Of a DNA stretch of 64,000 bases, positions 1 to 64,000 are shown in pieces. The stretch covers positions 32,337,740-32,401,739 of the forward strand of contig CM018051.1 of NCBI GenBank assembly GCA_008638375.1, read 5' to 3'. The notes under the pieces were generated by a model. That model ran no database searches. It was not told the origin of the DNA and saw nothing but the letters and a program-made list of their open reading frames with translations. Every line of letters begins with the position of its first letter. Position 1 is the stretch's first letter. A program made the translations under genes and the position numbers. The DNA is from Nyssa sinensis (lineage: Eukaryota; Streptophyta; Magnoliopsida; Cornales; Nyssaceae).

Positions 1-480
1 GATCAAGCTATGAATATCAACAATAAAGGATAGTGATATCAACTAAAACTGAGATGCTCTCGTGGGGCCCGGAAATCCCCCTGAGCTCGTATTCAGTTCC
101 ATAGGACTCGCTGAATAATACTGCTTTGTGTACACTGTAACTCCACGTTCTATGCCTCGCATAGCAACGTGTAAATGTTCTACTCGAAAACTGGACCCGA
201 AGGTCATAAATAACATCAGAATAGAGATATGACTGAGCATAAATCCAGCAGTAATAATATATCAGGATCATGCTAGCTTCCACGAAGAGTATAGTGGAAT
301 CATAACTGGTTCTAGGCAATCTGACGTAACAATAGTTTTCGAGGCTATGGTTACTAGACTGCTTCAAATAAAACTGTCTGGCCCTTACGGCCCTAGGTAC
401 AAGTGTATGACAAGAACTCTATACACAAGTGTACAATCATGATCGAGATATATATAGAAATCAATAACTGTTTCCCACAT
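1..480 (-). mobile_element. Element E 3' LTR, distal part (continues left of window)
   Basis: Positions about 310-480 match 54390-54545 in the right-hand E LTR almost base for base, and the match resumes after each nested insertion, so this is part of the E LTR opened by F1. Positions 1-310 have no counterpart on the right, where the LTR is truncated, but they resemble internal LTR sequence of family F around 2830-3010. A 116-codon minus-strand reading frame at 17-367 spans this stretch; it has no domain I recognise and I do not call it a gene. The true U5 end of this LTR lies outside the window. Confidence 0.7.
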
Positions 481-3400
481 TGTGATATCCCGACCCGGGA
501 TACGACACGATTACCGAGGCAAGTCGACTGAATAGCATAACCTGAGCTGCCTTAAACCTTAAGTCACAATAATTATGGAACTGAACCTAATTTCAAAAGA
601 TAAATGTTTTGATTAGTAAGGCCAGTGTCGGGTAGTACCCGAGCAACTCAGAACCTTACCTCGAAAAGTGTGCATGCATGCAACCCATGCATGCATACGT
701 ACGTACACATGCATAGTTCACAGAATATTAGTGTATGTGTACGTGATTAAAAATACAGTTATACGTATATATATGATTATAATGACATGTATAAAACTAT
801 GTATTTTATATGTATATATATATGTATAATGTAAATGTATTATGTGTATAAATTGAAATAAAGAGAAAAAGGAAAGGAAGCTTCCAAGCAACAAAAATCA
901 GTGTGTGTGCATCACTGTGTGTGTGTGTGTGCATCACTGTGTGTTTGTGTGTGTTTGGGAAACCCACCAACCGACCTTGATAAAGGTGGTGGGTGTGTAT
1001 AAGTAATACATGTATATATATATGTGTATGTATATGAGGTACGTGGATGGAGGAGATTTAAGGGGCAATTCTCTGCAGTCAAGGATGACTGCAAGAGAGA
1101 GAGAGTGTGTGATAAGGTAGAGAGAGAAGAGGCGGTGGGTGTTTTGTATATACATATATATGTATACGGGTTTGAGAGATGAGAGGTTAGAAAAGAAAAG
1201 GGAGAGTCAGGAACTGAAGGGGAGAAGAAGAGAGAAGGATTGAAGTAGAAACAGAGAGGTTTGGGAGGGTCACAGTAGGTTAAAAACCGAAACCCAGGTA
1301 AGTAATCACGTTTCTGTTTTTATAATTCTAAGCATGAATGTTTGATTTTCAACTAGGGTCTTAATAAGAATGATATTAGCTTTTAAATGCAAAAATAATC
1401 AGGTTAAATGGTTTGGAAACCATGGAGAAAGACCGAGTTGCAGGTTGATGGAATATTCTCGGGTTCCATGAATTTTATGGTTAAAACTTGTTTAAAAGTT
1501 TATGAAAATGATCCTTATGCATGCAGAAAACTATTAGGAACAAATTAGATCCAAAACAGTCAAGAAACTATTACGAAATCAAGAAAAATCAGTTCACCGA
1601 AAAACCGGCAGGAATTGATAATCACCCTGTTCGTAAGATTTGAGAAGTTCAAATGGAAAACCGAAGATAGATTCCTGATCCCCATATGATGAGGAATAAA
1701 ATGGCATTGAAAATACATGAGAAAAATGAATGGGAACAGTCACCGGCGTCGGAAGGGACGCCGGAACCCGAGTGTTCTCTCACCGGAATATTGGGGAAGA
1801 CGACTGTTAAGTCGTGGGTTTATTCGGGTAAAAAAGAAACGGGTCCGGGTTGGATCCGGGTCGGGACCCGACCGGATATAAACGGTTAAATGATACTATG
1901 CCGTTTTGGGTCTTTAATTTAAATGAGATTGGGCTTGTTTGGTTGCAGGGATAATAAATAGGAATTGGGTTTTGGGGTTAACCGAAACAGGGATAAGGAT
2001 AGGAAACAGGGTTATTGAAATCCGGTTTTTCAAGTGGACTGAACCGTTTGGTTCAAGGGAAGGGTGAGACGGTTTAGGGTTTTTAGGTCTGAACCAACTG
2101 GTTCAGACCGCAGCTTTTAGAAATTGTGAACCGGCCCCAAATGTTTTGTGAAATCTCACTGTTGCCCAAGTATAAAAAATTAATTAAATATTAATTTTTA
2201 CAATAATGCCCCTAATTCAAAAATGGGTCAAACGAAGTCCAAACAAGGCAAATGAATAGTCAAAACCTATTATCTCGGACGTTCTAAGTCCAATGGTGGG
2301 GTCTGTTTTACGAGACGGAACCCCGAAGGATAAAATACCGCAAAAGTGCAAAATGACTATTTTGCCCTTTTAGTACAAAAGTCCAAATGGAATTCTGCGA
2401 AAGCCTAAACCGACTTTCTCCGGCGTTACGGACTCAATGGTAAAGTCTAAAATAGTATTTGAAATACTTATGATAGAAAGGCATAAAATTTGATGAATAG
2501 CATTTATTCTGAAATGTATTCACTGATATATAGGAAACTCGAAAGGCAAAGGTACACTCACGGATTTCTGAGGTAGAATCACGATAGAGGTAAGTGGATC
2601 ACTTTCTCTTGCATGTGGTGTTTCTAAAGCCAAGTTTATTCTTTACTGCCAAACTTGTACTCTTGAAAGTACTTCACGTTATTGCTATCCACAATGCGAT
2701 ATTGTTCTATCTTGTGGACATTGATTGACTATTGTACTATTGTTATCATATTGAACCATGCCTTGAAAGGCTTACTGTTATGCTTTACTGTATATACGAT
2801 ATTCCATTTTCATACTCCTTATGGAATCACAAATGATCATGCTATGTTATAAATGCTGGAATTGTGCTCAGTCACAATATCCATCCGATGCTTCTGTGAC
2901 GAACTAGTCCGTGAACGGACGTGTGGCAAAAGATGTGAGTTTAACTGAGAGGTATGCCGGGCCTCGAATTACGCAGAGGGGTTGCCATTCCCTACTACAG
3001 ATTATAAGCATCTCCATTGGATTATTGTTATGGATATATTGTTGAATGGTTACTGTAACTTATGGATTACTGTTTCTTATGGGTTATCTTACGTTGTTCA
3101 ATGGTTTGATTGAAAATCATTTTATTGTGGCAGTACTTTTATTGTGACAGGTTATTATTGAGAAATCTTATCACTGCTTATTCATTACTTCTGATTTTAT
3201 ATTGTGCCCCACTATCTATTGGCCATCATGGCAACCGTTCTCATTGGCTATCACAGCATCTTACTTCATATGATTGGCTATCATATTTTTGTTCATGGAT
3301 TTGTATCTTATCGATACCAGTGTCGGAGATCTGGTTTACTTGCTGAGCTTCATAGCTCATTCCACCCCACTTACCCCCATTTCAGGTGATGACGCTGCGA

Positions 3401-3714
3401 GACCCCAGTAGGAGTCTGAGAGCGTAGGGGGACATTTTGAAGTACTGTATCAGTCTATGTTAGTTCTCCCATGTATTCACCACCCCCGGGTGCTGGTTAT
3501 GTTTTAGTTCTCATTTTGTTTTATGTAGAACTATGTCATGTATTTAATAGACTTCCGCTGTTTAATGTATTTAAAAAGACTTCCGCTGTTTACTGTTTAA
3601 AATTTTAATACATTGCATATTAGTATTATGATACTGGAATGGAAAAAGTAGGGACGGCCTTCGGGTCGGCCCCGCGACACGAGATCTGCATAGGGTGGAT
3701 TTCGGGTCGTGACA
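481..3714 (+). mobile_element. F1, giant solo LTR (3.23 kb), Ty3/gypsy type
   Basis: The unit begins TGTGATATCCCGACCC and ends GGGTCGTGACA, with a perfect 5-bp duplication CACAT on both sides (476-480 and 3715-3719). Removing it restores a sequence continuous with 54540-54550 in the other E LTR. Sense is plus by analogy with element C, where the CGTGACA end abuts the primer-binding site. Inside are a GT microsatellite (about 902-955), a purine-rich leader (about 1170-1300) ending in a good 5' splice site (CCCAG/GTAAGTAA near 1295), AACCGG-rich dyads near 2030-2110, a module of the kind shared by all the LTR families (2218-2470), another donor (AGAG/GTAAGT near 2590) and an acceptor CCCATTTCAG/GTGATG near 3386. 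No gag or pol sequence is present. Confidence 0.85.
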
Positions 3715-3768
3715 CACATGATAGGGTAATATTAATGTGGCTCAATAAATACTGGTATAGATATATAG
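3715..3768 (-). mobile_element. Element E 3' LTR, short bridge between F1 and D1
   Basis: These 54 bases match 54546-54597 in the right E LTR. They start with the second copy of the F1 target duplication and end with TATAG, the left flank of D1. Confidence 0.8.
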
Positions 3769-6700
3769 TGTCACGCCCCGAATTTCCACAAACCCGGGGA
3801 GTGAGTGAAATGAATTAAGAAAAGAAAATAAAAGACAATTTAATGGATTCAATTAAACATACATTCATTTCCTTTAACATATATACATGTGAGGCACATT
3901 CAATAAGTATATCCTACATGTTATTTTGGGCTTAAGCCCTTACATCACAAAATATGCCCCAAGGGCCAAATATACTTCCAAGCTCTTTTCCCCTCCTTCC
4001 TTCAAGACTTCATCAAGTCTCAAGTAGTAGAAGCATCATTTGTAATATGATATCCCACGAATAGGTCAACACAACTACTGGTATGACACAATGCTAATGC
4101 AAGGAACAAAATTAAGGAGTGGCATGTGCAAGTGTACATTTGTGGTCTACATACTTTCAAATTCATCAACACAATGCATTAACAGTATGCATGACACACC
4201 CATGCAAACTCTATGCCACACCCATATTTCACTTTACGGTCCTTTCCCGCTGGCATGACTACTAATCGTATGTCTCACTTCACGGTACGTCCCTATTGGC
4301 ATGAGTACCAATGGCCAATTTTGCGTTTTTCACCATAGGATCTACACCCTCATAATGCAAAGCACTAAGTGCTCAACCCACATTATGTTTCAAGGAATTA
4401 CACCATGCCAACATGCTTTGATTTCACCATGCAACAATGCAATCTCAATGAAGCATTTTATTCACACATGAAGCATGCTTTAAATAATGCAATATACTCA
4501 AAGAAATAATAACATTTGAATCACAAAACTCCTTCCTCGTGTACGTATGCTATACACAATCAATTCAAACACATGCTCAAATTACATATTCATAATTTTA
4601 ACAATTCTCAAGAAACATAAATCACATAATGTACCAACACATGGAATATACACATAGTCATGGTTCATATTTGTCACTTTACCAAGCTCCCAAAGAGTAA
4701 CAAAGGACACATAAGCACATAAACAATCAACTCTAGGTTTTTTCAAGGCAACTACATCCTATGTGATTTTCTAACATCAAATAAACATATGAATCATTCA
4801 ATCAACATAGAAATTATTCCGAATCTTAATCTTATTCCTTACTTAGCAAAATATCATACCTAGACGGGTTCTTCTCAACCCTAGGGAGTTTTGTCCGCTG
4901 TACAGTCGAACCAATCAATGAAAAATATAGTCCTCTTACTGTATCTGTCTAGAAGATCAAACCGCCTTTTCTTTTCCACTACGTTCCTATGATTCAAGAA
5001 ATGCACCTCAGTCCACTATATAAATAGTCTATGTTATTCATCAAATTTTATGTCTCTTTACCATTGATATCTCTTTTATTTAAATAGACTCTACTATTGA
5101 ATCCGGAATGTTGAACAAAATCGGTTTGGGCTTTCGCGGAATTCAATTCGAATTTCAGTACTAAAAAAGTAAAACGGTCATTTTGCACTTTTACGAGTTC
5201 TTACTTCTCGAGACCTCTTTTCCCAAATTGGACTCCATGGTTGAGTCTAGAATGCTAAAAAAATAAAAATTCACTATTCTTTTATTTTAATCGGAGTTCG
5301 TTTGACTACTTTTCGACTTAGGGACATTTTAGTAATTTCCCCTCTTAAATTATTTAAATTAAATATTATTTTATTACTCAGGTCAATTGAAAATTAACCA
5401 TAAATTATGAGCATAATTATAATTCCATAAAGTTCTATTCTAATTTGAAATAACTAAACAATAATTAAGTCTAACCCTGTCTGGCTGCAGTTAATGTTCC
5501 ACTGGCCCTGCAATCATCATTTATCTCTCCACCAACACCTATTACTGAATTTTTAGATACTGTGTCACGACCCGAAACCCACCCTGCGCGGATTACCGGA
5601 TCGCGATCGCCGCCCCGAGACCCGAAGGCCTCGAGACAAGGCTCGCATAGGTAGCGGTATCGAATAGATGTGCTTCATGTGGTTGCGGAAGCGTGAAAAT
5701 ATATATATTTTTTTTCTTATTTAAAATTTGCACATCCGTCCGATACTGCCGCTATTCTCAATGGTACACATGTTCACACATTCACATAAAATCAGAGCAT
5801 AACTAAAACTTAAAAGACTTCATAATTAAAATCTTAATTCAACTGCCCCGTAGGGCTTAATACACGTCCTTAAAATATCAGCTAATACAAAACACATTAA
5901 TCAGAGTTCATGTGATTTTTCCCCAAAAGAACTCCTCAAGCAAATCTTCCCAAAGGCTAGGTTTCTTCTTATAGTCTTCAAAAATCGATCTGCCCATAGT
6001 CACCTGAAAGGGGGGGGGGGCGGATAAAATCCGGGTAAGCTAATCAAAGCTTGTGAGTAATTCCTACATTTGTCATGGGGTTTTCAACTGGTAGTGGTTT
6101 TAGCACATGAGGGTTTATGAAATACTCACTACCAATTGCTCGTACATTTTAGAACACAGAATATATGCATTCTTTAAAACAATAGCTTTGAACAATTAAA
6201 GTATTCAAGCTAAATACACATTTTCTTCAAATAGAGCATATGCAATTTAAAAGCATATAAACACGTGAAATAGAATAAGGATAATACCTACTTCTATTTT
6301 CAAAATCACTTGTCATCTTTTCTCTTTTATTAGGCAGAATCTGTTTCGAACCAGACTCCCATTTTACTGCCAATACTGTCGATGGAGATATCTCATTTGC
6401 CTGGGGAATTAGATCTTTCTACCGGGCATGTACTGTTGAATCCCGAAGGATTTCAACCATCATAGAGGGTGGTACTGTCACATCCCGAACCCCACCCTAC
6501 GCGGATGTCGAGGACGTGACTGCCAGTCGGTCGCGACGCGACCAACCAAAGGCAAATTCTGAACTTTCCGACGAATTGCACTCCAACTGTAGGGTCAGAT
6601 GCAGCGGAATTTAAAACTTTTCTTTGTGTCACGGGAATGCAACTCACTTATCCATCATAAGAATATGCATCACAGAGCAAGACTAAATCCAGTCAGTCAA

Positions 6701-7139
6701 CAATTCTAATCTCAGAGCATATCTAAAATCAAGCATATAACAACAGAGCAGATCTAATATCTCTAGAGTACCATTAGTTCCATGAGCCATGTCTATCTAG
6801 TATATATCAGTCAAGTCAGTCATAACATACCACTCACCGGAATAACCAGGTTCAATCCACAATAAACCAGTCTCTATAATTCAGTGCCGTCAGATCCTTA
6901 CTTGAGATGCCACTTGGCCTATTCACGTCATGTCATAGTACCTTCTAATCCAATGGAGGTAATTCCTGAAAAATGTCAGAATAATGGGGTGAGCTTAAAT
7001 AAGCCCAGTGAGTAACACAGATTCCCTATCATGGGTTTCAAAACCAGTTTTGTGCTCCCATGGCACATGGATAATTTAGTCATTACAAAAATAACTATTT
7101 TTATAAATCCATTTCATAAGCAGTCTAGTACAATAAAAC

Positions 7140-7905
7140 AGAATCGAACAGACAATACAAACGGATCGGAACATGACATAACCAATCGGTCAGAACAATA
7201 ACTATTGCTAATATATCGGTCAAGACACAGACTCTTCATTAACGGAACGAATCATAACGGAACTGGACCATATATCAATCAAGACAGACAGATCATCAAC
7301 GGACGGAACATGTCGGAACCGGACGGAACATATCAATCGAGGTTGACATAACATTAACGGACGGAATATAACGGAATCGGACGGTAACAATACATCAGTC
7401 AAGCAAAGGCATATCGCGAACGGATAAAATTATAACGGAACTAAACGGAAACAATACACTAATCAAGACACAGGCAAATCATGAACAGGACACAACATAA
7501 CGGAACTGAGTAGAAATAATATAACAATCAAGTCAGGGACACATCACTGTCGGAACTAATCATAACTGGACTGAACAATATTTCAATCAAGACAGACGTT
7601 TCATCAATGGACAGTACACAACGGAACTGGACCATATATCAATCAAGGCAGACACATTATCAATGAACGGAACATAACAGAATCGAACAGAACAAAACAT
7701 TAGTCAAGCAAAGACATATCATCAACGGACGGATCATAACGGAACTGGACCATATATCAATCAAAGCGGACTTAACATCATTAATGGACGGAACATGTCA
7801 GAACCGGACGGAACGTATCAATCGAGGCAGACATATCATTAACGGACAGCACATAACCGAACTGAACGGAATTCCTAATTCGAAGGACACAAGCACATCA
7901 CGTGG
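7140..7905. repeat. B-family minisatellite (ACGGAAC-rich), B1 copy
   Basis: A degenerate tandem array whose units run roughly: CATCAACGGACGGAAC, then ATAACGGAACTGGAC, then ATATATCAATCAAGACAG. Spacing varies around 55-70 bp. Units have drifted by substitutions and by loss of sub-blocks. The same position of B-prime holds an equivalent array (45290-45850 on the other strand), and a decayed version built on CAGAACAGA occurs in B3 (about 63575-63700). Confidence 0.75.
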
Positions 7906-8565
7906 AATGCGGTACAAAGGGCGTACATTAAGTACATACATTTAAACAATATAGCATTCAGACAGTATACTATACAAATCGGTACGATACAACAAAATGT
8001 TGTTCTTTGCCTATATCACATGGTTTATTTTATCGTTTCAGAAATAATGGTTCAATATATCCATTTTATCTCAACAGTTCAAAACAGGCAAAACAGTACG
8101 GAATGCTAGCACAGGGATCAGGAATATAGTCAATTATTTAAAAAGACTAAAACCATGTCATAAGTGATATAGTACGGAAAACATGCATTTAAATAATTGC
8201 ACTTAAATATTTGCATTCAAAACAGATCAGTAAATCAAGGGACAGTATCAAAACAGTGTCAGAAGTTACTCACAAACTTTACGCCTATTTCCTTGCATAA
8301 ATAATCCGATAACCTCCAGGTACGTCAGGCATCTCCATGTATATCCTGAATAATAATCATCAATCACAGACAGATCAGAACTCATCCATTCAGGTCTCAT
8401 TCGTCATCTTAGGTATCTATCGGATTACCTAAGATAGCCTAGTAGCCTATCGCCCTTCCATTGGGTCTCACTCGAGGCTATTTCTTTCTTTAATTAGGCT
8501 TAGCAGTTATTAGGATTATATCCTAAGTCATTTAGACTTCAATTGTTATCAGTCAGGCACTCATT

Positions 8566-9690
8566 CAACCTTAGGGGCAAAATGGTAATTTTACCATTCT
8601 TGTCCCGGACCCTGTCGTGGTCTTCGGAATAGTCTTTATATCTTAAGTACAAAGTTCTACGTCCTTTGGACTCCAATCGGTATCAGTTAGGTTCTCATTT
8701 TAACCATAGGGGCAAAATGGTAATTTTGCCATTCTTATCCCAGACCCTGTTCTGTTCCTCAGAATATCCCATATATCGTATATATGAAGTTTTAAGTCTT
8801 TTAGACTTTAATCGGTATCAGTTGGGTACTTATTTAGTCTTAGGGGCAAAATGGTAATTTTGCCATTCTCGCCCGGGACCCTATCATGGTCCTCAGAACG
8901 TCCCATATCTCTCATGTATAAATTTGTAAGTCCCTTGGACTTCATTTGGTATCTGCTTTAGATCGTCGGGACACATCGGTCATTTCTCGTTTTACGCGTT
9001 GACTGTCTCAGAGTCTTATTTAGCCCTTCAGTGTTCATAATTATCCCTATGATAATTTATCAGATCAGTTTGACCTTTATTCGACCTCTACTTTGCACTT
9101 ACAGTGCTCAGGGGTATTTTGGTCATTTTACGTTTTGTGTAATTCTGACCCCGATTCGTCATTTAATTAAGTTTACAGTCTCACCAGTGTCTGGGCTCCT
9201 ACCGGTATCAGTTTCGTCCCAATCGGACTTTGTTTAGGTCTCGTACGGTATCAGGGGTAATTTGGTAATTTCATGTGTCGTATTTTTCGGCACGTTAGTT
9301 CATAAAATGGACCTCACCATTGGGTCCAGAGTGTCCGACATAGTGAAATTGGACTGTCTGTTATGTTTAATCGGCCCTGAGTATCATTAAGGGCAATTCA
9401 GTCATTTACACCTACGTGTCTGTATTTTTCGGGACCTCAGTTCACTAAACGGACCTCACCGTTGAGTCCAGAATGCACGAGATAGTCAAAATAGACTGTC
9501 TGATATTTTTATTTGGGTCTGGTGCCATCAGGGGCAGTACAGTAATTTATCACTTACAGGTCTGTATTTTTTCGGTACTATCTTTCCCAATTTGGACTGT
9601 ACCATTGAGTCCAGAATATTTGAAATAGTGAAAATACACTGTTCATTTAATTTATTTGGACTCCGTTTGACATATTTAATGTCCAGGGGT
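8566..9690. repeat. Shared LTR module array, B1 copy (about eight units)
   Basis: Three units of about 145-150 bp each contain GGGGCAAAATGGTAATTTT, followed by a GGGACCCT stretch and GTCCTTTGGACTTC. Further units of about 130-140 bp carry GGTAATTTGGTAATTT, then TATTTTTCGG, then GGACCTCACCATTGAGTCC and a GAAATAGTGAAAATACACT-like tail. Single or few copies of the second type occur in every LTR family of the window, while B copies have the longest array. Confidence 0.7.
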
Positions 9691-11368
9691 AAAATTGTAA
9701 TTTTACCTATTTAATAAAATAATAAAATAATTATTTTATTATTTAATTAATTTATTCAGGGCTTAAATGTATAAATTTTCAAAAGTCTGGGCCACTGTGT
9801 AATTCTTTAAAACAGTTGGGGACAAATCCGTAATTTTCAGAAATCATTTGGGGTTAAAACATAATTTCATAATTTAGGGGTTCAAACCCAAGGGTTCAAT
9901 GGTTCACCAAGTGAACCGGTCCAAAACCATCAAGAACCAACCGGTTCAGTTCCTTCAGAAAACCGGAATTAAATATCCCTGTTATCCCCTAATTGGCCCC
10001 TTATCCGTATATAGGTTTAGCCCCAAATCAATTTCAATTTCTGATTTATTAACTCTGTTGCCAAACGGTCCGAATTCAATTTTTTTTAAAACACATCAGT
10101 TTACCAAACGGTGCCGTTCCAATTAATTCGGTGGCATCACTCGTGGACAGACACATGTCCGAGTCGGTTCAGTGGGCTTAGGCGTGTTGGACGAGTCGAC
10201 CCAGTCGACTCGTCGTCTTCTTCACCATGTCAAGTGCTGTAGCCCTAGTTACAGGTTCGGATTTCTTCAAATTCGTGACATTTTGGCCACGAATTCTCTC
10301 TGCCCTTGGTTCCAGTTTACTTCTGGGTGTCATGCCAACAAGTTGGCATTGATTTGGTGGCTCGAAACAAGCTCAAATGTTTGATCCATGGAGGAACAGC
10401 CGAAACGATAATTTGGCTATTAAACCCTCGTTTCTCCACCATTTTCCATGGTTTTCGTTTCTTTGTGACCGTATCTCCATGGGGGTCAATATCTCATTCC
10501 AAAAACATGATTTAGAAGTCTTATTTGGGAGTTGGGTTTCATGGCCGAAACCTGCAACTCCATGTTCGAGGGCCTTCCCGTGTGATTTTGGGTCGAGTAC
10601 CTAAGTATTTAGGATCCTATTGAGGTCTAGAACAGTTCTAGGCAAGCCAAAATAGGTTTGGCTAGAGTCGAATCAGACCTGCTGTATGGGAGGTCGTCAA
10701 TGGCAGTTTCTAAGGGAGGGTGTGTTTCGAGCCTTCTAGGCTCTCTCAAACAATCTAAATCCGTCCCTAGGTGTCACAGTAGCTTATGCATGCAATTATA
10801 GTCCTTATAGCCCCAGAATTTCCTCAAAACAAATTCTAAAAATTCAAACCAATAAATGAAGGAAAAATTTGAATTTTTACCCTCAACAGTGGCAGTCTCT
10901 CCTCTAGCTTGGTTCAGGCACGACCTCGGTGGCTGCCTCAGTTCAGTCATGCTTCAGTTCCCCTCTGTCCTTTGGTGCATTTCCATATAAACAATAGGCA
11001 TGCACAAGCTTGTATACACACAAGCCATGGATACACACATGCAAGCTTTCTCTCTCTTGGTCTCTCACCCAAGACTACATGCAGACTCTCCAAGCTTCTA
11101 ACAGACCTACCCCCTCTATAACAGTTCTGATTTTTGAAGATCTCAAGGTGAGTCCATGTATATATACTAATATACACATTTATACCTATACATCTCCATA
11201 TATATAGATATATATACACATCAGAGAATCAGTAGGATCATGGGGATGATGTGGGCTGATGGAGAGCAATCATGTGGGGTTTGCATGGGTTGCCATTGGT
11301 TGATTTGGGTGGCAAGTTGGGGCAAATCAGAGATATATACAATTAAGTTGTATATATAGGCACAAAGG

Positions 11369-11449
11369 TGCTGGATGGCCACCTGGTTAAGTTTTTGGGT
11401 GAGATTCATTCCTTCCATAGGTCAAGGGTTCAATTCCCCTTGACCACCA
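11369..11449 (+). other. tRNA-like unit, antisense to B1
   Basis: An A-box-like TGGCCACCTGG (11376-11386) is followed about 40 bases later by a B-box-like GGTTCAATTCC (11427-11437). The B-box sits in the loop of a 9-bp stem, GGTCAAGGG pairing with CCCTTGACC. A TATATATAGG tract lies just upstream on the same strand. No acceptor stem can be drawn with confidence, so this is not annotated as a tRNA gene. The same unit recurs at the same place in B-prime, C (both LTRs) and G1. Confidence 0.5.
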
Positions 11450-12239
11450 ATTTGGTCATTTTTCCACATTTTGGGCTAAGGCCCTGTTTGGCTGCGCATT
11501 AATTCAGTTTCTGATGTTTGCCTCATAACTTTCATTCCGTAACTCCTTTTTCGGTGCGGTTTCTTCCGGTCAGTTTCTATTTCTGTTATCTTCAGTGTCA
11601 GAGGTTCCGTGTCATTTATTAGTCATTCGGGATTTTCGGGATTAACTAATTCGAATTCCGTCAGTGTTAAATTGACATTATTTCACCTAATTAATGGATA
11701 ATTAGGTTCGGGTATTATACTCTATTCTCGGACATGTTTAATCATTCTATTGGTCTAGTGTGACCACCGGGAGATTAAGGTTAATTTCCTTAATTATTCC
11801 CTAAGCCGGTACTAATTAATAATTAATTATTTAATTATTAATTATACAGAGTCGGGGTGTCACAGGTACTTAGTACCGTTTATCTTATAAAACATTTGTC
11901 ACTTGACTTCTTCAATAGATATTTTTTTCATGAACATTTAAAGCATGAAATGTAAAAATTCTACAATAAAGCTTCAAATACACGTGATAATCAAATTCAG
12001 AATATTAAAGAGGTTTGCATTTGATTTAGACATGCTGATGTATTTTCAAGAAAAGAGCTGAATTTAAAACATTTAATAAGCATGCCGTAACAGAATATTT
12101 TAAAAGAACGGAATCATATAAAGACTGAATTTGATATTCAAAGGCTGCAATGACTTGAGCTTAAAACTTCTTCAAATGTATGGAGTTAAATCTCCAGTTC
12201 AAATACAGGGTTACTCACCTTGGTCCTTTAGGGTTAGCT

Positions 12240-12722
12240 CTACTGAGGCGCCTTCCCTTTAACTTTCTCTTTCCTTAGCCTATCAAGATTTATGAAGATT
12301 TCATAAATTTTCATATGTACTTAATCAACTCCACAACTCACTAAGTGTAGACTGTGAGAAGCCTAACTTGTCATACCTGTCTGCCTTATAACTGTAATAC
12401 AGAGCTAGTAACTTATGTTCTTAATGATAATAATATTACCTGCGACGCCATTCGGCTAAGGTTTCTGTGTTCTCTCTCTCCTCTTCCAATTTCCTCCTTT
12501 TTTTTTTTCCTCCTTCTTTTTAGCCTCCGCCACCATGGCCTTGGTGGGTGATTTGAACATGAAGGGGCTTACCGAGACGACCTCTGTCGCCTTGGCTATC
12601 TTGACAAATCTGTCGATTACTCTCTGTCGACGCAACAGCTCTTGCATGAAGGCCTGTTGCTTTGGGTCCTTGGCCCTTTGGGCCTTGGTCATGATCGTGT
12701 ACTTGGGTCGTTGTTCTTCCAT
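12240..12722 (-). pseudogene. LTR-embedded spliced gene, A1 copy (intron kept, frameshifted)
   Basis: Exon 1 is 12440-12722 and exon 2 is 12240-12279; the 160-nt intron between them has GT-AG ends and is phase 2 (AG/G). The start is the ATG at 12720-12722, in the same context (AAATCATGGAAGAAC) as the intact A-prime copy, to which the first 70 residues are almost identical. The protein begins MEEQRPKYTIMTKAQRAKDP and is Lys/Arg-rich with a predicted long helix. After AMVAEAKKK an A-rich tract near 12500 has expanded (exon 1 is 283 nt against 278 in A-prime), which shifts the frame before the conserved NTETLAEW tail, so this copy is probably dead. The stop TAG at 12240-12242 is conserved in position. 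It lies on the sense strand of the LTR. I do not recognise the family; a regulatory or RNA-binding role would be a guess. Confidence 0.75.
12280..12439 (-). other. 160-nt GT-AG intron in the A1 LTR gene
   Basis: On the minus strand the exon reads CGTCGCAG, then GTAATATT... to ...CTTGATAG, then GCTAAGG. A-prime reads CGTCGCAGGCTAAGG without a break at 36578-36592, so the 160 bases are exactly what splicing would remove. The intron is A+T-rich, as plant introns usually are. G1 has its own intron at the same codon position. Confidence 0.85.
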
Positions 12723-12879
12723 GATTTAGCTAAGATCAATTTATGAGTTAGAAATTTTTATTCTAGAGTTGATGTGTTGTCATGTCCTCGTATATGCCGT
12801 AGATTAGTACTTTGGCATCACTTTAATTTATAGTCATCTGACAGATGCTATTCATCAAATTTTATGTATTTTTATTTTA

Positions 12880-13270
12880 GACATTTCTTTTGGTCGAATA
12901 GACTCTACCATTGAGTCCAGAGCGTCGAAGAAAGTCAGTTTAGACCTTCTTTGGTTTAATTTGGCTTTTGGTGTACTAGGGGTAATTTGGTCATTTTACC
13001 CTTTTACGTGTCTTTATTTTTTTTCGGGTCCCGTCTCTTAAAATGGACCCTACCATCAGTCTCAGAGTATCCAAAATAGTAAGGATACACTATTTATTTG
13101 TTTAATTCGGACTTCGTTTGACTTGTTTAGGGGGAAGGGCAATTTGGTCATTTTGACATTTTTAGGAGTCTTAAATTTTTTGGGGCCTCATCTCATGTCA
13201 CAGACCTCACCAATGGACTCAGAGGGTCCGAGATAGTAAGGTTACATATATAACTTGTAATTTTTGGACA
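12880..13270. repeat. Shared LTR module array, A1 copy (about three units)
   Basis: Three diverged units contain GACTCTACCATTGAGTCC-like, GGGTAATTTGGTCATTTT and TTTTTCGGG blocks with spacing near 125-140 bp. The same array on the opposite strand occupies about 35745-36170 in A-prime. Confidence 0.65.
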
Positions 13271-13517
13271 ACGGGCCATTTCGGAGCATTTAATTTAATT
13301 AATTTCATTTAATTAAATTAATCTTGATTAAGCATAATACATATATTATTTTGTACATAATTAGAACAGGTTGAATAGGGTGGCATGCTGGCCAGCGTGT
13401 CACCTCCCTCCCTATACCACGCACGTTCGAATCTCACCAGGTGCGGTTGCACCTTTTAATTTTCGGATTTAATTAGATATATAATATATATTTATTGGTT
13501 CGCATATATGGCACACG

Positions 13518-13590
13518 CGCATGCGTGGCCGAGTGGAAAGGAAGGCTGTGTGGGCGCGTAGGTCAGGGGTTCGAACCCCACTGACCGCAA
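13518..13590 (+). other. tRNA-Ser/Leu-like sequence, antisense to A1
   Basis: TGGCCGAGTGG (13526-13536) is a textbook A-box of the Ser/Leu type, and GGTTCGAACC (13568-13577) is a perfect B-box inside a GGGG/CCCC T-arm flanked by GGTCA and TGACC. The 5' side does not pair with the 3' acceptor side and the spacing is too short for a complete Ser or Leu tRNA. A second, weaker candidate (B-box-like GTTCGAATCTC) lies near 13427. It may be a relic of a tRNA-derived insertion or a Pol III promoter-like element in U3. Confidence 0.5.
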
Positions 13591-15289
13591 TCCTCCTTCT
13601 TTTTCTCTTTTTCTTTTCAATTTCAAACAGCCCTATATATGCGCCCCAAAACGACGCCGCCGCATTAATGCGGTGGCAGCCCCGGATATCACCACGTGTC
13701 CGAGCCAACCCTTCAACTCGGTTTTAAATGGTTTGCGAGTCGACTCGGCCTCATCTTCCCCAACGATCCCTCTCTGTAACCCTAGAACCCGAAGCTCAAA
13801 AGCTTCTATTTCGTGCCATTTTTCTCAACCATTTCTCTCTGTTTTGATGGGAAACCCTTCCTACAACATCACTAAACAACTTGGCATTCGTTTGAGAGTT
13901 CGAATCGAACTCATTTGCTCGGTTAAAGGGGCGATAATCCTGACTGTAAGTGGCTCGTTCATGCTCATTTCTTCACCATTTTTAGTGAGGATGGGCTTAT
14001 TTTGATCCTCTCTTCATGAGGATTCAAATCCCATTCATGGATGTTGGTTTAAATGAGAGTTTAAGGGTTTGGGTTGTAAACCCGTAACCTGTAAGTCCAT
14101 GTTTGGAGGTCTTTCTTTGGGATTTTTGATCGCGTATATAGGTTTTTAGGATGCTCTTAGGGTCTTCTTGAGGTCTTGATAGACCAAATTTGGTTTAGGG
14201 AAAGTTGGTTCCGACCTGCTCCAAGCAAGGTCCATCCATGGCTACCTTGTGTACGGCCTGTGTTTCTTAGGTGTTTTAGGTCTAGATTTTCATGCATAAT
14301 TCATGTATATTCATCCTAACCATCATATATGCTAAATCAAAGGCTTAAAACAGATTCATACATATAAAAATTCTAGAGAGAGAAATTCAAGTGTTTAAGG
14401 GTTTACCTTGTTTCAAACTGTTTCTCTCTCCCTTGCTCCTTGCTTCCTACTTCTGAATGTCCCAGAAACTCCTTCAATCTCTCCCTCACTCTCGGATGGT
14501 TGTGTTTTGTGTGTATAAGCACCATGTATTTTGTATAAGGAGAAGAAATCATGGCAATTTCTGATTGCCCCTTTCTTTGGTTTAACCCATTTCAGGCTCC
14601 TTCATGAGTGGCCTGAATTGCCACTGTTGGGCAGGCCATGAGTGGCCGGTTGTGTGTGTGTGTGGTGTTTGACTTACATATATATATATATATATGTATA
14701 TGTACATAGTTCAACCCTAATACACCTTGGATAATACACATACCTCTCCCACTTTTGTACACTTTGGACAATAACATGCCCTATTATACATACATTTCAT
14801 ACATACATATTTTGGCATACATGCATGCATTCACATACCCATATATATATTCATGTATAATTATATATATATATATATTTATTTATTTAAGGTTATAATT
14901 ATTTATACAGTATATATATATATATTTCTATATTTAATTACGTATATTAGTTGTTACAATTTATTTCTTATACTTAAAATAATTAATTACTTTAAAAATT
15001 AATTATTTTCTTAAATGTATTATCTTGTACTAATCTTCGTATTCTCGTAATATTTGTCCAAATTCTCGTACTCGTATCAACAATTGGTAGTTGACGTGAA
15101 AATGTAATTATCATCAAAATCGACATGTTGGTGATTGCAACGAAAGTGATGTACAGTCATCCTGACTTTTCAGGACATTTACTTAAAAGTTCGTGCGTCG
15201 GGGTCGACACCGACCTTGTTACTAAAGGTGTTGATTTCCAATTTCAACACAACAGCTTAATAGTCCCTAATTTGGGTCGGGGTATTACA

Positions 15290-15890
15290 TACTGAGGCCA
15301 CAATCACATAATATCATATCTCTCAAACCTTATATAACTTTAAATTTAATCTGAGTTCAGCAACTTAATATCAATTTAACTCAAAAGACCCTTCACCAAC
15401 ACACTGCTGCAAATTTCCTTTCTCCCATAAATTCTTTACTCAATTCTGAGTCACAATAGGCAACCGCAACATTATCATCCAACAACTTATTGCTATATCA
15501 CTCAAATGGTTTTGCTATCCAACCAATCTCAACTTCACGGCATCCTAACCCTTCCTTCACTCTGAGGTTACTAACTGGTACGATGTCCCTCCAATCTCAC
15601 AAGGCTAACTAATATTGGCAGCTCATCTCCATTACTGAATGTGAACTAACGTCTCCGTCATAGCTGCAGCAAAATGAAGACCTATGAACATCATTGAAGC
15701 ATCCATGGTGTAGCTCCATGGAAGAGGCAACATTTTCAAAATTTCCTTTGTAGGTGCGGCTTCAAATCTGGATTGCTACTGCTACCGTCAAGTTCAGCAA
15801 TTTCTTGAACCACCTGTAGCTTCCTTTTTCCTCAGAACTCCGGCTGCTTCTACTTATCTATCAAGTTAGTTCGCAACTGCTCAACATCAG
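15290..15890 (-). mobile_element. D1 middle segment between A1 and A2
   Basis: It starts with the second TACTG and ends with ATCAG, the left flank of A2. Around 15375-15400 it matches D2 near 29600-29640 (AAAGACCCTTCACC). No gene was seen. Confidence 0.7.
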
Positions 15891-17412
15891 TGTCATTACC
15901 CAAAATCCACCTTTTGCTGATCTCGAGTCGCAACCGCCACCCTTCGGCCCGAGAGCCTTAGGGCAAGGCTCACATAGGTAGCAGTATCGAATAGATGTGC
16001 GACATGTTGTTTCCAGAAGCCTGAAAAAAAATTTCTTTTCTTTTCTCATTTTAAAATTTTCACATCCATCCGGTATTGCCGCTCTTTACATTGTGGTATA
16101 CATGACCATACATTTAGAGCATAACTAAAAACTTAAAGACTTTATAACATTACATGTCCACTGCCCCGAGAGGCTTAATACACATTCTTACATTGTCTAC
16201 TAATACAAAATGTACTATTAGAGTTCATAATGTCTCCCAAAAGAAACTACTTAAACATATCTTCCCAAACGGCCAGACTCATCATCATCAACATCAAAAT
16301 CAGATCTGTCGTGAATCACCTGAAAGGGGGACGGATAAAAATCCGGGTAAGCTAATCTAAGCTTATGAGTAATTCCTGCATTTGTCATGGGGTTTTCAAT
16401 TGGCAGTGGTTTTGCACATGAGAGTTTAAAAAAATACTCACTACCAATTGTTCGTACGTTTAGAACACAGAGTATATGCATTCTTAAAACAGATAGCTTT
16501 AAAACATTTAAAGTCTTCAAGCTAAACATACATTCTTCAAGTAGAGTATACTTCAAAAAGCATATAAACATGCATAATAGAAATGGGGGTAAAAACCTGT
16601 TTCCATTTTCAAAAGCGTTTGTCATTTTATCTCTTTAATTAGGTGGAATCTGTTTCGAACCAAACTCCCGTCTTTCCTGTCAATGCTACGATCTCATTTG
16701 CCTGGGGGATTAGATCCTGCTACCGGGCATTTCTTTGTGTCATAGTTGCATTCGGAAGAATATCAACGTCGACTTCGTGTCATAGTTGAATCTCAAAAGA
16801 TTTCAACATCGTATGCGGTACTTAAGTACCAATTATCTTATAAAACATTTATCACTAGCTTCTTCAATAGATACTTTTCATGAGTATTTAAAACGTGAAA
16901 TATATAACTTCTACAATAGGACTTAAAATACTTGGAATAATCAAATTCAGAATATTTAAGAAAATCGGCATTTTTACTCAAACATGCTCAATATTTCTAA
17001 GAAAGAAACTGTATAAAAACATTTACGGAGCATGTCATGTCACATCCCCCATACCCACCCTGTGCGGATTAGGGGCATGCAACCGGCCAGTTAGGCACCC
17101 ATCGGGTTTTTTTTTTAAATCAAAATGCCGACGGTAATCCTAACCACAGGCCATTCATCAGTAACATCCAAGTACAATGCATTCAATTAATATAAGTTGC
17201 AGCGGAACTAAGGGAATGCATAACACCTTGGCAGAGCCATTAATACATCCATGGTTAACTATTACATCATTGTCCTACAAAAGATACGAGTCTTAGGTTT
17301 CAGTACATCATATTCAAAAATGGAGTTAGGTACAAAAATGGTTAATTCATAAGTTCTTCAAAATAGTTCTCCGGGTCTCCAACCCGCTAATCCTGGTCGC
17401 TGGGTCCCTCAC

Positions 17413-17911
17413 CTGAAAAATGTTAGGGAAGGGGTGAGCTTTAAAAAGCCCAGTGAGTAACACGGGTCCCCTGTCATGGGTTTCAAACCATTGTTGTTTA
17501 TAAAACAGGTGGTCGGATTAGACATTTCAGAGGATATAGTTAAATCCGTATATTTGAACAATTTTAAAACAAGAATACAGTCAAAACATCATAGCAACAG
17601 AACAGTTCAATAATGAGCGGAGCAGAACAGTAAAACAGGATAACAGTACAGTATGCACAATTTAAATAGTGCAATATGCTCATACAGTGTTCAAGACTGA
17701 ATTTGGTACCATGAGTCAGTTATTCTTTTAGTAAAAACAAGGATAATTTCATTTCAATACGGAACAGCGAAATCGGACAGGGTAAAATATAGTCATGCAT
17801 TGAGTAGAAGCATGAAAGACAGTATATCAGTAGGAACAGTACAGTACAGTATAAAAATACAATAACTAGACGGTGTACTTATACACCAATTCAGGAGTCT
17901 AGGTTACTCAC
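17413..17911 (-). other. Predicted second intron in G1 (499 nt)
   Basis: The minus-strand donor is CACAAG/GTGAGTAAC, a near-perfect plant 5' splice site. The acceptor is TTCCCTAACATTTTTCAG/G with a CTAAC branch-point match about ten bases upstream. The same pair occurs in both C LTRs (905 nt apart in each), and very similar acceptors occur in B1 and B-prime. This is prediction only. If used, it would replace the last residues of the LTR protein with a downstream exon. Confidence 0.5.
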
Positions 17912-18345
17912 CTTGTGCGGTAACGGGACTTAACTGAGAAGCCTTTCTCTTCTTCTTATCCTTCTTTATCCTAGAAAATTTATGAACATTTCATAAATCT
18001 CACATGAATCTTAACTTGGTTTATTCTAATTCAAAATTCAACCTGAGTTAGACTATCTCGCTGTCTATGTGTTTTTATGATAATTGAAATTCACCTTTGC
18101 ACCCACTCTTTCAGGGTTTCCGTGTCTTCCTGTTTCTTTAGTTTAGCCTCCGCGACCATTGCCTTGGTACGCATCTTGTATATAAACGGTCGAACGGAGA
18201 CTACCTCGGTTGTTTTGGCTATCCTTATGTTCCGTTCAATAATCTTTTGTTGCCATAATAGTTGTTGCATGAACTCCTGTTGCTTCTTGTCAGCTAGTCT
18301 TTCGGCTTTAGACATAATGGTAAATTTCTTGTTTTTCCCTTCCAT
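17904..18345 (-). CDS. LTR-embedded spliced gene, G1 copy (apparently intact)
   Basis: Exon 1 is 18095-18345 and exon 2 runs from 17970 to the TAA at 17904-17906, with a 124-nt GT-AG intron (17971-18094). Spliced, the frame is 105 codons plus stop, the same length as the A-prime ORF. Exon 1 starts MEGKNKKFTIMSKAERLADK. Shared with family A are the blocks TIM-KA-R, D-KQQ-FMQ-LL, IAK-TEVVSV-PF, TKAMVAEAK and TETL-EW, despite extensive DNA divergence, which suggests past selection on the protein. The intron splits the same AG/G codon, and exon 2 continues with a Lys-rich tail ending near KASQ, where A-prime has KAPQ and stop. The protein is small, highly charged and helix-prone, with no membrane segment or signal peptide. 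Function is unknown. Without splicing the frame stops right after EWVQR. Confidence 0.7.
17971..18094 (-). other. 124-nt GT-AG intron in the G1 LTR gene
   Basis: The minus strand reads GTGCAAAG/GTGAATTTC at the donor and ATTTTCTAG/GATAAAG at the acceptor. Phase and codon (AG/G) are identical to the A1 intron, while the length and most of the sequence differ. The 3' part keeps an ATTTATGAAAT...CATAAAT stretch seen in both introns. Confidence 0.75.
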
Positions 18346-18479
18346 GACTGGCTTGAGTTTTTATCCTATAGCATGATCCCAAGAAGTCAGGATGTGTACT
18401 ACCTCTAGACAGTCCGGTCATGAAATTATTTAAGCTTTCATTGGGTTAGTTCTTAGTTCACTCGGATGTTATCTAACTC

Positions 18480-18945
18480 GATACAGGGTTAGGGGTATTT
18501 TGGTCATTTCACAGTTGTGAAGTTTCGACTCCGATTCGTCATCCAATCACGTGTATAGTCCCCTACGTGTCAGGGTTTCTATTGTTTTCAGTTTCGTCTC
18601 AATCGGACTTTGTTTGGGTTCTAAACAGTGTCAGGGGAAATTTGGTAATTTCGTGTGTTGCATTTTTCGGCACTTTATCTGCTAATACGGACCTCACCGT
18701 TGAGTCCAGAATGTCTGACATAGTCAAAATAGACTATCTTTTAGTTGTATTTGGGTTCGAGTATCATCAAGGGCAGTATGGTCATTTACTCCTACGTGTT
18801 TGTATTTTTCGGGACTTAATTTCCCAAATCGGACTCCACCATTGAGTCTGGAATGATTGAAATAGTGAAAATACACTATTCGTTTGACTTATTTGGACTT
18901 CATTTGACCTATTTATGACCTAGGGGTAATTTGGTCATTTTTATT
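18480..18945. repeat. Shared LTR module array, G1 copy
   Basis: Units carry GGGTATTTTGGTCATTTC, GGGGAAATTTGGTAATTTC, TTTTTCGGCACTT and GGACCTCACCGTTGAGTCC, with about 130-140 bp between equivalent points. Confidence 0.65.
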
Positions 18946-19164
18946 TAATTAATAAATTAATTAAATAATTTAATTTATTATTTATTAAATTATCAGGGGT
19001 ATAAATGAATTAAAACATCAGAAACTGGGCCACAGTGTAATATTCAGAACTGTTGGGGGTTGGTTTGCAATTTTCCAAAAGGTTTGAACTGAACCAAAGG
19101 GTTCAGTCCTTAAGCAATTGAACCGGATCGGTCCAATCCGGTTCTGACCGGTTCAAGGTAATGT

Positions 19165-19187
19165 GCTGACGTCATGCTGACGTCAGC
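19165..19187. promoter_or_regulatory. Paired TGACGTCA palindrome, G1
   Basis: Two TGACGTCA motifs (the core bound by plant bZIP factors of CRE/as-1 type) are separated by a few bases and together form a larger near-perfect dyad. The same arrangement is present in A-prime, C1 and C2 at the equivalent place, about 0.8-1 kb downstream of the leader in sense orientation. Binding is inferred, not shown. Confidence 0.5.
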
Positions 19188-19214
19188 CCTAAAATTTAAA
19201 ATTTAAAATCAGTT

Positions 19215-20160
19215 ATGTTAAAACGACACAGTTTGGTTTTAAACGGGTTATCCGTTTCTCGGTCGGGTCGGGACCCGACCCGAAAACCCGATCCATGCCC
19301 GACCCGTACTGTTCATCGTCTTCACCCGTCTAGGGCCACTGTTGCCCTAGAAAATTGCAGAATTTTCTCCCTCTATTTCGTGGAGTTTGAGGTGCGGTTT
19401 TCAACAGGTTTTGATCCTAAACGACTTCTGGGAGTAAAACGAACCTCTTGGCATTGGTTTCAAGCTTCAGGTTCATCCATGGTGTTCTGTTTCGGCCGAC
19501 GTTCAGGGGGAATTTCAGTTGGGTTGCATGGCCTCGTTTCTCAACCATTTTGGACAGGGTTTGGTTCTCTGAAATCCACACAGCAAGGGCTTCGATCCCC
19601 CATCCTTAAATCTCAGTTTAGGGGTCTAGTTTAAAGGTTTGGTTTTTGGGCCGAGAAGAATAGCCTCGGTTTTGAGGGCTTAGACCTAGGTCTCTAGGTC
19701 GTGTATAGTGTTTTTCGGGGTCCTAGGAGGGTCCATTTCATGTTTTGATCATCCAAAGTTCGGTTGGTTGAGGTCGAATCAGACCTGCAACCTCAAGGTC
19801 CATCAATGGCGGTTGCTATGGGTTTGGGTTTTTGGGGCAGTTCTGATGGTCCAAATGTTCACAATCGATCCAGATTTTATGGTCTAAACATGATACATGC
19901 ATTAACAATCCTAAAAGCTATAAAACAGTAGCCAAATCAAAGAGGAAAATTTCAGAAAATTTTGGACAACTGACCTTCGTACAGTGGTCTCCCTCACTGG
20001 CTGTGCTCAAACAGAACCTTCAACAGTTGGCTTTGATCCCTCCGTGCACTCCCAGACCTTAGCTCCCTTCTATTGCTTCTTCAATGGCCAAACTCACACA
20101 CAAGGTCTCACTTTCTCTCTCTAGATTCTCTCCCTTTCTCTCTAACCCACACTCTCTCTA
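19215..20160 (-). other. G1 leader and first-intron region; no gene
   Basis: Several open stretches on the plus strand (one of 139 codons at 19215-19634) are antisense to LTR transcription and show no recognisable domain. On the minus strand, a leader rich in AG repeats (about 20000-20160) leads to a possible donor GTACGAAG/GTCAG near 19975. Confidence 0.45.
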
Positions 20161-20437
20161 AAACAGTAAACTAAACCCTCAATACAGATCTGGTCTCATG
20201 CATATAGGGAGACACACATATCTCACATTTTCTCTTAACCTTCCATCTTCCCACATGCATGATTGTATTGCATGAAATCTGGTTGGAAGAGAGGTTTAAT
20301 CATGAACTGTAGGCATGATGGCTAGGGCTTAGGGTGATGCATGCTGAGGTGTTGCATGCTTGTCCATTGGCCACTTTGGGGAGAGGCCAAATCAGATTTA
20401 TACTTATATACATATCTTTGTACATATATACACAAAA

Positions 20438-20516
20438 GTGTTCCTAGCCTAGGTGGTAATTTTTTGGTAAACCAAATTTTGCCTAGTTTGGTCAAGGGAT
20501 CAAATCCTCTTGGCCA
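20438..20516 (+). other. tRNA-like unit, antisense to G1
   Basis: It has TAGCCTAGGTGG as an A-box-like block and GGTCAAGGGATCAAATCC in place of the B-box stem-loop. It is a degraded version of the B1 and C units at the same U3 position. Confidence 0.4.
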
Positions 20517-20830
20517 CATTTTTGGTCTTTTTCCCATATTTCGGGCTTAGGCCCTGTTTGGCTGCACATTAATGCAGTTTCACTGTTTTCTTCCTAACTT
20601 TCATTCTGTAGCTTATTTTTCGACGCGGTTTCTTTCAGTCAACTCCTAGTTAGGTTAGCTTCAGTGTCTGAGGGTTCAGTGACAGTAATCAGTTTCTCAG
20701 AATTTTTTAACATTTGCTAACATGGGTTTGATCAGTGTTAAACAGTTGATTCTAAACAGTTAAATGCCAGATCAGATTTCAAGAAGAGTTTTTCATTACA
20801 TAATTTAATAATTAAGTCTGGGGTGTTACA

Positions 20831-23191
20831 TGTCACAACAGAATATTTTAAAACATCAATCATATAAAGACTGAATTTGATATTCAAATGCTTCACATAA
20901 CTTGACTTTAAAAACTTCTTCAAATATATGGAGTTAAATCTCCACTTCAAATACAGGGTTACTCACCTCAGTCCTTAGGGTCAGTGCTAATAATGCGCTT
21001 TCCCACTTCCTCTGTAGTTCCTAAAAACAATTAATATATAGTCTCATTAACTTCACATCACTACAATATCACCTAGTGATGCATCTTAACTTATGCTTAG
21101 TTCGTATTAAATCCTAACTGATTTACGAATATTCCATAAATTTCATGCGTACTTAATTTAACTCATACTCTTAACCTACAACACAATTTAATGTGTTAGG
21201 AATTAATTTCATTTTAAACTATACTCTTCTGGTAGCTTCATTAATCATAAATTTAATTTACTTACTTCACATATTTATGTGTCGTGTCGTTTCGTATTTT
21301 ATTTTGAAATACTAACCTTATTATTTTGTTTAGTACTTCGGGCAACATTCTAGTTTATAGCCACCTAACTTGTGCTATTCATCAAATTATATGTCTCCTC
21401 ATTTTAAGGACTTATTTTGGTCAAATAGACTCTATCATTGAGTCCGGAACGTCGAAGGAAGTCGGTTTAGGCTTTTGTAGAATTCAATTCAGACTTCGGT
21501 ACTAAAAAGGGCAAAACGATCATTTTGCACTTTTACGGGTTCTTACTTCTCGAGACCCCTTTTTACAAATTGGACTTCACGGTTGAGTCCGGAATGCTCG
21601 AAATAATAAAAATTTACTATTCTTTTATTTTAATCGGAGTCCGTTTGACTACTTTTTTATTTAGGGACATTTTGGTAATTTCTTTTAATTTAATTATTAT
21701 TTTATTACTTGGGGTCAAATTGGAATTACTATAAGTTCTGGGTAAATTCTGAATTTCAAAATTTCCTATTCCAATTTGGAATAGCCAAACAATGGATAAG
21801 CCAAAAACCTTGGATAAGTTATCCTTGTTCTCATTTTCAATTAAATTTTCATCTACTATTCTTGTATCCAAATAGCTCCAAATCACCATTTTTTTAAACT
21901 TTTAAAAATCCCTCATGTTACACTTGTATTGGGTCTAGCCCATGGGTGGATGGACGGGTCAACCCGACCCGACCCATGGCCCAAAATCACAAAAAAAAAA
22001 CACAACACGCATGTGCAGCGTTTTTTTCGGCCAGCTTGCACCGGTCATCTTCTCCGGCGATGGCAGCTGTTTTCTGGCAATTTTCCGACATCCGACCACT
22101 TGGGTCACCTTATACTCTTCATGGAATTTCATATCTACCCTCAGAATTCAGTTTGGACCATCGGAAGGCCTCGAAAAGTGGAGTTGCAGCCAGCTCCGGC
22201 GAGTTGTCCCAACTTTCTGGCGAACTGAATTTTTACTTTTTCATGACTTTTTAGCCATTGTTTTGAGCCCAATTACCTACAAGTTGCTGCACTTATAGAC
22301 AACAATTTCCAATTCATAAAACGAGCTAAAATGATGTAAAACTCAATGACTTGAAAATTTCCTTCAAACTTTAAATTGGTTTTTCTCACTCATTTTTTAA
22401 CCAAATGAGCTGTGGTTTCTTCCTAAATTCACCATTTTTCATGCTCTTTAAAACCATATAATTCTTTCTAAGCTTTAAGCAATTCTACAAAAAAGCCAGC
22501 AAATTCGAAACATGAAGATACAGTAAATTTCTCACCTTTTCTTTCGGTTTCTCCTTTTTTCTCTTTCGGTTTCTCACTTCTAAATGTCCCAAAACTCCTT
22601 CAATCCCTCACTCCCTCTAAGCTCTCAGTTTGACTAAATGGTCATGTGTATACAATATGTTTATATGTGTATATAACTATACATGATCATCACATTTTTT
22701 CTTTTGGTTGCCTCAACCACTAGCTTACCCATTGCTTGCTGCAGCATCTCTAATGAGTGTCCTTTATGTTTGCATGATGTACCCCTCTCTGGTTTGCATC
22801 ACATGGCTGCTATTTTCTTTCATCATTCATTCTCATGTAGAGAACAGCTGTGTAGCTACTGTAGCCACTGACTCTCTCTCCTTAGTCCTCATTTTCTATC
22901 ATTTCTTCTGAGCAAACCCCATCTCTTTCTCTCTAGAGATCTGTTCACCGACAGAGCACTGCCCCTCTTACTTTCTTTACAAATTTCCTGCACCGTTACA
23001 CTATACATACTTAACACATAAATGCCCATGTGCCCCTCCTTGCCGCAACTACCTCCAACACTTCACACACACATAACATACATATACACACCACCTGTTA
23101 TAACTCCACCGTACACCTGCCGCACCACTATATTTATATATACATATTTTTGGCCAGCTTCAAGCAACTTCTATGAAGCTTCCTAATTCTT

Positions 23192-23225
<34 letters not shown>

Positions 23226-23966
23226 TATCATATAGTTAGTCAGCCCCTTGTTTTTTTTTTTTCTTGTTTCCTCTAGTAGTTTTTTTGAAGCTTTAATATT
23301 TAATATATATATATATATATATATATAAATATATGGTCTTCTAGCTTCTATTGGAAGCTCCTAATTTTTATACTTATAATATTATAAATATGCATACATA
23401 TTTATATAATTCCTTTCGAATATATATATATATATATATATTTTTGATATCTCCCATGATTAATTTCATATTTTCTTTTATTCCAACAGCTTCTCGTTAG
23501 CTTTCTGGATATAAAGATAATAATATATATATATATCTTTATACATATAAATATTTAATATATATATATTTTATGTCTCACCGTACTAATAGTTTATTTC
23601 ATAAAATATTAATTTACGAATAGCAGTAAATTTGGCTTAAAGCCAAGACTCAGTATCTTAATCATTTATTTTGCCAATAGTGTGTCTTCATTCGCGTCTC
23701 ATATTATTTTATATTTAATTCTTCGCATTGGTCCCGTATTGTCCATTTTGACACTCGGTTGACCAGGTTATCAATTTCCCGAGCATACACCATCTTTGGT
23801 GTTTTTGGATTAATCTTATATTTTCTGATAATTCATGCAGTTCGTATTAGCTCGGTTATTGTTTAGTCATATACAATTTCTGACTAACTTCCTTAATCAT
23901 TCTTCATGTTATTTCTAATTAATAATCAACGGACTAATTATCAATTAATCGAGTCGGGGTGTTGCA
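20831..23966 (-). mobile_element. A2 remainder; no coding region
   Basis: Holds the exon-2-like relic, the shared module (21395-21690), an overlapping set of open frames at 21929-22298 on the antisense strand with no homology I recognise, and long TA microsatellites (about 23190-23225, 23300-23330, 23420-23445). I treat all of it as LTR. Confidence 0.65.
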
Positions 23967-24834
23967 ATCAGCCTCACGCCCTATAGCAGCTGCAGCCACG
24001 GCTACAGCTGTTGCTGCTCATGAACTGCTAAATTCCCCTTTTCTAATCTATCCCAGGAACTGAATCAATCCTCCAATCCATCCAGTGCTAGCCTGATCAG
24101 CAGACCCGAGAGCAACAACTTCTTCACTTTTTCCCTCAGTTCTTCTCCAGATTTTCTCACAATTTCAAGCAGCTTCTACTGCCGCCTCTTACCCTTTCTT
24201 GTATATCCACATGCTGCACGTTACACACACAATATATATATACATAAATCTCTCCTGCACCGCTACACCTGAACCACTTCTGCACTTCCGTCTTTCCTTG
24301 CTCTCTCGGCTGCTTTCTTTTCTCAATTTTTCTCTCATTTCTCCCCCTGTTGCACCGTCACACACGCATATATATATATATATATATATATAAATACTGA
24401 TATGCCTATACCACTACACCTGTTGTAGCTACTTGCACCACCTTTATTCTCTCGGTTTCTTCCCCCTTTTTCTCTCTCTTTTGAGCCCTTTTCCTTGGCT
24501 GCTTTCCTTGATTTTTATATACATTATATTATACATATATAACCACTTGCATGGTAGGATGTGGTTGTTGGCAGTCCACATACTAACACACATATAACTG
24601 CAGCCCCTCTTTCTTGACTTTTCTTTTCTTCTATGTTTTCTTTTCATTTTCCTGCTTCTTGTCTCACTTGGTATTATATATATACATTATATAAAAAATA
24701 AAATCACGCCCGCTAACACCACACAACATGCTGCACTATGCCCCCTTTTTCTATTGTTTTTCTTTTCTATTCTTTCTTACTACTTTCTTTCTTTTCTTCC
24801 TGCTCTCATTTAATGTTTTCTTGTATTTGGTGTC

Positions 24835-24865
<31 letters not shown>

Positions 24866-25020
24866 TACACATACACCACACACTCAATTGACACACACAC
24901 CAAACACATAAGCCACTTCTTTTCCCTTTTCTTTTTCTTTTTTTTTTTCTTTTTACTTGTATTTCAATACTTACATATATATATATATATATATAACAAT
25001 TTTTTTTTCAGGCCTCTACA
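23967..25020 (-). mobile_element. D1 U3-side segment; pyrimidine-rich and TA-rich
   Basis: Begins with the second ATCAG and ends TTTCAGGCCTCTACA. It is dominated by CT-rich tracts, TA microsatellites (about 24366-24395, 24835-24860, 24975-24995) and T runs. The 131-codon open frame at 24728-25123 is low-complexity and crosses the D1 boundary, so it is not a gene. Confidence 0.7.
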
Positions 25021-25756
25021 AATAGAGTACAATAGGCAATATATATACAAGAACTATAACATGGCTTCAATTATAACACATGCAGAGATCGGATTTTACT
25101 TACCTCTTATTGTATATAAATAGAAGGATCTAGACTGCTTTCTCTTTGCTATTCCATGTTCCTATTTTTGGGTTTTTTGGTGCAGTCCTTCCCTTTTTTC
25201 CTTCTGTTTCAACTTCTAGTTCCTCTCTAAATTTCCCAATGCTTCTCTACTCCTAACTTAGCCTCTCAAATCAGTCTTTCCCTTCCAATTTTCTCTACCA
25301 ACGCAACACCTATATATATATATATCACACACCAACTCCACCGCCTTGAATCTCTCTCTCTCTCTCTCTCGGTTTCTCCCCCTTCTACAACCCTCTTCCT
25401 TGACTTTATCTCTGATTTCCTTTTTTTTGAATGCAGCTTTGGATTAAATGCTTGCTTGTATATTGTGTTATATATATATATATTATATTACACACACGCA
25501 CACAACACACACATGAAATGTACCAACCGACACATACTACACACAAGCATGCATCCCACTTGCATCCTGCTGTTTGGCAGCTTCCCCTATTTTCTTTCTT
25601 ATTTATAATACATATATACACATATATACTATACTATGCATATATATATATATACATATATAAATACTTACTTGATACACATATACATATACTCATAGAT
25701 ATACGTGTATATTAGTTTCTGATCACACGCATATATACTAATATTAAATGTAGCAC
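25021..25756 (-). mobile_element. Element E 3' LTR, middle segment
   Basis: Matches 54598-55345 of the right E LTR throughout, including the CT tract, the TCACACACCAACTCCACCGCC stretch and the TA microsatellites. It is cut at its right end by element C. Confidence 0.85.
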
Positions 25757-26179
25757 TGTCACAACCCGAAACCCACCCTGTACGGATCTCGTATCACGAC
25801 CGCCACCCTTCGGCCTGGAGTCCTTAGGGTAAGGCTCACATAAGCAACAATATCGGATGGCGGTGCGGCCGTGGTTTGCGGAAGCGTGAAAAAAACTTTT
25901 TCTTTTCTTTTCTCATGTAAAACTTTCGCACATCCGTCCGGTACTGTAGCTCTTCATAGCGGTACGCATGAACATAAATTCAGAGCATAAATAGAAGTTC
26001 TAAAGTTTTATACATATTACATATTCGAATGCCTTTAGGGCTTAAGTACATATTGTCCAAAGTCTATTACATCATAATCCATCCAACTACAGATTCTACT
26101 ACTTCCAAAATTCCATAATCCTATATAGCCATTAGTCATTATCCCAAAATGGAGCACGACTCCCACTCATCATCAGTAC

Positions 26180-27084
26180 CTGAAAAATGTTAGGGAATGG
26201 GGTGAGCTTTGAGAAGCCGAGTGAGTAAATCCAACATTTGTCATGGGTTTTCAATTGGCAGAGGTTTCGTACATGAGAGGTTCATAAAATATTCACTGCC
26301 AATTGTTTATCCATTTTGAACATAGAGTACATGCATTCTTCATAAAGATAGCTTTGAAACATTTAAAGTATTCAAGCTAAACATACATTTCTTTAAATAG
26401 GGTATATGCATTTCAAAACATATAAACATGCACAGTGAAAAATGGGGATAAAACTTGCTTCCATTTGCAAAAGCGTTACTTCAAAACATATAAACATGCA
26501 TAGTAAAAATGGGGGTAAAACCTGCTTCCATTTTCAAAAGCGTTTGTCATCTTTTCATTTTCATTAATGGAATCTGTTTCGAACCAGACTCTCGTTTTAC
26601 TTTACGTGGAGATATCTCATTGCCTGGGGGATTAGATCCTGCTACCAAGAATTTCACATGATAGGTCAAATAAGTTCCGAAGAAATCCAAAATCCTAACT
26701 ATGTGGCTTTTTGACAGGTCAATTGAGTTTCGAAGAAACCTAAAATCCTGCATGTGTGCTTATGCACTATTATCTTGTAAAACATTTATCACATAACTTC
26801 TTCACATGGATACTTTTCATTAGTATTTAAAACATGTAGCATATAAATTTTGTAATAGAACTTCAAATACTTGGAATAATTAAATTCAGAATATTTAAGG
26901 AAATTCACATTTTACTCAGGCATGCTAAATATTTCGAAGAAAGGAACTTTATATAAAAACATTTAATGAGCATGTCATAACAGAATATTTTAAAACAAGA
27001 ATCGTATAAAGACTGAATTTGATATTTAAAACATTATTCAAATTCTTGGAATTAAATCTCCACTTCAAATGCAAGGTTGCTCAC
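26180..27084 (-). other. Predicted intron in C 3' LTR (905 nt)
   Basis: Donor CGTATAAG/GTGAGCAAC and acceptor TTCCCTAACATTTTTCAG/GTAC lie on the sense strand. The 5' LTR has the same pair at 40265 and 39361, also 905 nt apart and with the stronger donor GTGAGTAAC. The G1 equivalent is shorter (499 nt). Confidence 0.5.
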
Positions 27085-27503
27085 CTTATACGTCTAGGTT
27101 GGCGCTATTGATGTGCCTTTCCCTTTCCTTTGTAGTTCCTAAGAACAATTCATAATAGTCCATTAACTTCACATTCACTTCAAACATCTCCTAACGACGC
27201 TTCTTAACTTATGCTTACATCGTGTTAAATCCTAACTTAAATCTTAAGCACTATTTTCTTAACGTATACTCTTTTGGTAGCCTCATTAAATTTTAGGGTC
27301 GCTTTCTTAACTTCACATATTTACGTGTCATATTTTTTTATGCTTTATTTCATAATAAGGACCTCACCGTTGAGTCCGGAACGTCGAAAAAAGTCAATTT
27401 AAACCTTCTTGGACTTCCATTTGGCTTAAGAGCACATTAAGGGTAATTTGGTAATTTACACTTTAACGTGTCTTAATTTTTTTGGAGTCCTGTCTAGTGA
27501 AAC

Positions 27504-30500
27504 TGTCACGCCCCGAATTCCCGACCGAACCCAGGGACGCGACTGAGGCGAAACAAAAGAAGAAAATAAATATTAAAGTAAATAAATAGACGAATAAATA
27601 AATAACTAACAATTCAACTAATTTAACTAATCTAGATACAAGCCTATTCCACTAACATAACGCTACATCTATATATCTCTGTCAATACACATACATTCCC
27701 GGTTTATAAAAATTTCGGCAGAACCTCCTTTGTTTTTTGAGCCTTTTTCCCCCTGATAAACACAATACATCATATATATACAACAGTCACAATCTATCCT
27801 CACTCGATGGCCACAACTTTATCAAAGTTAAAGATACATCGCCTACTTATACAATCCATCACGTCTACTCCTACACTTAAACTAAAAGATCACAAATTCC
27901 ATATTTATTACAATATACAATGCCATTTCCATTAATATCAAAATACGCCCCAAGGGCCCAAATATTCTTCCAAATTTACTTCCTCCCTTTTCTCCAAGAC
28001 TTCATCAAGTCCCGCGTACCAGGATGCTTTATCTGAAACCTGTGCCCACGAATGGGTCAGCGCCAACATGCTGGTATGGTACAATACTAATGCAAGGAAC
28101 AAAATTAAGACGTGGCATGTGCAAGTGTACAAGTATGTCTACATGCCTCCCTAATCATGCATACAATACAATGGCAATGTAAAAACTACATCTGTATAAA
28201 AACCCTATATCACGTTCACAAATTCATCAACACAATGCACAGGCAATATGCGTGACACACCCATGCATCTCAATGTCACACCCATGTCTCATGATACGGT
28301 CCTTCCCCGCTGGCATGAGTACCGCCACGTATGTCTCCTTTTCGGTGCGCCCCCGATGGAACGGAGTACCAACGGCCGAGTTTTGGGTTTTTCACCACAG
28401 GACCTACGCCCTCATAATGCACCAGCACCTCGTGCTGACCCACACTATGCTTTCAGGAAATCACACTATGCCAATATGCCATGCTTTCATCATGCAACAA
28501 TACAGTCCAAATGAAACGTCACTTTCAAAAGCATATGCAACATTCTTTAAATAATGCATCACAATGAAGATCAAATCACAAGACTTCATCCACAATGCTA
28601 CGTGTCATACTTAATCAATCTCAACACTTACGCAAACCCATGTGTCACAATATCAACAATCCTTCTAAAACAGAAATCACATATGATGACAATTCAAGAA
28701 GTAAATCACAACTCTCAAATAATCATAAAGAGCACGGAAACATATAAACAATCAACTCAAGGAAGCAATAATTCCTACGTGATCTTCTATCAGCAGATAA
28801 GCACAAGAAGCATTCAAGCAATATGCACATCAATCCTAATTTAATTCTATTCCTTACTTAGTAAAGTACCATACCTGACTAGGGCGTGTCTCAACCCTAG
28901 GATGTTGTGTCCACTATGCAGTCAAGTCAACAAAGATGTCCCCAAGCTTCTATTGAATCAACCTCTTTGATTCTCTCTATTGCAGTGGCCCCTCAATAGA
29001 ACTCAAACCAAATAAATCCCATCCATCAGATATTGAAGAACTTTCCCTTCCTCTCATCAGATTTCTGTGCAGAGTCTTCCCAATCAGTTGCTTCAATTTC
29101 TACAAGCAAGGTTAAGACCTATAGCCCCCAACAATTTCACCACTGTAAGGTTGAAGCTACAACTAATATTGCATTACTTCCCTCAGTCAATGGGCCCTTC
29201 AAGCTGCAAGTCACTTAGAAACCGCAGGTGACTCCTATGAAAACCCCACGTCAAAACTCTCAATTTATCCCATGTTTCCTCACTAACAAAATAGACAACA
29301 ACCTGCTAACTACCGCAACATTTCATCCACTGCACAATCTCATCTCCAAATCGAGCTACTTCGGGTTTGCATCAGAATGCACATTGGTTCTGCCATGGAC
29401 TCCAGCACAGAACATTGACTAGTGCCGTCAATGTCACAAGTGTCAATCAACTGTCTTGTTCCAGCCTCCAACTGGTAGCTTCCCACCTAGGCCACCACCA
29501 ATTGCCTCTCCTCACATCTCACTTCTCTTGGTTTTCATCACACCAAGACCCCTCCTGCTGCCCCAATAGTATTCAGACTAACCCAACATCAACCTTATTT
29601 CATATCAATTCAATCTCTTAAAGACCCTTCACCCGAACCAAATCAATAGCCCTCAAGAATCCATTTTTAATTCTTTAAGATGCTGACACAAAATCAGACC
29701 ACCCAATTCCTTCCCTCAGCTTGAATTCATTAGCAGAATCATTATAACCCAATCCATAAATTCATAAACCACCATACTGCCATCAACCCTTTCAACCTGG
29801 GAGTAAAAAACTCAGTATTTTTCAAAACCATTACATGACATCCCACTAACGGCTAAAACCAGTGAACCTTCCTCATCACCCATTTGACAATTCTGGTTCA
29901 CCCAAACTGGATAAAAAATCTTCAAGAACAGCTTGTGAACAAAATAAGGTCTGCAATTTCACCAGTAAATGTATCATCTGAGAAATAAATGCAATCCCCT
30001 TTTAAACCAGCAAAACCACGAGCAGAAACAGAATAAGAGCAGTCATCACCCACAACCAGAGCATAGACATGTCCGGCAGGTCCACTAAGGCTCAGGTCTA
30101 AGGCGGTTTGGACATTCCATGCCTTAACAACATTTGGTAGACCCACAAATACCCATGGCCCTTTACTGAGCATACAGCCCACTTCAGCACCCCAAATTAA
30201 TCAAACCCACAAAACCTTCACACCGCAACATCATCAATACACCCAATTTCGAGTCACAATAGTTAACTTGCTCAATCTGCTGCTCTACTTCAAACCCAAA
30301 CAGCCACACACACACAAACCGCAACACAAATCAAGCCCTATATATATACACATATATATGTATACATATATCCACGCACAAGCTTCACAACACAGCAATT
30401 ATATATATATATATATGTACCTCTGCACTGCTACTGGATTCGAACAACCCAACGGACTGATTTAACCGCAAAGATCTCGGCTTCGAAGCCCAACCATACT

Positions 30501-31127
30501 GCCGTTACTCCTCCTCCTCCTTCCCGAACTGCCATAACTATATATATATGTGCATCGATCTCCTCCACCGTCATCGTCATCACTTGCTCATCTCACCGAC
30601 CAAAACCGAGTTGGATTTAGCCCGTCAAAAAATCTGAATCCGTGAGAACACCGAGTGGACTGATGCGGGATCGTTGGCAACGGAGGCCGACCTGGCACGC
30701 TTGAAGACCGAGGCCACCGTCGGATTCCCCCCTCCGTCGCCCCTCTTCTCCTCTCTTCTTCTCTCTCTTTTTCCCTTTTCTCTTTTTCTCTTTCTCTCTT
30801 TTCTTTTCCTGTTCTTACGCGACTTCTCCTCCCCTGTTTTCTATTTCTTCTCGGTTTCTCCTTCAGTTTCTCTCTACACTTGAACACATACCACACATTA
30901 TATGTCCAAAGCTGCCGACACTCACCACACATTACATCCTTCTTTATTTATTTATTTATTTAATTTTTTTTTTAATAACTTCCTTTAGAAATTTAACGGA
31001 CATATATATATATGTATATACCTTTTTAATATAAATTTATAATTCGTATCAATCCTATGGATTCATCCTGGCACTTGGTTAATCGGTTTAAATATTTTAT
31101 TTTATTTTTTTTTTTCAAATCTCTACA
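27504..31127 (-). mobile_element. D2, giant solo LTR (3.62 kb) nested in C 3' LTR
   Basis: Starts TGTCACGCCCCG and ends AAATCTCTACA. Perfect GAAAC duplications lie at 27499-27503 and 31128-31132, and the C 5' LTR shows the empty site near 40685. The U5-side half aligns with D1, and in reverse with D3. The central part (about 29000-30300) is less alike between D1 and D2, and D2 holds a gene-like fragment there (29922-30182). The U3 side has a purine-rich leader on the minus strand (about 30720-30870). No gag or pol. Confidence 0.86.
29922..30182 (-). pseudogene. Possible captured host-gene fragment, DUF295 (F-box-associated) like
   Basis: An 86-codon minus-strand frame has normal protein-like composition, unlike the low-complexity frames around it. 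Residues about 57-68 read GLKGDCIYFSDD, which resembles the GLKGNCIYFTDD-type motif near the C-terminus of plant DUF295/F-box proteins. Preceding residues contain a hydrophobic VYALVVGDD segment. The frame ends at a TGA after FTSCS and nothing alignable to a longer protein follows. It lies on the sense strand of D2 and I could not find it in D1, so it may have been captured by this copy. The assignment rests on one short motif and is tentative; it is certainly not a complete gene. Confidence 0.35.
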
Positions 31128-31576
31128 GAAACAAACCTTACCGTTGGTCTCAGAAAGTCCAAGATAATAAGAATACTCTAATAACTTGTCTTACTTGGAC
31201 ATCGGGCATATTAGGGGCAATTTGGTAATTTATATTTTGACGTCTCTTATTTTTATGGGTCCTTTCTCTGGAAACGAACCTTGCCATTGGGTCCAGAACA
31301 TCCAAAATAGTCAAAATACACTATAGGTTTACTTAATTTGGACTTCGTCTGCTTCATTTATGGCCTAGGGGCATTTTTGAAATGTTTTTCATTTAAATAT
31401 TATTAAATTAATATTAATTTAATTTCGGTTGGGCCACAGTACAATTTTTCAGAAGTTTTGGGCTCACAATCTAATTTCTCAATCTTTCAGTTTGAACCTG
31501 TGGGTTCACTCCCCTTTTAAGTGAATCGGTCTGGTTTTTACTGAACCAATCGGTTTGATCCGATTCAACATGTAAC

Positions 31577-31599
31577 GCTGACATCATGATGACGTCAGT
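31577..31599. promoter_or_regulatory. Paired TGACGTCA-type palindrome, C 3' LTR
   Basis: The first half-site has changed to TGACATCA, while the second is intact TGACGTCA. C-to-T change at a CpG would explain the loss. Confidence 0.45.
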
Positions 31600-32842
31600 C
31601 CTAACCTTTTAAGATTTTAAAAACTTAAGTAAAATGTCATAGTTTTAGGTTGCTTGAATCCTATTTAAGACGTCGGGTCAGGACCCAACTCGAGGTCCGA
31701 CACATGACCCGTCACTTTTCATCTTCTTCCTTCTTCTTCCCCAGTTTTGCCCTAATTTCTGATTTCTTTTCTTTTTGATTTCGTGATATTTTGGCCATGA
31801 TTTCTTACAGCTATCCATCCCAAATCGTTTCTGGACGTTAGGCTAACATTTTGCCATTAGTTTCAAGCTTTAGAACAGTGTGTAAGCTTGGTTCGAGCTC
31901 CAATAATGGCGACTGTAAATCGCTCATTGCATGCTCATTTCTAAACCTTTTCACGCATTGCTTGGTCTGTTATATTCTTTAAATCATGGCGGTTCAAACC
32001 GTGTTCCAAAAACAAGATCTAAAGCTCCATGGGTGAAGCTGGGTCACAAACCCGTGACCTGCAATTTTGTTTTTAGGGGCCTTAACCTGAGTGTTGGGGT
32101 CGTAGTTTTGGGTTTTTAGAACCCTCTTGAGGTCTGTTTGAGGTTCTAAGTGTCAGAACTTGGTTTCTTACAGGTCATTTCAGACCTGTTATAATAGAGG
32201 TCATCAATAACGGTTGTACACGGTTTGGTGTGTTACGAGCCCTATTGACCTTCCAAATCAGTTCCTGATAATTAGTAGTGTTAAAGTAATTCCATGCATG
32301 CTGTTGCTAGGGCCCAAAACATCAGAAACAATAGCAAAATTCTAACAAAAGTCAAACAGTTTGGGATTATACCTTCAATCAGATCCTCCATCTCTTAGGC
32401 TCGGTATGAGGTTGTTGGTTGTTGGCTCAGTTCCAGTCGTGAGCCTTTCAGTCCCTTCCTCTTTTCTTCTTGTATTCCGTCACATGGCCATGCACACATG
32501 CACACACATATTTCTTCACACAATGTCTTTCTCTTTAACCCACTCTCTCTCTACCCGAGCACACACATGGTTGCACACACACAGAGATCTGTTCTGATTT
32601 CCCTTTTCCCACACTCAAAAGATCTATATATATATATATAAGCATACATATACACATGTATATATATTTTTTTATGTTTTTACTTCGCTGCATGAAATCC
32701 AATTGGTGGGGGTGATGTGGCTGATGTGGGCTGATGTAAGCCAATGATGAAAGGTTTACATGTATGGCCATTGGCCAATTTGAGAGGCAGACCTGGGGTA
32801 ATTCAGTGTTATATACAATTCTGTTGTATATATAGGCACAAA

Positions 32843-32923
32843 GATGCTAGCAGCCAACTTGGTAAATTTTTTAGGTGCCATGTGCTTGCTTATTTAGGTT
32901 AAGGGTTCAAGTCCCCTTGGCCT
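32843..32923 (+). other. tRNA-like unit, antisense to C 3' LTR
   Basis: GCAGCCAACTTGGTAAAT forms the A-box-like side and AAGGGTTCAAGTCCCCTT forms a B-box stem-loop. A TATATATAGGCACAAAG stretch precedes it, as in B1. Confidence 0.45.
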
Positions 32924-33345
32924 TACTTTTGCCCCTTTTTTCCACATTTTGGGCTTAGGCCCTGTTTGGCTGGCACAGAATTCTGTTTCAGCTATTTCCT
33001 CCGTAATTTCTTTTCTGTTGCTCCTTTTTTGACGCAGTTTCTTCTGAGGGTTTCGTATTTCAGTTAGCTTCAATGTCAAGGGTCCCGTGTTGTTTATTAT
33101 TTATTTGGGATTTCTGTAGTTAGCTAATCTGTGTTCCATCAGTGTTAAAACAATATCATTTTACCTAATTAATTAATAATTAGGTTCGGGTATTATACCC
33201 TCATTTTTGGACGTGTTTAATTATTTTATCGGTCTATCGTAACCATTCAGAGATTCCCGATTAACTTTCTTAATTATTCTTTATGTCTGTTCTAACTAAT
33301 AATTAGCAAACTAATTATTAAATAAATCATGGTCGGGGTGTTACA

Positions 33346-33360
33346 TTCTTCCCCCCTTAA
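33346..33360 (-). promoter_or_regulatory. Polypurine tract of element C
   Basis: The minus strand reads AAGGGGGGAAGAA immediately before TGTAACACC of the 3' LTR. This primes plus-strand synthesis in LTR elements, and it fixes the element orientation. Confidence 0.9.
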
Positions 33361-35485
33361 AAGAGTTTTGTCCTCAAAACTCGAGTATTCTTAATTTCAA
33401 GAGTTCTAGCCTCCTTACGTCATTTCTATCTATCATCTTCATGTATCGAAATTAAACGATCAGTCTATATATATTAGAGTAGCAATTTAAGCATCAAACG
33501 GTGTACCTAATTGACTTTTTGAAGGCTGTGTAGCATGAGAAAATATATTGTACACTCGTCCATACCTCACAAGTTCCTTGCTTCCTCCTGAATTTTTAGC
33601 AGTTGAACCCTGTTTGTGTGGTGTAGCTGATGAAGCTATTATAGTAGGCTCCTTAGTGGCTAAGTTCCATTTTGGGCAATCCCTCATTCGATGCCCAGGT
33701 AATCCACATTTATAGCAGACTCCAGTACCTTGCCGACAGGGTGCATAGTGTTTCTTCTGACAATTAGGACAGGTAGGAATCTTTCCTGACTTCTGGCTAC
33801 CGTCACCCTTTTCATTGATAGTAGTCATACTCTTAGTCCCTATCTTAGTCTTTTTCATTTGTTGGGGTGCAAGGCTAATCTGTTTCTTATCCTTCTTTTG
33901 GGATAAAGCAATCCCAGCTCTCTCAAAGATTTTAGCTCGATCCACTACTGCATTATATGGGGGAAGTTCAAAAGGTTCAAGCCGGTATCTGATGCTATCC
34001 TTGAGACCACTTTCAAACTTCTTGGCTTTCAGATCCTCAGTTTGGACCATATGTGTAATACCCCGACCCGAGAATGTCGGGTAATATGACACGTATTTTG
34101 AGGGTATGAAAAATGGAAGTAAATATTATGTTTTTAAAACAATAATAAATTAATTTAATAAAATTAATTTATTAATATGAGAAATTAAGTATTTATTATG
34201 ATTAATATGAAATATGATGGTTAATTGGTAAAGTGTAATAAATTGAATAAACAATTTAATAATAAATTAAATATGACAAATTAAGTGAAAATATAAAAAT
34301 ATATATATACATATATATATATACCAGCCGTGTGTGTGAGTGTGGAGTAATATGTAAATTAAATATAATATATATATATATATGTATACATGAATAGATG
34401 AGAGGGAGACATGGGAATTAATATGGGTAAGGTGGCATGTACTTTATGTGTATATTATATGGCCATTAGGTGAAGATGAATAGGGAGAAGTATGGCTATG
34501 GTCTGATGGAGTAAGGGAGTGAAATGAGGGGCAATTAAGTGAGGTGATAGCCATTTAATTTCTCACCTATACAAATGGTCATACATGGCTTACACACAAG
34601 ATCTCCACCGATCAGCAATAGAGAAAAGAGAGGGAGAGTTCTGAGCATTTAGAAGAAGAGAAGAGAGGTCTCAGAGGAAGGAGGAAAGAGAGAAAGCCAT
34701 TGTTAGAGGTAAAACACCAAGAACCATTACTTTCTCTCTCTAGGAAATTTTGCATGCATAAACTGTTTTAGTTCTAGATTTTGTATATATGATGTTTTAA
34801 ACATATTTAGGCATGATTAAACATGAAATTAAGACATAAAAACACCTAGAACTACGTGACCCAACAGTGAACCGCCATTGAAGACCATGCTATAGCAGGT
34901 CTGAAATGATGGAAGCCAAACTCTTTTTGATGCATAGGGACTTCAAGAAGAAGTCATGAGAGTCATGAAGACCTATACCCGCGACCAAAAATCACAAGAA
35001 ACGACCCTCGACCATTGACTTGCAGGTTTCGGGTTTTCAACCCCAACCCTTAAACTTGCCTTTAAACCTACCCTTATGAACGAAAATTTAATCCCCATGA
35101 AGAGAGGATTAAAACAAGCAAAACCTCGTGAAAAACCATCGACAAACGAGCATGAACGACCCATGAACAGCTCGGATTATCGCGACTTAATTCGAGTCAT
35201 TGAGCTACATTCGAACCTCCAAATCAATGTAGAAGTGTTCTATAATGTATTAGGAGGTGTTTGGAAAAGAAAGCAGAAGAAACGGAGTTGTAGAAATCCA
35301 CGAAATAGGAAAAAAATGAAAACCTGCAACTAGGGCAACACTGGGAAGAAACGGGGAAGAAGATGAACAGTGGTGGTTCGGGTCAAATGGGTCAAATCGG
35401 GTTCGGGTCGGAACCCGACCCGTCGTATAAACGGTTAAGTGGGACGGCGTTGTTTATGCTTATGTTTAAATTTTAAACTATTAGG

Positions 35486-35508
35486 GCTGACGTCATCATG
35501 ACGTCAGC
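35486..35508. promoter_or_regulatory. Paired TGACGTCA palindrome, A-prime
   Basis: TGACGTCA occurs at 35488-35495 and 35499-35506. The two 11-bp arms around the single central C at 35497 are perfect inverted repeats. This is the best-kept copy of the motif in the window. Confidence 0.55.
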
Positions 35509-35744
35509 ATTACGCAATAAACCCAACCAGACCGGATTGGTTCAATTGAAATTGGACCGGTTCATTTGAGATAGGACTGAACCCACTGGTTCAGTCCGAA
35601 AGTTTTGAATATTTGATTTTGACCCCCAACTGTTCTACGGATTTACACTATGGACCAAATTTTGGAAAAATTATGCAAATATACCCCTGGAAAAATAATA
35701 AAATAATAAAATAATTTATTTAATTATTTTATTAAATAAGTAAA

Positions 35745-36170
35745 ATTACTAAATTACCCTTGGGTCATAAATAGGGCAAATGAAGTCCAAATTAAATAAA
35801 CGAATAGTGTATCCTTACTATTTCGGATATTTTGAAGCCAATGGTGGGGCCCGTTTTACGAGACGGGGCCCAAAAATTTAGACACGTTAAGGTATAAATT
35901 ACCAAAATACCCCTTGACCAAAAATGACAAGTTATATATGTAACCTTACTATCTCGGACCCTCTGAGTCCATTTGTGAGGTCTGTGACATGAGATGAGGC
36001 CCCGAAAAATTTAAGACTCCTAAAAATGTCAAAATGACCAAATTACCCCTAGTACACCAAAAGCCAAATTAAACCAAAGAAGGTCTAAACTGACTTTCTT
36101 CGACGCTCCGGACTCAATGGTAGAGTCTATTTGACCAAAAGAAATGTCCAAAAAATAAAAATACATAAAA
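35745..36170. repeat. Shared LTR module array, A-prime copy
   Basis: The sense strand shows three units with ATTACCCCTTGG or ATTACCCCTAGT, GTGGGGCCCGTTTTACGAGA-like and ATTTCGGATA or ATCTCGGACC blocks. It is the reverse-complement counterpart of 12880-13270. Confidence 0.65.
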
Positions 36171-36307
36171 TTTGATGAATAGCATCTGTCAGATGACTAT
36201 AAATTAAAGTGATGCCAAAGTACTAATCTACGGCATATACGAGGACATGACAGCACATCAACCTTAGAATAAAAATTTCTAACTCATAAATTGATCTTAG
36301 GTAAATC

Positions 36308-36625
36308 ATGGAAGAACAACGAACCAAATACACGATCATGACCAAGGCCCAAAGGGCCAAGGACCCAAAGCAACAGGCCTTCATGCAAGAGCTGTTGCGT
36401 CGACAGAGAGTAATCAACAGATTTGTCAAGATAGCCAAGGCGACAGAGGTCATCTCGGTAAGCCCCTTCATGTTCAAATCACCCACCAAGGCCATGGTGG
36501 CGGAGGCTAAAAAGAAGAAGGAAGAAGAAAGGAAATTGGAAGAGGAGAGAGAGAACACAGAAACCTTAGCCGAATGGCGTCGCAGGCTAAGGAAAGAGAG
36601 AGTAAAAGGGAAGGCGCCTCAGTAG
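36308..36625 (+). CDS. LTR-embedded gene, A-prime copy (intact, intronless)
   Basis: A 105-codon ORF runs from the ATG at 36308 (GGTAAATCATGGAAG context) to the TAG at 36623-36625, on the sense strand of the LTR. Residues 1-60 are mixed polar/hydrophobic with FMQELLRRQ and IAKATEVISVSPF, and residues about 60-105 are very rich in Lys, Glu and Arg (KKKKEEERKLEEE), likely a long helix or coiled coil ending in a basic tail KGKAPQ. The join that replaces the A1 intron lies between 36585 and 36586. A possible acceptor (GATCTTAG) lies just upstream, suggesting the ORF exon is spliced to the LTR leader. It is about 95 percent identical to A1 before the A1 frameshift and clearly related to the G1 protein. 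I recognise no family. No signal peptide or membrane segment. The cellular role is unknown; helping the element in trans is one possibility. Confidence 0.75.
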   Translation: MEEQRTKYTIMTKAQRAKDPKQQAFMQELLRRQRVINRFVKIAKATEVISVSPFMFKSPTKAMVAEAKKKKEEERKLEEERENTETLAEWRRRLRKERVKGKAPQ

Positions 36626-36647
36626 AGCTAACCCTAAACGGACCAAG

Positions 36648-37461
36648 GTGAGTAACCCTGTATTTGAACTGGAGATTTAACTCCATATATATTGAAGAAG
36701 TTTTAAGCACAAGTCATTGCAGCCTTTGAATATCAAATTCAGTCTATATGTGATTCCGTTCTTTTAAAATATTCTGTTACGACATGCTTATTAAATGTTT
36801 TAAATTCAGCTCTTTTCTTGAAAATACATCAGCATGTCTAAATCAATTGCAAACCTCTTTAATATTCTGAATTTGATTATCACGTGTATTTGAAGCTTTA
36901 TTGTAGAATTTGTACATTTCATGCTTTAAATGTTCATGAAAAACATTTATTGAAGAAGTCATGTGACAAATGTTTTATAAGATAAACGGTACTAAGTACC
37001 ACCCTATATGATGGTTGAAATCCTTCGGGATTCAACAGTACATGCCCGGTAGAAGGATCTAATCCCCCAGGCAAATGAGATATCTCCATCGACAGTATTG
37101 GCAGTAAAATGGGAGTCTGGTTCGAAACAGATTCCGCCTAATAAAAGAGAAAAGACGACAAGTGATTTTGAAAATAGAAGTAGGCATTATCCCTATTCTA
37201 TTTCACATGTTTATATGCTTTTAAATTGCATATGCTCTATTTGAAGAAAATGTGTGTTTAGCTTGAATACTTTAATTGTTCAAAGCTATTGTTTTAAGAA
37301 TGCATATACTCTGTGTTCTAAAATGTACAAGCAATTGGTAGTGAGTATTTCATAAACCCTCATGTGCTAAAACCACTACCAGTTGAAAACCCCATGACGA
37401 ATGCAGGAATTACTCACAAGCTTTGATTAGCTTACCCGGATTTTATCCGCCCCCCTTTCAG
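36648..37461 (+). other. Predicted second intron in A-prime (814 nt)
   Basis: Donor GACCAAG/GTGAGTAACC and acceptor CCCCCCTTTCAG/GTGATT are both good plant splice sites, at the places equivalent to the G1 and C pairs. The donor is downstream of the ORF stop, so splicing would affect only the untranslated region. Confidence 0.45.
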
Positions 37462-38922
37462 GTGATTAATGGCAGATCGAGTTTTTAAAGACGTTAAGGA
37501 TGAACCTAGCTTTTGGGAAGATTTGCTTAAGTAGTTCCTTTGGGAAAAATCACATGAACTTTGATTAGTATATTTTGTATTTCCAGATAGTCTAAGGATA
37601 TGTATTAAGCCCCACGGGGCAGTTGAACTAAGATTGTAATTATAAAGTCTTTTAAGTTTTAGTTATGCTCTGTATGTATGATTATACATGTATACCGAAA
37701 TGTGAAGAGCGGCAGTATCGGACGGATGTGCAAATTTTTTTTTAAAAAAAAAAAAAAAAAGATTTTCACGCTTCCGCAACCACATGAAGCACATCTATTC
37801 GATACCGCTACCTATGCGAGCCTTGTCTCGAGGCCTTCGGGCCTCGGGGCGGCGGTCGCGATCCGGTAATCCGCATAGGGTGGGTTTCGGGTCGTGACAA
37901 TATGGGGTGCAAATCGGGCTAATTTCATAAACTTAGTTTCATATTTAGCCACAGTTATTGTTCCCTGGGCCAGAGTCGCAAACTCTGCTATCTTTTCGTT
38001 TTTCAACGACCTTGGGAAATATTTATCATAAAAGACCTCCAAAAAATCTCGTCCAGGTCATCGGCGGCTCTCTCTCTTTTTCTAGAAGCCACCATTCATA
38101 AGCTGCATTTTTAAAAGTAAAGGCAGCATAGGATACTTTTTGTTCCTCCGTATATGGCATGACTGTAAATACACGCTCCATCTCTTTGACCCATGACTCA
38201 GCGTCGATGGTGGTGTCTACTCCGTCGAATCTCGGAGGTTTGAAACCCTGTAATGTCTTATAACTTGATGTATTTATTCCCTCAGTAGGTTGTCCCAGAT
38301 TTTATGGCAACCTGGGATTCTGCACCGGTTGTGGTGCTCTGCCTTGTGTTTGGATGTTAATCATGTTCCGAGCCATTGCCTCCAGAAGATGCTTGACTCG
38401 GTTCAGCCTATCATTTGAATTCCTTGCATTTCTTCTAGTATTTACCATTTTTGCTGAAAAACACACATTTCTATTAGTTTTTCCCATCATCACATAAGGT
38501 TTTCATTTACTCATCTCATGTTTTCAAGGTAAATGTTTTATTATCCTTGATTCTCATGGTGGTTTTTATAATCTACATTACTTCTCGTTCTATTCCTATT
38601 TAACTACGGGTCCCAGACCCCGCCTTCATTTCATATCACATACTTAACATATCTATTTCATGTACTGCGGGTCCCATACCCCGTCTTCATTTCGTATCAC
38701 ATACTTCACATATCTACTTCATATAACGCGAGTCCCATACCTCGCCTCCATATCGTATCATGTCCTTCACCTATCTTAAGTAGCCTAAAACCTACCTAAC
38801 TCATAGTTTTGTTTCTAATTTTTTTAAAGTCCCTAAGTTGTTTAAGTCAGCCTAGGACAAATCTTATTTATTTCTTAACCTCAATCATAACTTCGTCTTT
38901 CCCAAAGACCAAATAACCTAGA

Positions 38923-38934
38923 GCTCTGATATCA
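38923..38934 (-). promoter_or_regulatory. Primer-binding site of element C
   Basis: The minus strand reads TGATATCAGAGC three bases after the 5' LTR end. This is a one-mismatch version of TGGTATCAGAGC, the initiator tRNA-Met primer site of many plant gypsy elements. Confidence 0.88.
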
Positions 38935-41128
38935 CTCTGTCACGACCCGAAACCCATCCTGTGCGGATCTCGTATTGCGACCGCCACCCTTTGGCCCGGA
39001 GGCCTTAGGGTAAGGCTCACATAAGCAACAGTATCGGATGGCGGTGCGGCCTTGGTTTACGAAAGCGTGAAAAAAACTTTTTCTTTTGTTTTTTTATTTA
39101 AAACTTTCGCACATCCGTCCGGTATTGCCGTTCTTCATAGCGGTACACATGAACATAAATTCAGAGCATAAATAGAAGTTCTAAATTTTTATACATATTA
39201 CATATTCGAATACCTATAGGGCTTAAGTACATATTGTCCAAAGTCTATTACATCATAATCCATCTAACTACAGATTCTACTACTTCCAAAAGTTCATAAT
39301 CCTATACAGCCATTAGTCATGATCCCAAAATGGAGCACGGCTCCCACTCATCGTCAGTACCTGAAAAATGTTAGGGAATGAGGTGCGCTTCGAGAAGCCG
39401 AGTGAGTAAATCCAACATTTGTCAAGGGTTTTCAATTGGCAGAGGTTTCGTACATGAGAGGTTCATAAAATACTCACTGCCAATTGTTTATCCATTTTGA
39501 ACATAGAGTACATGCATTCTTTATAAAGATAGCTTTGAAACATTTAAAGTATTCAAGCTAAACATACATTTCTTTAAATAGGGTATATGCATTTCAAAAC
39601 ATATAAACATGCACAGTGAAAAATGGGGGTAAAACTTGCTTCCATTCTCAAAAGCGTTACTTCAAAACATATAAACATGCATAGTAAAAATGGGGGTAAA
39701 ACCTGCTTCCATTTTCAAAAGCGTTTGTCATCTTTTCACTTCCATTAATGGAATCTGTTTCGAACCAGACCCCCATTTTACTTTACGTGGAGATATCTCA
39801 TTGCCTGGGGGATTAGATCTTACTACCGGGAATTTCACACAATAGGTCAAATGAGTTCCGAAGAAACCCAAAATCCTAACTATGTGGCTTTTTGACAGGT
39901 CAATTGAGTTCCGAAGAAACCTAAAATCCTGCATGTGTGCTTATGCACTATTATCTTGTAAAACATTTATCACAGGGCTTCTTCACATAGATATTTTTCA
40001 TGAGTATTTAAAACATGTAGCATATAACTTTTGCAATAGAACTTCAAATACTTGGAATAATCAAATTCAGAATATTTAAGGAAATTCACATTTTACTCAG
40101 GCATGCTAAATATTTCGAAGAAAGGAACTGTATATAAAAACATTTAATGAGCATGTCATAACAGAATATTTTAAAACAAGAATCGTATAAAGACTGAATT
40201 TGATATTTAAAACATTATTCAAATCCGTGGAATTAAATCTCCACTTCAAATGCAAGGTTACTCACCTTATACGTCTGGGTTGGCGCTATTGATGTGCCTT
40301 TCCCTTTCCTTTGTAGTTCCTCAGAACAATTCATAATAGTCCATTAACTTCACATTCACTTCAAACATCTCCTACTGATGCTTCTTAACTTATGCTTTCA
40401 TCGTATTAAATCTTAACTTAAATCTTAAGTGTTATTTTCTTAACATATACTCTTTTGGTAGCTTCATTAACTTTTAGGGTCGCTTTCTTAACTTCACATA
40501 TTTACGTGTCATATTTTTTTGTACTTTATTTCTTAAAAAGGACCTCACCGTTGAATCCGGAACGTCGAAGAAAGTCAATTTAGACCTTCTTGGACTTTCA
40601 TTTGGCTTAAGAGCACATTAGGGGTAATTTGATAATTTACACTTTAACGTGTCTTAATATTTTTGGAGTCCTGTCTTGTGAAACGAACCTTACTGTTGGT
40701 CTCAGAAAGTCCAAGATAATAAGAATACTCTAATAACTTGTCTTACTTGGACATCGGGCATATTAAGGGCAATTTGGTAATTTATATTTTGATGTGTCTT
40801 ATTTTTCGGGGTCCCTTCTTGAGAAACGGACCACGCCATTGGGTCCAGAACGTCCAAAATAGTCAAAATACACTATAGGTTTACTTAATTTGGACTTCGT
40901 CTGCTTCATTTATGGCCTAGGGGCATTTTTGAAATGTTTTTCATTCAAATATTATTAAATTAATATTAATTTAATTTCGGTTGGGCCACAGTACAATTTT
41001 CCAGAAGTTTTGGGGTCAAAATCTAATTTCTCAATCTTTCGGTCTAAACCCGTGGGTTCGTTCCCTTTTTAAGTCAACCAGTTCAGTTTTTACTGAACCA
41101 ACCGGTTTGATCCGGTTCAACATGTAAC

Positions 41129-41151
41129 GCTGGCGTCATGATGACGTCAGC
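41129..41151. promoter_or_regulatory. Paired TGACGTCA-type palindrome, C 5' LTR
   Basis: One half is TGACGTCA and the other has changed to TGGCGTCA. It corresponds in position to 31577-31599. Confidence 0.45.
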
Positions 41152-42200
41152 CCTAACCTTTTAAGATTTTAAAAACTTAAGTAAAACATCGTAGTTTTAG
41201 GTGGCCCGAATCCTATTTAAGACGTCGGGTCAGGGCCCGACCCGAGGTCCAACCCATGACCCGTCTCTGTTCATCTTCTTCATTCTTCTTCCCCAGTTTT
41301 GCCTTAATTCCCGATTTCTTTTCTTTTTGATTTCGTGATATTTTGGCCAAGATTTCTTATAGCTATCCATCCCAAATTGTTTCTGGATGTTAGGCCAACA
41401 TTTTGGCATTAGTTTCAAGCTTCAAAACAGTGTGTAAGCTTGGTTCGAGCTTCAATTATGGCGACTGTAAATCGCCCATTGCATGCTCATTTCTGAACCT
41501 TTCACACGTTGCTTGGTCTGTTCAAACCATGTTCTAAAAACAAGATCTAAAGCTCCATGGGTGAAGCTGGGTCACAAACCCGTGACCTACAACTTTGTTT
41601 TTAGGGGCCTTAGCCTGAGTGTTAGGGTCACGATTTTGGGTTTTTAGAACCCTCTTGAGGTCTGTTTGAGGTTTTGAGTGTCAGAACTTGGTTTCTTATA
41701 GGTCATTTCAGACCTGCTATAATAGAGGTCATCAATGGCGGTTGTACACGGTTTGGTGTGTTACGAGCCCTATTGGCCTTCCAAATCAGTTCCTGTGTAA
41801 TACCCCGATCCCGTGAAATTAATAATTAATAATTAATACCGACTTACAGAATGATTTAGGGAATTAATCATGATCCCGACGGTCGCCATAGACCGATTAA
41901 ATAAAGAAAATGTCTGGAGGGAAGGGTACCTTACCCGAATCCAAATTACTGATTAATTCGGTGAAATAACGTCGTTTTAATACTAACGGAACCCGAATTA
42001 GCTAACCCGGGAAATCCCGAATGAATAATAAATGACACGGAACCTCTGACACTGAAGATGACTGAAATATGAAACTCTCGGAACAAACTGCATCGAAAAA
42101 GAAGCTACGGAATGAAAGTTATGTAGCAAACACTGAAACTGAATTACTGCGCAGCCAAACGTGGCCTTAACCAAAAATGTGAAAAAAGGGCCAAATGGGA

Positions 42201-42284
42201 GGCCAAGGGAATTGAACCCTTGACCTTTGAGAGGGAATGAATTTTTCTCAAAAAGTTTACCAACTGGGCTGCCATTACTTTGTG
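42201..42284 (-). other. tRNA-like unit, antisense to B-prime
   Basis: The minus strand has GGCAGCCCAGTTGGTAAAC as the A-box-like side and AAGGGTTCAATTCCCTTGG as the B-box stem-loop. It is the counterpart of 11369-11449. Confidence 0.45.
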
Positions 42285-43909
42285 CATATATATACAACTC
42301 AATTGTATATATCTCTAAGTTAACCAAGCCCCACCTCAAATTTGACCAATGGCAACCCATGCAAACCCCACATGATTGACTGAATCAGCTCCCCTCAGCC
42401 CACATCATCCCCATGATCCTACTGATTCTCTGATGTGTATATATATCTATATATATGGAGATGTATAGGTATAAATGTATATATTAGTATATATACATGG
42501 ACTCACCTTGAGATCTTCAAAAATCAGAACTGTTATAGAGGGGTAGGTCTGTTAGAAGCTTAGAGAGTCTGCATGTAGTCTTGGGTGAGAGACCAAGAGA
42601 GAAAATCCATGTGAGATCAAGCATGGTGTGTGCATGTGTGTGTCTTCATGAGATGCACAAGAAGGAAGGGACTGAGGGCATGACTGAACTGAGGCAGCCA
42701 CCGAGGTCGTGCCTGAACCAAGCCCGAAGAGAGACTGCCACTGTTGAAGGTAAAAATTCAAATTTTTCCTTCATTTATTTGGTTTGAATTTTTAGAATTG
42801 TTTTGAGGAAATTCTGAGGCTATAAGGACTGTAATTGCATGCATGTTAGCTAAACTAAAAATCTGGGTTGTTTAAGCATAAGAAGGACCATCGGACTGCT
42901 TGGAATTCAAGCAAAAACCCAAATCCGCCATTAATGGACCTCAGGTTGCAGGTCTGAATCGACCTCAACCAAATGACTTCATGCATGTACCAAACTGATC
43001 TAGGCATTGATAGGGTCCCAAATACACCAACCCGCGACCCTAGAACACTGATTTGGACCCTCAAAACCGAACCTGTGAGTCTCGGCCATGGAACCCAAAT
43101 TCTGTAACGGGCTTTTAAATTGAAATTTGTAAATGGGGAATTGAAGCCCCTGTTCTAAGGGTCACAAAGAACCAAACCGTGTGCGATTTGGTTGAGAAAC
43201 AAGGCCACACGACTGGATTGAAAATCTGCACGATAATCGGCTGTACAGAGCTTAATTCTTATTTTTGAAGCTTAAAACCAATGCAAAAGTGTTGGAATAA
43301 CGTTCAGGAACCATTTGGGACCGAAACATGTTGAAAACCTTGTCTGAAACTCCACGAATTGGAGAAATTGCAAAACTGCGAATTAGGGCTACAGTAGCAG
43401 TTTTGGTTGGAGAAGACGGAGTCGACTCGTCCAACTCGCTTGGGCAGACCATGTCGACTCGGACACGTGTCCACTCATGGGCGTGCCACCTCTTTAGTGG
43501 AACGGCACCGTTTCGGTTAAACAGGTTTTGTTTTAAAATCAAAACCAGTCTGTTTGGAAACTCGGTTAATAAATCTGAATTAGGGATTAGGTCTGTCCGA
43601 ACCGTGAATAAGGGGCTGAATTGGGGATAGAAAGAATATGTTATTCCGGTTTTCTGAAGGAACTGAACCGGTTGGTTCTTGATGGTTTTGGACCGGTTCA
43701 ACTGATGAACCCTTGAACCCTTGGGTTTGAACCCCTAAATTATGAAATTATGTTTTAACCCCAAATGATTTCTGAAAATTACGGATTTGTCCCCACTGTT
43801 TTAAAGAATTACACAGTGGCCCAGATTTTGAAAATCTATACATTTAAGCCCTGAATAAATTAATTAAATAATAAAATAATTATTTAATTATTTTATTAAA
43901 TAGGTAAAA

Positions 43910-44990
43910 TTACGATTTTACCCCTGGACATTAAATATGTCAAACGGAGTCCAAATAAATTAAATGAATAGTGTATTTTCACTATTTCAAATATTCCGGA
44001 CTCAATGGTACAGTCCAAATTAGGAAATTATGTACCGAAAAATACAGACCTGTAAGTGATAAATTACTGTACTGCCCCTGATGGCACCAGACCCAAATAA
44101 AAATAAAGGACAGTCTATTTTGACTATGTCGGGCATTCTGAACTCAACGGTGAGGTCCGTTTAACGAACTGGAGTCCCGAAAAATACAGACACAAAGTGT
44201 AAATGACCGTACTGCCCCTAATGCTTCCTAGGGTCAATTGAACATAACAGACAGTCCAACTTAATTATGTCGGACACTCTGGACCCAATGGTGAGGTCCA
44301 TTTTATGAACTGACATGCCGAAAAATATGACACGTGAAATTACCAAATTACCCCTGATACTGTACGAAGCCCAAATGAAGTCCGATTGGGACGAAACTGA
44401 TACCGATAGAAACCCGAACACTGGTGAAACTGTATACCCGAATAAATGACGAACCGGGGTCAGAATCTTACGAAACGTAAAATGACCAAAATACCCCTGA
44501 GCACTGTAAGTGCAAGATAAAGGTCAATCTGATCTGATAAATTATCGTAAGTATAATTATGAACACTGAAGGGCTAAATAAGACTCCGGAACTGTCAACG
44601 CGTAAAACGAGAAATGACTGATGTGTCCCGATGATCTAAAGCAGATACCAAACGAAGTCCAAAGGACTTGAAAATTCACATACATGATATATGAGACATT
44701 CTGAAGACCACGACAGGGTCCGGGGCGAGAATGGCAAACATTACCATTTTGCCCCTAAGGCTAATAAGCACCTAACTGATACCGATTTAAGTCTAAAAGA
44801 CTTAGAACTTCATACATAAGATATGTAGACTATTCTGAGGACCATGACAGAGTCCGGGGCAAGAATGACAAAATTACCATTTTGCCCCTAAGGTCAAATA
44901 AGTGCTTAACTGATAACGATTGAAGTCCAAATGACTTAAATCATAATCCTGATGACTGCTAAGCCTAATTAAAGAATGAAATAGCCTCGG
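43910..44990. repeat. Shared LTR module array, B-prime copy
   Basis: The same order of units as B1 (8566-9690), on the opposite strand: ATTACGATTTTACCCC, then several GGTGAGGTCCRTTTWA units, then three units with ATTACCATTTTGCCCC at about 44755, 44880 and similar spacing upstream. Confidence 0.65.
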
Positions 44991-45289
44991 GTGAGACCCA
45001 GTGAAAGGGCGATAGGCTACTAGGCTGTCTTAGGTGATCCGATAGATACCTAAGATGACAAATGAGAACTGAATGGATGAGTTCTGATCTGTATATGATT
45101 GATGATTATTGTTCAGGATATACATGGAGATGCCTGACGTATCTGGAGGTTATCGGATTGTTTGTGCAAGGAGATAACCGTAACAGTTTGTGAGTAACCC
45201 TGACTCCTGAACTGGTGTATAAGTTCTGTCTAGATACTGTATTTTGAAGCTCTGTACTGTTTTGAATGTTATACTGTTTAAAAAGCATA

Positions 45290-45850
45290 TATTTAATGTA
45301 CGATATGCCTTGTCCTGATTGATATATTGTTCCGCTTTGTTCCGACATGTTCAGTTCCGATATGTCTTGTTCTGATTGATGTATTGTTCAGTTCCGATAT
45401 GTCTTGATCTGATTGATATTGTACCATTTTGTCCCGACTTGTTCAGTCCTGATATGTCTTGACCTGATTGATATTGTACCGTTTTGTTCCGTCATGTTCA
45501 GTTCCGATATGTCTTGATCTGATTGATATTGTACCGTTTTGTTCCGTCATGTTCAGTTCCGATATGACTTGTCCTGATTAATATTGTTCTGTTATGTTCC
45601 GTCCGTTATGATCTATCCGTTTCACGGTCTGTCCGTTACTGATATGTCCTTGTTTTGACTGACGTATTGATCCGTTTGGTTCTGTTATATCCCGACCGTT
45701 AATGATCTGTCTGCCTTGATTGTTCACCTGTGACTTGAACTGGTGTTTTGCTCCGTCTAATCTCGTTATGTTCCGTCCGTTAATGATCTGTCTGTCTTGA
45801 TTGATATATGGTCCAGTTCCGTTATGATCTGTCCGGATTCTTGACTTGGT
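45290..45850. repeat. B-family minisatellite, B-prime copy
   Basis: Units of about 55-65 bp run TTCCGATATGTCTTGATCTG, ATTGATATTGTACC, then GTTTTGTTCCGTCATGTTCA. Two adjacent units near 45480-45590 are nearly identical, so array length here probably changed recently relative to B1. Confidence 0.75.
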
Positions 45851-47286
45851 ATATAAGTTACTGCCTAGATACTGTATTTTGATGCACTGTACGGTTTTAA
45901 AAGTTATACTGTCTCAATGCATGTTTTTAAATGCAAACTTTTATACTGTATTGTACGCGGCATGATTTTGTCCCGTCTTACTACTGTTTTGTTCGGTCTG
46001 TCTTGTTCCGTTTTATGGTCTGTCTGATTTTGTTCTGCTATGATGTGTCTGACTCTGGGTACCATTCTGATTACGAGCGATTTGGCATAAGTAGGCTTGA
46101 TTTTGTGCCTAACTGATATATTGTTTGTTATGCCCTGTTATATTCCGCCCAGTACTGACCTGTTCTAATATTGAATTAATTGCCTATACTCTCGATTGAT
46201 ATATTGGCATCATGCACTGTTCCGTCTGTCCTGATTTGTTGTTCTGTTTAGTTCAGTCCCGTTTTATTCTACTTAAACTATATTCGAGTAGATCTATAAA
46301 ACTGTTATTCCTAAGCGATTGAACTATCCTTGTGATTTATAAATAAGACTGGGTTTGAAACCCATGACAGGGAACCTGTGTTACTCACTGGGCTTTTCGA
46401 AGCTCACCCCATTCCCTAACATTTTTCAGGGATTATCTCTGATGGATTAGAAGACACCATGATATGACATGGTAGGCTGAGTGGCACTTCAAGTAAAGGA
46501 TCTGACGGCACTGATCTATAGAGACTGGATTCTTGTGGACTGATTCTGTTATTCAGGTGAGTGATATGATACGGCTAACCTGATTTACATGTACTGGATA
46601 GATAATTATGGCTCATGGAAATAAACGGTACTCTAAAGATATTAGATCTGCTCTGTACTATATGCCTGATTTTAGATATGCTCTGAACTTAGAACTGTTA
46701 ACTGTTTTGGATTTAGACTTGCTCTGTGGTACACACCTTTATGGTGGATAAGTGAGTTGCATTCCCGTGACACAAAGAAAAAGTTTTAAATTCCGCTGCA
46801 TCTGACCCTACAGTTGGAATGCAATTCGTCGAAAAGTTCAGAATTTGCCTTTGGTTGGTCGCGTCACGACCGACTGGCAGTCACGTCCTCGACATCCGTG
46901 TAGGGTGGGGTTCGGGATGTGACATCCTGATAATTACTAGTGTTAAAGTAATTCCATGCATGCTGTTGCTAGAGTCCAAAACATCAAAAACAGTAGCAAA
47001 ATTCTAACAAAAGTCAAACAGTTTGGGATTATACCTTCAATCATATCCTCCCTCTCTTAGGCTCGGTATGAGGTTGTTGGTTGCTGGCTCAGTTCCAGTC
47101 ATGAGCCTCTCAGTCCTTTCTTTTTTTCTTCTTGTATTCCTTTACATGGCCATGCACATATGCACACACATATTTCTTCACACAATGTCTCTCTCTCTCT
47201 AACCCACTCTCTCTCTACCCGAGCACACACATGGTTGCACACACACAGAGCTCTGTTCTGATTTCCCTTTTCCCACACTCAAGAGA

Positions 47287-47324
<38 letters not shown>

Positions 47325-47527
47325 CATACATATACACATGTATATATATTTTTTTTTATGTTTTTACTTTGCTGCATGAAATCTAATTGGTAGGGGTGAT
47401 GTGGCTGATGTGGGCTAATGTAAGCCAATGATGAAGGGTTTACATGTATGGCCATTAGCCAATTTGGGAGGTAGACTTGGGGTAGTTCAGTGTTATATAC
47501 AATTCTGTCGTATATATAGGCACAAAG

Positions 47528-47608
47528 ATGCTGGCAGCCAACTTGATAAATTTTTTGGGTGCTAGGTGCTTGCTTATTTAGGTCAAGGGTTCAAGTCCCC
47601 TTGGCCTC
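47528..47608 (+). other. tRNA-like unit, antisense to C 5' LTR
   Basis: GGCAGCCAACTTGATAAAT with GGTCAAGGGTTCAAGTCCCC downstream; it corresponds to 32843-32923 and keeps the GGTCAAGGG side of the stem better. Confidence 0.45.
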
Positions 47609-48025
47609 ACTTTTGCCCCTTTTTCCACATTTTGGGCTTAGGCCCTGTTTGGCTACTGAATTTTGTTTCAGCTATTTCCTCCGTAATTTCTTTTCTGTTG
47701 CTCATTTTTCGACACGGTTTCTTCTGAGGGTTTTGTATTTCAGTTAGCTTTAATGTCAAGGGCCCCATGTCGTTTATTATTTATTTGGGATTTTTGTAGT
47801 TAGCTAATCCGTGTTCCGTCAGTATTAAAACGACATCATTTTACCTAATTAATTAGTAATTAGGTTCGGGTATTTTACCCTTATTTTTGGACGCGTTTAA
47901 TTATTTTATAGGTCTATCATGACCATCTAGAGATTCCCGATTAACTTTCTTAATTATTCTTTATGTCGGTTCTAATTAATAATTAGCAAACTAATTATTA
48001 AATAAATCATGGTCGGGGTGTTACA

Positions 48026-48271
48026 GGCTACGAATATGAGTATACGTATGCATGCATGGAAATACGTGTTTACACGTATTACGAGGTATGGGCCTGGGTT
48101 GCTCGGGCATTGCCCGGCACTAACTGTATATCTGACACTATTCACATTCCAAAATCGTACAGTACATATGATCTAATGATATAGAGCTTAATAGCTTAGG
48201 TTACAACTGATAGTACACTACTCGACCCAGTCTACCTCGGTATATGTGCTAACCCGGGTCAGGGTATTACA
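48026..48271 (-). mobile_element. Element E 3' LTR, U3 start segment
   Basis: Matches 55346-55591. On the minus strand it starts TGTAATACCCTGACCC. It is directly preceded, in sense order, by the E polypurine tract. Confidence 0.87.
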
Positions 48272-48292
48272 TTCTTTCCCCCTTAAAATAAG
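48272..48292 (-). promoter_or_regulatory. Polypurine tract of element E
   Basis: The minus strand reads TTTTAAGGGGGAAAGAA directly before TGTAATACCC. Confidence 0.88.
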
Positions 48293-48373
48293 TTTGTCCC
48301 CAAACTTAGTACATACTGGGGTGGAAGATGTAGCTACTAAGATGAAAATAACTAAGGGTAGCTGGTGCAAATG

Positions 48374-50341
48374 TCATCCTCTTGCTCCCAAGTAGCTTCC
48401 TCTATCTGGTGATACTTCCACAACACCTTGACTAATGGAATAGTCATGTTCCGTAAAACCTGATCTCAATGGTCCAAGATCTGTACTGGATGCTCTATGT
48501 AACTCAGATTCTCTTGAACGTCTAATAGCTTGTGCTCTATTATCTAATCTGCACTTTATGCACACTTTCTCAACATCAAAACGTGAAATACACTGTGCAC
48601 ATATGATAACTCTGAAGGTAAGACAAGCTGGTAAACTACTGGCCCGACCTTTTTCATGATCCTAAAGGGTCCAATGTATCTCAGCCCTAGCTTTCCCCTC
48701 TTGCCAAACCTCACTACACCCTTCATGGGTGATACCTTCAAGAACACGTAGTCATCTTCTACGAACTCTAACTCTCTTTTTGTGAGCATTAGTATAGCTC
48801 TTCTGTCGGCTCTAAGTCGCTAGTAGTTGCTATCTGATCAGTTGTATCTTTTACGTAGTCTGCACCACTATCTCTGGCCCATAAAGCTTCCTTTCTCCCA
48901 CCTCTGTCCAGCATAGGGGTGATCGGCACTTCCTGCCGTACAATGCTTCATATGGCGCCATACCAATACTGGCTTGGAAGTTATTATTGTAAGTGAACTT
49001 TACCAGTGGCAACTGATATTCCCAACTCCCTCTGAAGTCCATGACATAGAACTACAGTAAGTCCTCTGGAGTCTGTATCGTCCTCTCTAACTGACCGTCA
49101 GTCTCGGGATGATACGCTATGCTAAGACTCAGCTCTGTGCCCATAGCTCGCTGTAGGCCTCTCCAAAACTGTGATACAAATCATGGATCCCTATCGAATA
49201 CGATCAATACCGGGACTCCATGAAGTTTGACTATCTCTCTAATGTACAACTCTGCTAGTCTCTCTAAGCTTTGTGTCGTCTTCGTCACTAGAAAATGAGT
49301 TGTCTTGGTCAATTTGTCAATAATAACCCAGATAGAATCACTTTCCCTCGATGTCTTTGGCAACCTTGACACAAAATCAATCATAATATGTTCCCACTTC
49401 CACTCAGGAATAGGCAGAGATTATAGAAGTCCACCCGGCTTCTGGTGTTCTACCTTGATCTGTTGGCACTTGGCACACCGTGCTATGTGCTCAGCTATGT
49501 CACACTTCATCCCAGACCACCAATATGTGCTTCTGACGTTGTGATACATCTTGGTGTTCCCTGGATGCAAGGAAAATATCAAATTGTGCACCTCTTGAAG
49601 GATCTCCCTTCTCAGCTCTGGCACATCGGGTACACAGATCCTGCCCTGGTAGCATAACATCTTATCTCTCATTGAAAACTCAGAGTTTATGCCTGACTCA
49701 GCCTCTTGACGAAGCTTGGAAAGCTTCTCATCCTGAGTCTGCTGCTCTCTAATCTTATCAATAATCGATAAGCTGACTGTGATGTTGGCACACAATGCCT
49801 CAAAGCTAGGCAGAATTACCTCGATCTCCATATCCTCGAAGTCTTTCAGTATCTCTGTCTTAATAGTCAGCAGGCAAGCCAAACTCCCTGATGACTTCCT
49901 ACTAAGAGCATCAGCTACCACGTTCGCCTTCCCTGGGTGGTACTGAATGTTAAGCTTGTAGTCTTTGATCAACTCTAACCAACTGTGTAAATCTGGCCTC
50001 ATACTCCTCCACCATCGAGTTCCCTTGCTGTAAAACAAAGAATTCGGTGATCCTCTGGTCTCTGACTTCCCTAGAGAAGTACTTTTGGTTAAAGACCATG
50101 GTGAACCAATCCCATGTCATCTGAGGCTCTCTGGCCTTCTCTAGTAGCCACCACTCATGAGGCATCCCTCTAAAAGTGAAAGTAGCAAAGGCTACCTTCT
50201 ATACCTCAGTACAACCCATGATCTCAAAGATCCTCTCCATCTCGAGCCTCCACTCTTCAGCTGAAGTGGGGCCCCTAGTACCATCGAACGTAGAGGGTTG
50301 TAGTGCCTGAAACTACTTATAAAGATAAGCCTGACCCCTCT
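48374..50341 (-). pseudogene. gag-pol: Element E gag-pol remnant, Tekay/Del-like chromovirus
   Basis: In sense order: gag N-terminal domain (about 50310-49980; PSTFDG, AEEWRLEMERIF, GMPHEWW, FNQKYFSREVRDQ) with an internal stop near 50200; then an abrupt fusion near 49980 to the end of RNase H (WLELIKDYKLNIQYHPGKAN, VADALSRK). The integrase zinc domain follows (HNLIFSLHPG, CAKCQQIKVEHQ), then the core with its DDE residues visible in MIDFVSRLP, VFDRDP and YHPETDGQLERT, with stops after FDRDP and near 49050. After GMAPYEALYGRKCRSPLCW comes the C-terminal domain with FHVLMLRK and a chromodomain-like IPLVKVLWKYHQIEEATWE (about 48450-48385). The gag zinc knuckle, protease, RT and most of RNase H are deleted. 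The copy is dead. Confidence 0.9.
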
Positions 50342-53300
50342 TGTCACGACCCGAAATCCACCCTATGCGGATCTCGTGTCGCGGGGCCGACCCGAAGGCC
50401 GTCCCTACTTTTTCCATTCCTGTAACATAGTACTAATATGCAAAGTACTAAAATCCTCAAACAATGACAGCGGAAGTCTTATCAGTAATAGTACATCAGC
50501 GGAAGTCTTTCAATACACAATGTTAGCGGAAGTCTTTACAATACATAATATGGTTCTACATAAACAAAATAAGAACCAAACGTAACCAGCACCCGAGGGT
50601 GGTGAATACATGGGAGAACTAAGACATAGACTGATACAGTTCCTCAAAAATGTCCTCCTACACTCTCAGACTCCTACTGGGGTCTTGTAGCGTCATCACT
50701 TGAAATGGGGGTAAATGGGGGTAAATGGGGGGAATGAGCTACGAGAGCTCAGCAAGTAAAAACAGATCTCTGACACTGGTATCGATAAGATACAAATCCA
50801 TGAATAAGATTGTGATAGCCAATCATAAGAAAAGAGATGCTGTAATAGCCAATGAGAACAATTGCCATGAAGGCCAATGAATAATAAGACACAATGTTCA
50901 ATTAGGAGTAATGGATACACCATCAACATGAATCTCTCAACAACAATACAACAACAAGAAGTACTGCCACAATAAACCGATCACAATCAATTCAATGAAG
51001 AGTGTCTTCTCAGTTTAAGATAAGTCATAAGGAATAGTGTTATTCAATAACGTAATCATACCAATTCTTAGGAGATGCATTTACTCTGTTCTCAGGTAAA
51101 ATGCCAATGTAAATGTAAATGAAATGCCAATGGAAATGCAATGAAAATGCCAATGCTTATGCCAGTCAATTGCCGGTGGAAAGCCTTCGAGGAATTCATT
51201 CCTGCCACCTGTCCATTTATGTACTTGACCCTTAGGTCTCCAGTTAATACAGAAAGCATCGGATGGATATTGTGACTGAGCACAAATCCCGTATTCATAA
51301 CATATCATGATTATTCATAATTCCATAGAAGTATAAGATGGAATATCATATATTCAGTAAAGATATAGCAGTAAGCCTTTCAAGGCATGGTTCACATGAT
51401 AACAACGACATAGCAGTCAATTAATGTCCACAAGATAGAACAATATCGCATTGTGGATAACAATAACGTGAGGTACTTTCAAGAGTACAAGTTTGGCAGT
51501 AAGGAAAATAAACTTGGCTTGGAAACACCATATGGAAGAGAAAGGGAATTTACTTACTTCTATCATGATTCTATCTCAGAAATCTGTGAACGTACCCTTG
51601 CCTTTCGAGTTCCCTATATATCAGTGAATATGTTTCAGAATAAATGCTATTCATCAAATTTTATGCCTTTCTATCATAAGTATTTCAAATACTATTTTAG
51701 ACTTTACCATTGAGTCCGGAACGCCGAAGAAAGTCGGTTTAGGCTTTCGCGGAATCCCATTTGGACTTTTGTACTAAAAAGGGCAAAATGGTCATTTTGC
51801 ACTTTACGTTATTTTATCCTTCGGGGTCTCATCTTGTAAAACGGACCCCACCATTGGACTCAGAACATCCGAGATAATAGGTTTTGACTATTCATTTGTA
51901 TCATTTGGACTTCGTTTGACCCATATTTGAAATAGGGGCATTATTGTAAAAATTAATTTTTAATTAATTTTCTGTTTGGGCCATAGTACAATTTCCTAAA
52001 ATATTTGGGGTCAAAATGGAATTTCCCTAAATCTCGGTCTGAACCAGTGGGTTCATCATTTAGAAACCCTAACCGGTTCGATTCCTCACTGAACCAAACG
52101 GTTCAGTTAAATTTAGAGAACCGGATTAACATATCCACCCTAACCACCTTATCCATGGTTTGGATAACCCCCAAACCCCATTTCTATTTATTGTCCCTGC
52201 AACCAAACAACCCAAAAACCATTTAAATTCAAAACCCAAAACGACACAGTATCATGCCCCATTCATATCCGGTCGGGTCCCGACCCGGATCCAACCCGAA
52301 CCCGTTTCTTTTAACTCGAATAGACCCACGACTTCACAGTCGTCTTCCCCGATATTCCGGTGAGAGAACATTAGGGTTCCGGCGTCCCTTCCGACGTCGG
52401 TGACTGTTCCTATTCATTTTTCTCATGTATTTTCAATGCCATTTTATCCCTCATCACATGGGGATCATAAATCTATCTTCGGTTTCCCATTTGAACTTCT
52501 CTAACCTTACGAACAGGGTGATTATCAGTTCTGGCCCGTTTTCCGGTGAACTGGTCTTTTGAGATTTCATGCTCATCTCTTTACTGTTTTGGTCCCAAAC
52601 TAGTTCAAATGTGTTTCTGCACTTAATATAAACATTCTCTTATCGTTTAAACCAAGTTTTAAGGCATAAAACCCTATGACCTGATTTATCCATGAAACCT
52701 GCAACTATAAATTTCTCTCTCGGTTCTACACCTTTTAACCTAATTCTTTTTGCAAAATAACCTATAGATCATGCAGATTTGAACCCTAGTATTTAAACAA
52801 CCTATCATACATTTAAAATTGAAAACTGAATCAAACCCACTTACTTGCAAAATTCTGATTTCTTCCTGTTTCTCCTTCTTCCCTCTTCTGGTTTCACTTG
52901 GTTCACTTCTATCCCTTCTCCATAAGTTATTTCCAACCTTAGACAGTGTTCACGGCCCTCCAAGCTCTCTGTTTTCCTTTCCTTTAATGTAACACACACA
53001 TATACATATATAGATATATATATGCCTTACACGACACACCACCGCCCCTCTCAGTTTTCTCTCTTGATTCTCCCCCCTTCTAGAGCCCCTTTTCTTGACC
53101 AAGAGCTCTGATTTTTCCCTCTCCCAAATGCAACTTTGCATTTAAGTGGTGTAGGATATTTGTGTATATGTAATATATATAATATATATATCACACACTA
53201 CACACACATCACTTAACCGACACACACACACACAGCACTGATATGTGGTTGCTTGGAAGCTTCCCTTCTCTTTTTCTTTATTTTATTTTAATCACTTGTA

Positions 53301-53509
53301 TTTATGTACATAATACATTTACATTATACACATATATACATATAAAATACATAGTTTTATACATGTATTTATAACCGTATAAATACGTATAATTTTATTT
53401 TTAGTCGCGTATACATACACTAATATTTCGTGAACTATGCATGTGTACGTACGTATGCATGCATGGGTTGCATGCATGCACGTTTTTTGAGGTACGGTTC
53501 TATGTTACA
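50342..53509 (-). mobile_element. F2, family F LTR (3.17 kb), probably the 3' LTR of a truncated gag-only element
   Basis: Starts TGTCACGACCCGAAATCC, the reverse complement of the F1 end, and matches F1 in reverse for most of its length, including the ATGCATGCATGGG block near 53460. The far end differs from F1: the stretch corresponding to 481-640 is missing and the unit ends TATGTTACA. On the minus strand that end would begin TGTAACATAG, and a purine-rich GAAAGATAAAA precedes it. It sits in E gag with CCTCT at 50337-50341, but no matching duplication is found on the other side. A shared module lies at 51690-51945. Confidence 0.7.
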
Positions 53510-54067
53510 TTTTATCTTTCAATGTGCACTAATTGTTTCCTTTGTTCATTATGGAAAATAATTCCAACTCTCACAAATTTTCACAGTATAAAACAATCAT
53601 TTAATTTGTAAACATCAAGTGCATAATCCGTAAATAGAAATTCAATTTTCAATAACTATCGTAACACAGAACGACCATCAAATCATAAATATCAAGTTTA
53701 TAAGCTAGATATAGCAATTTGATTCTCAATGTCTCCCTTAATATGGAACAATCATTTAATAAACATCAAGTACATGTTTCTATAAGATAAAACAATCATC
53801 AAGGTTTTCTACATGTCATTTATTCTATATCACTAAACCCAACTTCCAAGTATAGGTCAATCATTGAGAATACTTGTGATCCTGATCCGTATCTCGTGTT
53901 TTCTATGTTTAATATTTCTAAACAATGATCCTCATGGTAACCATAAAATGGTTCAGTAAATGGCCTAAGGTTCACATGCTTTTCTGTTTAACATTTTCCA
54001 ATAATAACTTCCCTGATATAATAAAATCAGAAATCAATCGTCCAAGTGTTCAGTTGCTAAATTCAGT
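53510..54067 (-). other. Non-coding stretch between family F-type gag and F2
   Basis: A+T-rich with no open frame of note. The repeated phrases AACAATCAT and AACATCAAGT occur several times, suggesting local duplication. Probably the 3' untranslated internal region of the gag-only element ending in F2. Confidence 0.45.
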
Positions 54068-54385
54068 TTAGCAATTATATGATAACACAACCGAGTGTGT
54101 AAGGATCTTATAAGTGTCTAATAGGTTATAATTAACTGGACGGGTACCTTTAGCTATCTGTGTAGGAGGTTGATCTTTCCCTGATGCCACAGAGACTGGT
54201 GAGGTGGGTGTGGCACTGGTCGTAGCCTTGGCTTTCTGAGGGCAATTCCTTGCGAAGTGTCCATCCTGTTCACAGTAATAACAAGTGTTTGTATTTCTAA
54301 GGCATTGCCCTTTGTGAGATTTTCCGCAGGTAGGGCATTGTAGGGGAGTTAGGTGTCTAATTGTTACTTCTTTTTGGTTAGGCAC
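54068..54385 (-). pseudogene. gag: gag C-terminal fragment with two zinc knuckles
   Basis: The frame carries CPTCGKSHKGQC and CYYCEQDGHFARNC, the same two-knuckle order as element C gag but a different sequence. It ends after LLDTYKILTHSVVLSYNC. The reading frame is open a little further upstream (ASKTIVKRR) into sequence shared with the E LTR. It cannot be the missing part of E gag in place, because it lies upstream of the E gag N-terminal domain in sense order. The likeliest source is a gag-only element with F-type LTRs that lost its 5' end. Confidence 0.75.
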
Positions 54386-54389
54386 CCTA

Positions 54390-54925
54390 CGTTTAACAAT
54401 AGTTTTCGAGGCTACGGTTACTAGACTGCTTTGAATAAAACTGTCTGGCCCTCACGGCGCTAGGTACAAGTGGACAACAAGAACTTTATGCACAAGTGTA
54501 CAATCATGATCGAGATATATATAGAAATCAATAATTGTCTCCCACATGATAGGGCAATATCAATGTGGCTCAATAAATACTAGCATGGATATATAGAGTA
54601 CAATATGCAATATATATACAAGAACTATGACATGGCTTGAAATGTAACACATGCAGAGATCGGATTTTACTTACCTCTTACTGTCTATAAATAGAAGGAT
54701 CTAAATTGCTTTCTCCTTGCCCTTCCATGTTCCTATTTTTGGGTTTCTTGGTGCAGTCCTTCCCTTTTTTCCTTCTGTATCAACTTCTAGTTCCTCTCTG
54801 AATTTCCCAATGCTTCTCTGCTCCTAACTTAGGCTCTCAAATTAGTCTATCCCTTCTGATTTTCTCTACCAATGCAACACCTATATATATTTATATATAT
54901 CACACACCAACTCCACCGCCTTGAA

Positions 54926-54961
<36 letters not shown>

Positions 54962-55591
54962 GGTTTCTCTTATTTCTATAACCCTCTTCTTTGACTTTAT
55001 CTCTGATTTTCTTTTTTCTAAATGTAGCTTTGCATTAAATGCTTGCTTGTATATTGTGTTATATATATATATATACATATTATATTACACACACACACAA
55101 CACACACACGAAATGTACCAACCGACACACACTACACACAAGCATGCATCCCACTTGCATGCTGCTGCTTGGCAGCTTCCCCTCTTTTCTTTCTTATTTA
55201 TAATACATATATACACATATATACTATATTATGCATATATATATATACACATATATAAATACTTACTTTATACACAAATACATATACTCATAGATATACG
55301 TGTATATTAGTTTCTGATCGCACGCACATACACTAATATTAAATGGGCTACGCATATGAGTATACGTATACATGCATAAAAATACGTGTGTGCACACATT
55401 ACGAGGCATAGGCCTGGGTTGCTCGGGCATTGCCCGGCACTGACTGTATATTTGACACTATTCACATTCCAAAATTGTACAGTACATATGATATAATAAT
55501 ATAGAGCTTAACAGCTCGGGTTAGAACTGATAGTACACTACTCGACCCGGTCTACCTCAGTATACATGCTAACTCGGGTCAGGGTATTACA
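54390..55591 (-). mobile_element. Element E 5' LTR, truncated (1.2 kb)
   Basis: On the minus strand it begins TGTAATACCCTGACCC at 55591 and matches the scattered 3' LTR to about 54390, where it fuses to the gag fragment. The 3' LTR copy continues past this point, so the U5 end, primer-binding site and gag start of E are deleted here. Confidence 0.8.
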
Positions 55592-56608
55592 CTCTAACAA
55601 GTTCTAATATAACTGTAGTTTGTACAGAAACTTAAAGGAACACAAAGAAATGTATACTAAATTGTTTTAGTTGGCTTTTCAAAATTTTCTTCTTTCTTTC
55701 TCCCTTCTTTTCCTCGTGGCCTAAGCACTACTTTTGTCCTTCTTGTGCTCAAAATCTCCCTTTCTCTCTCTCTAGTTTTAGTAACTGAATCTATTTTTTA
55801 GGGCTTGTATATGTATAAAGGGGTTTTTAGCTTCGAAGTAAAGCAAGGGTTTTGGTTGGTTAGCCACGGTAACTATGGTAGGCTAGGCTTTGTGGCTGGC
55901 AGGGCTACTGCACATGGGATTCTGCAGCTTTGTTGCATGCATGAACCTTTTTTTTTATTATTATGTCTCTTATTTTCAATCATATGTATGTCTGTATATA
56001 TATATATGTATATATATATCTGTGCATATATACATGTATATATATACAGTTATACACAAACTAAAACATGCGTGTATTCAGCCCACCCTCATCATGTGCA
56101 ATTCACATGAAGTCCAAAATATTTTTTTAATTATTTTTTCATAATATTCTTATATTTCTCCTTAATGTCTATAATTATTCCATAATTATTTGATAGACTT
56201 ACACACTTTAGTGTGTGTATTTGGGTTCCCAATGTTATATATAGGTCGCAATAATTTTTAGAGTATTATTTACATTTTTTCTATTTTTCCCATATTTTTA
56301 ACTATTTCTTTCTTATTTTTATAAATTTTCTTTATTTATTAAATAATTAGATTATTTAATAATTTATAATATTTGGTGTGTTATTTTGGTACATTAGGTT
56401 AGTGATATATTGATCACGTCAACCATTAGTCTTACTTTTGGTGATGGCCTAATTAAGGTTACGGCCCACTATCGAATTGGGTTGGTTCCTAACCCTAGTT
56501 TAGGTCATATGATTGCTTAGTGTCCAAAAAGTTAAAAATATTCTTTTATTTCTATAATTCTTGAAACATTGTACTTAGTTGCGTATTTTGCCGAAGGTGG
56601 GTGTTACA
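55592..56608 (-). mobile_element. Fragment of another giant LTR (X)
   Basis: Ends GGTGGGTGTTACA at 56608, the typical U3 terminus in reverse. It holds a pyrimidine tract, TA microsatellites (about 55995-56050) and A+T-rich sequence. The other end is not visible, probably because E inserted into it. Small open frames at 55805-56144 are low-complexity and not called. Confidence 0.55.
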
Positions 56609-56669
56609 TAAGGTCCGTCCTTAAGAATGTACACAAGAGTCCACTCGTAAAAACAAAAAATGGAATTCT

Positions 56670-57107
56670 CAAACTTAGTTAGGTCCGACCTGACAAACTG
56701 TTAGAGTCCGCTCTAACTACCATACCTCAAAATGCGATTTCAAAGTTAATATTTTAACGAAATCGCATCTTCAAGATGCGAGTTTGAAATCGCATCTTCG
56801 AGATGTGATTTCAAATCAACAAAGATTTGAAATGACTTGCGTAAAACAATAAGGATTTGAGATAATTTCCAAATTGTTGTTGATTTGACAAACTTAGTTA
56901 GGTCCGACCTGACAAACTGTTAGAGTCTGCTCTAACTACCGTACTTCAAAATGCGATTTCAAAGTTAATATTTTAACGAAATCGCATCTTCAAGATGCGA
57001 GTTTGAAATCGCATCTTCGAGATGTGATTTCAAATCAACAAAGATTTGAAATGACTTGTGTAAAACAATTAGGATTTGAGATAATTTCCAAATTGTTGTT
57101 GATTTAA
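56670..57107. repeat. 219-bp direct tandem duplication with GATGCGA palindromes
   Basis: Two copies (56670-56888 and 56889-57107) differ at only a handful of positions. Each contains TCGCATCTTCAAGATGCGA, a perfect hairpin with a one-base centre, followed by a near-copy TCGCATCTTCGAGATGTGA. Both are flanked by AAATCGCATC or GTTTGAAATC phrases, and a further ATCGCATCTTGAAAT lies just downstream near 57110. No reading frame. Confidence 0.85.
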
Positions 57108-57557
57108 AATCGCATCTTGAAATAATTTTTACATTTTACTTGAAAAAAGTAAAAGCAGATTTTAATAATTGTTTTTCAAAAATAATTTATATCTCAATAT
57201 TAAAATTTAAATATACTTATTAAAATCATTATAAAAATAAAATAAATATATGAACCATTATAATGCAGAAAAAATCTGAAAAAGGTTCGGTACGATGACG
57301 TAACAATGTATCATTTTAATAATATTTTGTTATATATAATATGACTCATATTTTTTAATGAAACATAATATATACGAAAGAATGTTATTTGATCTATCCA
57401 ACCTATAAAAATTATCTCATGTAATCACATCACTGCCGCAACTGCACTACCATCACCATCACCATCACCATCAACATTTCATTATTATATCACACACTGT
57501 ATATCGTAAGGTGTGGAGCATTTCCTTATTCACCTAGGCATGTACAACTATTGCCTT
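57108..57557. other. A+T-rich DNA without a recognisable gene
   Basis: A short CATCAC microsatellite lies at about 57450-57473. Nothing else was identified. Confidence 0.5.
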
Positions 57558-57953
57558 GGCATATTAATTAAACTGTACAAAGTTCCAAATTTCAATTCAA
57601 AAAAATATTTGTTAATTGAAAGATTAGTACATATATATATATATACACACTTGAATAATTATTGTATAGGCATATTAATTAAACTGTACAAAGTTCCAAA
57701 TTTCAATTCAAAACAAAAATTGTGAATTGAAAGATTAGTACACATATGTATATATATATATATATATACGCACACACTTGAATATTGATTATATAGGCAT
57801 AGTAATTAAACTGTAGAAAGTTCCAAATTTCAATTCAAAAAAGCTGTCAAATTGATTATATAAGCATATTAATTAAATTGTACAAAGTTCCAAATTTTAG
57901 TCCAAAAAAAATTGTCAATTGTAATATTAGTGTGTATATATATATATATATAT
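57558..57953. repeat. Four-copy minisatellite with TA microsatellites
   Basis: Copies begin near 57558, 57669, 57796 and 57863 with GCATATTAATTAAACTGTAC, followed by AAAGTTCCAAATTTCAATTC and, in three of them, AAAGATTAGTACATATATAT-like tails. Spacing is 111, 127 and about 67 bp, the last copy pair being shortened. The 70-codon frame at 57513-57725 runs across the repeats and is not a gene. Confidence 0.8.
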
Positions 57954-58340
57954 TGTGAAGTTAACAATGATGACTGTTCACCACCATTAAATAAAGCTTA
58001 GTAATTTTACTTAATGCACGAAAATCCAAGAGATATAAGATGAAAGAATACAATCAAGTTGGTGAAAATTTTAGTGTTAATGCATGGTAGAATTTACGAT
58101 TGCGGGCTCATGAACGCTTATAAATAGGTGACGTAGTGAGGTAGTGAAAAATAACACAGAGAACAAGGAAAATTGAATTGAAAAGAGAGAAGTGCGAAGT
58201 GCAAAAAAAAGTAGCAAAGAGATTGTGTGTAATTAATCTCATTTTTGTATTCATTTTTTAATAGTGAAGTTCATCATTCTTCCACTTGTGGATGTAGGCC
58301 AAAAGCCGAATTACATAAATTATATGCATTTGTGTGATCA
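57954..58340 (+). mobile_element. LTR of a degenerate Tat-like gypsy element
   Basis: Starts TGTGAAGTTAACAATG after the TA tract. A TATAAATAG box lies near 58121, followed by a purine-rich leader, and CACTTGTGGATGTAGGCC ... CCGAATTACATAAA near 58280-58320 is a well-known end-of-LTR motif in plant retrotransposons. The exact 3' end is uncertain. Confidence 0.6.
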
Positions 58341-58612
58341 GATGTGCCTTCCAAATCAGGAGAATATTGCCTTCATCTCTAAAGGGGACTTTAGTGCTAC
58401 AAGGTTATATCTTTTGGTTTGAAGAATGTAGGAACCACCTATTAGAGGCCGGTAAATAAGATGTTTTAGCATCAGATCGGTGAAATAATGGAAGTCTACA
58501 TTGACGACATGCTTGTAAAGAGCAAGAAGAACACATCCAGCATTTGGCCAACATTTTTTAAATCTCAAATGGAGCACAAGACGAAACTCATTTCCTCAAA
58601 GTGCACTTTTAG
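58341..58612 (+). pseudogene. pol: Reverse transcriptase fragment, Tat-like gypsy
   Basis: In one frame near 58410-58540: SFGLKNVGTTY, stop, RPVNKMF, stop, HQIGEIMEVYIDDMLVKSKK. It keeps the catalytic YIDD box of Ty3/gypsy RT but has two stops. It follows almost directly after the LTR, so gag, protease and the RT start are deleted. LTR H interrupts it at 58612; the reading continues after 61348. Confidence 0.8.
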
Positions 58613-61022
58613 TGTCACACCCCGAAACTGAAAGCTAAACCATTCAAATCAATAAACCCGTGATAAAAATTATCTCAAATTCTTTTGTATACTAATAAGT
58701 AAATCATATTATTTCTAAAAGTTTAAAGAAATATCAATTAAGTACTCACTTTCTATAAACAAATAATAAATAATCTGTCTCCAAAAACTCAAATGATAAT
58801 TACTACATGTTTTGAAGCTATCTAACTAAAATAAGTTCTGACCACAAATAGATGAAACTACATTGATCTCCAATTGTTGTCTGTTGCACTGCACCTTGTA
58901 CTAAAAGATATCATAGCTGATCTCTTTCTATCTTTAAGGGAAAATATTGGGGTAAATTCAAAGAGCCCAGTAAAGTAGCATAACATAATATACACCGGAA
59001 TAGGTCAAGCAAATAGCACGATTAATTTAAAAAATAGTTACTGATAAATCGAAGCATTTTGCAAAGTTTCATATTACTTGAAAGTATTTTAATATTCACA
59101 ATACGAAAACAGATATCATTTTTTAGTTTAGAAATCATTAATAAATAGTGTTGTAACAAATAATATTTTCAAATTTGCATAAGCATTTACCCTGGTTGGC
59201 ACAACAATTACATGTGGTGCCCAATCATAGTGGAACTTGCAGATATCACTATTACTGGAAGTCAACAATATTTATATCCCTGTTAACATGGGCCAGACTC
59301 AGACAGTATCCTGCTGGCACAAAAAGCTACCAATAGTAGTAAACCACTATTGACACAAAATAGACTCCAACCAGAGCTCACACCCATACTAAAACAATTC
59401 AAATATCTGATAATGATCATATCGATAAAACAATTTATTTAAATAAATGAAATAATTTGCATGAACGGATTTATCAATGAGCAAAGAACACATTTCACAA
59501 ACAATCAATTTTGATTGACCCAAGTAACAATAATGGAGCAATCAGAATACTGTAAAACATATTTTTGAACTAAAAATAATTTTAAATCATTTATTTGCAT
59601 AAATAATTTTCATAAGAATAGAAGCAAGAAAATATTTATTTGGCATTTATTCAAAAATTGGATATATCATGTATATTCCCTTACCTCAAAGCAAAGTACT
59701 CAAATCACATAATGCACTTGAAAAGTGTCCTTTGCAAATTCATTTCAATCTTAAAATAGTTCACAATAACATATTTAATCAATTAGTTCAATTTGCCAAA
59801 CTTGACTTAACTATACATGCCCTAATTAATATAATGTCATGCGTACTTATTAAGCCTAAGTATCTTTAAAATACCTACACGATGACCTTATTGTGTTCCA
59901 CGATTTTTATGTAATTTTTAAATATTAATTTATATTTTTCTTGAATTCTATCAAAATTACCTAACTAAGCTTAATTCAGAACATACGATCAAACATGCAA
60001 CTAATATGGTTCTCCATTCATCCAAAGGTCTTATCTTTAATTCGAGAACACTTTTAATAACTCAAATTTACTTATAAATAACAATCATAATTTAAGTCAC
60101 CTAATTATACATTTAAATAATTAGGAAACCAAAAAATTTAGTGCAATATCAATTATTCGTATTACTTTGAGCCTCACCTCCCATAGCAATAGCTTCATAA
60201 TATTAAATACGATTTTCCTACCAAGTTTCATAATTTTAGAAATTCGTTTACTATTTTTTCATAAATTAGTAAGATTTTATGAATTAAAAATTAATAATAA
60301 TTTATATAATTAATTTTTAAGTTCGGGACCTGAACCACTTGGTTGAGGTCGTCAAGTATTATAATTTAGACTTTTCTTCCATCCAATTTAGACTAAGAGT
60401 GAACCACACTTTCCCGACTCATTTTGACTTGACAGTGGGCTCGTGCCAAAAGGTGGTCATCTTCCCAAACTTTAAAACCTAAATTCTACAACTAAAGCAG
60501 TCCACCATTTTTATTTTTCTTTCAAATTTTGACTTGAAATTTCTCCCTCAATTCTTATCCAAATAATGCAAGTTATATATGAATTTGATCATTTTTTTTA
60601 AGATCTATCCAACCATATAGTTTAATTAGATTAAATCTTTCAAACTTGAAAGAAAATGCAACTCAAAGCTTGTGATTACAATGTTTTCTTTCAAAACTTT
60701 GATATTTTATCTCTCTTTAAATGCATCCCCATATTAGGCACATTACATATCGAATTAAACTTTATTTCATGGGTCATAAAACTATATTTCCAATTTATTC
60801 AAAGACCATAAAATTCATACTCAAAATCGAACCTTAACTTGATTGTTCTATGGTCCCTTTTATTATGAGAAATTATAATTTTAAAAATTAATAATTAATT
60901 CATAAATTTTCTTACTAAATCACAACAATAAAATAGTCATACTAATTTGACAAAATTATAAACTTACCTTTATTAATTCCTTCTTCCAAAATTAAATGTC
61001 TTTAATCATCCATAGTATATCG

Positions 61023-61069
<47 letters not shown>

Positions 61070-61343
61070 GAATTTGAGATACCTAAAATAGAGGCTAGGG
61101 TTTGTTATGGACATGTATTTATAATAAAGTAAACTTTTCATTATTATATTAGGGCCACATATTTATTTATATTTTAACTTAGCTCAAACTTGAATTATTT
61201 AATTCAATTATATAACCTTATATATATTTTTATATTAAATCATACCACTATCAATATCTAATTTAATTTTCAATAAGTTCATAAAACTAATTTCATTCGA
61301 ATACATAAAGTATTAAGCATTAGTAAAAAAATGGTTTATTACA
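58613..61343 (-). mobile_element. H, solo LTR (2.73 kb) nested in the RT fragment
   Basis: Starts TGTCACACCCCGAAACTG and ends GGTTTATTACA. Perfect TTTAG duplications lie at 58608-58612 and 61344-61348. It is distantly like D (TACCCTGGTTGGCAC-type blocks near 59190-59350). It carries a CT microsatellite at 61026-61069. The 66-codon frame at 59669-59869 is not supported by anything else. Sense is inferred as minus from the termini. Confidence 0.82.
61026..61069. repeat. CT microsatellite in H
   Basis: About 21 uninterrupted CT units. Confidence 0.9.
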
Positions 61344-61879
61344 TTTAGAGTCATTGAGAGTAAGTTTCTAGGTTTTGTTGTCTCCCAATGTGGAATAAAA
61401 GTAGATCTCACTCAAATCAAAGCTTTGCTCGAGATGAAGAAGGATGTCCAAAGTTTAAACAGAAAGATAGCAGCCCTTAATCAATTCATTTCACAGTCTA
61501 TTGGCCATTGCCAACCTTTCTTCAAAGCACTCAAAGGAAATAAATCACTTGAGTAGACCACACAATGCGAGGAAGCTTTCCAGCAACTGAAGCAGTAATT
61601 AGGATCTCTAAAACTCCTCCCAAAACTAGACCTGGGAGAAAATCTCTATTTATACTTGGTCGTTTCAAATATGGAAATACGTTCGGTGTTGGTCAAGGAG
61701 CATTGTAAAGATCTAAAAAATCAAGAAGTTTTTTTCGTTTTTGCCAGTAGGGCATTGTTCATGCACTGTTTGCTGCTAAGACATTATACATTCATTATTT
61801 AGGCATAAGTCATGTTTAGGAGCATAATTTGAGTATTCTATAGAAGCGAAACATACTTAAAATGTTAAAATACACCTCT
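61344..61879 (+). pseudogene. pol: RT to RNase H fragment, Tat-like gypsy (continuation)
   Basis: It resumes the frame broken by H: FLGFVVSQCGIKVDLTQIKA, then VQSLNRKIAALNQFIS, FKALKGN, CEEAFQQLKQ and an RNase H start LYLYLVVSNMEIRSVLV. Several stops are present. The last stretch (about 61760-61879) has no clear coding signal. Confidence 0.8.
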
Positions 61880-63007
61880 TGTGAGAATTTGAGCTTAATC
61901 GCGGGTGGCTCGGGTGGGTCCTGCAGAAACTGCCAACGGAAGAAAATATTTTTTTTGGAAATTTTTCATTTAAAATAATTTTAAGAACTTTGGTTGAAGC
62001 AAAATATCAAATTGAGGCGTTTCGGGACGGGTTGTAGTGTAACGGGGTCCTGAACTCATTAAGGGCAAAAGGCTCTTTTCACCCCTTTGCCCCTTTACTA
62101 TAAATACAGCCCCTTAGAGATAAAAATCATAGAATTGGTCTGAGAAAGGAGCTGCAGCTCATTCATGGAGAGAAAAGGTGAGAAAACCTAGGGTTTTCCA
62201 AGTTTCAAGCCACAAAAACACATCTCTAGGCTAAGATTCTCACAAGGCTTCCTTCTAGGAAGATGTTCCCCACATCAGGGGCTCTACTCTCACTGATTGG
62301 TTTGGCTTCACAGTGGACACAACTCCCTAGGGTTGAGCAAAACCCTTCTAGGTATGATATCTTACTAAGTTAGGAATAGATTTAAGTTTCCTTGCCATTT
62401 TTATTAGTTGATTGGATGATTTGTATGTTTATTTGCTATTAGAAAGTCATTTAGGATGTAGTTGTTTTGAAAACCTAGAGTTGGTTGTTTGTGTATTTGT
62501 GTCTTCTTTGAGTTCTTTGAGAATTTGTACAATGATGAAGATATAACTTGAATATGTGTTTAAATTATTACATGGTGGCTTGTATTAATGTGGATAGACC
62601 TTGTGTTTTTGAAGATATAGTTCTTTAATGCATTGATGCTTTGTGTAATTGTGTGTTTTTAGAGAATTGGTAAGATTTCGAACATGTAATTTGAGCATGG
62701 GTTTAAATTTATTGAATATAGCATATGTTCATATGGAAGAAATTGTGTGGTTTGAAAGTTAGAATTTACTTTATGGATGATGCATGATTTAAGGTGTATA
62801 CCATGTATTTGATAAAATGCCTCATTGAAATTTCATGGAAAAATCAAGGCATATTGGCATATTGTGATTCTTTGAGAAAATGGTGTGGGTTGAGCACTTG
62901 GTGCTATGCATTATGAGGGTTACATTCTGTGGTGAAAAACTCAAAATTTTTCATTTGTACTCGCAACCCAACAGGAGGACCGTGAAGCGAGACATACGAT
63001 TGGTGCT
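61880..63007 (+). mobile_element. D3, D-type giant LTR, U3-side portion
   Basis: From about 62150 onward it is the reverse-complement counterpart of D1 and D2 (TAGGGTTGAG ... CTAGGTATGATAT near 62330, GTGGTGAAAAACTC near 62930). The left end is uncertain; TGTGAGAATTTGAGC at 61880 is a candidate terminus. Sense is plus. B3 interrupts it at 63008. Confidence 0.6.
62099..62106 (+). promoter_or_regulatory. TATA box of D3
   Basis: TATAAATA followed, about 30-60 bases on, by a leader (GGTCTGAGAAAGGAGC...). It is the clearest core promoter in the window and supports the sense direction given to family D. Confidence 0.55.
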
Positions 63008-63762
63008 TGTCACATCCCGTACCCTACCCTATGCGGATGCCGAAGATGTGATGCTAGTTAAACGCCTTGCCGGTCTCCCTACCGACAATGTGACCAACCA
63101 AAGGCAAACTTCTGAACCATACGATGAATTGCATTCCAAATGTAGGGTCAGAGCAGCGGAATTTAAAACTTTTCTTATCTCGGGAATGCAAATCATCTAT
63201 CCATGTAACACAGAGTTATATACCACAGAACAAATCTATAACTAGATATATAACATAGAGCATATCTAATATCTCCAGAATACCATTACCATGAGCCATG
63301 TCCCAACATATCTATAGCATATCAATGAATTCAATCGTAGCATGTCACTCACCTGAATAGCCAGATTCAATCCATTAGAACCTAAGTCTCTATAAATCAA
63401 TGCCATTAGATCCATACTTGGGATGCCTCTCAGCCTATTAGTATCATATCCTGGTGTCTTTTAAGCCAATGGAAATAAATAGAATAAGCTTAAACAAGCT
63501 CAGTGAGTAACATAGGTTCCTGCCATGAGTTTCAAAACCAGTTTATATGTACATGATATGCATGCTCAATGCAGCTCAAATAGAACAATGCAACTCAAAC
63601 AGATCAGATCAGAATAGAACAGATCAAACAGACCAGAACAGAGCCAAATAGAATAGATTAGAACAGAACAGTTCAGAACAGACAGAACTGAATACCAATC
63701 AATCAAGGCATATCATCGAATATGCCTGAACCTTCCCCAACTGCCCATAAATGGACCACTCG
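63008..63762 (-). mobile_element. B3, B-family LTR, U5 portion, nested in D3
   Basis: Starts TGTCACATCCCGTACCC. Further blocks (CCAACCAAAGGCAAA, GAATTGCATTCCA, GTAGGGTCAGAGCAGCGGAA) match B1 at 6476-6620. A decayed CAGAACAGA-type minisatellite lies at about 63575-63700. It is interrupted by B4 and runs out of the window. A 121-codon plus-strand frame at 62880-63245 spans the D3/B3 junction and is spurious. Confidence 0.75.
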
Positions 63763-64000
63763 TGTCACATCCCGAGCCCCACCCTACGCGGATGTCGAGG
63801 ACGTGACTGCCAGTCGGTCGCGACGCGACCAACCAAAGGCAATTTCTGAACTTTCCGACGAATTGCACTCCAACTGTAGGGTCAGATGCAGCGGAATTTA
63901 AAACTTTTTCTTTGTATCACGGGAATGCAACTCACTTATCCATCATAAGTATATGTATCACAGAGCAAGACTAAATCCAGTCAGTCAACAATTCTAATTT
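63763..64000 (-). mobile_element. B4, B-family LTR start, nested in B3 (cut by window end)
   Basis: Starts TGTCACATCCCGAGCCCC and is almost identical to B1 positions 6476-6712 over all 238 bases, so it is probably a young insertion. The right end is outside the window. Confidence 0.85.

Follow-up and report, generated by a model that had tools for sequence, protein, structure and literature searches.

A small protein gene under purifying selection, very probably spliced, inside the LTRs of Nyssa sinensis retrotransposons

A 105-codon ORF on the sense strand of a retrotransposon LTR was protein-coding and under purifying selection, and the LTRs that carry it very probably contain a selected, spliced gene. 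This small intron-containing gene has been kept by selection in an element family (A) without replication enzymes, and one plant genome has at least hundreds of LTRs that repeat it (150 copies scored per family in A and G, and thousands of further candidates). It was studied from the window, the whole 64,000-nt stretch of DNA analysed, in which LTRs of related elements are nested.

The ORF and its split copies in a nest of LTRs

The ORF in LTR A' was intact from ATG to stop, as an earlier note on this DNA had stated (Table 1). A' was a solo LTR of 3.85 kb, recognized by its terminal sequences and the perfect target duplication of 5 bp around it, and had inserted into the gag remnant (zinc knuckle, 33490-34092, minus strand) of a B-type element. 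Outside A', this B element (33346-38937) had a very short interior with gag as its only recognized part, similar to family A. The two other carriers were LTR A1, which is split in two by H1 (6476-11864), a solo LTR from a different family, and LTR G1, a distant relative of A1 and A' that carries the gene and whose ends differ by one or two bases between determinations. All three carriers were solo LTRs, and no fourth was found when the window was scanned in six frames with a profile. The A1 copy, which the same note had called damaged, was indeed frame-broken (12722-12240, minus strand), yet shared 97% identity with A' over the block 12500-12878. The spliced G1 copy was intact in two exons on the minus strand (18345-17904), again as claimed.

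What had not been noted earlier is that A1 has an intron at the site of the G1 intron, and that A' is without exactly this intron. In A1 and G1, intron 2 occupied a single common position and had the same 3' end, TTTATGAAATnTTCATAAATnTT. Because the intron is common to G1 and A1, the intronless state of A' is an intron loss. Since the stop codon of G1 exon 2 overlaps the next donor, splicing of intron 3 would leave the C-terminus of the G1 protein uncertain.

Table 1. Features of the window and mosaic LTRs elsewhere in the genome.
Feature	Position	Strand	Remarks
LTR A', solo	34054..37899	+	TGTAAT..GTGACA ends; TSD ATATG; 3,846 bp
Proposed TATA box and leader exon L1	34568..34708	+	TATACAAA box; AUG-free
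Proposed intron 1 (A')	34709..36300	+	GTAAAA..TCTTAG; donor below score threshold
105-codon ORF (A'), exons fused	36308..36625	+	exon 1 36308-36585; exon 2 with stop 36586-36625
Proposed intron 3 (A')	36648..37461	+	AAG/GTGAGT..CCCCTTTCAG/GTGATT; retained in A'
LTR A1, first part	11865..15289	-	TSD CAGTA; interrupted by H1
LTR A1, last part	5563..6475	-	same LTR, far side of H1
A1 exon 1	12440..12722	-	frame-broken in Lys/Glu-rich stretch
A1 intron 2	12280..12439	-	160 nt, GT-AG; precisely absent from A'
A1 exon 2 and stop	12240..12279	-	
LTR G1, solo	17038..20830	-	TSD TGACA; inserted in D-type LTR
G1 exon 1	18095..18345	-	intact
G1 intron 2	17971..18094	-	124 nt, GT-AG; position as in A1
G1 exon 2	17904..17970	-	stop overlaps next donor
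Exon-L3 counterpart, B2 LTR	40266..40319	-	about 54 nt between an acceptor and an AAG/GTGAGTAACC donor; exon 1 ORF absent
Exon-L3 counterpart, D LTR	20967..21020	-	no exon 1 ORF
ORF-less LTRs with exon L3 and early donor	481-3714, 50342-53506, 38938-48025, 15891-23966		by eye
Tandem modules with GGACTCAATGGTGAGGTCC-like blocks	8523-8953, 9280-9571, 40613-40875, 44035-44327, 44654-44938		by eye
Mosaic LTRs L069, L070, L076, L077, L083, L084, L088, L089			junction near exon L3

In A' and A1, a TATACAAA box was followed by an ATG-free stretch (110 nt in A', from TATA+31 to the donor; 100 nt in A1) and a GTAAA donor, and an acceptor was located 7 nt upstream of the ORF ATG. The putative 1.6-kb intron 1 between these sites contained 39 ATGs in A' and 46 in A1. 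In G1, the ATG-free stretch measured 178 or 222 nt before either candidate donor. A putative intron 3 had the general form AAG/GTGAGT past the stop to TTTCAG/GTGA. The intron-1 donor block was common to the H LTRs, and the intron-3 donor was present in A, B, D and G LTRs. Introns 1 and 3 are only inferred, since none of the proposed A', A1, G and H donors scored over the threshold of a simple donor matrix. In the first 1500 nt, this matrix found no site over threshold in A', B1, B2, G1, H1 and H2, and in A1 only two sites other than the proposed donor. A scan for bacterial promoters and terminators was of no use for a plant, with scores near those of its shuffles, and was discarded.

We hypothesize that the LTR of this chromovirus-like lineage would be a self-contained split gene. 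A promoter in U3 would produce an mRNA with a short AUG-free first exon, and this leader would be spliced across the AUG-rich intron 1 to just upstream of the ORF. Since splicing would remove the AUG-rich intron, the AUG of the ORF would be the first in the mRNA, and a third intron would be located downstream of the stop codon. Each LTR, solo LTRs included, could then make the protein.

Purifying selection and intron loss across the genome

The motifs reported as shared by the A and G proteins were present, with the same residue at 51 of 84 exon-1 codons of A' and G1. A chance resemblance was rejected, as this number was outside all 1000 runs of a neutral simulation (mean 30.7, sd 3.0, maximum 41). 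Differences between A' and G1 were distributed as 23/19/50 over codon positions 1/2/3, with a dN of 0.28 and a saturated dS. In a whole-LTR alignment of A1 and G1, identity was 63% in exon 1 and 66% in exon 2, versus 53% in intron 2, 43% in the 250 nt before and 41–42% after; the A/G similarity was thus concentrated in the ORF relative to its nearest flanks. Five further windows within the first 2.3 kb showed 44–57% identity, and the 93 aligned positions of the LTR tail showed 68%.

The dN/dS between clades of family A was 0.00 (C1–C2), 0.11 (C1–C3) and 0.14 (C2–C3). Clades C1 (L017, L019, L025), C2 (L020, L021, L007) and C3 (L005, L006, L013–L016) comprised 12 of 45 readable copies (28 haplotypes, one copy dropped), taken from a list ranked by protein and hence biased to conserved proteins. 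C1 and C2 (dS 0.146) were separated by 6–9 synonymous and no non-synonymous changes in the eight pairs listed out of nine. Because the best 150 copies by protein carry this bias, a control sample was chosen by DNA: 30 loci found with a non-coding downstream LTR query, for which 40 of 3,554 candidates were scored. The ORF was present in 22 of these loci (21 open through exon 1, one broken) and absent from the other eight. Among the 21 intron-bearing control copies, 20 were readable in frame, frame-broken L080 being left out. Compared with L017, a reference that was itself protein-chosen, these 20 had 4–7 synonymous and 0–2 non-synonymous codons (none non-synonymous in 12) and 7–11 intron differences. 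Selection at the protein level, which the earlier note had read from the A/G resemblance, was therefore upheld by both checks it had proposed, with a dN/dS far below 1 for A' versus G1 and among genome-wide copies, and with A/G similarity higher in the ORF than in its nearest flanks.

The splice junction was searched in the whole genome (1,000,968,657 bases). The A exon–exon junction occurred at 12 places with up to two mismatches, and the reversed control at none. For G, the junction query was predicted beforehand from G1 and matched at 18 places with up to three mismatches (two exact, four with two, 12 with three; reversed control, 0). At one exact place (L095), exon 1 continued into exon 2 in the predicted frame, with a few substitutions and one internal stop. 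The 12 places with three mismatches were rejected as a diverged intronless family: the one that was read (L096) was unrelated sequence, so only the two exact places were counted; the four with two mismatches are candidate losses. Exact-loss copies in both A and G rule out that intron 2 was misread. The precise loss of the intron in both families indicates that LTR RNA was spliced and then reverse-transcribed, and the copies are a natural record of retrotransposon RNA splicing.

In family A, losses occurred both in close kin of the intron-bearing majority (L001–L004) and in a separate subfamily (L005, L006, L013–L016), which makes at least two loss events likely; recombination between LTRs could have spread one loss. 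All ten intronless A copies checked (A' and nine others) were solo or 3' LTRs, with no PBS after them, and this counts against our overall reading.

Full-length elements and relatives without the gene

The A protein gave 3,938 first-look candidates in the genome, and the best 150, which were scored, all had E < 1e-48. Ten of these were open to codon 104–105 (intronless), and 140 had a TAA at the same place as intron-bearing copies, the intron itself being confirmed in the fetched copies among them. The G protein gave 3,755 candidates; the 150 scored were at least 96% identical, five with an internal stop. Many ORFs were paired on the same strand, 5.9–6.4 kb apart in A and about 8.5 kb apart in G. 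At G000:C20, three A ORFs lay on one strand with a spacing of about 6.1 kb (769534, 775631, 781718), which suggests an LTR–interior–LTR–interior–LTR array.

The LTR end, PBS, PPT and start of the next LTR were read in four A interiors and one G interior, and the gene was located inside both LTRs of full-length elements in both families. All four A interiors (1,820–1,937 bp) had the PBS TGGTATCAGAGC, a PPT and an open gag of 362 codons; none contained pol, and no other forward stop-to-stop frame exceeded 95 codons. The A LTRs measured 4.3–4.4 kb (ORF spacing minus interior), and LTRs made up more than 80% of the element, as reckoned from spacings and interiors. Gag of family A was conserved, with a dN/dS of about 0.06 (L009/L012 versus L010/L011). 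In one A pair (L007/L008), 3249 of 3251 aligned sites were identical in the part fetched, so this insertion was recent. An LTR pair of family G was identical at 2793 of 2810 sites.

The single G interior (4.75 kb, scanned as three separate pieces) encoded gag, protease, RT, RNase H and integrase, in the gag-PR-RT-RH-INT order of Ty3/gypsy chromoviruses, and SH3_Tf2-1. In a test for an integrase C-terminal chromodomain, SH3_Tf2-1 scored 98.5 bits (cut-off 30) and Chromo 21.4 bits, below its cut-off of 25.1. The pol frame was broken in this copy, and from its domains we infer that family G is autonomous. These elements may resemble the Tekay/Del clade, a name that we do not claim for them. The gene has been kept both alongside gag-pol (family G, one interior) and where gag stands alone (family A, four interiors). 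That a gag-only element lacking Pol has kept it suggests that the gene serves a need of the element itself.

A profile scan found no exon 1 ORF in the B, D, E, F and H LTRs of the window. By eye, B, D and E LTRs kept at most a small second exon and its donor, and H not even that. LTR families without the ORF showed, also by eye, exon L3 (acceptor, about 50–65 nt, donor) and an early donor past a leader rich in purines, as would be expected if introns in the leader were a common feature of the lineage. The eight A-like LTRs of the DNA-chosen sample that were without exon 1 had an A-type downstream part (91–97%) and an upstream part only 71–80% like A. L069 and L070 were 5.5 kb apart on one strand, and the upstream part of L069 was D-like by eye; judged by these mosaics, LTR halves seem to have been swapped between families. 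Many relatives therefore lack the gene in cis, and the protein would be either supplied to them in trans or dispensable.

Other repeats and fragments were observed in the window. An integrase zinc-binding domain fragment of another element (49424-50038, minus strand) adjoins the E2 LTR. Several LTR families, otherwise diverged, contained about two or three tandem modules of 134–143 bp, a length near that of a nucleosome. A 55-bp tandem array (TGTTCAGTTCCGATATGTCTTGACC..) was present in the H2 LTR (45301-45603), with a counterpart of 58-bp period in H1 (7272-7869). Two 219-bp copies in tandem at 56663-57100 shared 96% identity, and both contained an internal repeat around GAAATCGCATCTTCAAGATGCGA.

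Candidate roles of the protein and comparison with known systems

The A protein (105 residues, 12.6 kDa, pI 10.35, charge +12.5) and the G protein (pI 10.20, charge +13.5) were rich in lysine and arginine, and to the eye their basic C-terminus looks like a nuclear signal. AlphaFold2 predicted a helix–hairpin–helix fold (helix 20–45, hairpin 46–59, helix from 61) for either query with middling confidence (A: pLDDT 76, pTM 0.33; G: pLDDT 67, pTM 0.37), both models being built on the same five aligned sequences. The earlier note had recognized no known family, and Pfam, NCBIfam, PDB sequences and fold libraries gave no usable match. Foldseek searches of PDB and viral libraries with the A model found nothing better than E 0.55, and no Pfam family, presumably including a Sag model, matched at E 0.02 or better. 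A search of 5.8 billion proteins found three relatives, all G-like, on ENA contigs of 500–2277 bp and ending where exon 1 of G1 ends; a second search with the five-sequence alignment found the same three. No relative was confirmed in viral or prokaryote contigs, where the pattern matched 165 and 159 stretches.

A gene with some accessory protein role for the element is the probable general answer. Given a selected and spliced LTR gene, the chance that the protein acts in trans in the nucleus is, in our judgement, a little short of even. The product would act early on the LTR DNA or leader RNA of its own element, with a role in transcription, in lifting silencing or in exporting genomic RNA that is incompletely spliced. 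Such a nuclear role agrees with the basic charge and tail, the spliced message from the leader side and the persistence of the gene in a gag-only element. As a tentative full account, less likely than not, we propose a new protein family that would make plant LTRs portable and self-regulating: each carrier LTR, solo ones included, may encode a nuclear factor, made from a spliced message, which recognizes its own LTR or RNA and activates the family in trans. Derivatives with gag alone would keep it as the factor that, unlike Pol, they cannot borrow, and families without the exon would live off it. Were the protein to act in trans, a solo LTR would be an expression unit rather than a dead remnant.

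The main rival, which we consider rather unlikely, is a particle accessory that works in the cytoplasm with Gag in assembly, RNA packaging or Pol recruitment. Such a role would account for the retention of just two selected proteins, Gag and the LTR protein, by an element that lacks Pol, and a basic protein predicted to be helical would suit it. Against it, the LTR protein does not track Gag, as A and G share 39% of Gag residues (over about 294 aa) versus 61% of the LTR protein over exon 1, and the separately spliced LTR message suggests early rather than structural expression; these arguments are not conclusive.

A narrower form of the nuclear role, less likely still, is a silencing suppressor that would bind its own LTR and lift DNA methylation, by analogy with the VANC proteins of VANDAL transposons, which do so on their own element. 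The many LTR copies (150 scored of 3,938 A candidates) would be both source and target, and the protein is basic, whereas no link to a DNA-binding family was seen by sequence or fold in the Pfam and Foldseek searches. We give yet lower probability to a leader peptide or upstream ORF acting in cis, which would set translation or stability of the genomic RNA and matter only while being synthesized: the ORF does lie upstream of gag in the elements with interiors read, but conservation extends over the whole protein instead of a short arrest stretch, and 105 codons split by an intron are unusual for such peptides. A piece of a host gene, captured and then carried in the LTR as a neutral passenger, would account for an intron within the ORF and for the lack of a similar retroviral protein, but is highly improbable given the purifying selection within and between families (dN/dS) and retention in two families whose surrounding LTRs have diverged almost beyond alignment.

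The gene can be set beside several known systems. In general, LTRs are taken to be non-coding control DNA, and gene searches mask them. The superantigen gene sag of mouse mammary tumour virus, which encodes a membrane product, is the parallel drawn in the earlier note. The parallel is one of location alone, a protein gene within the LTR being present twice per provirus and also in solo LTRs. The gene described here sits far downstream of the promoter proposed for it, contains an intron and codes for a small basic protein of high charge. Rev, Rex, Tat and Tas, regulators of complex retroviruses, are multiply spliced and encoded mainly outside LTRs. The likeness is a small basic protein from a spliced retroelement message; similarity to them in sequence or fold was not found, and the present gene lies inside the LTR. 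To our knowledge, and according to literature searches, no LTR-encoded trans-acting regulator has been described in plants. In the open-licence literature, the titles and abstract openings found did not name a plant LTR-encoded protein gene, and the main text of a 2020 review (PMC7264820) contained neither 'within/inside/in the LTR' nor 'intron'.

Among plant Ty3/gypsy elements, the aORFs and eORFs likewise encode an extra protein beside gag-pol and are conserved in some lineages. One survey (PMC6317226) counted only eORFs of 250 codons or more, located in the 5' or 3' portion of an element; these are longer than the LTR gene. Ogre, described in the same survey, is a plant Ty3/gypsy element that also has a removable intron, but in the interior, between gag-pro and RT-RH-INT, and not in an LTR gene. 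Family A, with LTRs, PBS, PPT and gag and without pol in all four interiors, agrees with TR-GAG elements as defined in PMC6022998 (terminal repeats with only a GAG domain); it differs in that a second selected gene is carried in the LTRs, which make up more than 80% of the element.
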